64,000 bases of DNA from Membranipora membranacea (Eukaryota > Bryozoa > Gymnolaemata > Cheilostomatida > Membraniporidae), in contig OU612067.1 in assembly GCA_914767715.1 (NCBI GenBank), forward strand, positions 14,513,001 through 14,577,000. Direction: 5' to 3'. Position numbers and translations under genes: made by a program. Of the stretch, positions 1-64,000 are shown piece by piece. Position 1 is the first letter of the stretch, and the number at the start of each line of letters is the position of its first letter. Below the pieces are notes generated by a model. The model was given only the letters and a program-made list of their open reading frames with translations, searched no databases and was not told the origin of the DNA.

Positions 1-162
1 TGGGCAGGCGGGCTTATACACTTTGGCCCTTCTTACCATAACCCCAGCTATGTTTACTCCGGGACTTTGCCCTCGGTGTGCGGCCACGCTGCACTGGATG
101 GTCAGGGATGGCAGGGTCACAACTGAAAGCTGGAAATCCTCCCTGCTCAAACTATATTCAAC
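1..162. other. Possible partial exon at window edge (unassigned)
   Basis: This edge segment is clearly richer in G+C than the DNA that follows. On the plus strand one frame is open from base 2 past a good-looking donor (GTGAGT at 163). Another frame is open from base 1 to a TGA at 124-126 and has a Gly/His/Tyr/Ser/Trp-rich composition. A minus-strand frame is also open over part of it. I cannot tell which frame is real, and I recognise no domain. It could be the last or an internal exon of a gene lying left of the window, or chance. Confidence 0.2.
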
Positions 163-249
163 ACGTGAGTTGCCTTCTCCAATGTGTGAGAGGGAAACAC
201 GTAAATGTTATGTGATGGCTGTGGGAATTTGGCTAATTGGACAATAAAA

Positions 250-1200
250 CCAATGAACTCTCCATTGAGTTCAGTGATACAACGTCCGTCTTTAAACATC
301 ACATTAAAAATTCCTGTATCATTATGTTCACCCGGGCGATTGATTGATGATTACTTTATTAATCGATCTGAATACATTGAAAATGTTTATAGTTGATAAA
401 CATTTGGTATTGTCATAAAAATTGATTATAAAACTAATTAAAAGTAATTATAACAATTTGCCGAACTTTACAAACAGACTTTTGCTAGCAAGAGCAGTGT
501 GGGTGAGGGAAAATCCCATCCTCTCTTGTTCGATTGATCAGCGAGGATGGGATACCTTCCACACTCTCTGACTATCCTCCCTGCTCTGACCAATGAACTA
601 AACCTGCTGACCAGTTGTGATAGCAGGGATAGGGATCTGCTTCAATTTTCATGGTAGTCATCCTCTCTTGACTCGAAAGTTTTTGGAAATAATGACCATA
701 GTGGATGAAATTAGGCTATACTTCCTGTTAAATATCACAGCGGATATATTATTTGCATTTGAAAAAAATTCTGAGAAGAAAAAAAGCTCAAACACTGTGT
801 TGAGAGAAAAATACCTACACAGCTGTTGGCATTAGGGTTCTCCCAATAAAGTAAAGTCATCGTTTAATTTCTCAGATCTCCTGTTAATAATCAAGGTCCA
901 AGAAGTACTGCCCTTTACATGATGAGAACTCATCTCATGCAACAAAGTTTTAATAGTTATGTTAAGTTACTGAGTAGAGTAGTACAGTAGGAGTAGTAAG
1001 TAGGGTCGTCATACTTTTTTGGATTGATTGTTGAGTGTTTGAATACAGTTTCGTTATAGTATGTAATAGTGTCCAATAAATCACATAGCCTAGAAGAAAC
1101 AAAGGGTTTGCAAGCATGTTTACTTTGCCACCAATGTCCATGGACATTGCGACTTGGATTGGCATACATACATACAAGCTTTTGTTGTTGTGGTGGCTGG
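250..1200. other. Intergenic, no gene seen; short hairpin at 513-553
   Basis: No supported coding sequence. An 11-bp inverted repeat (ATCCCATCCTC at 513-523 and its complement at 543-553) sits inside a longer imperfect foldback of about 90 bp whose outer arms pair only partly. The rest is AT-rich. Confidence 0.4.
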
Positions 1201-1239
1201 ACAGTCCAGTCATCTACTCTAGCTTTCATTGCAGAAAAA

Positions 1240-2180
1240 GTCCAGTTCTGTATATGTATGGGCGATTGCCAGTTTTATAAAAAAATCATAGTAGAGGGTT
1301 TGTTGGTGCAGCCCATCTTGCAATGTAAGACAACGTTTAGGTACTTAGTCTGATCCAACACAGGAGTGTTGTAAGACATGTCGTCATTACAAAATAAAGT
1401 GCAGTTCTAAATGAGCAATAAAAACCGTCGCTGGCGACGGGTGTTGCATGAATGGCAGCATTATTGTTAAATACAATACAGCATTGTTGATAAATACAAT
1501 ACAGCATTGTTATACAGCCAATATCGTTAGAAATCCTTTGTTGGATCAGACTAAGTACCTAACATTACAAAATAAAGTACACCTATGCTGTAGGATGTTG
1601 GATAGGCCCTGGGGGCCGATGTCAGGGAGACATGTCCCAAGAGACCTACGAGAGCTGTATAACAAAAGGCCTTTTGTTTGGTGAACAAAGGAGTACAATG
1701 GCAGGCAAAGTTTGCATGTCTGATTACATGTTGGATGTGTGTGCTTGCATGCTGGGGAATTTGTATGGTAGCCTCAATTCCCCACTTTTGATACACTCAA
1801 TTGTGGGTATACTCAATCCACCCACTGCTACAATATGTAGGAACCACTGGTAAAGGGTATTTTACAACTGTATTTTATTTTGTAATGAACTATGCCTTAA
1901 CATGCAACATGGGCTGCACCAACAAACCCTCTACTATGAATTTTTCATAAAACTGGCTATTGGCCATTTAGAACTGGACTTATTCTGGAACGATACAACT
2001 TGTCTTACAGCACTCAAGAACAATAGAATTTTTTCACCATATAGACTGTATAGCAATGCTGTGTTGTATCTAAGAATTATGTTGTAGAGGCCTTGAGCTC
2101 TGTAAGACCTGTCCTACAACATGTCTTACATCACCTGTTACCAGCGACGGTTTTTTTGTGCCCATTCAGAACTGCATAAA
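1240..2180. mobile_element. Composite inverted-repeat element (nested foldback/MITE-like)
   Basis: Several blocks recur here in inverted orientation. The block at 1337-1360 is perfectly inverted at 1539-1562. A block around 1255-1330 is inverted, with a few mismatches, around 1895-1970. GCAGTTCTAAATGAG... at 1401-1434 is inverted at 2141-2175. A 16-bp near-palindrome of 7-bp arms (CCGTCGC/GCGACGG) lies at 1425-1440. A third, direct, diverged copy of the 1255-1380 block lies at about 2375-2520. A 26-bp unit containing ATACAATACAGCATTGTT is tandemly duplicated at about 1468-1520. The blocks are not in simple mirror order, so this is probably nested or rearranged non-autonomous DNA transposon copies. 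No transposase is seen. Confidence 0.55.
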
Positions 2181-2629
2181 CTTATGTAATGTTTAGATGC
2201 CTGTAGTGTATGGGAGGGATGGTGGGGAGACTGAAGGAAACTTGCACACAGCTATTAAAGGGTCATTGAAGCATTTTATCTAGATGTCATTATTGATTGA
2301 GTTCATACAGTAGGCTCTAATGATGCATGGGTATGTCAGTCAGGGGGTTTTCCAATTATAAACAACATGACAGAAAATGTTCAGTTTTGTATTGAAGTAC
2401 TAGTAGCCAGTTTTACGAAAAAAACATGCCATAGGGTTTTTTGTACAGCCCATGTTGCATGCTAAGACATATTTGAGGTACTTAGTCCATCCAAAACGTT
2501 AGTGTTGTGAGACATGTGGCAGGCGTTGTATGGGACATGTCTTACAGTGCTCATGCGGCCCCTACAGCACAAACAACAATACGTTATAGGCCTGAGTGCT
2601 GTAATACATGTCCCATGTAGCACTCGCTC

Positions 2630-2783
2630 ACTGATTTAACGAGACCTGATGGGACGATATACATTCTCAGTGGAGTAATTTGGGAATGAATTTATCTAAC
2701 TGACCAAGTGAGTGACAACTTTGAGCAAGGTGATAGTGATAATTGGCTCTAGTAAAGCATCTCTCATTCTAATTGAAAGACCC
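2630..2783. mobile_element. TIR-MITE family copy A (partial)
   Basis: The internal segment (GTGAGTGACAACTTTGAGCA...) and the right end (TTCTAATTGAAAGACCC) match copies B (18321-18560) and C (25119-25300) of the same family. The left terminal inverted repeat is not recognisable here, so this copy looks truncated or diverged. Confidence 0.5.
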
Positions 2784-3092
2784 GTCCTGTATCATAGGCG
2801 AAATGCAGGCTTAAAAGCCCAAATGCCCATATTTTTCTCATCAAAATAGGCATCAGTTACAAGTATGAATTCCAAATTGGTTTACTTCACCAGTCTTCAT
2901 GATCAATAAATGTAACAAAATCTACAAAGATCAGTCACTGGCCTAAGGCTCTAGTCCTAGTCTGGTCCCTACAAGTAGGTAAATATTTACTGTCGCTGGA
3001 TTAGCTGCACTGAGCAGCAACATTGATTATATCTAGGTGTATCACCCTATTCATATCTGTATATGGTTTCTAATATAAGTGACCCCTTGCAG

Positions 3093-6000
3093 ATGTCATC
3101 TAGTAAGAGTAAGTCCAGGAGGCACCACTCAGATAGCGACGATGAGGACAGGAGGACATCTAAATCATCCGTGTTTGAGAGGCTAGGAGGTTCATCCAAA
3201 GGTGAGACCTTCATACGGATGTTTTAGTGAGTAATTTTAAGTCCCAGTAATGCGTCTATTTCGGCCATTAAATAGTGTGTAAAACCTAGCAAACCCTGTC
3301 CTGTAGTGTGAAACATTTGCTCTTTGTGCAGTATATTGTGAAAACGAAATATTTACCATGACACGTTCATTGCTACAGGTAAATATGATTAGGAAACTGT
3401 GACCATGATATTTAATGATCTCCTGTTAGGATTGAGTTCCCTCCATCTTGAAAAGTTGATTGTATCTAATGTATCTGCATTTCAGATCACAAGACAAGTT
3501 CAGGCAGTAAGCATGAATCATCAGAGAGAAGAGAGCGAGAAGACTATGAGAGGAGAGACCGAGAAAGAGATTACAGAGATGACCGGGTCGGGAGTGGAGA
3601 AAGAGGCGGAGATAGGGGTAGATATGAAAACACGGGTGGATCGAGGTTTGAACAAAGAGGAAGATTCGATAGACCACAACCAAAGGTTCGTCCGTACTTC
3701 ATAATCGGTAACAGTTTTCTACAAACAATACAAGTCAAATTGCCTTCAAAGTGCTTAGACGCTCAATCGTGCGGCTTAATTCAGTTGGTTTTCCACATTG
3801 AGCTAAATGGTCACATCAAGAAACTGCAGCATTTAGAATGGTTTTATAAGAGCATGAGGCACAGAGATCCATTACTGAGTATTAATAATTGATTTTAAAT
3901 GGCGGCAATGTAACGAAAAACTGGTTTGCACCTTGAACATCTTATTGCAGCGAGAATCAGACAAGCGAGACCCGTGCAAATTTTTATTCAAGAATGGATA
4001 TTGTAATTACGGACCAAACTGTATATTCTACCATGATCGGGAGAGATATGAGAAAGAGTTCCCTAATGCTGAAACCAGGTATGCTTAATTCTCTAGACTA
4101 GAATGTTTGCCATTGAGGATGGATACACATGCTGCTATCACATGGACTGATAGTAGGGTGGGCAGGCAGGGTATTGTAGTGGTTAGGATTCGAGCTTCTC
4201 AATCTGAGAATTGCAGGTTCGAATCCCAGTCACTTCTCATCCTGCTGAAGGAGGTGAGCTCTCCGGAAAATAGCCTAGCTTGCCCACCCTTACATTGTAC
4301 GAGGGCGCGCTTATTAGATGAGATCTTAATTATTTAATTAATGAAAGCATATTCTCATTAGCCCCGAAAGGAGCAATGAATAGCAATAAAGCCTATAATT
4401 TTTTTTGCTTAGTTTGTTCACCTGTGCTGAGCATCAGAGTTGGGATCATCCATATATGCTGTCTGATATGTATACTGCAGCTTGCTCACAAGAAATTAAC
4501 ACTGTCATTCTTTGTCATGTCTATATTTTCCTGTTCAGACCACACAGAGAGTTAGACTCAGCACCTAGTAGGAGTGATAGAAGAGATAGCAACAGACCAA
4601 GAGACGAAAACAGGAGAGATGATAGGGACAGGAGCAGGAGGGACTACTCCTCATCTCCAGAAAGGGTGCGTATTTATTAATTTCGTTTCCTGTTCCCCGT
4701 ATGTATCAGAGCTGCATATAAACTTTGACTTCATGTGGTAAATATAAACAGCCAAATATCAAACAATCTCCATATTAAAGCTTGTAATTTGTTCTTTAAT
4801 CACTTATAATATGTTATTATGTTATGATAGATTATAATATATAACATAATATGTTATTATATCACTTATTACTTGTAATATGTTACTTTATTGTTTATTA
4901 TTAAAACACTCTACATTTTTTACTTGTGGTCACAGAGGGAAGTTAGTGCTGACAGAGCTATAAAATCTACTATCACAGTCGCTCCTAAGGAGGACAGATA
5001 TAGCAGTGATGAGCTAACAGATGTCGATGCATCTGACCTTCAAACACTGGATGAGAAACTGCAGAGATACAAAGAGCTGGCAAGCAAACAGAGTATCGGG
5101 GTAAGCCATATAGTTATCATATATTATATTATATGTATATATATATATATAATATCTCTATGGGGTAAGCTCTCATCAAACTCTCTGTGGTGGCCTTACA
5201 TATTTGAATTATGGATAAGTTAGCCTTTCCGCTCATATCTGAGCTAGTGAAATTTGTGTAAGGGTGTCATATGTTGATTGACCTGATTGTTATGGTGTTT
5301 TAGTTTGCCTAATACTGACAAGTGACAGAAACATATCCATAAATCTCACAGGATGACAAAGTGCATCAATATTAGCACATCGCATGAGGTCAACCGTTGA
5401 ATAAAGGTTGCATGTATGCATATGGAAATATCTTAAATAAGCGACATAAATTCTTAAAATCATTTCATTTGGGAAAACAAGCTCCAATTGCATCACATAT
5501 ATCTTACCTTTGTATTTATAGAATCCATCCACCTCTAAAAGATCAGGACCCAGAACCCCTTCTCCTGAACCGTAAGTTTATGATACATACTCCCCGCTGT
5601 ATCTCTTCTATTGCATTTGTTGTGTGGAAATATGTGACCATTATTGAAGTTTTCCTAATTATTTGTGAATATCTCATGCCGTTATCGCATTGACTTTTTG
5701 AATTTTGCATTGTGTCCACTTGCTCTAAGCCCTGGTTTATCATGCCTTTACAAATTAAGGCTCTAGCGCTTCTGATGCTATGCCATGTTAAATTTTATCG
5801 TAAAGGGAACCAGAACCTTCTGAGAGTAAACCCAAACTTGTGAAGAAGAAGGGGAAAAAGAAGCCAGCGCCATCTAGTGGGGAGGAGCCGGTTAAAAAGA
5901 AGAAAAAGTAAGATAAGATTGATTTATTTGGTAAAATAGCCAATGACATATTACAATGATGGAGTAGGAATGTCTCTGTTGTTTAAAATCTTGATGCTAA

Positions 6001-9000
6001 CCGGTATGAAGCTATTTGAAAATCTATTGGTTCTAACTTTTGGTAAAAGGCATCCGTCCTCTATCTATGACTTTGTTCGATGCTCAGGCGATTGAGTCAC
6101 TATTCACAAACAGATGTTACCATCAATTGTAGAAAACATACAGCTTGCTCCGGACCAATTTCAGTTTTAAATTAATAACCTTAACCGCTTACTGATTACC
6201 ATGTGTGTGAAATAATAAAAGGAAAGTGCTAGTTCAGTAGAGAAATGTCTGGTTGCGATCCAAGCGCTGCTTCCCTGTTAATATGAGACATATACTAATG
6301 TATTTTACAGGGCCGTGGAGACTAAGAAGAAAGCAAAGAGAAGTTCATCAGTAGAATCAAATCAGGCTGAAGAGGGTGTAGATAAAAAGAAAAAGAAGGT
6401 TAAGTCAGGGTAAGTAAGGCAAATGCTTGATTTACGACATAGAAAATTGCTCAGTTTGTAAGTGCGCTTGCACTCTAAATGTGTTGGAAATCTAAAGATT
6501 AAATCATGAGAGCAACTTAGTGCTGAATATGCTGTTTGAGGTACTTTTATTTCTCAGTTTTTCAGATACAGAGCTTGGAATATTTAAGACCACCCAACGA
6601 CCAAATCAGATTATAGTCAGGCAGTTGGTTAATTATGATAAAGTTGTGTCACAGTCTCCCGGAAGTGATTGCTTCCTGTGTTGCACATGCGGTAGACTGT
6701 GACATCATAATGCAGAGAATGGGTGTTACCTTCCCTTATGGAAGGCACTTTTCCACTATTAATAATTCATGTAGAGCATTGAGTTTTTTTACCATGCAAA
6801 TCTGACACAACTTTATCAAAAATAACTGCCTGACTATAACATGCTTTGGTTTTTGGGGTAGTCGTTAACTAGTAGTGGTTACTCTCATGCCGGATACAGA
6901 TGGGAGTTTGAATTTCTCTTGGGCACTGCTTTGGCACATCTTTGCTGTCAATCCTAAGCACAACCCTTTGTTTGAATGTAGGTCATTGGATATGACGACA
7001 TGATTGATATGCTAACATCGGAATGTTTCTTTTATTATAGTGAAAAGGTCAAAGCAGGTTCTAAAGTGATGAAGAAAAAATCTAAATCAAAAGCTGAGTA
7101 AGTTTCGCTTCATCGACCCATCTTAACATTGTATTTTGAGATGCATGTGATTTGTTAAACAGGATTTTCAAGCAAATAATATGTGGCCTGTGACACATTA
7201 TATTCCGAACACAAACTCTTTTTTTAATTGCCTATCGACAGGTTTTCTACCCATAGTAACTTGCATATAAATAAGGAGTTATCTCCAACTAAATAAAAGT
7301 GTAGGAGAAGACGATTGCAATGAAATATTGGATATTTCACAGTGAAGTTATCAGGCGTGAATCAGTATGTATATGGAGGACAATCCAAGGCTGGAGTTGA
7401 GTTATGATGATCATGTATTATTCTGGAAATGTCAGCTTTATTTTATATATTTCATTTTATAGAGTTGAAGGTAAAGGGAAGTCAGAGGTGACTCGAGTGG
7501 AGAGAAGCCCAGAAGAGAGAAAGTCCAGATCGGACGAAACTCAGTCCAAAAGGTGATCACTAAGACTTTTAGTTTAGTAATATGAGGGATGTGAGTAATG
7601 TAATGGAAGACAAATTCAGTCAGGGAATGAAAGGAAAAGTTACAAGTAAATGTAGATCAAGCTTATATTTACTAATAAATGATAAGACATAAGAAGGGTT
7701 GAGATTAATGAAAGACTAATTTAAACAGGGAAGGAGTGGAAACGTTGCAAGTAAATGTAGGTCGAATTCAAGCTTTTGATGACTTGTGCTGCAATTGCTA
7801 CACGGGTGAATCAAGGCGACAAGGAGATGCAACAGCCCTATATTTACAAATTTATGTTATCGTACTAGTAGAGAGTTATCCCCTCCTGTCAAATAGTGAT
7901 TCCTCTCCAACAACAAATAGGATGTCAGCAATCTAGGTCGAACTCCTTGGTTGTATTATTGATTCAAATTTTGACTCAGGTTAAAGTGCTCATAGTTCTT
8001 CAAATATTCAGCTTTATCAAAAACTTCTCAATCCACAATTGAATAAACAACAAATGTTTATAAGTAGGCGTTCAGAGAGCAGAGAGCCGGCCGCTAACAG
8101 TGAGAAGAAGAGATCCCGCTCTGCTAGCAGCTCCTCATCAGGCTCTAGTAGGAGTGCATCCAGATCTCCAACTCCTCAAGAGAAACCATCCAGATCTACT
8201 TAACGTCACTCGGGTAATTTTTTACATTCTGTATTATCAGATAAATATTATCCACTACTAACACATGTTTGAATTATCCCGTATCAATTTGTTCATTTTC
8301 CTGATTTGATGTGTTATATTTTGGCATACTGCTATTGGGTTGCTGTGCTGTCTGGAATATACTTAGACAACTGAAACCCATGCAGGAGTAGGAGTGGCTC
8401 AGCTGGTTAGAGCACCGTTCCTTTAGCATGCAAATGTTGAAGGTTGCGGGTTTGACTACAGGGGTTTGGTTGGCCCCTAGGTGTGATCCAACCTGCCTGC
8501 CAACAGAGAGCAACTTGGCCCATGCTTTGGGATGTGGCAAGTTGATATTAAAGAACCATTTTGTTTTAATCAACCAGTACTGAGACAGTTTTTTTAACTA
8601 GAATCCCAATCATCGGACTCATTTGAACAAATGTACGCCTGTCTCTTTGGACAACCAATCAGCAGTAACTCTAAAACTTTTGTCCGATCCTAGATGCAGA
8701 TAGAAGATCTCGTTCCCCCTCCGCTGACCGCAGATCACATCGAGATGAAGGTGCAAGGGCTGAGCCAGATCGGGGTAGGGATGAGCAGGATCGTAGCAGG
8801 GGGGAAGAGGGGCGTAGAGATGATCACAGCAGAGATGAAAGGGGTGAAAGGTCAGACAGTAGACGAGGAGAGGATAGACGCGGGGAGGAGAGACGAGAGG
8901 ACGATCGATCTCGAGATGAGAGGAGGGACAGGGATAACAGGTATATATAAGCTTGTGTGCTGCACCTTGATCATGTATTGCTATTGATGTTGATGTTGAT

Positions 9001-12000
9001 GTTGATATTGTTATTGATATTGTTATTGATGTTGATATTGATGTTGATATTGTTATTGATATTGATATCATTAAATTATAAATCATGCATCTAGTAACAA
9101 TCAGAGGGGGAGTAGCTTCGAAATAGGTCACTAAGAACCAATATGCTTGACTTTTTTGTATGTATGATACTTAAAATTCTTATCAGTAGTCCTATAAATG
9201 GCAACATGCATTGATCTTTAGGCCTAAAGAGCGTTCTCCTGATGAGCGCCAGGAAGTAAGACGAGAAGAAAGACGTGATGACAGGCGAGATGAGAGAAGG
9301 GAGGAAAGATCTCGAGTAGATGACAGAGATGGTAGGAGGGAATACCCTTCAGCAACAAGAGGTCGTGATGATGAGACCAGGTATGGTTATTATATAAAAA
9401 AAATTACCCGATAAATTACTGTCCTGCTGGCTTAATGTGACATCAAGCTTCAAACTTGGGGCTTCCAAAATGATATATTGTCTTCATGTGATTACAGGCC
9501 ACCACGAGGAGGGCGTGAGGATGATCGTGTGAGGGAGAGAGAGAGAAGAGATGATAGGGAGAGGTATGACAACAGAGATAAAAGAGATGAGCGACGCGAC
9601 GATAGACGTGATGAAAGACGCGACGACAGACGTGACGATCGACGCGACGACAGGCGCGATGACAGGCGTGACGACAGGAGAGATGAGAGAAGAGACAGAT
9701 ATCCAGATGACAGGGAAAAGGTAGGAGGTAGCATATAGACATCCATATCACACTGACATCAATATTACACTATCATGATGTGTATCTCTGATTGTTAGTG
9801 TCAATTCAGTATCAGTGCCAATTATGTACCCACCCCTAACTGATCAAATTGAACACGGGCTGTTACACCAAATTCCTTGTGATGGTACTCATACTAAAGG
9901 AATTGGTTCGCTCTCTATCGATCAGAGATATACATGCAACAGTATACAGGTATCATGTGATCACTGTGCATCCATATGTGAGTAAACATTCATGGCATGC
10001 AGGAATCTGATTAAATGCATCTTTATGTGATCTATATGAAAGTTAAAGGGCAACCAAGGTTTCGAACAACTTCTCATTGATGGCCATTGATTAATAGCAG
10101 ATTGCACCTTCTGCATGGGGAAAAAAGACAATATATAATTCGGACGATTATTCAGCCAGAATTCTTGTGAAACATTTCTTCCATCAGGCACTCAAACTCA
10201 GCTAAAAGAGAATATCACATAGCAGTTTCCTGTTCCTGTTATTATTTAGCTTGCGCTCTATAATTATTACAGCAAAGTCTTGGAACGTCCCCTAAACTGA
10301 AGTGTTACCCAGCTTAGAGTCAGCAACTACTTTGAGTTTTGCATCGCGTAATGCACAAAGCTGATGCTGCCCAGCACATTATTTCCTACCCATTAATGCA
10401 TTGCCGCGAAACCTTGGTTGCCCTTTAAGCTGATAAATTCTAATGAAGAATAACCCCAAAATAATAATGAAATCTACAACTTCCCCAAGGTGTGGTTTCA
10501 TCATGCACAATCAATTTCCAATTTTTTTCTGATGATATTATTATTAATATTTCATTATTATTATATTATGTTACATAGAGAATGTACGCAGATCGTGGGC
10601 GGGAAAGGGAGGAGAAGTTTGCTGCAGGAGGCCGACCTAGCCCTAGGCCTTCTGGTCACAGTCCACATCACAAGGATGATAGAGGACGCCCGCCAAGTCC
10701 AGGTGATAGAAGAGGAGACAGGAGAACCCCGCCGAGATCAAGGTCACCAGGTGACAAAAGATTACCTGTTAGCCCGGGATATGGCAGGTGAGCTAGAAAA
10801 TCAAATTTAAATCACTCTCATCCATGCTTACAATACTGGCAAAAAAGTTCGGTTAAAACTTGGATTATACTTTTTGCAAATAAATAATTAGCTGAATTTT
10901 GAAGTCTGCTCATTATCAACCTTTTGTCATAAATTCTATGGGAACACAAAAAATTTCTTTGAAAAAAATGCATATATTGTTTGTTTCTAACTGAGGGAAT
11001 TTTCTTTATCAGCGCTAAAAAAAGTTCTACTTTCATCATGAGTAGGGCACTTGTCCAATAGAAATTTCTGCATCAAATCATCTTCTTATTCATTTGACCC
11101 CCACAATTGGCTAACAGACATCAGCAGCAAAAAAATTATCTGAATCTGGAATGCTTATGTACTAATCCTTGTAGGGGCCCGGGTGATTATAGGGGCGGTA
11201 GAGATTATCCCCCTCCTCCTGGAATGCCTGGACCCGGTCCTGATGGTTATTATGACAGAGAAAGACCTCCTTATCCTCACTTTGATGGCCCTGACAGGGG
11301 TGGATTTAGAGGTAAGTCTAACATTTTATCAAGTTTTCCTGAATTTGTAGTTGCTCCATTAACTAAATGAAAGTCTCTATGCATGTATGCTAGATTATGT
11401 TATATTATGTTATGTTATGTTATGTTATATTATGTTATATTATGTTATATTATGTTATATTATGTTATGTTATGTTATGTTATGTTATGTTATGTTATGT
11501 TATGTTATGTTATATTATAGTTTGTTATAGTTTGTTATATTATGTTATGTTATGTTATGTTATGTTATGTTATGTTATGTTATGTTATGTTATGTTATGT
11601 TATGTTATGTTATGTTATGTTATGTTATGTTATGTTATGTTATGTTATGTTATATTATGTTATATTATGAAATTATTCCGTTATTATGTGAATTATTTCA
11701 GGTCGAGGTAGGGGCGGATATGGAGACAGGCCACCCCCTGATCGCATGCCATATGGAAGGTATGGTGGAGGACCACCCCCTCCAGGAGACCACTACGGAG
11801 GTCCACCCCCTCCTCATGATGACAGATATGGCGGCCCTGACGATAGAGGGGGTTACAGAGGTGGATACAGAGGCAGAGGCACGTGGAGGGGGCGAGGCAG
11901 AGGAAGAGGAGGTAAAAATATGTTTATTTTAATTCTCAGTTGCTATGATGTTTTGTCATATACATTCCTTTCTATAGTGGAACAGATTTTTATTTTGTAA

Positions 12001-15000
12001 TTATTTTGGCAGCCCATCTACTACATTTTCTTTTTGGAGTCAGTGAGAATCACAATGTTTGGCTTCATCCTAAGACTGTCGAATAAAGGTGCCTTGAGGC
12101 CGTTGCCAACCATATATGGTGCCAAGTTGCTCTCAGTTTGTAGGCGTTTACACATGTTTCAAATATTTTCTGTAGGATATGGTGGGCATGATGGACCAGG
12201 GTATCCTGATGGTCCACCACACTACGATGATCGTCATCCCGCTGATGACAGAGGTCCTCGATATAAGAGGGACCGCAGTCCACCCCCTCGTGATCGGGAG
12301 TCTGATAGGGTGGAGAGGGTCGGCTCACCAGACAGGAAGAGACAGAGGAATGAGTCAGACAGGAGAAGTCGCTCCAGAGAGAGGGAACGAGATAGGGAGG
12401 TTTGTGCCGTGCTCTAATGTGACAAGCAGGAAATTATACTTGGAACTCATAATGTTTGAATTTGTTAGGATTTCCAATTCCGTGTATTCAACAATATTAA
12501 ACCAGGTTACTCAGATTTGTGAACATTGTAGATTATCATGCTCATTCAGGTTTATTGTTCACAGGATCATTGTCAGCAGACGTTGATGAAACTTTTAGAG
12601 TAGGGTAGTTGTAACTATCATGTGCTTTTGTGCTGCTCTATTCTCACAGTTATAGGTCAGTGGCTTGATGAAAGATCCGGTTTAGGGTAGCTGTTGATAT
12701 TTTTAAGCTATCATGTGCATTCAGACTTTTGTCACTAGTACATCGTCAGCAGACCAAGACTAAGTGCCAATTTTCTCACTTTTCATTTGTCAAAAGCTTC
12801 AGCTGTGCTTCCTATGATTTCATAATCTGTCATTTGTGTGAACATGAACATGTTCAATGTTCTAGAGACGCGGTGGAAGTGACTTTGGTAGATCACCGAG
12901 AACTCGCAGGGAAACCGAAACACCTGGTCAGTAATTATTGTGTTCTGTACGATTTGCTTTCCTCACAAAATTTATCATTTACATACCAATTCAGTAAACA
13001 CCATTATAATAAAGATTTTATTCTGAAACAATTGAATTACCCTCTAAAATCATTTAAAGAATGTCCCAACCTAATCCAAGGTAGCAAAACTAGATATTCG
13101 ACAGCTTGCTGTGTGCACTGTGATTGCATAATCGAAGCATCTGTAGGTTGTCTATTCGGTAAAGCCCATATCTTGTGAGCAGATGGTGCAATAATGGTAT
13201 AAAACAATACTTGCTGAGTATACTAACAAAGACTATTTTTCTCTACAATTAGAGAAAGGTAGAAATCGAGATAAGAGAGATTCTCTGTCAGCTAAAGACG
13301 ACAGTGCCGATCAGCAGCAGAATAAGCCTGACACTGTCGTGACAGATGCTGACTCGCAGGAGAAACCAACCGCTGATACAGCCGCAATATCGGCAGAGAC
13401 TGAGGACCTGGAGCAAAACAAGGAGGAGGTGGCTGTCACTGGTAAGTTCTTATATTGTGCACCCATTTTGTTGTGTTTTATGAGACTTTGATCTGATTGC
13501 ACGACCTTGTATGTTAAAAAAAGTCATTTGACTAGGAGTGGCACATTGGAACTCCACAGCAGTTGAAAGAAGGGAGTTTTTTGGTATTGACATGATATTT
13601 TGTTTATGATCTTCCTCTGCATCTACCTGATATCATATCTGAGTCTATGGTGAATACCATCAGTTGTTTACTGCATCCTGACATGCTTGATTCTTATTGG
13701 ACAGATGTAGTGGGTATTCTGGATGTTGATTGGCAGTCACTTATGTCTACGAACACAGCGATGAAGCCCAAACCCTCCTCGTCCACAGACGCCCTCGAGC
13801 GATTCTCGCCTGCTAATATACTCAGTAGAATAGGAATATCGAAGAAATATGCAGGCCAGGAAAGAGTAGACAAGGTTCAGAATCTTCTTAACCAACACAA
13901 TGGTGGGTCATTATCACCACAGACATCAGCATTTAACAATAATGTATAGTAGACCACATGATTTACTGTTGGTCCATTCTATTCAAGGCCATCTAAATGG
14001 TACAATAAGTATCAGGTGCATATTGTACATCCAAATTATGGCTTTAACTTTTACCGGACTCGAGTATATGTGCAGCTTCTACCAGTTTAGTACTTAGGGA
14101 TTGCCATATCCTTTTCAGACCCAATCAGCTCTTGTATCTGTCCACATGGTTCGGTAATTGCGGTAAACATATGTCGCTCACATGTTTGATTTGCAGTTAT
14201 TGGACAACGTCTTCCCACTTGCTTTAAATTGCATACATCGCGATTGCCGTTCCATTTGAGAAAGTTTTATAGTTGCGTATATGATTGTATATTAATTGTA
14301 GCCGGTAGCCTGAGAGATGATTTAGGAGAGTTACATATACGAAAGGTACGAGAGGAGACCCAGAGGAGTGATCTGTTTAAGTCTATCGGCTCGTATAGAA
14401 AAGCTTTAATAGCCAGCCGAGATATCAGAATGAGAAGGCTGGCTAACTATATGAACCCTGTGAGTAAATATTGCAGCCTCAATTAACACATAAGTTCTTC
14501 TATTATATCTCTGACTAAGGATTTAACAACATGTCTCTGGTATATTATGCTAAACTCATTTGAAATAACTACTAGAAGTTAAAAAACACAACTCACTCTA
14601 AAACTATCTGCCCTCAACTTGAAGTGTCGCTGTATTGTTTTGTATTGACCAGATCGAAGTCAGTTCAAACGAAAAGCAATACGGTTACAAGGCTGGTTGG
14701 ACCAGTTGCCGTGACACAAGCTCTGTTGCTATTGAGAGGTCCTATCCAATCTTCACAGTTAAATTATCAGGAGTTACCTCTTAATGAAAGAAAATCGTGC
14801 ATGAGGCTTAAACACATGTCTTCCTGATTTGGTAAATGCCTGCCATAGGCCTCAAAGTATGAGAAATTCAAACTGGAAATTTATGCCTGCATAAATGTTG
14901 TCTCGGTTACAGTTCACAGGCTGCTTCTGACCTTTTGACTGATCTCTTCCTGTAATAACCAGACAGTATTTTTTTTTCTTGCAGACTGAGAACTTGGTGA

Positions 15001-15104
15001 CATTACCATCATACAATACACAGAACGTGGACAGGGATCTACTAAAACAAGGACTTAAATTGTTAACTGGTAAAATTCCTGAACTAGTGACTGCGCCATC
15101 ATAG
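3093..15104 (+). CDS. ZC3H13: ZC3H13/Flacc-like CCCH and RS/RD-rich protein, 23 exons, in-frame TAA
   Basis: ZC3H13 (Drosophila Flacc) is a nuclear subunit of the m6A methyltransferase complex, bridging WTAP and RNA-binding factors. Exons: 3093-3201, 3486-3685, 3951-4078, 4539-4665, 4936-5100, 5522-5571, 5806-5907, 6311-6409, 7041-7097, 7463-7552, 8068-8213, 8694-8940, 9222-9380, 9498-9720, 10579-10787, 11175-11311, 11702-11911, 12176-12399, 12866-12926, 13253-13441, 13705-13902, 14302-14459, 14985-15104. All phases join, giving about 1135 codons. Visible: SVFERLG (26-32), as at the N-terminus of vertebrate ZC3H13; one CCCH finger C112-x8-C121-x5-C127-x3-H131; Lys-rich and RS stretches; an Arg/Asp repeat region (about 425-630); a Pro/Gly/RGG part (about 704-820); and a conserved non-repetitive C-terminus (from about 978, with DVDWQSLM). 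Codon 421 is TAA (8201-8203). Donors at 8148 or 8154 would skip it in frame. The ATG directly follows a possible acceptor, so a 5' UTR intron is likely. Family call is strong; exon ends are by eye. Confidence 0.8.
4160..4330 (+). mobile_element. tRNA-derived SINE in ZC3H13 intron
   Basis: A tRNA-like head (about 4170-4232) carries a recognisable A box around GTAGTGGTTAGG and a perfect B box GGTTCGAATCC at 4216-4226. The acceptor stem does not close into a standard tRNA cloverleaf, and a tRNA-unrelated tail follows to about 4330. This is a SINE of a different family from the ones at 8383 and 32505. Confidence 0.6.
8201..8203 (+). other. In-frame TAA inside ZC3H13 exon 11
   Basis: The reading frame is fixed by ten upstream exons and runs Arg/Ser-rich up to this stop. 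After it, CGT CAC TCG G joins in phase to the next exon as further RS-rich sequence. Only the stop interrupts an otherwise continuous frame, so this may be a sequence error, a null allele, or a regulated short isoform of 420 residues that keeps the CCCH finger but lacks the RD/RGG region and C-terminus. Confidence 0.7.
8383..8590 (+). mobile_element. tRNA-derived SINE with conserved core, in ZC3H13 intron
   Basis: It begins with AGGAGTAGGAGTGGCTCAG. An A-box-like TGGCTCAGCTGG is followed about 50 bp later by a diverged B box (GGGTTTGACTAC). The body contains the core shared with copies near 19204, 20154 and 32505: GTGTGATCCAACCTGCCTGC, then an AGAGAGCAACTTGG block. It ends near TTAATCAACC. 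Internal promoter boxes make it a plausible Pol III transcription unit. Confidence 0.6.
8975..9070. repeat. TTGATG/TTGATATTG hexamer-like microsatellite
   Basis: Imperfect tandem array of TTGATGTTGATATTGTTATTGATATTG-type units in the intron after ZC3H13 exon 12. The complementary strand gives a spurious Ile/Ser/Thr-rich open frame. Confidence 0.8.
10043..10428. mobile_element. TTAA-flanked MITE (possibly piggyBac-derived)
   Basis: Terminal inverted repeats AGGGCAACCAAGGTTTCG (10047-10064) and their complement (ending 10424) are flanked on both sides by TTAA (10043-10046, 10425-10428), the target duplication typical of piggyBac-type transposition. The element is about 378 bp, inside a ZC3H13 intron, with no coding capacity. 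Superfamily assignment is inferred from the TTAA only. Confidence 0.6.
11394..11669. repeat. TTATG pentanucleotide microsatellite
   Basis: About 275 bp of TTATG repeats with some TTATA and TTATAG variants, within the intron between ZC3H13 exons 16 and 17. It creates long spurious open frames rich in Leu-Cys-Tyr-Val-Met and is likely length-polymorphic. Confidence 0.95.
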
Positions 15105-15209
15105 ATACTCACTTCATCAATCCTAAGAAAAAGAAGCTTGTAAGGAAAGTCTCTAGTCTGCAAAGAGGATGAAGTTTTCAACTGTACAATCTGTATTATA
15201 TTAGGTGTA

Positions 15210-15215
15210 AATAAA
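15210..15215 (+). promoter_or_regulatory. Polyadenylation signal AATAAA for ZC3H13
   Basis: First AATAAA downstream of the TAG at 15102-15104, 105 bp after the stop. On the opposite strand AATAAA (complement at 15393-15398) could serve CCDC12, so the two convergent 3' ends would lie only about 150-200 bp apart without overlapping. Confidence 0.5.
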
Positions 15216-15569
15216 GAACTGACATACATATACAGAAATTTTAAATAATCCACCTGGTGGGATGACCTATTTTACGTAACTCATCTCAGAAATGCGTTTC
15301 TGAAACTAGTTCCATAGTTGTAATGTGATGTAATTGTATCAATAATAATGTGAAGACATCTTCCATAAAAAATGAAAAGCATACTATGTAAATTTATTGA
15401 GTCAAAAGTGTATTGTCTAGTTGTAATAAACAAATGTGACAACCATATTTTACCTTTACTTTTCATGTGCAAGACAAGTTGGAGCCTTTAAAATATGGTA
15501 AACAACAAATCTAGCTTCATTTACAGCTCAGTTGTTTTAATTATATATATGTACATAACATATTGATAT

Positions 15570-17703
15570 TCAATCATCCTCATCATCATCGTTTTTATGT
15601 TGCATTGCTGTACTGACAGCTCTGACCAGGTCTTCTCCATCTCTCTCTCCTTGTAATCTCTCACCTAAAATTCATATCAGATATTGGTTTAACAGGTCTA
15701 ACCCCAGCCTGGGATTCAGGCCAACAATTTATTATGAGTTGTGATTATTATTACTTCTGTGGCGTTATCTACTCATGCATCACTATTGTGTAGTTCTAAA
15801 TAGTGTGCTTGTTTTTTGGTTTTGTTGTTTATTGGCTGATGGGTTTTGGTTTGTTATTGTGTGGAGTTGTCTGTTCATGTTGGGTTTTGTTACACCCAAC
15901 CTTATTAGGGGATAACTCAAAATTGTTGGACTTATGTATCATTACAAGTTGTCATTTCTAGAACATTTTGCTTGAACTAGATCCAAAAATATCAATGATC
16001 TTATCATGGCCTTGACTTGTAACCTATGCGGATCGTTTTAAAAGTAAACATTTTAGTTCAACCCATCGATTAACACCTAATCTATTTTCTAATCAAATTC
16101 AGCGTGAGATGTAGCAGACTTACGGATGAGTTCTGCGATAGCTCGCTGTGTTCGTTTCTCTAACTTCTCCAGTTTCTTAGATACATCACGCTTCAGATCC
16201 CAGTCAGGCTTACGAGGTGCTAGGAAAGCTAAGTCTACCTCCTCGATGATAGGAGCTGGCTTACCAGCATCTAACTGATCCTTTACATGCTCTGACACTG
16301 AACAAATCATAATAAATCCTCTATATGACATGATGAATTAATGACCGGATTCTCAAAGTTATCTCATGTATGACAATCAACAATCATGTGAGTTATGTCC
16401 AGAAGTGAAACTAGGCATTAAAAGATATATGTTACTATAGACTAAATGTACTGTAGTATATTAAGTCTATGTATGTTACCAAGAAGAAATTATCTAAAAG
16501 CCAGCGCTAATTTTATAACAGATATGATGCAATGCAATGTTTTACAAGGAAAGAAAGTGTTATCATTATGATGTTTAGAAGGTTTATGTCTGCTTCGGTC
16601 GATGCGGTGATTTGCTGAAAGGTGAGGGTGAGGACAATATTATGTATATTAGGGCTGAATATTCACAGTGTAAGCTTACCCTCCACAGTGTCAGGATTAG
16701 GTAGTGTGTTCTCTTTCAGTGCATCATCAGTCGGCTTATAGCTTCGAAATATCGGCCTGTAAATATCACATCAATAATATTTATATCAGGGTATAAGTAT
16801 ATTATTACAGAACAACTCTGTACTTACAATTATAGTTCAGCTGTTAGCCACTGTAAGTGACATATTTCTCAGAAGATTGTTGAGATGACATTGATAAATT
16901 ATTGAGGGATCTGGTTATAGGGCATGGCAACATTTGAGCCATAGTTATAGCTATATAAATGGGCATGATAAAAAGTTACAATGTCTCATCGAAACTCAGT
17001 TGTACATAAAATTGTAGTTGTAAAATGTCATAAAATAATCAAAGAAACTGCACTGGCGTTTAGTGGTACAGCAGCGTTTGGGCCTGAATTTTAGGCATTA
17101 CGAGAGGATACCATTAGATTAGCGTCAAAAACTATACGATTGTACAGAGGATGAGACTCCTTACTTAGAATATTACTAAAATGATTAGCACAGTATAAAG
17201 TTCCCAACGAACTTTAGATTAGTGTCTTGGTCGTAAAGAGCATATTAGACACAACGGGGATCATAGACAGAGAAATATAAACGTGACAAATAACAGATAT
17301 TATAGTGAACATAGTGAAACCTTGACAGTCTCTTGACCAAGCTTAAATTTATCTTTACTTATTCTTTACTCGTTTCTAAGCTTTAGATTAGTGTCTTGGT
17401 CGTAAAGAGCATACTAGGCACAACGGGGAAGCGAATTGGAGAAATGACAGATATTATTTCTCCAATTCGCTTCCCCGTTGTGCCTAATATGCTCTTTACG
17501 ACCAAGACACTAATCTAAAGTTCGTTTGGAACTTTATACACAGATTGTAAACATATAATCAATACATACTTTGGAAGTGCAGCATCTGTTTTATCGTTGT
17601 CTGATAGTTCCTCGACTGTTTTGCTTTCTTTCTTAGCTTTCAAAGCAAGCAGTCTCTGTTTTCTTTTCTTCGCTTCTTCCTCCAGATTCCCAACGACTGA
17701 CAT
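15570..17703 (-). CDS. CCDC12: CCDC12 (Cwf18 family), spliceosome-associated coiled-coil protein
   Basis: CCDC12/Cwf18 is a small nuclear component of activated spliceosomes. Four exons on the minus strand: 17703-17570, 16756-16680, 16297-16124 and 15664-15570. Phases are consistent and give 159 residues, close to the roughly 166 of the human protein. The ATG opens an N-terminus with GNLEEEAKKRKQRL, a charged helix typical of the family. The strongest evidence is the conserved central block in exon 3 (EEVDLAFLAPRKPDWDLKRD, then a KKLEKLEKRTQRAIAELI coiled coil), nearly identical to the human protein as I recall it. The C-terminus is acidic and ends in an Asp/Glu run. It is tail to tail with ZC3H13, another nuclear RNA-processing factor. 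Intron 1 holds a palindromic MITE. Confidence 0.92.
17189..17543. mobile_element. Palindromic MITE with 65-bp hairpin, in CCDC12 intron 1
   Basis: The element (17194-17538) has terminal inverted repeats beginning TATAAAGTTCC and is flanked by a 5-bp direct repeat CACAG (17189-17193, 17539-17543). Inside it, 17381-17445 and 17456-17520 are 65-bp inverted repeats with one mismatch and a 10-nt loop. The left terminus (17194-17260) is a third, direct copy of the same arm. Transcription of the CCDC12 intron would yield a long hairpin RNA. Confidence 0.75.
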
Positions 17704-17759
17704 CACTTGGTGAGGGTTTAATGCGTATCAATTGGCCTGGAAAATAATTATCACTCTTG

Positions 17760-18320
17760 TATACATTTAGAATTGAATTTTTTCATGAGACTGGCTCCTG
17801 CCCATATAGAACTGGATTTTTTTCTGTAATGGCTAATTCTACTCATTTACACAGCGCTTACATCGTCACTAAATGATACTCAACCGCTTTAAAAAACTAT
17901 TCAAGTCAAGATCATGGTTAATGTTTGAGTTACAGCCAGGGATGTCTTTCATATAGGCATCAGGAGTTACAAGCATGTATACTTGGCAAAGTGAACATGC
18001 CGGCAACTTCAAATGCCTATAGGTCGCAAAGCTGAGCACCTCAAGGCGTTCAAGGGTTGAATTCAGCATGTTGCTGTTGTTGGGTCTATGCACACACAAT
18101 AATGTAGAGACAGCGGCAGATACTATTCTATATTAGACCTAATATTCATAGATCTCTGTATACAGGCCTATATACAGAACTGGGTTTGTTTCGTAATGTA
18201 ATGATTGATTTTTCTGTAATGAGGGCAGGCTGACTCCATGGGCCCCTGGGACTTATATGCCGTTATTTTGCCAATGTCCAGTATCGAACCACCCTTTCTT
18301 TTGGGTGGTTGATACTGGGG
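17760..18320. other. Intergenic upstream of CCDC12, no gene seen
   Basis: AT-rich sequence without a supported coding region. A short hairpin (CCAGTATCGAACCACCC paired with GGGTGGTTGATACTGG) lies at about 18278-18318, directly beside the MITE that follows. Any CCDC12 promoter would lie just above 17703, but no clear core element stands out. Confidence 0.4.
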
Positions 18321-18560
18321 AGGTCTTTCAATTAGAAGCAGCCAAAATCGCAATCTTATCGCTCACTCAGTGAGTGAGCGATACCTGCTAGAGGTCTCGC
18401 TTTCAGATCGCTCAGTCACTTGATGGAACTATATAAATTCTGAGTGAGCGATTTGGGGGCGATTTTCTCTAATTGAAACACCAAGTGAGTGATAATTTTG
18501 AACGATGTGATAGTGATAACTTGCTTTAGTAAAGGATCACTCTTCCTAACTGAAAGACCC
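18321..18560. mobile_element. TIR-MITE family copy B (complete)
   Basis: A 240-bp element with termini GGTCTTTCAATTAGAA and the complement of GGTCTTTCAGTTAGGA. Its interior carries GAGTGAGCGATTTGGGGGCG and TGAGTGATAATTTTGAACGA, shared with copies at 2630 and 25119. It also contains a small GCTCACTCAGTGAGTGAGC palindrome. No coding capacity. Confidence 0.65.
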
Positions 18561-19203
18561 CCCTGGATATTGGGCTTGGCAAAGTAAAGGGATGTTGTAA
18601 GTCCCAAGGCCGACTCAACTGAATTGGGCAAGGGTATTACTATTAGATATACTAACTATGATGACCCAAGGGGCCTTTGGATAAGATTTAATTGGAGTAG
18701 ATTAAATGATGACACACAACCAACCCCTTGCCTCCGAAATTGCTTTACAAAAATACTCAGTTCATTAAAGTCAATTTGGGCAAATCTTAGGCTAAGAAGT
18801 TGTCTTCTCTTATTGTTGAAATTTGGTGGCTCATTTGCAGTATAGCCAAAAACTCCTTTCATCTATTTGTCACAATATAGGGTTCTGGAGAATGAACTGA
18901 ATTCAAAGTTTTTGATTACAGTAAAAAATAGAATATGCAGGCTCTCCCGTAAAAATTTCTCTTTGTACAGCCATACTCCACAATAAGACATGAAGTTTTA
19001 TGCTTATATTACACCTAACTATCCTAGCTAAATTGATACGGTGGGTATAGCTAGGAAGGCAGTATTGTGGCAGTTTTTACAATAGGATTAACTATTACAA
19101 TCCTTGAATGATGCTGCCACAATGTACCCTTGGTCTGAGCAATCATTGAACCTTAAATTTATAGAAAGGGCCTCATATCAAATGTATCTGCGGTCCATCG
19201 TCT
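18561..19203. other. Intergenic, no gene seen
   Basis: No coding or RNA gene could be supported here. The sequence is AT-rich and without obvious repeats beyond short homopolymers. Confidence 0.4.
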
Positions 19204-19785
19204 ACTGGGCTTTGGTTGGCACCCAGGTGTGCTCCGACCTGCCTGCAAAAAGAGAGCAACCTGGCGCAGATATTGTGGCCTGGCCACTAAGGCAACGAAT
19301 TTCGCCGCCTATGCTCCGGGATGTGGCTTGTGACAAGACATCTGATTTAAATCAACCTTCAATTTTAATCAGTCTTGAGACACAAAGGTTATCCTCAGGT
19401 TTTGATATTCTAATATTACATTGCCTTTAAATCATTTAGAAAAGATAAACAAGGCACAACAGTAACAAATTCTTTCCCTGTAATGAAACACAGAGACTGC
19501 AATACAACTGGTTGTTTACAAATAAGATTTTCTTGAAAAATTTTCTTAGAAAATTTACTCTGAGAAAACAATGTCTGTAGTTGCTCTAACTGATAACTTC
19601 ATCCAGCTTAGGTCTCAATTGTACTTGGATCGTTTCAATGCACCGCGTGGAGAATTGCTTCAGATTTTGTTTGGAGGCCATCTCAGATTTGTTGTTTATT
19701 GAGGCAGCCCACCTGTTTGGCTAACCGAATCCTCAAAAGTAACAACATTATAACTTGTTGCAGTATAGATGCAGTCCCAGGGCAC
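19204..19785 (+). repeat. Segmental duplication copy 1 (starts in SINE core)
   Basis: About 582 bp highly similar to 20154-21483. The first ~220 bp belong to the SINE core family (GGTGTGCTCCGACCTGCCTG and AGAGAGCAACCTGGC); the rest is shared unique sequence ending at CAGTCCCAGGGCAC. This copy lacks the 702-bp insertion seen in the other, so it shows the pre-insertion state, with CAAATAAG at 19519-19526 present once. Confidence 0.8.
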
Positions 19786-20153
19786 CCTCTGCTTGATTGT
19801 GCAATAACTCCCGGAAGAAGGTTTACCCGGCTAACCAAGAGTGAAGTGATCGCAACCTTGTATAACTTTTTAGAAGCATGGACCATGTTTTTGTTGAGTA
19901 AAGACAGTGTGGATAATTGAATGTCGACAAGGTGTCATGGTCGATTGCAAAAATGTAAATATAGGAGTAGCCAGCCACTAGAGCCTATTGATTCAACTTA
20001 ATATGATATGATATTTCAGATGCAATAAAATTGGTATAAAAAAACGGGGCACTCAATATGGGCTAAATTTTTTGTATCAGAACTGGGGTTTCGGGCTTGG
20101 AATAGTGGTTGGAAAATATATTTGGACTGAGCAGGAATTACAAATTATCTAGC

Positions 20154-21483
20154 ACTGGGCTTTGGTTGGAACCCAGGTGTGCTCCGACCTGCCTGCAAAC
20201 AGAGAGCAACCTGGCGCAGATATTGCGGCCTGGCCACTAAGGCAACAAATTTTGCCGACTATGCTCCAGGATGTTGCTTGCGACAAGACATCTGATTTAA
20301 TTCAACCTTCAATTTTAATCTGATGTAATAATGCTATAATACATAAATATCATAAGAAGCAACAAGTCTTGAGACACAAAGGTAATCCTCAGGTTTTGAT
20401 ATTCTAAAATTACATTGCCTTTAAATACTTTGGAAAAGATAAACAAGGCACAACAGTAACAAATTCTTTCCCTGTAATGAAACACAGAGACTGCAATACA
20501 CTGGTTGTTTACAAATAAGGATTAGAATGAGGGGATTAAGTGATGATAAGCAAATTGCTTGGGGTAGAAGGCTAAGCAAGATTATGCCTTTAATACTCAA
20601 ATTAAAGTAGTTTAATCTCTGCAGAGTGAAAATCAAAGTGAGTCTGAGTTAGATCTAAGGTTTTACAAACATAGGATTAAAAGCTTGGCCCTCGCATAAA
20701 AGGCAGGCAGAGCGAGACAGGAAATCACAGTCAGCCCACTGGCTGTAGCGCAAACAAGTCATCTCTCTGACTTGTGTATGAGTTGTACTATGCTCAATGT
20801 GGTGAATTTGAGTAGCGAACGAGTGGCACGAGGGGCGGGTGCCTTGACGATAGCGACTTTGCGCCGATGAGTTGATGGAAAGCAAACCTCCCTGCACTGG
20901 TTTGGCTTAGAGTATAAGCATGAGAGTGATGGGGCGAACATTGTTGCACTGAAACAATGAAGAGTTGGCAGCCTCCCTGGTTGCGCAACAGCGTAAACAC
21001 ACCAATTATGTCAAACCACCGAAACTGACAAAATGCACTGAGGGATCGATGAGATTGATTGAGATGCTCAGCAACACACAGGGGTGGCTTCATGCTGCTG
21101 GGGCCGGCCATGAGGAGGTTGTACTAGAGAAGGCCTCGAAACAGCGTTTGACTCATGGTTTCTAGCTGAAGACCTGTGTGTTGTGCAGTGGTACGCGCAC
21201 CACTGTATGTTGTATCTCCCCCAAATAAGATTTTCTTGAGGGATTAGAAAATTTACTCTGAGAAAACAATGTCTGTAATTGCTCTAACTGATATCTTCAT
21301 CCAGCAGAGGTCTCAATTGTACTTGGATCGTTTCAATGCACTGCGTGAAGAATTGCTTCCAATTTTGTTTGGAGGCCATCTCAGATTTGTTGTTTATTGA
21401 GGCAGCCCACATGTTTGGCTAACCGAATCCTCAAAAGTAACAACATTATAACTTGTTGCAGTATAGATGCAGTCCCAGGGCAC
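20154..21483 (+). repeat. Segmental duplication copy 2, interrupted
   Basis: Matches 19204-19785 along its whole length apart from two insertions: one of about 45 bp near 20322-20366 and one of 702 bp at 20520-21221. Ends again at CAGTCCCAGGGCAC (about 21483). The copies lie about 0.4 kb apart in direct orientation. Confidence 0.8.
20520..21221. mobile_element. 702-bp insertion with 8-bp target duplication (unclassified)
   Basis: Comparison of the two duplicate copies defines the insertion exactly: CAAATAAG occurs at 20512-20519 and again at 21222-21229 but only once in copy 1. An 8-bp duplication fits hAT-like or other DNA transposons. However, the ends (GATTAGAATGAGG... and ...GTTGTATCTCCCC) show no clear terminal inverted repeats, no poly(A) tail and no TG...CA ends. 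Open frames on the minus strand resemble nothing I know. Confidence 0.65.
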
Positions 21484-24004
21484 GATTTTTTAAAAAATGT
21501 ACAAATTCAACCGTAACATGAATGCTGTCAATGGTTATTTCAGGACTGCAATTCCTTAATGGTGATAAAGACACCAAGGTCGAACATACAGAAACCAGCT
21601 CACTGAAAATGCAGCAGAATATTTCACATAGAATATCATGTGTGTTATTAAGGGTGAGCCCTCCAGACACACAGTTATCATAATCCTATACGCATCCAGC
21701 ATAGTTACATTAGTGTTTTTCAATAATAAAAATATTGGGATGACATTCGAGTAAAATTTAAGCATTTGGGCATAGTTTGAAAATGCTATCTTTGAACAGT
21801 ATCCACTGAAAAAACCAAATCCAAACCATGTTTCGGAATATTAATAATATTAATTATTTTGAGGTCTATAGTCATTCTGATAGAATTTGATGGGTGACTG
21901 ATGGGTCACCACGATCTATGCTTAAAACTTATATCAACCAACAGAAATATTCTTTTGTTTAAGTTCAGTATAGCATCTCCATTGTCATTTGTAAATTGCT
22001 CCACTCCTTTGATAAAAGGCAATTAGAATTTGTTTGAAACTGTTCACAATGGCATAGAAACTACAAATATACAGGCTCTTTGCACTGCCTTGCGCAACAT
22101 TGCCACTGCACTGATGGATGAAATAAACACCGTAATGAAAAAGTAAATCGCAATTTTAAATATGTTAAAAAAATGTTTCAAACATGCCCTCAAAAGCTCA
22201 TTTAGATAATGTGATGAACTGATGCTCCAAAAAAAACCAGATCTCTGTGAGTTACCATGTCGAAATGTAGTTCTGCCCAAACAGAAAAACACGAACTTGG
22301 AGATTTTTTGTCAGATTTGGAGTTTTTTGCAGAAAAAGATAAATGAATAGTTAGCTGATTGACTAACGATCCAGGTGACCAAATGTGGTTATTCTGAATT
22401 AAAAACTGTAGGAAGGAGATAGCTTTTGGAAAAGTAAGGAGGAGATAACTACAGCTGAGCATTTTTGACTTTAAATAACTGAGTAGTCCTATGTATCCAT
22501 TATTATTATTATTATTATTATTATCTATAATTAATAATAACATACATACACACATTCACATCAATCAAACCAATGAACTAAAGTTCATTGATCAAACAAG
22601 AGTGATTACTCTACTCCTACTCTACTGGTTGCTGAACTGAAGGATTGACTGGACTCACTCATCAAGGCCCTTAGGCTTAGTTAGTGACTAGCTAGTTGAA
22701 GTCAAATGTACTATGAACAAGAATTATGATGTCCACTGCTGGCGTTTGCTTATTAATCATTCAAAATAATCCTTTGCTTTGTCTTCTTTCCAAGCTTGTC
22801 CTGTCAATTAAACATTTCTTTCTCACAAAATTCTATTTCAACATATGACCTTGACATAGACATCATCTCAATCCAATCGAATACTGATAGTTTTGTATAC
22901 CCGTCTCATATTATGAAAATGTAGCATCTCAGTCTCTTCACCAAAGAACTTCGTAGCAGAGCTAATATATATCGGGCTGACAACTCCTGAGCCTATGGAA
23001 ATGATGTTGATGAAGCAGGGAGTTTTGGACAATCTCCCTGATGGTATGAACTGGGAACTTCCTATACTCCATCAAGAGTTAACTAGGGGAAGGCAATTTC
23101 AAATTTATTCATGATCTGTTAGTTAGAATGTGTATAACTTGCCAATAATTTGGAAAAAGGGTGAGAGGCGGTACGCGATACAGCTAGCTATTATCAGAAT
23201 TGTACACAGCATTTAGCAGGTACCTGTCATCGTTAAGAGAACACAACCAGTGTAGACTGGTTAAAAAAAAAACATTACACATACACATATCAGATTTCGT
23301 TCAAAGTTTATTAAAGTCAGCAACGAACGTGAACAAATACTTGGAGGTTAGGCTGTAAAATATTTGGAAAAAAACAGGACTTTTTCTCCAAATCTACACT
23401 ATAACTGTCAACTTGAAACTGGCACCAAACGTCAACAAACAATTTGAAAACATTTACTCACATGAGAAAAAGTTAGCTCCTACTTACAACACCATTTTTG
23501 CATTGCGTTACTCTAAATTATATTATATTGTGAACACTGATATATATATTCGTATCAGAGCGATTGTAAACGTTAATTATTATTCTCAGGTTCGTCATGG
23601 GTTGTCATAATATGCACCTTGTGTAAATCTAAGACTACACTTGCAAGAGGCTGTCCCAATCTGACAATATATCAGTCAGGCTTTCAGACTCTTGTCATGA
23701 ATGGCTCAGACAAAAAAAGTATTTGGTTATAAGATTGAAGGTCCCTAGACTGAGTAACATGTAAATGGTCTATTTCGTTAAAAAATGAACATTTCGTTCA
23801 TGAAAAGATTTGCAATTCAAGAACATCTCACTTGCAAAGAATAGATAATTGTTAGGGGCCATTTATGTATTCAACATGGCCGAGAGCGGGAAGATTTTTA
23901 AATAGTAAGCTATTTACAATATTATGATCTTTGACTCTTTGGTACATCATCCATGTACAATACCAGTTACATGTATATACATAAAAAAGTTATGACTAAC
24001 TACA
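21484..24004. other. Intergenic between CACHD1 and CCDC12, no gene seen
   Basis: AT-rich sequence with no supported coding region. A short (TTA)n microsatellite lies at about 22498-22523. The part nearest 24005 should include the CACHD1 3' UTR. The closest minus-strand AATAAA-type hexamer I can see is several hundred bases downstream. Confidence 0.4.
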
Positions 24005-26709
24005 CTATAACTGATTGAGTGCATAAGTCCTTTCTGTTTCTGGTTGTTCATCAATTGTCCGACATGATATGTCTGTAGGTAATAATTTCTTCATTTCGCT
24101 GTCGTGAAGTTTTAACCTGCTGTTCCGAGACATTTTTGGAGGAGGTAGTATTTTTATATTAGGCTGTAACATAGAGAAAAGCAATCCTCAGTGATATTTA
24201 CAGGTTACGGTGAGCCGTTGGGAGAACAGCTCAGAATAATAAACTTATCTCACGATACAAATCAGGGAGGGTGGGATATACCACCCTCCCACGGTTTTTA
24301 GACAAGCAGGACATGACAAAATCCTACAGAAAAAAAAAAATTTTTTTCAACTTTATTTAGCTCACCAGTTTACTTGAAGTTGCACTGTTGCCATTTTTAC
24401 TGCTTGTTGCTGAAGTGGACTGCGCTGAGACGAGAGAATCTCGACAGGACGCTGCTGATTGAGAAGAGGTCTCCGCCTCTTCCTGTGCCGTCATTGTACT
24501 GTAGCCGTGGTCGCTGCTCTCAGTAGCTGTGACAACGGGACGCGGTGGCCTGTAGTTCTCGTTGACATGATACGGAGAAATGTGGGCTGCTGGGGGAACC
24601 TCCATCTCCACAAGATTCACATTAGCTGATAATATATAATAATATATAAATGTAATATATGTATCCAAATAATATATGCATATATCGAGATAATATATAA
24701 ATGTAAAATATATATCGAAATAATATATATATACATATATATTCAAATAATATATAAATGTAATATATATACGTATTTATTTATATTATAACATTTAAGT
24801 TGAGATGTAGTGGATCAGAATGACAGGGCCAAACACAGTCAGCTCAAACAGCTGTAAAGGGGTTGTATCAGGAATAATAAGAGGGAGCTGAACAGACGGA
24901 GACAATGATTTGCAATTTCTTTTAATATCTACATGTAGTTATAATACATGATTTTTGGGTCGATTTAGAGAGAATTACATGCAGATGTAGCGCTTCAACA
25001 TGCGCTAACCAGGGGGTAGCCCTGTTCACACGGCCACGGGTTTTGGTTTTTTTGGTTGTGTAGGCACCTACAAAACCATAATAACCAAAACCCGTGGGCG
25101 TGTGAACAGGGCTAACCAGGGTTCTTTCAATTAAGAACAGCCTAAAAGACTATGCTGGCTCAGTTAGTGAGAGTGATCTCAATCACTCACTTTGTATAAA
25201 TTCGGAGTAAACGATTTGGGAACGAATTACTCCAACTTTGAGCAACATGACAGTGACAATTCGTTTTTTAAAAGCATCGCTCCCTCTAATTGCAAGGCTC
25301 AACAGAATACCAATATAGTTTGTTTACCTGCGGCGACTCCAGAAGGCCCTGGTACAGCTGGAAGCTCGTGATACACGTACGCTCCGTCAGTCTCCTGATT
25401 ATATCCACTACAATTACTGGAGTCATGAGCGTCAGAGTCGGAGAGAGGCTGCCGGTGTATGTTATGTCTGTAGCAGTAGACACTGAGTGCTATTATCAGT
25501 ACCAAGCCTAAAATAGCTCCAGTAACTGGTCCTACTGGTGTGTTCTTCAAGAAAGGATTCCTACTCTGATGGGTACTCTCTGCCACTGCAACATAAACGT
25601 TAAGATGTGTGATAAGTTTTAGTTTCTAATACCGTTGAGACTATCAGCAGAGAAAAGGTGAGAACATAATTGTCATCATTATATGTGAGGGCATTGTGAG
25701 TTATGTGGTTATACTACAAATTACAAGTCTTCAATGCAGAGCGAGTTATCCCTTTAGGGTAACGCCGGAGGAGGATCTTTAAACTGCATGTGGGGTGTGC
25801 AATCACATAGCGGACCTCCGGTATTTTTTAGTCCTGTTCCGCAAGGACCTTGCTAGGATGAATGGCATCTACTTAATCAAGAATGACATTCATCACCAGG
25901 AATTGCAATCGGATCCCAAAAATCAAAACTCCACATACTTTACCTTCCGACCACTCCTGACTGAATATTACAATACATTGTAAACTTTATGGGGATATTT
26001 ATACTATAGTAAAGGGCCAGTTGAATATATTTAACGGGTAAAGAGTAAAGACTTACTATCAACAATATTTCATAAGGCATATTTTTTGTAATACATAATA
26101 ATTGGCGACAATAATATTGCTGCTGATATGTAAAAGATTCTTGATCGACGCAGTAACTTAGACTGCCAGAAACCTCCATGCTGGAGCAAACATTCTTTTC
26201 AAACACTTGACTCAGTGAATAATGATCATGCTGAAGTTGAGATATTGACTTCTATTACTCACTTGATATCTGATCGTTATAAGGTGTTCGAGCACCGAGT
26301 ATGCCTCCAAAGCATATCTGATGGATATCACAGAACCCCTCATCCAGGGAAGTCGTCCCATCGCTGGCTGTCTCACACCACGAACATCCTACTACTCCCA
26401 TACAAGTTCTACAGTCATATAGAAAACTCACAGTTAAAGAACAGCACTGTGATCTAAGTCACTATTTCCAAGATTTTTGTTATTTATAATGTTATTCAAT
26501 ATTTATAATGTTATTCAATATTTTTTCACCATTATTTAGTGTACACATGTTTACTCATGTACATGTATCAATGTATCAGATATTCAAGTATTGTATGCCT
26601 TGCATTATCAACCTTGTGCATCTCCCATACTGTAAACATGATCGTATGAGTTTTGATAAGTAATAAATTTGAAACTTGACATAACATTGATACATAAAGA
26701 CCGGTAATG

Positions 26710-26743
<34 letters not shown>

Positions 26744-29700
26744 TTTGTAAGCTACTTCCTCAAAACATGTTTCAGATGATCAAATACACAGCCTTCACTT
26801 GTAATGATAGGACATATTCCAGGATTTTCACAAACAGCGCTTAGTTGTGGTTCATTTATATATACAGTTTTCTGAGCTCTATTTTATGCCTATATTCAGA
26901 GTTGGGGACAACTCCTAATAGAGGCTAAAATTCCAGGATTTTCACAAACAGTGAAAACATAATTATTTGAGCTGAGTAGTTATCGTCTATGATCTGCCCA
27001 CAGCACACGCCTTTATCTGACATAGATAGGGATAACATCTATGATCACACTCACCGTTTACTTGTAAATTTGTCACATCTAGGCTCCACACACTGATGTA
27101 CCCTCTGAGTGAGAGCCTTAGGTAGCTTAAACAGTACATTACTCTCAGTGAACAGATCACAGCTGGGCTGAGAGACCTCACTGGAGTCGAGCTCCCCTGT
27201 ACATATATCTGACACCAGGGGGCACTCACATGGACACTCACACTCAGACTGCTCCATACGCTGACAGTTTAGACACAAACGATCAGTCTGTGAAAACGAA
27301 TACAAAACCTCAATATGAGAAACAGTAATAATATTCAGTATGAATGAACACGAAAGGATAACTCGGGACTATTTTGTTTATCTTGCAAGTAAGGGAACAT
27401 TAGAACGATGTGCTTTACTTTGGATCTACCTATTGAAATGAATAGATCCTGAACTTGCAGATCAATCAAAGATGAGAAATGCTGTCTAGCAACCATACAT
27501 AAATAGCCATACACTTGTTCAGGGATAGATATGTTCCCCTCATCCATATAATATATATATATATCCGTGGTTCTACCATATAAGTTTTCTATGATTAGAT
27601 ACAAATTTCCAATTCATGAATACATATACATGACATTGCATAGAAATTTATTATTTGTTGGTTAAAGATAATTCTAGACTTACAATACTACATGGGCAGA
27701 AGGCAGCCATTCTCATATCACATGTCTCGTTGATCATAACGATGAAAGAGTTAGTACCGGGCACGAGTCTCATCTGATAACGGACACACTGCTCTCCCAC
27801 CTTTAGATTTGTGACATTGGTAGTCAGGCTGGTGTTAAACTGTAATAAACAATACACATTCAGTCATCACAGAGTAGGGAAATCGTAATACGGACAAGTA
27901 TGTAACAAACTAAGGAGAGGTATGCAGATACACAAGTTCATAATAATCGAATAAAAGGAAATCATCGTAGCTTCACGAGTGAAGCCGGACGAAGCAAGTT
28001 GTCTGACCGCTGAAAGATAGAAGACAACTATAACTTCATAATTTAGATGCAGCAGGGAGTTTGGGACTCCCTGGATGCAGCGTATAATACCAGGGAGTTT
28101 TGGGCAATAGAACAGCTCTCTAATATAAATAGCTAAATTTCAAGTCACTCACATGATAGTATCTCTGCACTGTCCTATCAGCAAAGCTGTTACATTGCTT
28201 CTTATTGACCAGAGTTTTGTGTCCAAGTATATCATTGGCTACTAGAGGCTCCTGTAAGTAATAATTATGGTACTAGTTAGGAAGATGGTAATGTAAATTA
28301 GGTGTACATAGCAGGCCCAAAGAACTCTAAGGGAGGCAGGGACGGTGGCCTAAAAATGCTATAATAGAAGATTCCATGTCAGAATCAGCTCATTTGGAAC
28401 TTCCATTTGCTATTTATCACTAAAACCCTTTGGAGGCTGGGGATAACCCCCAGACTCCACTTCACACCATTGCTATGGCACACCCTCAAAGTTTTGCGCC
28501 TACCCCACCATTTGTCTTATGCATAGATAAATGATAAGTAATATCATCTGCTTAAACTAGGTCTTATTTTGTTGTGAATATCCTACCGGTAAAACAGTAA
28601 GTTTGAACTCAAACTATGTGACATATAGCAGGTTCACACAAATAAAAAATGAGCTAATTTAAATTGATTGGTCTAAACTAACCATATGAGTGAGATGTTG
28701 CTGCTCTAACGCCCTCTGGTTACTGGAGAGCTTGAGGTTAGGGTGTGTGATTATGTATCCCTTATCATCGAGCATGAAACATCGGATACCGTTAACTGAG
28801 CAGGTAGGTATCAGATCGTATAGAAGTCTCTGAATGTAGTTAGCAGGTAAATCTAGTCCTACAACAGCTGCTATAGGGTCTCTAGGAGTGTGGAGAGCTG
28901 CAGATCTAAAACACAGAACGATAAACCATTTAATCACAAGACTTGAATGCCCAGACCTAGTCAAATCTCAGGCAAGCCCACCTAAATAGATGTTGAATTG
29001 ACCAAAATATTTGGTTGCGTGAGCTAGTGGTAAAATTAACATGAAACCCCTCATAGCAGCAACACAATTCCGCTATCTCATAGCACATCATGTCTTTTTA
29101 TACGAGTCCACATGCATCACATACTGCTAACATTTGTTGTATTCAGACTAAGAAATCAATATTTTCCAACATCCTTCAGCATTTTCTTCATTCCACTCAT
29201 GTGCCAGCAGCAGTGTTTTTTAGATTCTCCAAATTAGTTATTTACTTGTAATTCAAATGGCTTATAAGCCACTCAATGGGGAGGTTGATCATTAACCGTC
29301 ACATGTTAATATATCATCAATAACACATACCTGCCCTCATAGATGCTATGACTCAGTGTAACCATGTATCCTGATCCCGCAGAGTCTACATAAGGCCTGG
29401 TCAGCATGATTCTACCAGGTAATCTCATAGCCTGCTTGTACCAGTGACTCTGTGTTGGGTCATAGAGCTTACGAGTCAGAGTGGCAGGAAACATCCTAAA
29501 TACACCACTAGGTGTCGCTATGTACCTGGGTAACAATAGGAGAGAACAAACTGATGAGAGCCGTTGCTTATTGATACTAAAATGGCTCATATCTTTGTAA
29601 AGTCTCATGCAAAATGTGGTTGAGCCCTTCTTTGTCCTTCAATTGAAAATTGGGTAGGTTGGAAAATCCATACTGTGTGGTTCACATGTAATAAAGTTAA

Positions 29701-32700
29701 GGCTGGCCACAGAAACAATGCTTCTCTAAAAACCAAGCCTTTCTGGCCATCAGTAAATACTTTACAATAGGGCTAAGTGTATAAAAAAGCAGTAGCTACT
29801 ATGGAAGAATCATGTAAACAAGGTTCAGACTAGCCTGTCTTGACAAAGCTTGTCAAGATAGGCTAGGTTCAGACATGACCAGTGAGTAAACTACACATAC
29901 CTTCTGATAATAAACTCTGAGTAAGTAGAAGTCTTCCACTGTTTCAGCCACAGCTTGTGAACTTTAGATATGGCTATGGCATCATTCTTCACTCCCTCCT
30001 TCAGACCTGTAGAGTAGATGAACATTCCATAGAATAAAAACTCATGAGCAAGAAAAGAGCAAGTAAGGTTAGGCAGATTCAAAGCAACCCTCTACTGCAT
30101 AATGGCTATGATAAAATTATGGATGGATACTAATTTAATATCAGGCCCCTGATCGAAGGATAAAAAAATTATTAAGGAATTTTTTGAGCAGTGTCTTTAA
30201 ATAAAAAGCTGTCCTTTCAACTATCCTGTTGTATATTTGACAGTGAAGACGAAGATTGGCTATGGCATGTGATATACAGAAAAACAGGGAAAACACAATA
30301 CTGAATTTTATTATTGACCCCAAAACCTATGTAACTCCTGAATAATGCATTGTGGGATTTCATAAACAGTCCTGTTATACAAAATATAACTGACCAGGTT
30401 TGCTAATGTAGCTGGAGCCATCTGCGATATAAGCTAGGTAATTGGACACCATCTTTTTCGTCTCAGGCTGACTTATATGTTCGAATGGTTTGTCGAATGC
30501 CCGAGCTGAGAGAAAGAGCGCAGAGGTAGAGAATGAGGCTAACTGCTGGAAGTGCAGACATGTATCATCAGTGGGTAGCTGACCGAGGTCTAGCCTGTGA
30601 TAAACCATACCATCCTCTTCAGAATCTCCTAAAAAATGAATATCACATAATTATTTCAGAGTCAGTTCCAAGCCTTGGTGTATCTAAGCAGGGAATATAA
30701 TAGATATTTATGAAAGAGTGTTCACACAAAACTTTACAAAACAGTTTATACATCACACTCGGCACCGAAATTGAAGCTTTTGTTCATTTCACTGTGTTCA
30801 TCTATAGCTTTTACATAATTTTTGATGACCGAGTTGATCGACATATCATAAACCAATGTAGCCAAATCAGACATTGGTTAGTCAATGATTGAAGACAATG
30901 TTATGGCAACACGGCCTGAATAAGTGTCATACCCACTCACTCATGACTCACTTCTATTACATACGGTCAATAAAATAAGACTACCACTTACCACTTATAG
31001 ATGATATTTCATTGCGAGAATCTTTGCTCTTAGCCTGTCGCATGACGACAACATAGGGAGTTTCCTTAACTCTATACCACGAGTACACATAAGTCATCAT
31101 ATATGTCGGGTATATAGCATAACTGGTGTTACTCACTACCAACTCGGCTGTACCATTACTGTATAGGTAAGAATGAATAAACTGTTTGCAACATATTCAA
31201 CTTTGACAACGAGGAAATATAATGAGCCATGATGAGCAGGTAGTAATTTAAGTTTGAATACGCCAATATATTCTAATAGCAACTATGACATTTTCACCAC
31301 TGACCATTACAAAAAGTTGGTTGTCTGCTGACAAAGCCTTCCCAAACAATGTATATGACAAAAAAATTTCAAATAGCTACAAGAATATTGTGTTCTGATT
31401 ATTCAGTTTTTGTAAGTCTTTGTTCACATGGAAAATTAAATAAAATCATAGGTAAACAAAAATTCTCAGAATCCACGGAAGGTGTTGCAACGGGCAGCTA
31501 TGAAGGATTTCAGGTGTGGTGTACTCCCCTTTAAAGAAGTTGTCTACTACCGTTTATTGAGGAGACAACTCTCTAAATACTGAACAAACTCTATATCAAA
31601 AGTGTATACCTTGTTGAAAGTATTTGCCGAGCCACAGAAGGGAATCCTGGCAGATTCTCATAGTGTGTGAGATTAATCAGTGTCAGAGTATCTCTAAGAG
31701 CCATTGTCCTCTCAATATCTGGATGCATAATCACATGGCCTGCAAAGCAAGAGTTTATTGTTTTGTTGCGAACAATGGGATCCAGACTGAAACTTATCGA
31801 TTCCACTCAAATATTTAAATTAAAACTGCAACTTCAGTATTCTGAGAAGATATGTGTCATGTGTGTCAGCTATTATGGCATTATTCACAGAAAACTTGAA
31901 AATAAGCACAATGAATTTGAAAGAAACTGATTTGTTTGTAAATTGAAAGAATCATGACTCAGAATCAGCATTGAACTTGGGCAATCAATTGCAAAGTATA
32001 TGAGTTTGTAATGCTGGTTGGTACCTTGCATATCTGTAAGAAAGGCGTAGAGACCCTCACTATTAGTGTGTGTAACTCTGGCCGTGAGATCTTCTAGTGA
32101 TAAGTCTATACCAGTCACACCAATCACCTCATCATCCCCTGTCACACATGGTACAGACATACTGACCACTAAACCTGTAAAACAAACAACAAAATTTCTA
32201 ATATCAAGATCTAGTATTTTGCAAGTGGTCTATGTCAACCTTTAAAACCATTTGTTTGAGTAATCAATAACTTCCTAAGTGAATAAAATAATCAGGTTGA
32301 TCATTGATGAGTAAAACACTACAAGTGATCAACATGATTATAACACCTTGAAATCTTTAATCCTGGACTTAGAATGAACAATTTCAACCCTGGCGACAGT
32401 TAGTAATACTTCACACATACTGCCTACTTTTAGCTCTGAGTTGAATGGTGCTGACTGAGTTTTATCTGGTAAATATTGTTTTGTACAAGGACAGCAAAGT
32501 ATGTAAGGAGTAGGAGGTAACTTAGTTAGTTAGGGCACCTGCCCTCAAACACGCATGTTGGAGGTCTTGGGTTTTAATCCAACTGCAGTCTTCTGACTAC
32601 CAGGCATCAATCGATGCCTCGGGTGTGCTCCGACCTGCCTGCAGGCTAAGAGCAACTTCGAGCCGAATATGGCGGCTGTGCCCCTAAGTCTTAGGACAGA

Positions 32701-35700
32701 GACAGAATTGGATATTATGTATGCTCACTGTACAATCACCTACCCACAATACAACAGCGATGTCAAATATCACTCACCCTGATCTATCAGATCATTGTAA
32801 GGTTTAGAAATCCTCACATCTGAAGCCTCAGAGCCTGATATGGATGTCGGTAAGAACAGTTTGGACAGAGCAGCAGCCGCCTTATCTGCGCAGCAGACAG
32901 CCTGATAGGTCCCCGGCTACAAGCAAAAAAGGAATGAACATTGACTACTGATTATAAAGGTTCCAGGGGAAACTTTTACTAATAACTGAGGCAAGGAGTT
33001 TCATGCTTTATGTGCCAAAAACAAAGATTCAGATCCCATAATGTTGCAAGGTCACACAACTTCTGCAATGCAAAGAAAAAATGCTTCCACCATTCCAAGC
33101 TAAGAGATCTCAGAACTGTGCTGATATTGACCCATGGTCTTGTATAGCAAAGTAACAGGCAATCTGGAGGATAATAGTAAGAACTCACTGTAACAGGAGC
33201 ACCTGTGTAGTCGACACCATATTTAGTAAAGTTCTGTGAAGCTATGTCAGTCAGAAAAGTTTTCTCGTACATCACCGGTGTTCCTTCTGCGAATAGAGTG
33301 AGATGAATCAAGTAACTGAGAGAATGCAGGGCACTCATACGTTGAAGGAGTAGCAGCCATGTTAGTAGAGAAAAGGGATATGAGATCAAGTGTCATTAAT
33401 TACAGAAAAAGTTAACACAACTCCCCTCAACCCCCCTCCACTCATTACCTCTAATAAACCTTGCACACACTTTTTTGGCTACCTCTTTCAGTGAAGCACC
33501 AGTTGATCCAGTAAATACTGAACAGTTAGATTTGTGGTCCATTAAATCAATCATCAAAATAGTCAAATCATCTGTTACTATCCATAAAACTAGTTTAGTA
33601 CCTTTGCTAGAACTGTGTGTGTTTGTGAAGACAGGTAGTAAACAATAATAATCATACAGTTTAATGGGCATTGTCAATGTCCAGTATTGCTTCTAACACA
33701 GTCTGATTACCAATGATGTTTATCAATTATGCATTAACATCTTTGTGACTTTATTTTTTCTATTCATTTTTTTTGGGTATTCTGTAAAACATTTTCAACA
33801 AGTGAGTATTGTCTAAATTAGGTTCATATATATATAGACTTACCATCAATTAACCCATAGGTGTGTATGACGACTTCTCCATTATGCTGTACATTAGCCC
33901 TGGATATGATCCCGATCACATCCTGAGCTTCTGTTATTATGTTCATCAGTCCCCTGCTGATGTAGACAATTACACCTGGCTCACCTAAAAGATATAATGC
34001 TATAATATATCTAATATAGAATAATATAATACATATAATATAATAAATATGGAAGAAATGATGTCACTATATAAAGTCCTTGCACCCTTGTGTTATTTCC
34101 GAGCGCCCAGATGTTTATTGTTTGAGCGCTGACGTTGACTCAACTCAACTTGATTACACATAACAGACAAAAACGATCATCACAGAGTTCTTTGAGTTGG
34201 GATTTCCTCAATGATACAGATGGTGTTTAGAGAACTGATTCCTCATAGGATAGATAAAGACTGTTATGGTCGAAAGTACCAAGTATCACTATGGCCGCTA
34301 AAAGGGTCAGCACTGAAATACCTTGAGGAATAACGGAGAACGCAGCCTGTAGTCCAAGTGAATGATTCGCCAGTGATTGTGCTGGACTCAGACTATCAAT
34401 GTAATCCACTAAGTAGTATTTGGATATTTGAGAGGCGGGGTTTAGACTGTTTGCATCACATCTTGTAGGCGGGGCCTCAACAGTATGTGACAAAGCTAAC
34501 ACCGTAACCTGAAAGAGAAGACAACTCTTGCTAAAATGTCTCAAGGAAATATGGAATATCAGCAATCTGCTAACAGCAGCATTTCCATGATTGGTGATGG
34601 TTGAATTGGTTTTAATAGCGGGCTGCACATTAGGCAGTTTAAGCACTTAGACTGTGTTAGTTGGGCTGGGCTAGTCGGTAGTAGCATTTCATTATCAACC
34701 ATATTACCCACCACCAGACAGGCTAGCTTTTCACATTAGACCATTACTCCCATGCTTTTGGGGCAAGTTCTTAAATTGTGAGTGGGGAGCGTGGTTGATA
34801 ATGAAATGCTACTACCAGCTATCTCGACACAGTATAAGCACATAAACTACACATTTAGGCCTTGTTGTAAGATTCCCTTTTTTATAACATTAGCATAACT
34901 GTAAATGAAATTACAAAGGACAACTAAGATCTCAGCAAGTTTTTACCAGTCACTTAAAACGGAGTAAGAATTATAAATTCAACATACCAGGTCACTTTCG
35001 GAGAGAGACAGCAGTGTTTGCTTAGCCAGTTCTTTAGCTGTCATCATCTGTTCTGGAGTTAACACTGAGGATATGTCTACCATAATCACGACGTTTTTAG
35101 GCTGGGGCGATACAGTCCCGACAAATACTTCTCTACAAATACAAGGAATACAGGCTGATTACTTTTTAGCTACATGTTGTAAAATAAATAATGGTAGAAT
35201 TGTATTCCAGTCTGATATGTGAATGTCTGAGCTCAACATTGGATTAAAAAAAGGTTTCTCACAAAAAATAAAAAAATCAACAGATTGGAATTAAAATTGG
35301 TTAATTTTATTTACAGCTGGTTAAATTTTCGGACACTATTTAAGAGAAAAACAATGCTTGGCACTTTAAGATAAGCCTCAGTTTTTATTTAGGAAATTCG
35401 AAATAAAGAGCCATTTCGGAGTTCTAAATTGTGAGACTTCGTAATTTTATACAATATGTAAAAGAACTATGAAAGTACTCTGTCATCTAAACCTTGAGGA
35501 TCAAGGCCAGTCTAGGTGTGAAAGAATATTCCTTATAAACACAGTAGTTTGATCATACTTCACAGTTGACCGATAACGATATTGTCACTACATCCACTTC
35601 ACCAGTATCTTTCTAAATTACTGCTGTCGTCAGGGCAAGACGGACCTGTACCAGCAAGTACCCGCACTCATAACCTTGCTCTCGCACCAACAATAACTAA

Positions 35701-38696
35701 ATTAGTTTTTGAAACTCGATTGTGAAAGCAGAGCGATTCAAATCTGGCATCTGACAGCATGTTACACGACTGTGCAGGTATATGATGAAATTATTGCGCT
35801 GCTGCGCTGAGAGCTGGTTGAAAGCCAACACATAGTAAATTAAAGGTCGAGTGTTAAACTAAAACCTGGTTACATATAATTAGATATAGATCTCAGAGTT
35901 TATTATCACAGCTAGCTATTATTACACTATTATTGGTCTGCTGTACAGATTGAGCCAAATCAGCCTGGTTATTGGTAGAAATAATAAATAAACCTTAAGC
36001 GAGAAAGTTTTCACTGGCTGAAATGAAATTGTTGAATTGTTGAATTCCCAGCTTCAAATAGTGATATGGTTTTCATTCAATTCATTCATTCAACGTAATC
36101 AAAAAACCCAGTGAACCTTTTTTCCGCTGAGTATGTGGTAGTACCATGGGGCCTAGAGGGGGATAACTATCAGTTATGTAGCAGGCACACAGGTTTTTTT
36201 ACAAATACATAAATATTTAACTAAAACTGTAACTGTAACAATAACATATTCACAACCTTACAAATTACACTATTTCTACTTCATATTTAATTCATTTTCA
36301 CTAGATTCCAATAAATGCCTCAAACAAACTAAGGCCAGTTTGCTGGGTGTGGAAATCTGGGGGGCTCTGACTACTATATGGCATAAACAATCATAGTATA
36401 AACAATAATAAGAAGTGTATTTTGATTTTCTATAGGTCCAAGCCAAGTGTTTTACCCATAAAGTTATTACAAACAGTGTAGTATATACATTATTTAGCCA
36501 TCCTCAATCAGCTATCAACACTCAATTTTATCTCGACTGCCTTTATTGTGTATATCATAAAGTGCTGCAGCAGAGAATGGCGTTGAGTAATAATCATGGT
36601 CTGTGTTGATTGCTGTCGTAAGTAGCTAGAAGTGGATTAAAATTTGTTATGAATGTCTCAAGACTTGGGGATAATACTTTCACAGTTTTATTATTATATT
36701 TTTCACTGGACAGTGGATTATAATTTCACAGCTGGTAGCACCTGAGCACATAGGCTTGATCTTCAATCCTCCTATCAACCTGTGGTGCGATCAAATCCGA
36801 CATTCTCCTGCTATTCTTGTACATACACAACAAAAAACAGCATACAGATTCTGAGCACCGTCTCACAGGAGAGTTTGATTTTACCTATAGAAAAAATTGT
36901 GGATGCATTTTTAGCTAGTTCGAGCCCCCCAGACTCTGCCCCCCCCCCATCCGGTGCACTTTAGAAGGAGTTCACTGCATGATTTTTGCAGCCAAATAAC
37001 TGAAGCTTCGATGAAAATAGGTTTTCAGATCCGGGTAAACAGTCCGTGTTTTTATGGCGGATTTTAGTGGACCGGAAAAAGCCTGGGAGTCAAAATCAGC
37101 TGATCCGAGAGTGATTTAAAAGAAGCTTTCACCACTGCACCACATGACTGTTGGAACAATGATAAGGAATTAGGGCAGGTTTTGATAATTTGTTAAATGG
37201 CAAGGCCAACACTCGACAAAGCAAATAACAAGCAAAGTTATCAAAAGTTAAAAAGACATCCTAAGCACGTTATTGACTACAGTTAGGGAATTCCATTAGA
37301 CCGGATCTGGCCTTGAAGGCCCTCTATTGGTCTGAAAGACCCGACAGAAAATTCGCCTTGAATAGTTAAATTCAAAGCTAACTCACATGTACCTTTTACT
37401 TTATATAGACTCCCGCCTTCACAGACGAAATTTCTTGTTAGCCGCATCATAAAGTTGCCCCTAACTAGCCAAACCTAGCTCAAGCTTATATTTACAAAGG
37501 GATTCCGTGCAGTGTACACATCTCTAACGGATCAGGCAAGTCTAAGACACGCTCACACCAATTGGAAAACAGAAGTCCATAAGAATGGTAAATGTTGCTG
37601 TAAAACCACTGAAGTAGGCTAACTGTCACGGTCGTCACAGCAGTACAGCATCAGTTCATATGCTAGCTTAACAACATAAAGTGTGCAAACTTAGGTAATA
37701 TTTATTCCTCTGTGATTCCGGAACTCTGTGCTCTTGCGCATCTCAGACGAATCAGACAGGTCTAAGTCACAATCATACCAATAACGATAGGCCCTTTAGA
37801 ATGGGGCACTGTAAAAGCCCTGAGGACTGCCTCCAGGGTGAATATGGCATCAATTTGTTTGCTAGCTTACCTTTGCATGGAGCTGTTTAGTTGACAGCAT
37901 GACAGGTTTTGTGAGATTGGACTCCTCATATGAAACTTGTACAGACTCTGTATGAGAGCTTTATTATTCATCAGAACATTCCTGTAGTTTGAGAGCTTAG
38001 ACTCCAGTGCATTCCCAATCTGTATACAGAGGAGGACACGATTACTAATAAGAGCTGTGATAACTTACATACACCTTGACATAATGCATAATTTAAATTT
38101 TATTATAATCACCTATAACCACAAAAATTCATTTTAATATCATGCCTGACATAGTTTCTCAATAATGTGTTGTACTCTAAATATCATAATAATGTTGTGG
38201 TAGGGGTCCCGTCGGCCAAAGGGAAGGGGCAAGAGTCTGGGGGCTCAGGCTATTGTAGGAGTAGTGTCTGTTAGGCTGACAATCTCTACCCCCAAAACTT
38301 TGGGTTCTATTTCACTTCATCTCAATATAAGAGAAATAGGATGATAGAGCCAATAGAAAGGCTCTGGATGTCTAGTATCAAGCTTTTCAAGATGAAGACA
38401 AAATAAGTTCAGCTGAAAAACTGTAAGACCCGGTCCTGCATTTAGGTTGCTATCCTGAGCATTTGCAAGATGGCCATTCGAACCACTAAAAGATTGGAAA
38501 TACAGAGAAGAGATTGCCTTTGTTTCATTCTGTGGAATAATTCACATAGGCTTTGGAGAGACATGATTCGGGCCTTGAGGCTACTCAAGAAGACTTGATG
38601 AGTCTTCAATGTTAAATCATAGAGGCTACTCACACGAGATACTTTAGTTTGTATGTCTTCATCCTCTTCGAAATACTGCATGCCATCAAATACCCC
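24005..38696 (-). CDS. CACHD1: CACHD1-like VWA/Cache-domain alpha2delta-like membrane protein (5' end incomplete)
   Basis: CACHD1 is a single-pass surface protein related to alpha2delta calcium-channel subunits. Exons, 5' to 3': 38696-38634, 38019-37871, (36810-36742, tentative), 35132-34988, 34508-34322, 33984-33844, 33517-33449, 33286-33189, 32916-32778, 32174-32025, 31739-31610, 31158-30992, 30628-30395, 30006-29901, 29525-29331, 28905-28683, 28251-28153, 27839-27684, 27287-27055, 26408-26263, 25585-25328, 24625-24366, 24163-24005. Phases join throughout, giving about 1190 residues (human about 1270). In order: N-terminal helical part with a CC pair; VWA starting VVIMVDISS, with a degenerate metal site (DISSV rather than DxSxS); first Cache (GVTGIDLSLEDL); second Cache (AAVVGLDLPANYIQ); a Cys-rich module with ECECPCECPL; a transmembrane segment GAILGLVLIIALSVYCY; a cytoplasmic tail with SSDHGYSTM. 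About 40 residues before the VWA domain and the signal-peptide exon are not securely found. A hydrophobic stretch at 39353-39236 (ILVVTLLVTTYI) is a candidate, but its phase does not join. Confidence 0.85.
24630..24790. repeat. AT-rich minisatellite in CACHD1 intron
   Basis: Imperfect tandem units built on AATAATATATAAATGTAATATAT with ATCCAAATA or ATCGAAATA spacers, lying just upstream of the second-to-last CACHD1 exon. Confidence 0.7.
25004..25121. mobile_element. Foldback MITE with 11-bp flanking direct repeat
   Basis: A roughly 35-bp inverted repeat (AGCCCTGTTCACACGGCCAC... at 25018-25050 and its complement at 25080-25113) with a short loop. GCTAACCAGGG occurs on both sides (25004-25014 and 25111-25121; the right copy overlaps the arm), suggesting an 8-bp target duplication AACCAGGG. 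It abuts TIR-MITE copy C directly. Confidence 0.6.
25119..25300. mobile_element. TIR-MITE family copy C
   Basis: Begins GGGTTCTTTCAATTAAGAAC and ends CTCTAATTGCAAGGCTC. The interior TAAACGATTTGGGAACGAAT and ACTTTGAGCAACATGACAGT segments match copies A and B. Located in the CACHD1 intron immediately after the foldback element. Confidence 0.55.
26712..26741. repeat. (TA)n microsatellite
   Basis: Uninterrupted TA dinucleotide run of about 15 units in a CACHD1 intron. Confidence 0.95.
29821..29874. mobile_element. 34-bp palindrome flanked by 10-bp direct repeats
   Basis: AGGTTCAGAC occurs at 29821-29830 and 29865-29874 and brackets an almost perfect palindrome (AGCCTGTCTTGACA / TTGTCAAGATAGGCT). 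The arrangement looks like a tiny foldback insertion with target duplication, in a CACHD1 intron. A related GCCTGTCATGACAAGC occurs near 38795. Confidence 0.5.
32505..32715 (+). mobile_element. tRNA-derived SINE with conserved core, in CACHD1 intron
   Basis: Starts AGGAGTAGGAGG like the copy at 8383, has an A-box-like TTAGTTAGTTAGGG, a B-box-like GGGTTTTAATCC and the shared core (GTGTGCTCCGACCTGCCTGC, AAGAGCAACTTCG). The body includes an extra CATCAATCGATG hairpin. Oriented opposite to the host gene. Confidence 0.6.
34677..34816. mobile_element. MITE with perfect 25-bp terminal inverted repeats
   Basis: GGTAGTAGCATTTCATTATC... at 34677-34701 is perfectly complementary to 34792-34816. The 140-bp element has no coding capacity. 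No convincing target duplication is visible. It lies in a CACHD1 intron. Confidence 0.65.
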
Positions 38697-39606
38697 CTGT
38701 AGTGAGAAGATATAAGGAGACAAATAAACCATCCTTTCATTAACTGAAGACATACATAAACATCTACATCAAACATGCAGCATTACTGAACCTAGCCTGT
38801 CATGACAAGCTTCGTTCGGTGGTGGGGGGGGGACAACTGTTGTAGCTGTTTTGTACTTGGGGAGGATTTTTACATGGTCCATAATATGGTTTTCCACCCA
38901 ACCTTTTTCCAGCACTATAAAGCACCCCAAAATTGACAATTACCGTACAAAAGTCAAGTTAATACTTCTAAAATCTGTGTACTTTTTGAATGAACATCTG
39001 TTCTATTTTGCGATTTTTTCCCTTACTTAAAATTAATGCTGTCCCTGGCTCCTGACTGATTATAACAGGCTGCAGTATATGTGGTAAAAACATATTTGGC
39101 TACATATCAACTGGGCATCATATGATATTTACACAGCCAGCTCTTGTAATATAAGATACTACAGAATGCCTAGTTGGATACTTCAGAAAAATTAGGCTTT
39201 CAGTATAAGTATCAGTTGTAGGGAAGGGGTCTTACTCATAGTTTTGGTATAGGACATGATGCCATCGATGACAGCGGGCTTCCTGGGCTTCACCAGATGA
39301 AAATCCGGTGTTATATAGGTCGTCACCAATAACGTTACTACTAGTATAATTGTCTACCCCTGAGGCAAGTCCTAGTAGGGCTCTGCTAAGTGGAACCTCA
39401 GGCCTCTATTGCATTGCAGGTATTAATGGTATAACCATTAGCAAAAGAGCACCAATACAGCCTGAGTGCCACCGTAATAACATTACTTGATATCGAGTGC
39501 AAGCAACAAATTATTGCATATCTCAAATGAAAGCGATTGAATCAGCCTTCTAGTCATAGTTTTGTTGAAGCTTGATTTGTTTCAGAAATCAAAGTATCGG
39601 ACTCAC
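38697..39606. other. Gap between CACHD1 and importin-4 pseudogene
   Basis: No secure exon. It should contain the CACHD1 promoter and first exon. A minus-strand hydrophobic stretch at 39353-39236, followed by a GTAAGA donor, could encode a signal peptide, but it has no in-frame ATG and its phase (1) does not match the next traced exon (phase 0). No importin-4 C-terminal half is recognisable. Confidence 0.35.
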
Positions 39607-42567
39607 CGAGAGCTTGTAGCTGAATCTCTTTCATCTCGGTGGAGTCGAATCCTGAGAGGCACAAATTGAAGTGGTCCATTATTTGTGTGAAGTATGGGTT
39701 GAGATTTGTCTTTGCTGCACATGCTTTAAAATGAGAAGAAAGTATGTGACTAAGTGACAGTTCCAACGGCATTTAAACTACCGTTCTTGAGCAAACTAGA
39801 CTAACAGCTCAGCCTACATTTTATATTAATTAATTGTATAGATTTAATTCTTGTAAAGAAGTTGTTTGCCCATTGATGAAGAGGAGACCATCCTTAAAAC
39901 GGAAGTTATATGGGAAAACTGTGCGTTGTTTAGTGAATAAACTACAGTATAGTAAAGTGTGACTTGTCCTCACCTATAGATGCTATACAACTGAATGAGA
40001 ACTCTTTAAGTTTCATCGAGATTTCTGATGTATCTGCATTATCTAACAGACTTAGTAAATGTGTCATCAGTTCTGGAAGGAATGGGAACACGTCTTTCTC
40101 TGCAAAAAAAAAAGTAACAACATAATATTATTTTATCTCTAAATCAAAATGATTCTTGAGGGACAGCATTTACCTAAATTGGGTACATAGCATCCATAAA
40201 ATGTTACACTTACTTGTTAGTGATATGATCCGAGCAGCCCTCTGCTATGCCACATAACCAGCCTTTCTCTCACTAGGTTTATCACTAGTCAGAGCTTGTG
40301 AAGAGTTCTTTACTACATGTGTCACTATCTTCTCTGGAGGTAGGTGTAACGCCAGCGAGTGCATTATCTGATGAATTAAAATTAGGTTATGGTGACTTGT
40401 CTTGTCTTATGAGGAGGACGGAGTTAGATGATTGAGTAAATCAGTCAGAACATAGGCAATATCATATTATGGTGTTAATGCAAGCTTCGTACTTTTATTC
40501 ATTTTCAAACAATACAATATCGGTAAAACTTTTTTTGAATGCATGACAAGATATTACGTCTTGTCTTATGTGGGGGGAGGGTAGTGGTGTGAGACCGTAC
40601 CCTCAAGAGAACAGGTGATTGACACCCCTAGTTATCCAATACTTCTAACAGTGTTGTTTTACGGAGATACATGTAAGGGCATACAACTCCAAACAATCAG
40701 GTTCACGGTATCTGATATTCCAAACTACAATTATTCACTGATGAGAGGATCTGTTATTTTTTGTTAGCTGAAAATAGTTAGCGAACAATTACTTTATTCG
40801 ACCCCATTGTTGTTTTGTATGTAGTGAACCTAAGGTGGGAGCTACATCTTATGAAGGTGAAAGTAGGTGAGAGTAATCTAACGTGAGAGTAGCCTGGAAT
40901 ATCAGATTCATTGCCAAATTGTAACCTTTCGCAATATCAGTAAGTTATATAGTTATATAAATAATACTTATTAAATGTCGTCCAGGGACTATTGCCCAGA
41001 ATAAAAGATGAAAAGGATGACTAAAAAAATGCTAATTGAATAAATTAAAAAATATATCAAATTATTAAAAATTAAATTATTAAAAACTAAATTATTTAAA
41101 ACACTTACCCTGGCAGCATAAGAGGCAGCTTTCTCAGTCTCCTCACTATCCTCCAGATCCTCCTCATCATCATCACAGTGACACATGAGAGAGAAGACCA
41201 CGTCTAGTATCGGCTGTATCATATTCATCTTCTGTATAGCCTTCTTCTTCATACTAACCCGCCAGCTCACACCTTCTAATGACTTCACTCGTACTGAGTT
41301 GGGCTCTTCCTCTGTGGTTGCCAGCTAGACAAATAATGCTATGATGTCAGAGATGGTGTATTATATAATAAGGTGGTGACTTGATGTGGCGTGTTTTTGA
41401 ACATCCCACAATGCAGATATATTATATGACATGGTAACTGTATATCAAGTACACTATCGTTAATAGGCATATTTGGTATAGACTTTTATGCAACCAGCAC
41501 AACCACACAAAGCATGTTAATGAGTATCTCACAATGCAATTTTGAAGACTTCCTAGATTCAGATAGAAATAGATTAAGTGATAACAGGTACAAGATTGAC
41601 CAGATAGTACAGGGAATTCCAGGTGAATAGGGAATAATCCTTATAATAATCATTATCAGACATAGCTAGCTACACTTAATGTTTGTGCGACGAAAGATAT
41701 AATATAGGATTTAATTTTCTTGCCTTTGACGTTGTTTAATTCTGCTGGTAGAACATTGGAGGGGGACCACTTTGAGAGCAAACAAATAGCTACATATTGA
41801 AGGAGTCCATATTGCTATATTTGCTAAAATAATGAAGCTGCCAGTCACTTTGTAATGCAAAAGGACAGAAATTTGAATGCTAAAGTTTTTAGAGCTACGG
41901 TTTGCATATAAGTTTATTTACTTACCCCCAGACAGAAATCTACAATAGTTTTGACATGAGGATGGAGTATCGGCACCTCACAATTCAGCAGGGAGTCAAA
42001 TATCTCCATAGCTTCACATGCTTGCTCCTGTGGCAAATATAAGTTCATCAAAACTAGGCAAAATTAAATTACAAAATACCTCAGTTTAATTGATCGATCT
42101 TTGGGTGCACATAACTTATCAACACCATAATGTTTTCATTGTATTCTCATTTACTATTATTAGTTGTTTGTGCAACTATTGTCGAGTCTTCAGTAGAAGA
42201 TTATAAGAGACAACAATATTTATTCTTTATAAACTAGTTATCCCAAATACCGATGAGGAGGAGACATTAGAAAGAGTTGGTAGTTTGGGGGAATCTTTAT
42301 CTTAGCTAGCCCAATCTTCACTAGTTATTTTTGTTAATACTCCACTTTATTCACTAATCAAGCATATTGACGGCAATGACTTGTGCATATAAGACATATA
42401 AGACATGGTACATCAAGTAGTCAGTCCTATAAGATTTTGAGGGTGAGTAAATGTTAGCTAACCAAAAGTTTCACTTTTTTGAGCAAAAATTTCCTACTAC
42501 AAACCTCTCCTGCAAGGTACATTAACTTTAGAAACTTCAACCGACACAAAATTCAGTAGTTCCACCC

Positions 42568-42681
42568 CTAGATCAAGTTTGATTCATTTGCCTGCGTTTG
42601 GAGTTGCCCCCTCCACTGGTCATGCTGCGTGACGAGTGGAGGGGGCCAACTCCAAACGCAAAAGGATCAAACTTGTTCTAG
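42568..42681. repeat. Long hairpin (about 47-50-bp arms)
   Basis: CTAGATCAAGTTTGATTCAT... (42568-42617) pairs with 42635-42681 with few mismatches and a 17-nt loop. It looks like a foldback MITE in an intron of the importin-4 pseudogene. Confidence 0.6.
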
Positions 42682-44024
42682 TTGGACCAGGGTTTGACTC
42701 TCACAAACCTCATCATGAAGAGCTAGCAGTTTGATCACTTCCAGCACTCTGGGTATAAGTTCTGACTACTGCTTCTGAAGAGTGAGAAGAATTTTTAGAG
42801 TTAATCAATGCAATCAAACAGAAATAGATGGATATATAATAACCTTGATAAGTTCTCATAATACAGCAAAGGTAAACTCCTGCAGCAGTCATAATGCAAT
42901 CAAAGGCTAGTTTGAGACAATTAATTCGCTAAAGATTCGCCAAACTTTTGACAATCTAACTGAAAGTAGTGCCAGCCAGCATTCTTACTACGATGAAGTT
43001 TGTTCATTAAGATTATCAAATAGCGATATACTGTTGATTTTTAAACCTACCATTTCTACTGAGGAAACTTCAAATACCATGTTGTTTGAGCACACAATCC
43101 GAGTATGGTAGCCAGTAGAGGCTGAAAGTTCTCAGGTGCTTCTGATGATACAGTCTTCAACACCAGCATTGATATCTACAACATATTTAAATGGTAATCA
43201 ATACTTCACCTTGAATATCATAGTATGAAATAATAGGTGATGATTTATTTTTTAGTTGAATGCACAACAGCTGTCTTCCCAATGGCGGAGTTTCAAATTT
43301 TCCAATTCTGCACTCAGGAAAAAAATGTGTGCTGGAATTAGAATGTGACTTCCCCAGTAAGGATGTGATAAATGGAAGGAAAATGAACACCTGGAGGGCT
43401 GGAAAAATCTATCTAGGATGTACTCCTCCAATCACCTGGGAGCAACTCGTGCCCTGATACCAGAAAAAAGCTTTTAGGGCAATAAGAATTGAGTGTCATA
43501 TGAAACATCACACGCAACGCCAGCTTCTAGTGCCCAAACATGACAACAAAAATCGATTTGACATAGACAAAAAGAGCATAAACCATTCAACCAGACAAGC
43601 AAACCGAGTTTGAGACCTACCTGTCTTTCCAGCGGGTTCTCACTCTTCACAAACGTCTCAGGGAAGGCCAGAAGCTGCGGCCATTCATTAATATCATCAG
43701 TGGTGTGCCACCGTCCGGATCAGCTGGGCTAGAGAATTCCGCACTGGTGATCTAAATATGGCATTACATGTAAACCAAGTTGTAACACAAAACTTCGACA
43801 AATTACTTCATATAATTAGCTGCGGGTCACCCAATATAATTATTAGTATTTGTGTACAAAGAGATTGGGGCTTAAACACTCAAAGGGATATTTTATGGAA
43901 CGTTGCCATCAACACAGTGATGAGAGATGCCAAGCAACAGAACAAGGCCATCTGGGCTATAAAGACTAGGTAAGACCCAGCATGTATGATAATATTTCTT
44001 TATGTACGCTAATGCCTGTTGGTA

Positions 44025-44085
44025 AATCTTTATAGACCAAAGGGACAATACTTGTCCTTTTGGTCTATAGCCTAAAGATTTTTGT
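44025..44085. repeat. Hairpin around ATAGACCAAAGGGACA
   Basis: AAATCTTTATAGACCAAAGG... pairs with ...CCTTTTGGTCTATAGCCTAAAGATTT across a very short loop near 44056. Probable foldback element. Confidence 0.5.
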
Positions 44086-45189
44086 AGACCAACAATTATT
44101 ACGCAACAATTTCCTTTATTCTCAAGGGGATCCACGAAAGTCGTCCTGTAATAATCATAACTTACTGTTCTTCTTTCACTAGTGTCTGAAAGATACTTTC
44201 TTTCAGTCTGAAAAAGACAAAACATATGTAACATCTGATCCTGCATGAAGTAAATGTAAGTAAAAATCATTCATACAAAACCGCAGGTGACTCAAAAGAA
44301 TAAAAGTGTAAAAAAAACTTAATATCCTAGACTTATCCAAGTAGCGACTATTGTTCAGAATATTATGTACTAACATACCAGATGTAAATTACTACTATCA
44401 GTTGGAAAGCTCCACAAATTTTGCCGAGGGATTAATCTCATGAGTCATGAGTCAGCCTTCCAAGAAATACTAAGATGAGCATTTGACAGGTTTATTTTCT
44501 AAAAATTTTGCATGTTTGGTATGATTTATGTTTGTTCTGTATATGCCTACACTCAGATTAAAACAGACTCAAAACAAAACAAACACATAGACTCACCAGT
44601 CCATTCTCCCTGGACTCACCCATCATTGACCTCATCTGCCAGAATTATCCACTGTCTGTGTTTGGATATCTTACTTCTGAGCAGCACTGCAGCATACTGC
44701 CTAACCTAATAAATATTCAACATAAACTCTAAATATAATATATAAGACAGAGATTGTTTACTACATTTTTTTGGTCCTACTCCTGCGCAGGTCTATGACA
44801 GCTTGTTGCATTATTGTCTGCTTGGCTACATCAGACAGCAGGTTAGCTTGTAATAGTAGAGCACATCAGATATTACATATTGGCTTCCCATATATTTGAC
44901 AATTTCCCAGTAAGGTATTCCAGAACACAAAGAAATGATTTTTGAGTTTCAATTTATCCACAACGTAGTGGGTAACTTGGCTCCATTAACAGATGATAGA
45001 TATTTTATCCTTTCTGCTGAGCTATCAGAGCACCAAAAGTTGCTGATGATCCCCCATTTTGAAATATTCAAATTAAGATGTGATTTAATTCATATATCTA
45101 CCTGAGAGTTTTGGGAGGAAGTCAGCACGACGCAGAGTCCTGGGACAAAGCTAGGATCTGGTGAGATTTTTTCAGTTCTTCTGTGGCCT

Positions 45190-47560
45190 GTAAAGGAAGA
45201 GCAGAATATTTGAGTAATGATGTAAAGTGTAAAGATTACAACCAGTATATTAGGAACACTACACTAGCAGTACAGTATTTGCTGGATGAGGCATAATTTT
45301 CCTAAGCCCCTCTATATGTGGCACAATTACCATAGCAGGGCCTGGGATGTTAGGCGGTTCGACTTCTGAGGAGTAAGTTAGTTGTGTGGCTTGTCGTGAA
45401 GCATTGCCACTCCACTCCACTGTGAGGCTGTAAACAAGGGGTTTTAGTGAGGCTGTTATTCCTATTTAAAGTCTGTGAGAGAGATGCCTAGTTAGTAGCA
45501 GGTAATAGAGCAAGATTAGCTAATGTTGGGCTTTGCCACACACAACAAACAGCAAAGCAAAAATTTGAAGAAATATACTAGGACTAGCTAGTTAGCACTA
45601 CCAGAGACTATAGATATAGATTATCTATAGTCTCTGGCACTACTACTATGAGTATTGTAGTGTAGTAGGTAGAGTATAGTACTAGCAGCCTAGTCCTGAC
45701 TCCTGTCCTATCTACAATAGGACTGCTATTTTCTCTGCCTGCTGGGGCAACATAGAAATAGATAGATGGCATCTATTTCTATGAGTCTAGTTATCATGTT
45801 GTTGTCATACTCAACTTCAACTCAGGCTGTTGATTGATTGACTTGAATTGAACAACAAAACAACAAAAACTCAAGGGGGGGGGAGTCAACAACAAATCGA
45901 ATCTACGACATTTAGACCCAACAATTTAGACCCAACCAAATAGACCCACTACAAAATAGACCCAATACAAAATAAACCCACTACAAACCAAGGAGTTTGA
46001 AAACTCTGTAACGGTAATACACCTGTAATTGGGTGAAGGTGAACTTGTTGCACCATCCTCCAAAATAAAATGATAAGTATGCTGATGACAAATGAGGGTG
46101 TAGCCAATTCAAAAGCACTGTTATCAGTGATATTGAACCCTGTTAATATTTTCAGGTGCATTTGCAATGGGAATTTATTGAATTAAAGTTTGAAAATCTT
46201 TTTGCAAAATCATTTTTGGAAGATCAATGCATACGGATTGGCTAATGTAAACTAAACCGGAAATGTGTGCAAAATGCAATGGTCTTATATATGGGGCCAC
46301 TAAAAAATTCTGACAACCGTTTTTCAACCCATAGTCACCAATATGGAAGACCAGGAGCATACCATCATTTTGAGTGGTCTGGTTAAAGAATTGAAAGAAC
46401 CTGAAGCAGGCCTATTGAGGTGACAAGTCAACATAGTTTGCATGTAAAGCAATGGGGAAATAAATAGAGGTGTTGGACCAACTCCCTGGTAAAATCAAGT
46501 CTATACTCTCATAAAAGCTCTTTCCTGATTGGCCATGTTTTTTACTCTATCTTTTCCCACAAACCAGCTAAGCCCAAAGTTTTCATTGGTTGAATACTTG
46601 TTACCAAAGAGTCCCAGCTATTTCATTAGTTCTTAACTAACTATAATACTGGGTGGGTGATAAACTTCATGCTGTGATCAGTATTATTATCCCAAAAAGC
46701 AATTTATGATTAGAGGGGATTGTCCTCTTTATATGCATGGGTAGGAAATTTCAAATTTAGAAAATGCTTTCATATCAATAATAAGGGAGAGGGAATGATT
46801 TTTTCAGTTTTCACAATAAATTCAGACAACTAATTGTTAAACCAAACCTAGAAAATTTCAATCAAGGAGTAATAGCGAACTGTTACTCCTTGTTTCAATC
46901 AAGGAGTATAAGGGACAGCCAAAACTAAAACATGTCCACCAAAGTTTATGATGGAACTTCTGTCGTTGACGCAATCTTGCTCAGATCACTGATTTGAGCA
47001 AAGAGAATTCTCTCTGCTCAGATCAAAACTTTTAAATCCTTGGTTCAAGTATGTGAACAAACCTGTTGTTGTCAAAGTTAATCTCTTTTAACTAACATGT
47101 GAGTGAGTCAACTGTGGAGACTACAAAAATCGGCAACCCTGACATTACTACATGGATTTAAAGCTTCCTCACTCATAGAACGCAAACTGTAACCTCTGGT
47201 AGCAATGTATCAACTCAGGGCTGCATACTCTCTATTATTCTGTTTTCCATGTATGTTGAGACAATGAAAACAACACTTTAACTCTTTCTCCATACTAAAA
47301 TACACTGATGCATATACAAGCTGAGATAACCAACATCCCTTCCTGGTGTGATGAAAACTTCCTACTCATTAAACCCGTCAGAATCAGCTCCTCTTGATTT
47401 CGATTTGCTAATTAATGCTTTGAGAGGAGCTTACAGCACCCCTCCTGCACTTTTGCCTCCCCTAGCATTTTTCCTAAAATATGGCCCTGCTATGAGCTTG
47501 AGATGGTGATATTGATTTATTGATTCAGTCACTAGAAGGGGAATCCCCCTCCCACCCCCC
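45190..47560. other. Gene-poor region with short palindromes and a degenerate tandem repeat
   Basis: No gene is supported. Two perfect hairpins are present: CCAGAGACTATAGAT at 45601-45615 with its complement at 45623-45637, and CATAGAAATAGAT at about 45750 with its complement about 20 bp later. A degenerate 14-18-bp tandem array containing ATAGACCCA/TTAGACCCA lies at about 45908-45985. The importin-4 first exon was not found here. Confidence 0.4.
45908..45985. repeat. Degenerate TAGACCCA tandem repeat
   Basis: Five to six imperfect copies of a unit containing TTTAGACCCA or AATAGACCCACTACAAA. Purpose unknown. Confidence 0.6.
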
Positions 47561-48015
47561 CCCCCCGTCAGTGCATTCTATGTCTGTGCTTTGAAACCAT
47601 GATTGTGTTATTTTATGTTGCTACGAAACAACACAAGCTTAGTTTTGTATTACGTCAAACCTGTTTAGTCTTGTGTCAACAAGAATAGAAAGTAGGCCTA
47701 TTATGTGTCTGATATTTAACAAAACAAGAGATATTGATTATTTATTACTGGCTGTTTAAGGCTCAAATAAATTTGGATTAAATGTATATTGAGGTATGCC
47801 AAAGCCTTTTATAACACAATACTTTTGCAGGAGCAGTGGAAACTACATCCATCAGTCTGCTGTGAGCCGGTTAAACAGTTTTGAGGTAAGTCCGAGTGTT
47901 CCAACTCCCAAGGCAAATAATGTTTGTTTCGGGATCTTTGTTTTATAAAATTTGGATTTTCATTGACTGTCGGTATTTCGGAAGCGCAGTTAAGACAAGT
48001 GAAGTATTCACAGGA
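47560..48015 (+). repeat. Duplicated block with exon-like core, copy 1
   Basis: It shares stretches with 48900-49720: TGTCTGTGCTTTGAAACCA..., a GACAACACA-type segment and CTTGTGT. It contains an exon-like 55-nt core at 47831-47885 with TTTTGCAG acceptor and GTAAGT donor. The 3' part of the core, read in the frame ending at the donor, gives SAVSRLNSFE. The product is unknown. Confidence 0.45.
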
Positions 48016-48879
48016 ATAAAAGTTCAACAATGTTCACATGCTTGAAATGGTGAAACTTATGGCAAGCTAACATTACTCAACACTCTTCAAATTGTTGCTG
48101 AAAATTATTTTGGCTTAAACTACTGCTGCCACTAAGGTAAAATCATGAAATTCCAAGATAACTAACTGAGGCTAATCGCAGAATTTCCATCCAATGGGCA
48201 AATAAGTTGCACAATCTAATCTTCAAAATCAGGGTATGAAATTAAACGCACTTACTGATGACGTCATTATTGTCCAATAGTAAGACGTATGCTGGATACT
48301 TAATTCATAACCTGACGTTGATGATCACTGGTAACTGATGCCTCCTTGGTACGAAACAATTACACTGCACTGCCAATCCCAGGAAAAGAAAGACAAAGCC
48401 CAAAGTTTTGATGCATTCTTATAATGCTTCCTGCTGATTAAGATTGAAAGTGCTAGCGGGATTGGTCTAATTAATTGGTATTGCTGCAAATCTTTATTGG
48501 CACTTCCTATGAGGTGCAGGAATTTTCGGCAGTGATGGACATCAATATTACTTTTATTATATGCTGCAATCTAAGGTGACACAACTTTGTTAATAGGTCA
48601 AAGCCGCAGTGGCCGTGGTGGTTGCAGTGGCCGCAGCTTTCCCAAACCCCAATGATGATGATTATGAGCTGGAGATAGTGATATTAGAGATGTTGCAAAG
48701 TTTTGTAATTGTCTTCTACCTTTTGACTTTAAGGCGATTTGGAGATAAGAAAAAACAATTTCTTATAATGAATTATAATTTATCAGGAAATGTAAAGGTT
48801 TTCATTCCATGTTGAACGTGTAACGAGATGATTTCCCTGGAACGAGGACTTGTGAATTCACATCCTCTTTTTACAGATT

Positions 48880-49720
48880 GTTTCACAGGGAGGAGTTTCC
48901 TCCAAACGGAAAATCTATGTCTGCTTTGAAACCAAGATTGTGTTGCTTTTTGTTGCTAAGAGACAACACATTCCTAGTCTTGTGTAAACAGTGAACAGGG
49001 GGCGATAACATCCAACACAGCTAATGCACAGTAGCTAGGCCCTAACTGTCAAAACATATCCTACATTGATTAAGTGATTGATTTAAGGGTATTTGATACA
49101 AGGATCTTAGTTTTGTGTAAACACTAAACATGGCTCAAATGTCTAAACGCACGAAGAAATATCCAGCAAGCGAAAAATGAGCGTAAAACAAAACATTTGA
49201 TTGACGAGTATTCATTACACAGTTATTACATTAATATTACCAACAAACCTATTGTGTTGATATTTCAAATTTGTGCTGACAAGAATAGAAATTTTTTAAA
49301 CAATATACCTAAAATTTTGATTAATAAATCTTCTATGTTATGATAGGCAAAAGCCTGGCATGCACTTTGGAAAGAAAATTTATTATTAATACTCACTTTC
49401 CTTTCCACAACGCACGCTGGCTTATTGACCCGCTGTGCGGGGCCGGCGGACAGGCAGGGGGTGAGCTCAAGACTAGCTTATGCGTAATGTCTTACTAAAA
49501 GGCTTTTATCATACTGGCTTGAGTTGACATATAATGCCTCTTTTTTCAATATTATAGGAGCTGCAGAAACTGAATCAAACAAACGGACTGCTGTGAGTCG
49601 GTTCAACAGTTGCAAGGTAAGTGATTCTAAACATTCTAACTCTGTGTAAATAATGCTAGATTTAACGTGATATATTGCTTTGTAAAAGTTTTTAGTACTG
49701 TATTGGCGATCATGTCTAGT
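48880..49720 (+). repeat. Duplicated block with exon-like core, copy 2
   Basis: Paralogous to 47560-48015. The core at 49558-49616 (59 nt) has a TATTATAG acceptor and GTAAGT donor, and its end reads TAVSRFNSCK. The cores differ by 4 nt in length, so the upstream frames disagree; at least one may be non-functional. These could be remnants of exons from a tandem gene family. Confidence 0.45.
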
Positions 49721-51870
49721 AGTTGTTTTCATAATAGTTGAAACGTCTCATTTACTTGACGTTGGGGCAATAAGTGCCAATTTTAAAATGAGCCCTCTGT
49801 GCCTTGTTTTTGAGGTATTCGATTAGTTTATGCTTTCACCATATAGAGGAGGCATCACACTAACTGGAGGAGTGACATTTTAGTCAAACTATAATTGGTT
49901 TCAGGCCTCCTGTCTTCGAGTCTTGAAATTGATTTTTGCAATAGTTATAGGGCCATTTCTGACCGCAACAATTCAGGAACTAAAATTTTCAACATAATAT
50001 ACCAATTGGGTCTTGTTCATACCACAATTCAGAAATTCAGTAAGCTGTCAATCAAATTTGTTGTCAGTATGATGAACAGCAGAAGATTGTCTAGATTTTA
50101 ATCGAAGCAGCTATTGATGGATTATGGCTTTACATCTTGAGATATTTGGACTTTTGAGGCTAAACTAGCTATAATTGGTCTAAAGCAGCACTCATCTCAC
50201 TCTACAAAACTGAAAATAGGTTTAACAACATGTAATACACACCAGCTTCCATTAAAGTAGGGAGTATTTTCAAGGTTTGATCGTGGCTTTTGATGATAAA
50301 TTCAATAGTAGAGAAGTTATGAGAATAAACATTTCTCTCTAAATGCTCAACAATCACCCAAGTAGGTGATCCATTTTTGTACACAATGTGCTTTGCATGT
50401 AATACAACATAGATTTTTATCACGCTTTTGCATAACATAATTTACTGCATCACTTTGCCCGTTGCTGCCTCAATGTTTTCAATGTATTTCAGTTAATGTA
50501 CAATTAATCAGTGTTGATCAATGTTAGAAACATGCGGTTTAAAAAAAATTGCAACAGTTTACTTTAGTCAGACTACTAGCAACTTGTCAGGAAGGAATTG
50601 TTTTGAGATGGGTCAAGTAGTTCCTGTGAAACTGAAAAGGCGATATCAAAATTTCATCGTCAGTCCACTATTTAAATCTATGATATATTCTTGAAATCTA
50701 TGGATAATTGTATATTGATACAATAAAACATTAAGCTTGTCAGATATTTTTGAACCACTAGGGGCCAAACACCCAAGCGGAACAGTAACCCCACTGTTAC
50801 TGTTAGGAGTAACCCCTTCCTGTTGAGGAAGCGGGCAACTCCTTAGAAACAGTGTTAAGCTGAATTTATTTGAAATTGTCAAGGTATATTTTGAAAACCA
50901 GATTATGTATTGTCTGAGACGAGTGTAGGTTCTCTCTGTTTCCAAAGCACTAACCAAAAAATCCTGTCCAAATGCGCTCCAACAAGACCTCTCTCTTTAG
51001 GTCATTGGCTGTAGTATTATCTGGATGCCTCACAACTTTATCATCACTATTTTATTTTACACTGTCACAATTTAAATGGTTTTAATTCAGGCTTTTACTG
51101 TACCTTAGTTTACATCCTGCTGACAACGGCAGTCTAACTTATTGAGACTTCATGATAGCTGGCATACAAGCTTAGACGCATGCTAATAATCCTCTGTGTC
51201 ATTGGTAAGTCATTGTATAATAAAACATAAGCGTATAATTGAGATTTGACTGGTAGCCTGGTTTGAAGACAAGCTATTCTGGTAAATTGTACAAAATGGG
51301 ATAAACTGAACCATACCAATGCTGGTTGATTGAATTTGATGCAGTGATGCACCTTCTTGATCCGTGATCACTACCAATGATTATTTATTTACCAGTTCTG
51401 AAAAAATCACTCCCTGGCAAGTCTTGAAAATAGGTGCATGCAAGGTGCTGGCGCTGATTGGGCGTTGATAAGGCAGCGTCATAGATAGTACCTTTTCCCT
51501 TCCTATAGTATTATCTAATTAATGTGTTTTTACGATATCGTAAGGTTTGGAATCTTACCACAATCCTGACGAGCCCTCATGACAGCCTGAAAACAGGGTA
51601 TTATAAAGCTGTTTTGTGACGTTCTCTGAGCACCCGTCGCCAAGTAATGGTCATCGTGCCATTCCAGACCTGATAACATAAATGTATTGTTAGTTTCATG
51701 ACTCTACCTGACTTATAATACTGAGAGAGAACATATAGCTGGAAGTGAATCAACTGGTCAACACAACTAGTGACAGTCTGGGAAAATATCAAAATCCTCA
51801 TGATAGAAGGGCTAACAAGCAGGAACGGTCAGTACTTTATAGACTGATTGAGTGTATTTTCATTATTCAT
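49721..51870. other. No gene seen upstream of the LRR gene
   Basis: AT-rich sequence with no supported coding exon. It may contain the promoter and 5' UTR of the downstream LRR gene; no core promoter is identifiable by eye. Confidence 0.35.
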
Positions 51871-51874
51871 ACAG

Positions 51875-54800
51875 GGTGAGGGTTGTGAGTGATGAGACTA
51901 TGGCTGGTGTGGGAGACGAGATTGATCTGGAGGTTCACGATGGAGCAGATAGCATGACAATGTCTTCAGATGAAAAACCAGTCACATCTCAAAATGAAGC
52001 TTGTAAGTATATTTTAGATACAAGACACTTTTTGTTTCAACTTGCCTAGTTGTTGTTGATGAAGGTTTGCAATAATTGAATAATTGAAACACAAAACACA
52101 TTCACCTAAACCTTCACAAATTTTGGGTATTTTATTGCTATTCTCATGCACAAAGTTAAACTTGTGTCTGATGCTCAAATGACCCGGTGACGCATTTTAT
52201 AGTTTGAACGCCAACATTTTATCTGTTTCCAACTGTCACAAACCCATCCGGTTGAATGTATCACAGCCTGACGACTTTATGGCAGCAAGCAGTCATATTC
52301 CAAACCCATCCAGAATGGCTTGTAATGCGTGAAATGCCAACAGCGACTCCAACCAGATGGACTTGTGAAAGTTAATTTTGCTGTCTAAAAGTCAACTGGG
52401 TGCTTGTGCGACAACTGGCAATCACAAACATAGGCATCCGGTTGGGTTTTATCGCAGCGCTCTTATCCGTATGGGTTTGGTACTGTAATGTTTGCGGTTT
52501 CAAACCAACATTTTATGATGCTTGATATGAAGACCTAAGTCTCCTCAAGTATGGAAGTAGTTGTATTGTAAAATTATGTTGATTAGATTGTGACTTTTGT
52601 GCCTTCTCCAGTATCCACACATGTATTCAGCGATAAAAATATATCACACGACCAGCGCATAACAGCTTTAACAATATGGCTATCATTTTTGATTGTTTCA
52701 TTAATACACAATGACTTATCGGAATTGTTGAACCATCACTAGGGGTGGAATGGATCAGGGTTAGGCAACCTCGGATCGGATATCGGATCGGTCCTTAAAT
52801 TCAACCTCGGATCGGATCCGGATAACGCGTACAAGCGCTAAGTCCCAGCAGCTGTACTTTTGCACTATAATATACGGTTAAGGTAATTGAATACATGGAT
52901 AAACAGCGTCAACAATCTTTTCCCTGAACCATTACCCTAATTTAAATGTGCATATATCTGCTTGGATATAATACTTTACAAGGAGCAACTAATCACTCCA
53001 ACAGCCACGGCGCAAGGATCACACAAACAGATTATTTGAAAGGGTCATTTAATGAGTACAAAGATCCCTTGACTACGAGCATTTGTGCTTAGACACTCAA
53101 TTTGCTAGGATCACTCAAACCCCGATGTTTATAATCACTGAGTTTCAACAAACCCCCTGCTCCTATTTCCCTAACTCTCTGCTGTGATTAGGATAGGAAT
53201 TGTCCTCCTACTTTGATGAAGAGGATAACCTTGCAAATCAAGCTAGATAGTTTGTTACAAGGAACATCATTGGACAAAAAATAATGTCTTATTTACAGCG
53301 ATCTGAGTAAAGATGTTTCTCTTAATTTCAGCAGAAAAAAACCATTCTGCTTGCAGGATAGCCTTGTGACATAGTCTATCTCTGCAACACAGCAGTGGTG
53401 GCGCTGCCTTCCATCAAGAAAGGCAATTCCCAGGGTTCAAGGTTATGAGATATCAAAACCAGTGTTCCATTTAGGCTCAAATATTTCCAAATTACGGGTT
53501 TCCATTGTTTTCCCAATTTTGGTACTCAGACTAGGTGAATTAGTTCAAGCCCTATGCTGCAGAGACGAACCACACTGATCACGTGATATACTATTGCATG
53601 TATATCTCTGATCGATAGAGAGTGAATTAATTCACTTAGCTTGAGTGCAGCTGAAATTCAGTATTTAGGAGACAGATGGATGATTACCCAAACTTTTGGA
53701 TATACACTTATCATTTTCTCATTCTTTGTTAAAATATTCTAATTTATATTTAGAAAATCTGATATCACCTTTTAACAGTTTGAGAAGAGCATTTAATACA
53801 TGTTTTTGACAAGAAAAGTGACATCGAAACTGTGTATTGCTAGCCTAAGCTCAGCAGAGAGAACTAATAATGCAGAGCTAGGTAAATCTGTTTCGATCAT
53901 GTCTGTTTCATCAAATTAAAGTTGTCCTCTTTTTTAGCCAAATGTAGGTGCTCAATATTTGCGACGGAAGCTCTATCGATCAGAGATACACATACTAATA
54001 GTGTAATCTCGAAATCAGTGTGGAGACGAACGTGTGCCTCAACAGTTCGCACATGCGCAGACTGAGAAAAAACACATCAATCAAATTTAATCAACAACGA
54101 TAAGATACCTAAGAAAATGAGATAGGTATTGAATGCCAATTGATCACCACTGAGTGCTTTCATCCAAACTCAAGTATCTTATCTGAACTACAAATTAATG
54201 ACTATCATACTTCCTCCCTTGTCATTTTTAGCGGATAAATGATGCTAAGTAAGTGTTGATTAAAAACGATCATCTTGGATCAGACATAACACATGTCATA
54301 TCCATCCGGTTTGTGGTTGAATCCGAGGTCAAATATCCGAAATTCAACTCCAACCTCAAGAGGTCGTTCCACCCCTAACCATCACGCCACTTTTCCTTAT
54401 CAGTAAGTTCTAAGCAGACACTGAGGTGCCACTTTAGTTTGAAAGTTCTGTTATCAAAAGATTAGCGCAGCTGATCTAACATAGTTATCCATGTGTAGCC
54501 ATGATTTTACAGCCAAATTTGTGAGCAGACAAAAAGGCAAAAATCTGCCACACAAGAGTGGTTAGCATACCTCTTTGGTATTACTGTAGAGATTTCAGTG
54601 ACCTATATTATAACACTCAAAGACTACTGCCAGTCAGAGAAATTACGCTCAGTGATTTCTGAAAAAATATCTAATAGAGGCTTCATATCCAGCTATATCT
54701 TTGGTATCATTACCCTGATTTTTATAATCAGTTTTCCTTTGCCTTGCACCTCCACCAAACAGAGTTGTCCGCTCAGTGTGTATGAGGAGACAATTTTTTA

Positions 54801-57800
54801 CAAGAACTTATGGCGTTGCGCCCATAGACAAAATGATCTATGGTGATAACACTGACACTGTAGCCATGAACTTCATCTACCTATAGTGAAAAATTTATTA
54901 TGATTGAAATTTTGCAAGCAATTGAGATAGAAATTGAAACCACAGCGGCCTCACAGGCAAAAGTGTGCATATTGAATTCCGAATAGCTCAAAACATAGTA
55001 TTATGGGGCTGCAATCTCAGCGATATCTACATATTTACCGGCTTACTAGTTGACACTTTTGATGTCATCACCCACTGCATTAATTTCATACCCTTATCTT
55101 GAAAATTGTGCAAGTTATTTGCCCAATGAGGTAATAATTCTGAGATTAAAGCCTCAATTCGTTATTTTAGACTACACTGAATTCAATTAGCACAAATTTG
55201 CCTGAGTGGAAGCAGTAGTTTGAATATTCTTTTTTTTTAACTCAGTCTCTGTGCTTATTGTGCTGTATATCTCCTCTAGATTTCACAGATCGCTGAGCCA
55301 AAAACTTGTATCGTATAGCCATAGACATCTAATATCAACCCTCTATCTCCTGCTCCGGAATAGGTACAGCAAATAAATTTTGCACAGTTTTTTAGTGATG
55401 ATGCTGGCAATGTTATTGATGGAAATAGACGGGTTAACATTGGTATCATAACCTTAATTATAATTATTATATTTTCAGATTACAGTGTCTGGTATAGACA
55501 TAGTTTGGAAACTGAGAAAATCGACTTCCCGCGACATGATGATGAGAACGTGCTTACCCGGTTATCCTTGTCCGATCTGACAGCTGCTACAAGTGGCCTC
55601 CATATCACACATATGATTATCAGAGATGATATCCCACAAACTCTAAGTCAGTTAGCTCCTAATCTGAGACGCCTCAAACTGAGAGAGATACCACATTCTT
55701 ATCAGCTACAAAGGTGAGTGTACCGTAGGTTTGCAAAGGATTTTAGAGTCATGTTGGAGATCCTGGTACAATGTGTGCGTTTTAGTGCATGATAGGTAAG
55801 CTCCCAAGTAACATGATAAGTGATATTGTAATGTGTAGGTAGAGGCGTCTAGAAGACAAGCAAACAGGGAAAAATTTGTTAGTAGCAAATAAATAAAAAA
55901 TACAAGCTTGTTAACACCTTAAGAACTCATTGCTTTAAAAGCAATGGTGACAAGGTTCGGTTGTTTCAATGATTTGGTACTGGGTAAAACATTGGAAAAA
56001 TTTTAACTTTAACCTGGCCTTGAGGCTTATAATTTATGGTTATCTTATCACTGTTTATGAATTATATAGTACAACGCGCCTCATTGCGAGTTATGCTAAA
56101 TTCTATGATTTTGCCTATCATAGAAGAGCTTTAGTACCCATATCACCTGTGACAGGCGGTTAATTCCTCATTTGACTTCACCTTCACCTTCACAATTTTT
56201 TTATACAGTATCTGTTCACTGACAGCACTAGAGGAGTTAGATATAAGCGGCAATAAGAGGCTACAAACATTACCTGATGATATAGATACAATGAGGTCAC
56301 TTAAGGTGATAAAGGCACTGGATTGTGATCTGTCTCATATACCTGACAGGTGAGTCATTTTTCTTTTATCAGTATAAGGCTAATTTATAGTTATCAGTTA
56401 TCGCTTTTGAAGGTTCTCCGAAATGAACTGCCCACTTTTGCTTTCCTCCCTTATGTCGACGGGTGTTCCAAATTACGAATAAAAAATGTTATCAGATTTT
56501 GGTGAGTGATGACGGTGATACAATCAATAATAATATTTTTAAGTGTGATATGGATATGTTTTCTATGATAATCAGTTATCAGCGAAATCTATTTACCCGT
56601 TGATAATTTACCTATAGCTATCTTGATGTCAGTGATATAATTGTTAACTGTGACATCTAATTGTTATCTGACAGAAGCGACTACAACCTCATCTTACCTC
56701 ACATTGTGTATATTTATATTACAGTATCTGTTCACTCAAAGCACTAGAGGAGTTACATATAAACGGTAACAAGAAGCTGCAAAAATTACCTGATGATATA
56801 GGTATGATAAGTTCACTGACAAAGTTATATGCACGTGACTGTGATCTGTTTCATATACCTGACAGGTGAGTAGTCTATCCACTGCCGTTTTTAGGTGAGT
56901 GGTGATAATGAGTGATATCTTCGTCGCACACTCCTGATCACTTGCCTTGTTTGGCTTGGCCTACAGCTTGTGTCTGGCGGCTCTCCTCTTCCATCTTGGG
57001 CGCTTCATCAACAATAATATTCTGCATAACCTTTGGGCCTTGTAGCTGCACTGGTCTACTCATTGCCGTGGAATGTTTGCTGGCTTTCTGCAATTTGCTA
57101 TCAGTTGCATTTTTCTGACAGTGGTTTGATTTTTTTCTGTATGGGGTCTTTCGTGTGATATGTGGCACTGCTCATCAGTGCAGATTTGGGTGATGAAAGG
57201 CTAGGCCATTTCTCCAGTGTTTTTAATGACCAAAATTGTGCATGTTAAATGAAAATACATGCATTTTTTGTTACTCAAATCGGTAACTGTAACAATATCC
57301 TGAATATATTTAACACCTATAAATGGAGCACTAAGGTGAACATTATTGACTTACTCAAATGATATGGATTAATGCTAGCTAGCCTGGTAAGACAGGATGA
57401 GATGGATGAATGATTATAGGGTCGAGATTCAATGACAACCTGATAGATGTTACACATATTTTCTCTGACTTTTGAGGTTCATGTATATAAGCATTATTTG
57501 GGCGGGAACTTTGACCTGCAGGCGTTATTGCCTCCATGTTGGAGTTTCTGGGCTGATCTGTGGAGCACCCTACTTCATCATTCAGAGCCAGACAATACTC
57601 TCATACCGAGTATATTCTTGATGACCATATTGCCAAAATATATATACACCTACAATTATATCATTCACACAGACTCCTGTGTGTTGGTTATTGTCTTCCT
57701 TTTTTATTTATGCACTTTGTTTGCGGGTCATTGGTTTGAAAGGGTCAACTCCATACAAAAAAGTGCTTTGTTTATTTCCTCATATTTTCAATGAAAATCA

Positions 57801-60800
57801 AAATCTCCTGTGCACAGCAGTACAAATAAGGTGTGATCACTTTCACCAGAGTAGCGTGATGTGCTCTTGAGGGTTCTCTGAAAAGAACTGCCCACTTTTG
57901 CTTTCCTCCCTCATGTCGCCCTCATGTCCAAAAAAAACAAGGATGAATAATTCATTTGGTTGAACATTTCCAGAAAACATTGAAAATGACCCAGAATGAA
58001 AATGACCTGATGAAATTGACCTGAGAATGAAAATAAACTCAAGTTGACCTTGACATATATTATACCGTGCAAGGAGTTTAAATCAGTCTACAGGTAAACG
58101 TACATGAGGACTCTGAATTGTCACAAACAATTGGCTTGGGGGTTATCTTTTCTCGTTGTATGAAGAGATAACTCCAAAGTAATGTGTCCTGTTTGTAGAT
58201 TCTTGTGTATCCTGTAAATTCACTGTTTACTATTATAGTATTTTAAATTGGTTTAGTTTAAAGTATGAAATTTTCCTTGAAATGCTATAGAAGTGAGGTT
58301 TTTAATCCATGGTATGACCAATCAGCCTGAATATAACTCATATGCTGTGTCCACACATACATGCCTGACCCAGAATTCAGGAGGTTCCTGCGGACGATCT
58401 CCAAACCTGGAGAACCACTCTGCATCCTGGAGTGAGGATGCAGTTCAACCGCATGTAACAGAGCACACAGACATCCACTTCACCATTACCTACATTCAAA
58501 CCTCGTCACATCATCATCATCATCTTTGAAGCGGAGAGGGTTTTCCTCTCTTGGGTACCGGGACCCATATTACTCATGCCGCACCCTATACCCATGCCCC
58601 ATGGAATATTTTTAAGTGTGATTTCGAATTGTTTTCTATGATAATCAGTTATCAGCAAAATCTATTTACCCGTTGATAATTTACCTATAGGTATCTTGAT
58701 GTCAGTGATATAATTTATAGCTATGCCATTTAATTGTTATCTGTCAGAAGCGGCTATATCCTCATCTTACCTCACATTGCGTATATTTATATTTCAGTAT
58801 TTGTTCACTGAAAGCTCTAGAGGAGTTACATATAAACGGTAACAAGAAGATACAAGCATTACCTGATGATATAGGTATGATGAGTACACTGACAAAGTTA
58901 TATGCAGGGAACTGTGATCTGTCTCATATACCTGACAGGTGAGTCTTTTCTCTGTTATCAGATTTTGGTGAGTGATGACGGTGATACAATCATTAATAAT
59001 ATTTTTAAGTGTGTTATCGAATTGTTTTCTATGATAATCAGTTATCAGCGAAATCTATTTACCTGTTGATAATTTACCTATAGGTATCTTGATGTCAGTG
59101 ATATAATTTATAGCTATGCCATTTAATTGTTATCTGTCAGAAGCAGCTATATCCTCATCTTACCTCACATTGTGTATATTTATATTTCAGTATTTGTTCA
59201 CTGTCAGCACTAGGGCAGTTATCTGTACGAGGTAATAAGAAGCTGCAAACATTACCTGATGATATAGGTATGATGAGTACACTGACAAAGTTATATGCAT
59301 GGGAGTGTGATCTGTCTCATATACCTGACAGGTGAGTCATTTCTCTGTTTTCAAATTTTGGTTAGTGAAGACGGTGATATAATCAATCATTAATAATGTT
59401 TTTAAGTGTGATATAGAATTGTTTTCTATGATAATCAGTTATCAGAGAAATCTAATTTCTCTTTGATAATTTACCTGTATGTTGATGTCAGTGATATAAT
59501 TTATAACTATGCCGTCTTATTGTTATCTTCAGAAGCGGCTATATCCTCATCTTACCTCACATTATTTATATTTCAGTATTTGTTCACTGAAAGCTCTAGA
59601 GGAGTTACATATAAACGATAACAAGAAGCTAGAAACATTACCTGATGATATAGGTATGATAAGTTCAATGACAAAGTTATATGCATGGGACTGTGATTTG
59701 TCTCATATACCTGACAGGTGAGTCATTTCTCTGTTATCAAATTTTGGTCAGTGATGACGGTGATACAATCATTAATAATATTTTTAAGTGTGATATCGAA
59801 TTGTTTTCCATGATAATCAGTTATCAGCGAAATCTAGTTACCCGTTGATAACTTACCTATAGGTATCATGATGTCAGTGATATAATTTATAGCTATGCCA
59901 TTTAATTGTTATCTGTCAGAAGCAGCTATATCCTCATCTTACCTCACATTGTGTATATTTATATTTCAGTATTTGTTCACTGTCAGCACTAGAGGAGCTA
60001 CGTATAAAGGGTAACAAGAAGCTACAAACATTACCTGATGATATTGGTATGATGAGTGCACTGAAGGTGATAAAGGCATGGGACTGTGATCTGTCTGATA
60101 TACCTGACAGGTGAGTCATTTCTCTGTTATCAAATTTTGGTGAGTGATGACGGTGATACAATCATTATTAATATTTCTAAGTGTAATTTCGAAATGGTTT
60201 CTATGATAATCCGTAATCAGCGAAATCTATTTACCTGTTGATGATTTACCTATAGGTATCTTGATGTCAGTGATATAATTTATAACTATGCCATTTAATT
60301 GTTATCTGTCAGAAGCGGCTATATCCTCATCTTACCTCACCTTGTCTATATTTATATTTCAGTATTTGCTCACTGACAGCACTAGAGGAGTTATATATAG
60401 ACGGTAACCAGAAGCTACAAACATTACCTGATGATATAGGTATGATAAGTTCACTGACAAAGTTATGTGCATCGGACTGTGATCTGTCTTATATACCTGA
60501 CAGGTGAGTCATTTCTCTGTTATCAAATTTTGGCGAGTGATGACGGTCATACAATCAATCATTAAGAATATTTTTAAGTGTGTTATCGAATTGTTTTCTA
60601 TGATAATCAGTTATCAGCGAAATCTATTTACCCGTTGATAATTTACCTATAGGTATCTTGATGTCAGTGATATAATTTATAGCTATGCCATTTAATTGTT
60701 ATCTGTCAGAAGCGGCTATATCCTCATCTTACCTCACATTGTGTATATTTATATTTCAGTATTTGTTCACTGACAGCACTAGTGGAGTTATCTGTACGAG

Positions 60801-63800
60801 GTAACCAGAAGCTACAAACATTACCTGATGATATAGGTATGATAAGTTCACTGACAAAGTTATATGCATCGGACTGTGATCTGTCTTATATACCTGACAG
60901 GTGAGACATTTCTCTGTTATCAAATTTTGGTGAGTGATGACGGTGATACAATCATTAATAATATTTTTAAGTGTGATTTCAAATTGTTTTCTATGATAAT
61001 CAGTCATCAGCGAAATCTATTTACCCGTTGATAATTTACCTATAGGTATCATGATGTCAGTGATATAATTTATAACTATGCCAATTAATTGTTATCTGTA
61101 AGAAGCGGCTATATCCTCATCTTACCTCACCTTGTCTATATTTTTATTTCAGTATTTGTTCTCTGACAGCACTAGAGACGTTATCTGTACGAGGTAACAA
61201 GAGGCTACGTACATTACCTGATGATATAGGTATGATGAGTTCACTGACAAAGTTACATGCATGGGACTGTGATCTGTCTCATATACCTGACAGGTGAGTC
61301 ATTTCTCTGTTATCAAGTTTTGGTGAGTGATGACGGTGATACAATCATCGATAATATGTTTAAGTGTGATATCTAATTATTTCCTATGATAATCAGTTAT
61401 CAGCGAAATCTATTTTCTCATTGATAATTTACCTCTAGGTATCTTGATGTTAGTGATATAATTTTTAACTATGCCATAAAATTGCTATCTGTCAGAAGCG
61501 GCTATATCCTCATCTTACCTATCATTGCGTATATTTATATTTCAGTATTTGTTCACTGACAGCACTAGAGGGGTTACATATAAACGGTAACAAGAAGCTA
61601 CAAACATTACCTGATGATATAGGTATGATGAGATCACTGAAGGTGATAACTGCATGGGACTGTGATCTGTCTCATATACCTGACAGGTGAGTCATTTCTC
61701 TGTTCTTAAATTTTGGTGAGTGATGACGGTGATACAATCATCAATTATATTTTTAATTGTGACATCGAATTGTTTTCTATGATAATCAGTTATCAGCGAA
61801 ATCTATTTACCCGTTGATAATTTACCTATAGGTATCTTGTTGTTAGTGATATAATTTATAACTATGCCATTCAATTTTTATCTGTCAGAAGCGGCTATAT
61901 CCTCATCTTACCTCACATTATGTATATTTATATTTCAGTGTCTGTTCACTGACAGCACTAGAGGAGTTACATATAGACGGTAACAAGAAGATACAAACAT
62001 TACCTGATGATATAGGTATGATAAGTTCACTGACAAAGTTATATGCACACAACTGTGATCTGTCTCAGATACCTGACAGGTGAGTAATTTCTCTGTTCTC
62101 AAATTTTGGTGAGTGATGACGGTGATACAATCATCAATAATATTTTTAATTGTGACATCGAATTGTTTTCTATGATAATCAGTTATCAGCGAAATCTGTT
62201 TTCTCATTGATAATTTACCTCTAGGTATCTTGATGTTAGTGATATAATTTTTGACTATGCCATTTAATTGTTTTCTGTCAGAAGCGGCTATATCCTCATC
62301 TTACCTCACATTGTGTATATTTATATTTCAGTATTTGTTCACTGACAGCACTAGAGGAGTTACATATAAACGGGAACAAGAAGCTAGAAACATTACCTGA
62401 TGATATTGGTATGATGAGTGCACTGAAGGTGATAATGGCATGGGACTGTGATCTGTCTCATATACCTGGCAGGTGAGTCATTTCTCTGTTATCAGATTTT
62501 GGTGAGTGATGACGGTGATACAATCATTAATAATATTTTTAAGTGTGATATCGAACTGTTTTCTATGATAATCAGTTATCAGCGAAATCCATTTACCCGT
62601 TGATAATTTACCTATAGGTATCTTGATATCAGTGATATAATTTATAACTATGTCATTTAATTGTTATCTGTCAGAAGCGGCTACATCCTCACTTTACCTC
62701 ACATTGTGTATATTTATATTTCAGTATTTGTTCACTGTCAGCACTAGAGGAGTTACATATAAACGGTAACCAGAAGCTACAAACATTACCTGATGATATA
62801 GGTATGATAAGTTCACTGACAAAGTTATATGCATCGGACTGTGATCTGTCTTATATACCTGACAGGTGAGTCATTTCTCTGTTCTCAAATTTTGGTGAGT
62901 GATGATGGTGATACAATCATTAATAATATTTTTAAGTGTTGTATCGAATTGTTTTCTAAGATAATCAGTTATCAGCGAAATCTATTTACCCGTTGATAAT
63001 TTACCTATAGGTATCTTGATGTCAGTGATATAATTTATAACTATGCCATTTAATTGTTATCTGTCAGAAGCGGCTATATCCTCATCTTACCTCACATTGC
63101 GTATATTTATATTTCAGTATTTGTTCACTAACAGCACTAGAGGAGTTATCTGTACGGGGTAACCAGAAGCTACAAACATTACCTGATGATATAGGTATGA
63201 TAAGTTCACTGACAAAGTTATATGCATCGGACTGTGATCTGTCTTATATACCTGATAGGTGAGTCATTTCTCTGTTATCAGATTTTGGCGAGTGATGACG
63301 GTGATACAATCATTAATAATATTTTTAAGTGTGATATCGAATTGTTTTCTATGATAATCAGTTATCAGCGAAATCTATTTACCCGTTGATAATTTACCTA
63401 TAGGTATCTTGATGTCAGTGATATAATTTATAACTATGCCATTTAATTGTTATCTGTCAGAAGCGGCTATATCCACATCTTACCTCACATTGTCTATATT
63501 TATATTTCAGTATTTGTTCACTGACAGCACTAGAGGAGTTATATATAAACGGTAACAAGAAGCTACAAACATTACCTGATGATATAGGTATGATGAGTTC
63601 ACTGAAGGCGATAACGGCGTTTGACTGTGATCTGTCTCATATACCTGACAGGTGAGTCATTTCTCTGTTATCAAATTATGGTGAGTGATGACGGTGATAC
63701 AATCATTAATAATATTTTTAAGTGTGATATTGAATTGTTTTCTTTGATAATCAGTTATCAGCGAAATCTATTTTCTCTTCGATAATTTACCTATAGGTAT

Positions 63801-64000
63801 CTTGATGTCAGTGATATAATTTATAGCTATGCCATTTAATTGTTATCTGTCAGAAGCGGCTATATCCTCATCTTACCTCACCTTGTCTATATTTATGTTT
63901 CAGTATTTGTTCACTGAAAGCTCTAGAGGAGTTACATATAAACGGTAACAAGATGCTACAAACATTACCTGATGATATAGGTATGCTAAGATCACTGACA
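51875..64000 (+). CDS. Tandem-exon leucine-rich-repeat protein, partial at window end
   Basis: I do not recognise the family. Exon 1 is 51875-52002: ATG at 51900, acidic Ser/Met-containing sequence, and the frame is also open upstream, so an earlier exon is possible. Exon 2 is 55479-55713, with an LRR-like C-terminal half (ITHMIIRDDIPQTLSQLAPN). Then 16 LRR exons start at 56209, 56725, 58798, 59191, 59577, 59970, 60363, 60760, 61153, 61546, 61939, 62332, 62725, 63118, 63511 and 63904. Each complete one is exactly 141 nt, phase 2 at both ends, encoding S-ICSLxALEEL...GNxKLQTLPDDIG, then a second half with DCDLSHIPD. Each exon thus holds two LRRs of about 23 residues. The LPDDIG/LSHIPD pattern recalls SHOC2/ROCO/plant-intracellular-type LRRs. 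The window ends inside unit 16, so no effector or membrane domain is seen; about 850 codons are visible with no stop. No signal peptide is visible, suggesting a cytoplasmic protein, but the 5' end is uncertain. Confidence 0.8.
52732..54385. mobile_element. Non-autonomous hAT-type element, 1638 bp
   Basis: The element 52740-54377 begins TAGGGGTGGAA and ends TTCCACCCCTA, matching terminal inverted repeats of the hAT form (YARNG start). It is flanked by a perfect 8-bp duplication ACCATCAC (52732-52739, 54378-54385). The left end carries several CGGATCGGAT repeats (about 52772-52825). No transposase frame is present. It sits in intron 2 of the LRR gene and contains a block near 53572-53640 that also occurs, inverted, at about 9890-9960. 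Confidence 0.8.
56380..58620. repeat. Insertions in the introns of LRR units 1 and 2
   Basis: The intron after unit 1 is 375 bp and that after unit 2 is 1932 bp, against about 252 bp elsewhere. Both contain the same foreign fragment (GAACTGCCCACTTTTGCTTT, at 56425-56444 and again near 57890). In the second, the ordinary intron sequence resumes near 58609. The inserted DNA of intron 2 has no recognisable gene; it includes a short AAAATGACC-type tandem patch near 57975-58030. Confidence 0.6.
58798..64000 (+). repeat. 393-bp exon-intron tandem array of the LRR gene
   Basis: Fourteen consecutive units (3-16), each a 141-nt exon plus an intron near 252 nt. Spacings are 393, 386, 393, 393, 397 and then nine in a row of exactly 393. 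Introns are nearly identical: GTGAGTCATTTCTCTGTTAT at the 5' end, a GATAATCAGTTATC mini-palindrome mid-way, and ATATTTATATTTCAG before each exon. A short indel distinguishes the 386 and 397 units. Confidence 0.95.

Follow-up and report, generated by a model that had tools for sequence, protein, structure and literature searches.

Why would an animal gene carry a long row of LRR exons that all have exactly the same length? This question is raised by the window, by which we mean the whole stretch of 64,000 nucleotides of the Membranipora membranacea genome analysed here (14513001-14577000 of G000:C3), whose right-hand part holds such a row (Table 1). We propose that the array is the ligand-binding solenoid of a predicted LRR-ROC-COR-caspase protein, a sensor diversified by exon exchange and selection, and we give this reading a probability of roughly 0.7.

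A tandem array of two-LRR exons

As the preliminary description reported, 16 successive LRR exons are visible in the window, 15 of them complete and each exactly 141 nt long, and every exon encodes two LRRs (24 + 23 residues) with phase 2 on both sides. All 15 complete exons have an open reading frame and an acceptor AG, and the donor is GTGAGT in 14 and GTGAGA in one. The start-to-start intervals are, in order, 516, 2073, 393, 386, 393, 393, 397 and then 393 eight times, the last of these eight being measured to the exon that the window truncates. The described spacing of 393 bp holds for 11 of the 15 intervals, but the nine uninterrupted intervals originally counted come to eight within the window, with the ninth lying just past its edge in the genome. 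To call the introns almost identical was also generous, as pairwise differences among those of the 13 core units lie at 3-12%, with an average of 7.3%.

Table 1. Coordinates of the array and of the predicted gene around it (window positions with two dots; G000:C3 positions with a hyphen)
Feature	Position	Strand	Remarks
Predicted first coding exon	51900..52002	+	begins MAGVGDEIDLEVHDGADSM...; from sequence and splice phase; ends in phase 1, CTT then donor GTAAGT
Predicted second coding exon	55479..55713	+	phase 1 to phase 2; LRR-like near its end
Complete LRR exons (n=15) with introns	56209..63651	+	each exon 141 nt
Starts of these exons	56209, 56725, 58798, 59191, 59577, 59970, 60363, 60760, 61153, 61546, 61939, 62332, 62725, 63118, 63511	+	
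1739-bp stretch inside second array intron	56866..58604	+	
16th LRR exon, truncated by window end	63904..64000	+	gene extends beyond in the genome
Further LRR exons past the window	up to 14578998 and 14585002-14586010	+	
ROC-COR exon	14586554-14588490	+	
69-nt linking exon	14588664-14588732	+	predicted GC donor
Caspase exons	14589542-14589966 and 14590162-14590572	+	

A chance origin of the array is excluded: one 27-base unit motif is present 11 times and was absent from all of 100 shuffled sequences. Moreover, the closest pair of core units (exon plus intron) still shows at least 16 differences in 397 aligned columns; therefore, the array is not a single copy multiplied by the assembler. The long stretch inside the second intron is unmatched in the other window units save for a 56-bp piece common to the first intron, and no inverted repeats were found in it. 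No RNA families were found in the window. A spread of the sequence beyond the animal was considered and dropped, a unit motif having no exact matches in viral contigs. Unit similarity, which we compared with distance along the array in search of spatial homogenisation, did not correlate with it.

The predicted gene and its family

The window gene (B) belongs to a tandem group of four paralogues (A, B, C, and D) with 110 intact 141-nt exons between them. Following the locus rightwards in the genome assembly, a step suggested in the preliminary description, we found that the array continues and is succeeded by Roc, a weak COR signal, and a caspase domain. The gene model starting at window position 51900 comprises a short N-terminal part and 23 LRR exons, with a final LRR encoded in the ROC exon after the 23 two-LRR modules. 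Its 6423-nt coding sequence has one stop, which is terminal, and its predicted product is 2140 aa long. The reading frame remains open to the 5' side of the ATG at 51900, so the true start could be further upstream. The predicted first coding exon, in which no signal peptide was visible by eye, has counterparts in paralogues C (97% amino-acid identity) and D (94%), with none found for A, and a counterpart of the second precedes the arrays of C (91%), D (88%), and A (72%). This second exon found no homologues in the protein database and only weak matches among the first 200 residues of the proteins compared (best E 0.04), and a search for the N-terminus in phages gave no match.

The Roc domain lies C-terminal of the LRRs in the gene model and scores 31.1 bits against a Pfam cut-off of 27. 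It contains GQSRAGKT (P-loop), DFGG, and THRD, which we take to be GTPase motifs. COR-A (13.7 bits, cut-off 35.3) and COR-B (12.6 bits, cut-off 27) stay below threshold but are collinear and follow Roc in the right order, and the ROC-COR part of database protein P0002 was matched by tblastn at 23% identity (E 1e-15). In a database search with the array, in line with the earlier suggestion to compare the predicted protein with LRR families, the four best matches were LRR proteins that also carry Roc. Their repeats mostly lie 46-48 residues apart, and one of them has a CARD-like end. We also considered membership of the NLR (NACHT-LRR) family and rejected it: no NACHT or NB-ARC was detected at E 0.1 in the three plus-strand frames of L009 and L010, and the switch found is Roc.

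The joined caspase exons of the window gene score 47.3 bits against a cut-off of 21.4 and cover profile positions 15-232 of 233, and those of paralogue C score 47.5 bits (positions 17-232 of 233); scored singly, the two halves from B reach about 21 bits each. SHG and QAC(Q) of the predicted caspase align with caspase-8, and the catalytic His and Cys do not vary between the domains of B and C. A single-sequence phmmer search of PDB returned no caspase at E 0.001, and a two-sequence caspase profile reaches only E 0.002 there.

Does the caspase belong to the same protein as the LRRs? It could be a separate neighbour gene that co-duplicates with an LRR-ROC-COR gene, the receptor ending at the stop that closes the ROC exon. 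In the window gene the ROC frame does meet a stop just after 14588495, the 69-nt exon requires its GC donor, and some caspase matches elsewhere in the genome are remote from all 68 ROC exons matched. However, we regard this arrangement as rather unlikely. The apparent stop falls within a GTAAGT donor conserved in A, B, and C, and the splice sites and phases leading from ROC through the 69-nt exon to the caspase are identical across these three paralogues (junction phases 1/1, 1/1, 0/0). Exon lengths among them differ only by multiples of three, all three have a common C-terminus, and the 69-nt exon has kept its length in B and C although the introns on either side of it have diverged there. 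The linkage also extends across the genome, which has at least 68 ROC-COR exon matches, a large family clustered in tandem. Caspase exons lie 0.5-3.1 kb downstream of 49 of these 68, against 1 of 68 upstream, and order and strand are kept in 49 of the 50 members at 51% identity or above. The 19 ROC-COR exons that have no caspase match nearby comprise every member below 51% identity (18 in all) and a single one at 51%. A single LRR-ROC-COR-caspase chain is thus the reading that we carry forward.

The four paralogues also bear on how the arrays change. A 5-kb self-match at 98.7% shows that paralogue D, which has no ROC-COR, underwent recent block expansion. DNA-identical exons occupy different array positions in A and B and likewise in C and D, a pattern that would fit exchange between genes, with a shared ancestral block as the alternative. 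Array identity between B and D (0.878) is as high as within B (0.875) or D (0.888), with C at only 0.785, so the comparison does not demonstrate gene-wise concerted evolution in the four-paralogue cluster. The only array clearly more alike within itself is that of a gene at 19.1 Mb (0.879 within, 0.739 to B).

Diversification of the concave face

Where do the LRR exons differ? Replacement changes are concentrated in concave-face codons, with a four- to fivefold excess over other codons and introns (pN 0.32 versus 0.067 elsewhere, permutation p 0.00005; introns 0.073), at ten positions defined by the consensus xxLxLxx, although the alignment had already been viewed before the test. Exon diversity (0.119) exceeds intron diversity (0.075). 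Site models M1a/M2a agree (2dlnL 17.1, p 2e-4; selected positions 14, 36, and 38), and M8 adds positions 6 and 12; the codon-model result for the LRR1 half alone is not significant (p 0.16). The concave excess is repeated in paralogues A (p 0.0002), C (p 0.0012), and D (p 0.0012), in the array at C3 19.1 Mb (p 0.0002), and in a C9 array (0.276 versus 0.036, p at most 0.00005), tested on six in-register exons after leaving out one that is a codon shorter.

It is quite improbable, in our view, that the gene encodes a house-keeping or developmental LRR-ROCO scaffold whose LRR variation reflects merely relaxed constraint in a repeat. Internal duplication is common in repeat evolution, and to our knowledge human ROCO proteins are not mainly known as polymorphic receptors. 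Moreover, conservation of the structural positions exceeds expectation only at the borderline of significance: the 16 positions taken from the LRR consensus carry 12 replacements, against 18.8 expected under neutral decay (P 0.055). An earlier argument from conserved structure (0 replacements at 12 positions) was dropped since those positions had been chosen after viewing the alignment. However, relaxation predicts a neutral rate at concave codons, and these change more than four times faster than introns, in several arrays; the family is also large and clustered in tandem. A recognition role, which the preliminary description had favoured, is well supported by the concave-face diversification here and in five other arrays and by the predicted GTPase switch and caspase in the protein.

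Recombination between array units is supported by the PHI test (p 0.001-0.04), in agreement with the repeated exchange proposed earlier. The claim that this exchange was very recent does not hold for the window gene, since its introns differ by 7%. Deaminase-type hypermutation was considered as a source of variation and rejected, with C>T or G>A not in marked excess among intron substitutions (C>T 7/35, T>C 17/104, G>A 6/38, A>G 10/69 sites). An assembly artefact, or a row of decaying pseudogenes, is a highly improbable account of the array: tandem repeats are difficult to assemble, and paralogue D combines near-identical multi-kb blocks with loss of ROC-COR, but the 13 core units are all distinct, all 15 exons keep open frames and intact splice sites (probability of no stop under neutral decay, P = 0.018), and the predicted coding sequence has only its terminal stop.

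A candidate receptor among known systems

How might such a protein work? In the model that we favour, the concave LRR surface would bind a putative foreign, danger, or non-self molecule. Binding would alter the nucleotide state or dimerisation of ROC-COR, which in turn would draw caspase domains together and start a proteolytic response, probably cell death or inflammation. Sensor, switch, and executioner would all lie within one chain. Proteins of this predicted kind would resemble intracellular receptors for danger or non-self that are coupled straight to a cell-death protease. The analysis shows the exon structure, the pattern of selection, the order of domains in the gene models, the size of the family, and the linkage of ROC with caspase exons; beyond this, the model presumes that the exons are spliced as predicted and that the protein has a GTPase cycle, protease activity, a ligand, and a putative role in immunity or allorecognition. 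With a length of 141 nt and phase 2 at either end, an LRR exon can be inserted, deleted, swapped, or skipped while the reading frame stays intact. Exchange among units, and probably also among paralogues, together with selection on concave residues, would then generate sensor diversity.

If this model is true, recognition, switch, and protease are united in one animal polypeptide and multiplied in tandem clusters, a natural fusion that would illustrate the way in which a caspase can be driven by a ROCO GTPase. It would also be a testable case of how receptor diversity could arise in antibody-less invertebrates through array copy number, exon exchange, and exon skipping. We give even odds to a broader proposal, namely that these single-chain receptor-executioners form a large family that is still growing, with new specificities arising from exchange of interchangeable two-LRR exons and with arrays whose length and content vary between individuals.

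Among known systems, the brown algal LRR-ROCO genes, proposed to be immune receptors, share with the window gene LRR-ROC-COR, phase-2 tandem LRR exons, and positive selection at concave sites, according to the available part of their description (PMC11378527). There, the exons are 72 bp long with one LRR, alternative splicing was shown, and LRR-ROC-COR is the sole reported architecture, whereas the bryozoan exons are 141 bp with two LRRs and the animal gene, known here as a predicted model, adds a C-terminal caspase. The available text of a ROCO review (PMC6337361) recognises three groups: LRR-RocCOR, LRR-RocCOR followed by a C-terminal kinase, and DAPK1, which carries a kinase and a death domain. 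The window gene resembles the first in its predicted order of LRRs and then Roc-COR, and the word caspase is absent from that text. In excerpts on prokaryotic AP-GTPase conflict systems (PMC8195603), an AP-GTPase and COR likewise follow rapidly evolving LRRs, and the C-terminal domains vary, although exon arrays are inapplicable in prokaryotes. The accessible portion of a study of Podospora NWD genes (PMC1805685) describes concerted repeat homogenisation with positive selection at four interaction-surface codons in non-self recognition, in that case in a fungus with WD repeats and NACHT.

Database protein P0005 has the same 46/47-residue two-LRR period, Roc above cut-off, and weak COR-A, at 35% identity to the LRR model. 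In place of the caspase, it has a CARD-like C-terminus (21.1 bits, cut-off 23.9).

The switch of NLRP3 is a NACHT ATPase and its caspase is a separate protein, whereas the window gene has a Roc GTPase switch and a caspase within the same predicted chain. In the part of the literature at hand (PMC6642158), the LRR exons of human NLRP3 are all of equal length, exactly 171 bp, with two LRRs each, as in our array, but its LRRs have 28/29 residues rather than 24/23; peaks in human LRR exon length include 141-147 bp. The exon layout, for which the preliminary description had named no identical animal gene, is not unique: NLRP3 has equal-length two-LRR exons (PMC6642158), and in brown algae the ROCO genes carry arrays of phase-2 LRR exons under diversifying selection (PMC11378527). 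Whether the family is a caspase-coupled counterpart of the NLR and brown algal ROCO systems, of which we found no description in the literature searched, seems to us evenly balanced. If it is, it would parallel the NLR expansions seen elsewhere, with a sensor suited to rapid change.

Diversity and selection in the exon array of gene B

Gene B is the predicted gene to which the array of LRR exons belongs. A pattern search across window positions 56209-64000 bore out the preliminary description: all 15 complete exons are 141 nt long with phase 2 at both ends, as claimed, and they have open frames and AG/GT boundaries; a sixteenth is cut by the window edge after 97 nt. The claim of two LRRs per exon also held, as Pfam LRR models place a 24- and a 23-residue LRR in the consensus exon peptide, SICSLTALEELHINGNKKLQTLPDDIGMMSSLTKLYAWDCDLSHIPD. 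All 15 exon peptides are distinct. Start-to-start intervals are 516, 2073, 393, 386, 393, 393 and 397 bp, then eight of 393 bp (393 bp in 11 of 15); against the nine consecutive equal intervals described earlier, the window itself has a run of eight, and the adjoining genome sequence supplies a ninth. The first two introns are long, with ~120 and 1739 bp of extra sequence, respectively.

In the 13 core units, each an exon with its regular intron, mean pairwise difference is 11.9% in exons and 7.3% in introns, and diversity per aligned column is 0.119 in exons and 0.075 in introns (bootstrap P = 0.005). The exon excess is concentrated at ten concave-face positions. At these positions (9, 10, 12, 14, 15, 33, 34, 36, 38 and 39, taken from the LRR consensus xxLxLxx and chosen after alignment inspection), pN is 0.321, versus 0.067 elsewhere in the exon (permutation p = 0.00005); overall pS is 0.107. 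Purpose-written codon site models favor a class with omega > 1 (M1a/M2a, 2dlnL 17.1, p = 2e-4; M8a/M8, 14.6, p = 1.4e-4) and name positions 14, 36 and 38, to which M8 adds 6 and 12. When each half was given its own tree, the codon-model result reached significance for LRR2 (p = 6e-4) but not for LRR1 (p = 0.16); values were stronger on star and intron trees. PHI tests indicate recombination among units (p = 0.001-0.04). Any single tree is therefore wrong for the array, and the permutation test is safer evidence than the site models. Zero stops in 15 exons has a probability of 0.018 under neutral decay, and sixteen consensus structural positions carry 12 replacements versus 18.8 expected (P = 0.055).

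The predicted gene and its tandem paralogues

The preliminary description had proposed extending the locus to the right with long reads; in the 339-Mb assembly searched (18 contigs), LRR exons continue to C3 14578998 (C3 being the contig of the window, which occupies 14513001-14577000). With three more divergent exons (Table), gene B has 23 LRR exons, all intact. The Roc match in the large exon that follows scores 31.1 bits (cut-off 27), and COR-A and COR-B are weak profile matches collinear with it. Three paralogues conserve a GTAAGT donor at the end of this exon, and the apparent stop lies within that donor. The large exon is linked by a 69-nt exon of phase 1/1, with a predicted GC donor, to two caspase exons, the second ending in RKLGVL and a stop. 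Joined, the caspase exons score 47.3 bits (cut-off 21.4; profile positions 15-232 of 233) versus ~21 bits for each half alone, a difference that speaks for joining them. When two sequences were combined into a search profile (best E 0.002), SHG and QACQ aligned with caspase-8; a single-sequence PDB search with the caspase domain returned nothing at E 0.001. The LRR part gave generic PDB matches (GSO1, LRRD1, SHOC-2). The predicted coding sequence spans 6423 nt, enough for 2140 aa and the stop codon, and the predicted gene models have the domain order LRR-ROC-COR-caspase.

Features of gene B, its paralogues, their surroundings and the wider family (L numbers are genomic loci)
Feature	Position	Strand	Remark
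Predicted upstream exon, gene B	window 51900-52002	+	splice phase fits
Predicted upstream exon, gene B	window 55479-55713	+	splice phase fits
Three more divergent LRR exons, gene B	C3 14585002-14586010	+	genome sequence right of window
Large exon, gene B: last LRR, Roc, weak COR signal	C3 14586554-14588490	+	profile matches
Truncated LRR exons, paralogue A (L029)	C3 14496225, 14496797, 14497368, 14497939		571-bp period
Truncated LRR exon, paralogue D (L023)	C3 14726701		one copy
Region of D where last LRR exon meets caspase-like sequence (L025)	C3:14742763-14744118		
Blocks 3' of C and D (L019-L021, L026-L027)	C3:14686848-14697715, 14755819-14766202		97-98% identical
CACHD1-like (VWFA and cache domain-containing protein 1) and importin-4-like exons	window 30000-45000, also 15001-30000	-	between first and second LRR-ROCO-caspase genes
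Arginine/glycine-rich open frame SSERREREDYERRDRERDYRDDRVGSGERGG	window 3470-3892; C3:14596175-14596552 (L010)		near-identical copies
TTATG microsatellite	window 11395-11669		55 copies
ROC-COR matches in long frames	C11:3048919-3050820; C1:30534585-30536492		open for 2462 and 1634 aa

Four genes, A, B, C and D, lie in tandem on C3 at 14.49-14.74 Mb. Of their 118 LRR exon matches (nhmmer), 110 are intact at 141 nt (A 31, B 23, C 17, D 39); these encode 81 distinct peptides, most variable at columns 14, 36, 12 and 38. Since exon count varies so much per gene, copy-number differences between individuals are likely, with one genome as data. Of the eight remaining matches, A has six and D has two; one is shifted by an extra codon, and the others are truncated or broken. 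In the truncated exons, about the last 30 nt are left behind intron sequence, without an acceptor.

One DNA-identical exon is common to A and B, and two, adjacent in both genes, are common to C and D, all within the arrays. Such exons likely arise by exchange between paralogues; the alternative reading makes them remnants of a shared ancestral block. A, B and C have a common ROC-COR-caspase tail that differs in length only by multiples of three. Paralogue D lacks ROC-COR, and its last LRR exon merges into sequence that matches B's first caspase exon, as after a deletion. D may be a pseudogene, or else a decoy made of LRRs and a caspase remnant. It also contains near-identical internal blocks (5007-bp self-match at 98.7%).

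The blocks downstream of C and D are a recent segmental duplication. The arginine/glycine-rich frame lies downstream of both A and B, so a larger segment seems to have been duplicated; a CCCH zinc-finger match is close to the gene B copy. The CACHD1-like and importin-4-like neighbours point to an animal genome.

A wider genomic family

ROC-COR and caspase sequences are linked in many family members. The Roc profile has at least 148 genome matches (150 of 372 candidates scored), 62 of them within single open frames of at least 600 aa by hand count. The ROC-COR exon query has at least 68 (68 of 379 scored), all at E < 1e-180 and 66 without a stop, and the caspase query at least 151 (139 of 479 scored). 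We compared the 68 ROC-COR places with 111 listed caspase places, leaving out weaker caspase matches, none of which, by eye, came as close as 8 kb to a listed ROC-COR place. Downstream on the same strand, 49 of the 68 have a caspase place within 8 kb (0.47-3.08 kb away), versus 1 of 68 in the upstream control. This linkage holds for 49 of 50 places at 51% identity or more and 0 of 18 below; the 19 places without a caspase match may have diverged or other C-termini. From the two long frames in the Table, some family members may hold much more protein per exon.

We also examined the DNA 5' of three other family members. One has ten 141-nt phase-2 exons ~378 bp apart (C3, 19.1 Mb), a second has seven LRR-exon matches at a spacing of ~390 bp, of which six have a GT donor and a length of 141 nt, and the third has no such LRR exons in 7.4 kb upstream. 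The concave-face pattern of gene B is repeated in other family arrays: concave pN is 0.304 versus 0.062 in the ten-exon array (permutation p = 0.0002) and 0.276 versus 0.036 in the six-exon array on contig C9 (p <= 0.00005). Divergence in the ten-exon array is 12.2% in exons and 8.2% in introns.

Possible function and known systems

What might these proteins do? By analogy with their families, the LRR part would bind a ligand, possibly from a pathogen, symbiont or conspecific, Roc would act as a GTPase switch, and the caspase would be activated through proximity, with a death or inflammatory response as the presumed output.

A protein search with a frame spanning eight array exons returned 52 proteins. 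The best four (P0002-P0005) all combine LRRs with Roc, and three also have COR; the four share 35-39% identity with the spliced gene model, and their repeats are mostly 46-48 residues apart. The C-terminal end of P0005 is CARD-like (21.1 bits, cut-off 23.9). Among the open-licence PMC papers listed in our searches, some of them matches for ROCO or ROC-COR together with caspase, we found no description of an animal LRR-ROC-COR-caspase family. A figure legend in a sponge NLR paper includes CASc and COR among its domain abbreviations (PMC12909245); fusions of a related kind may therefore have been recorded before.

The component features are already known. Repeats in Podospora are homogenised and under selection (PMC1805685), and prokaryotic LRR-AP-GTPase-COR systems have variable C-terminal domains (PMC8195603). 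As in the array of gene B, NLRP3 has equal-length exons of two LRRs each (PMC6642158). Brown algal ROCO genes, likewise, are described with both tandem phase-2 LRR exons and concave-site selection (PMC11378527), the same combination that we find in gene B.
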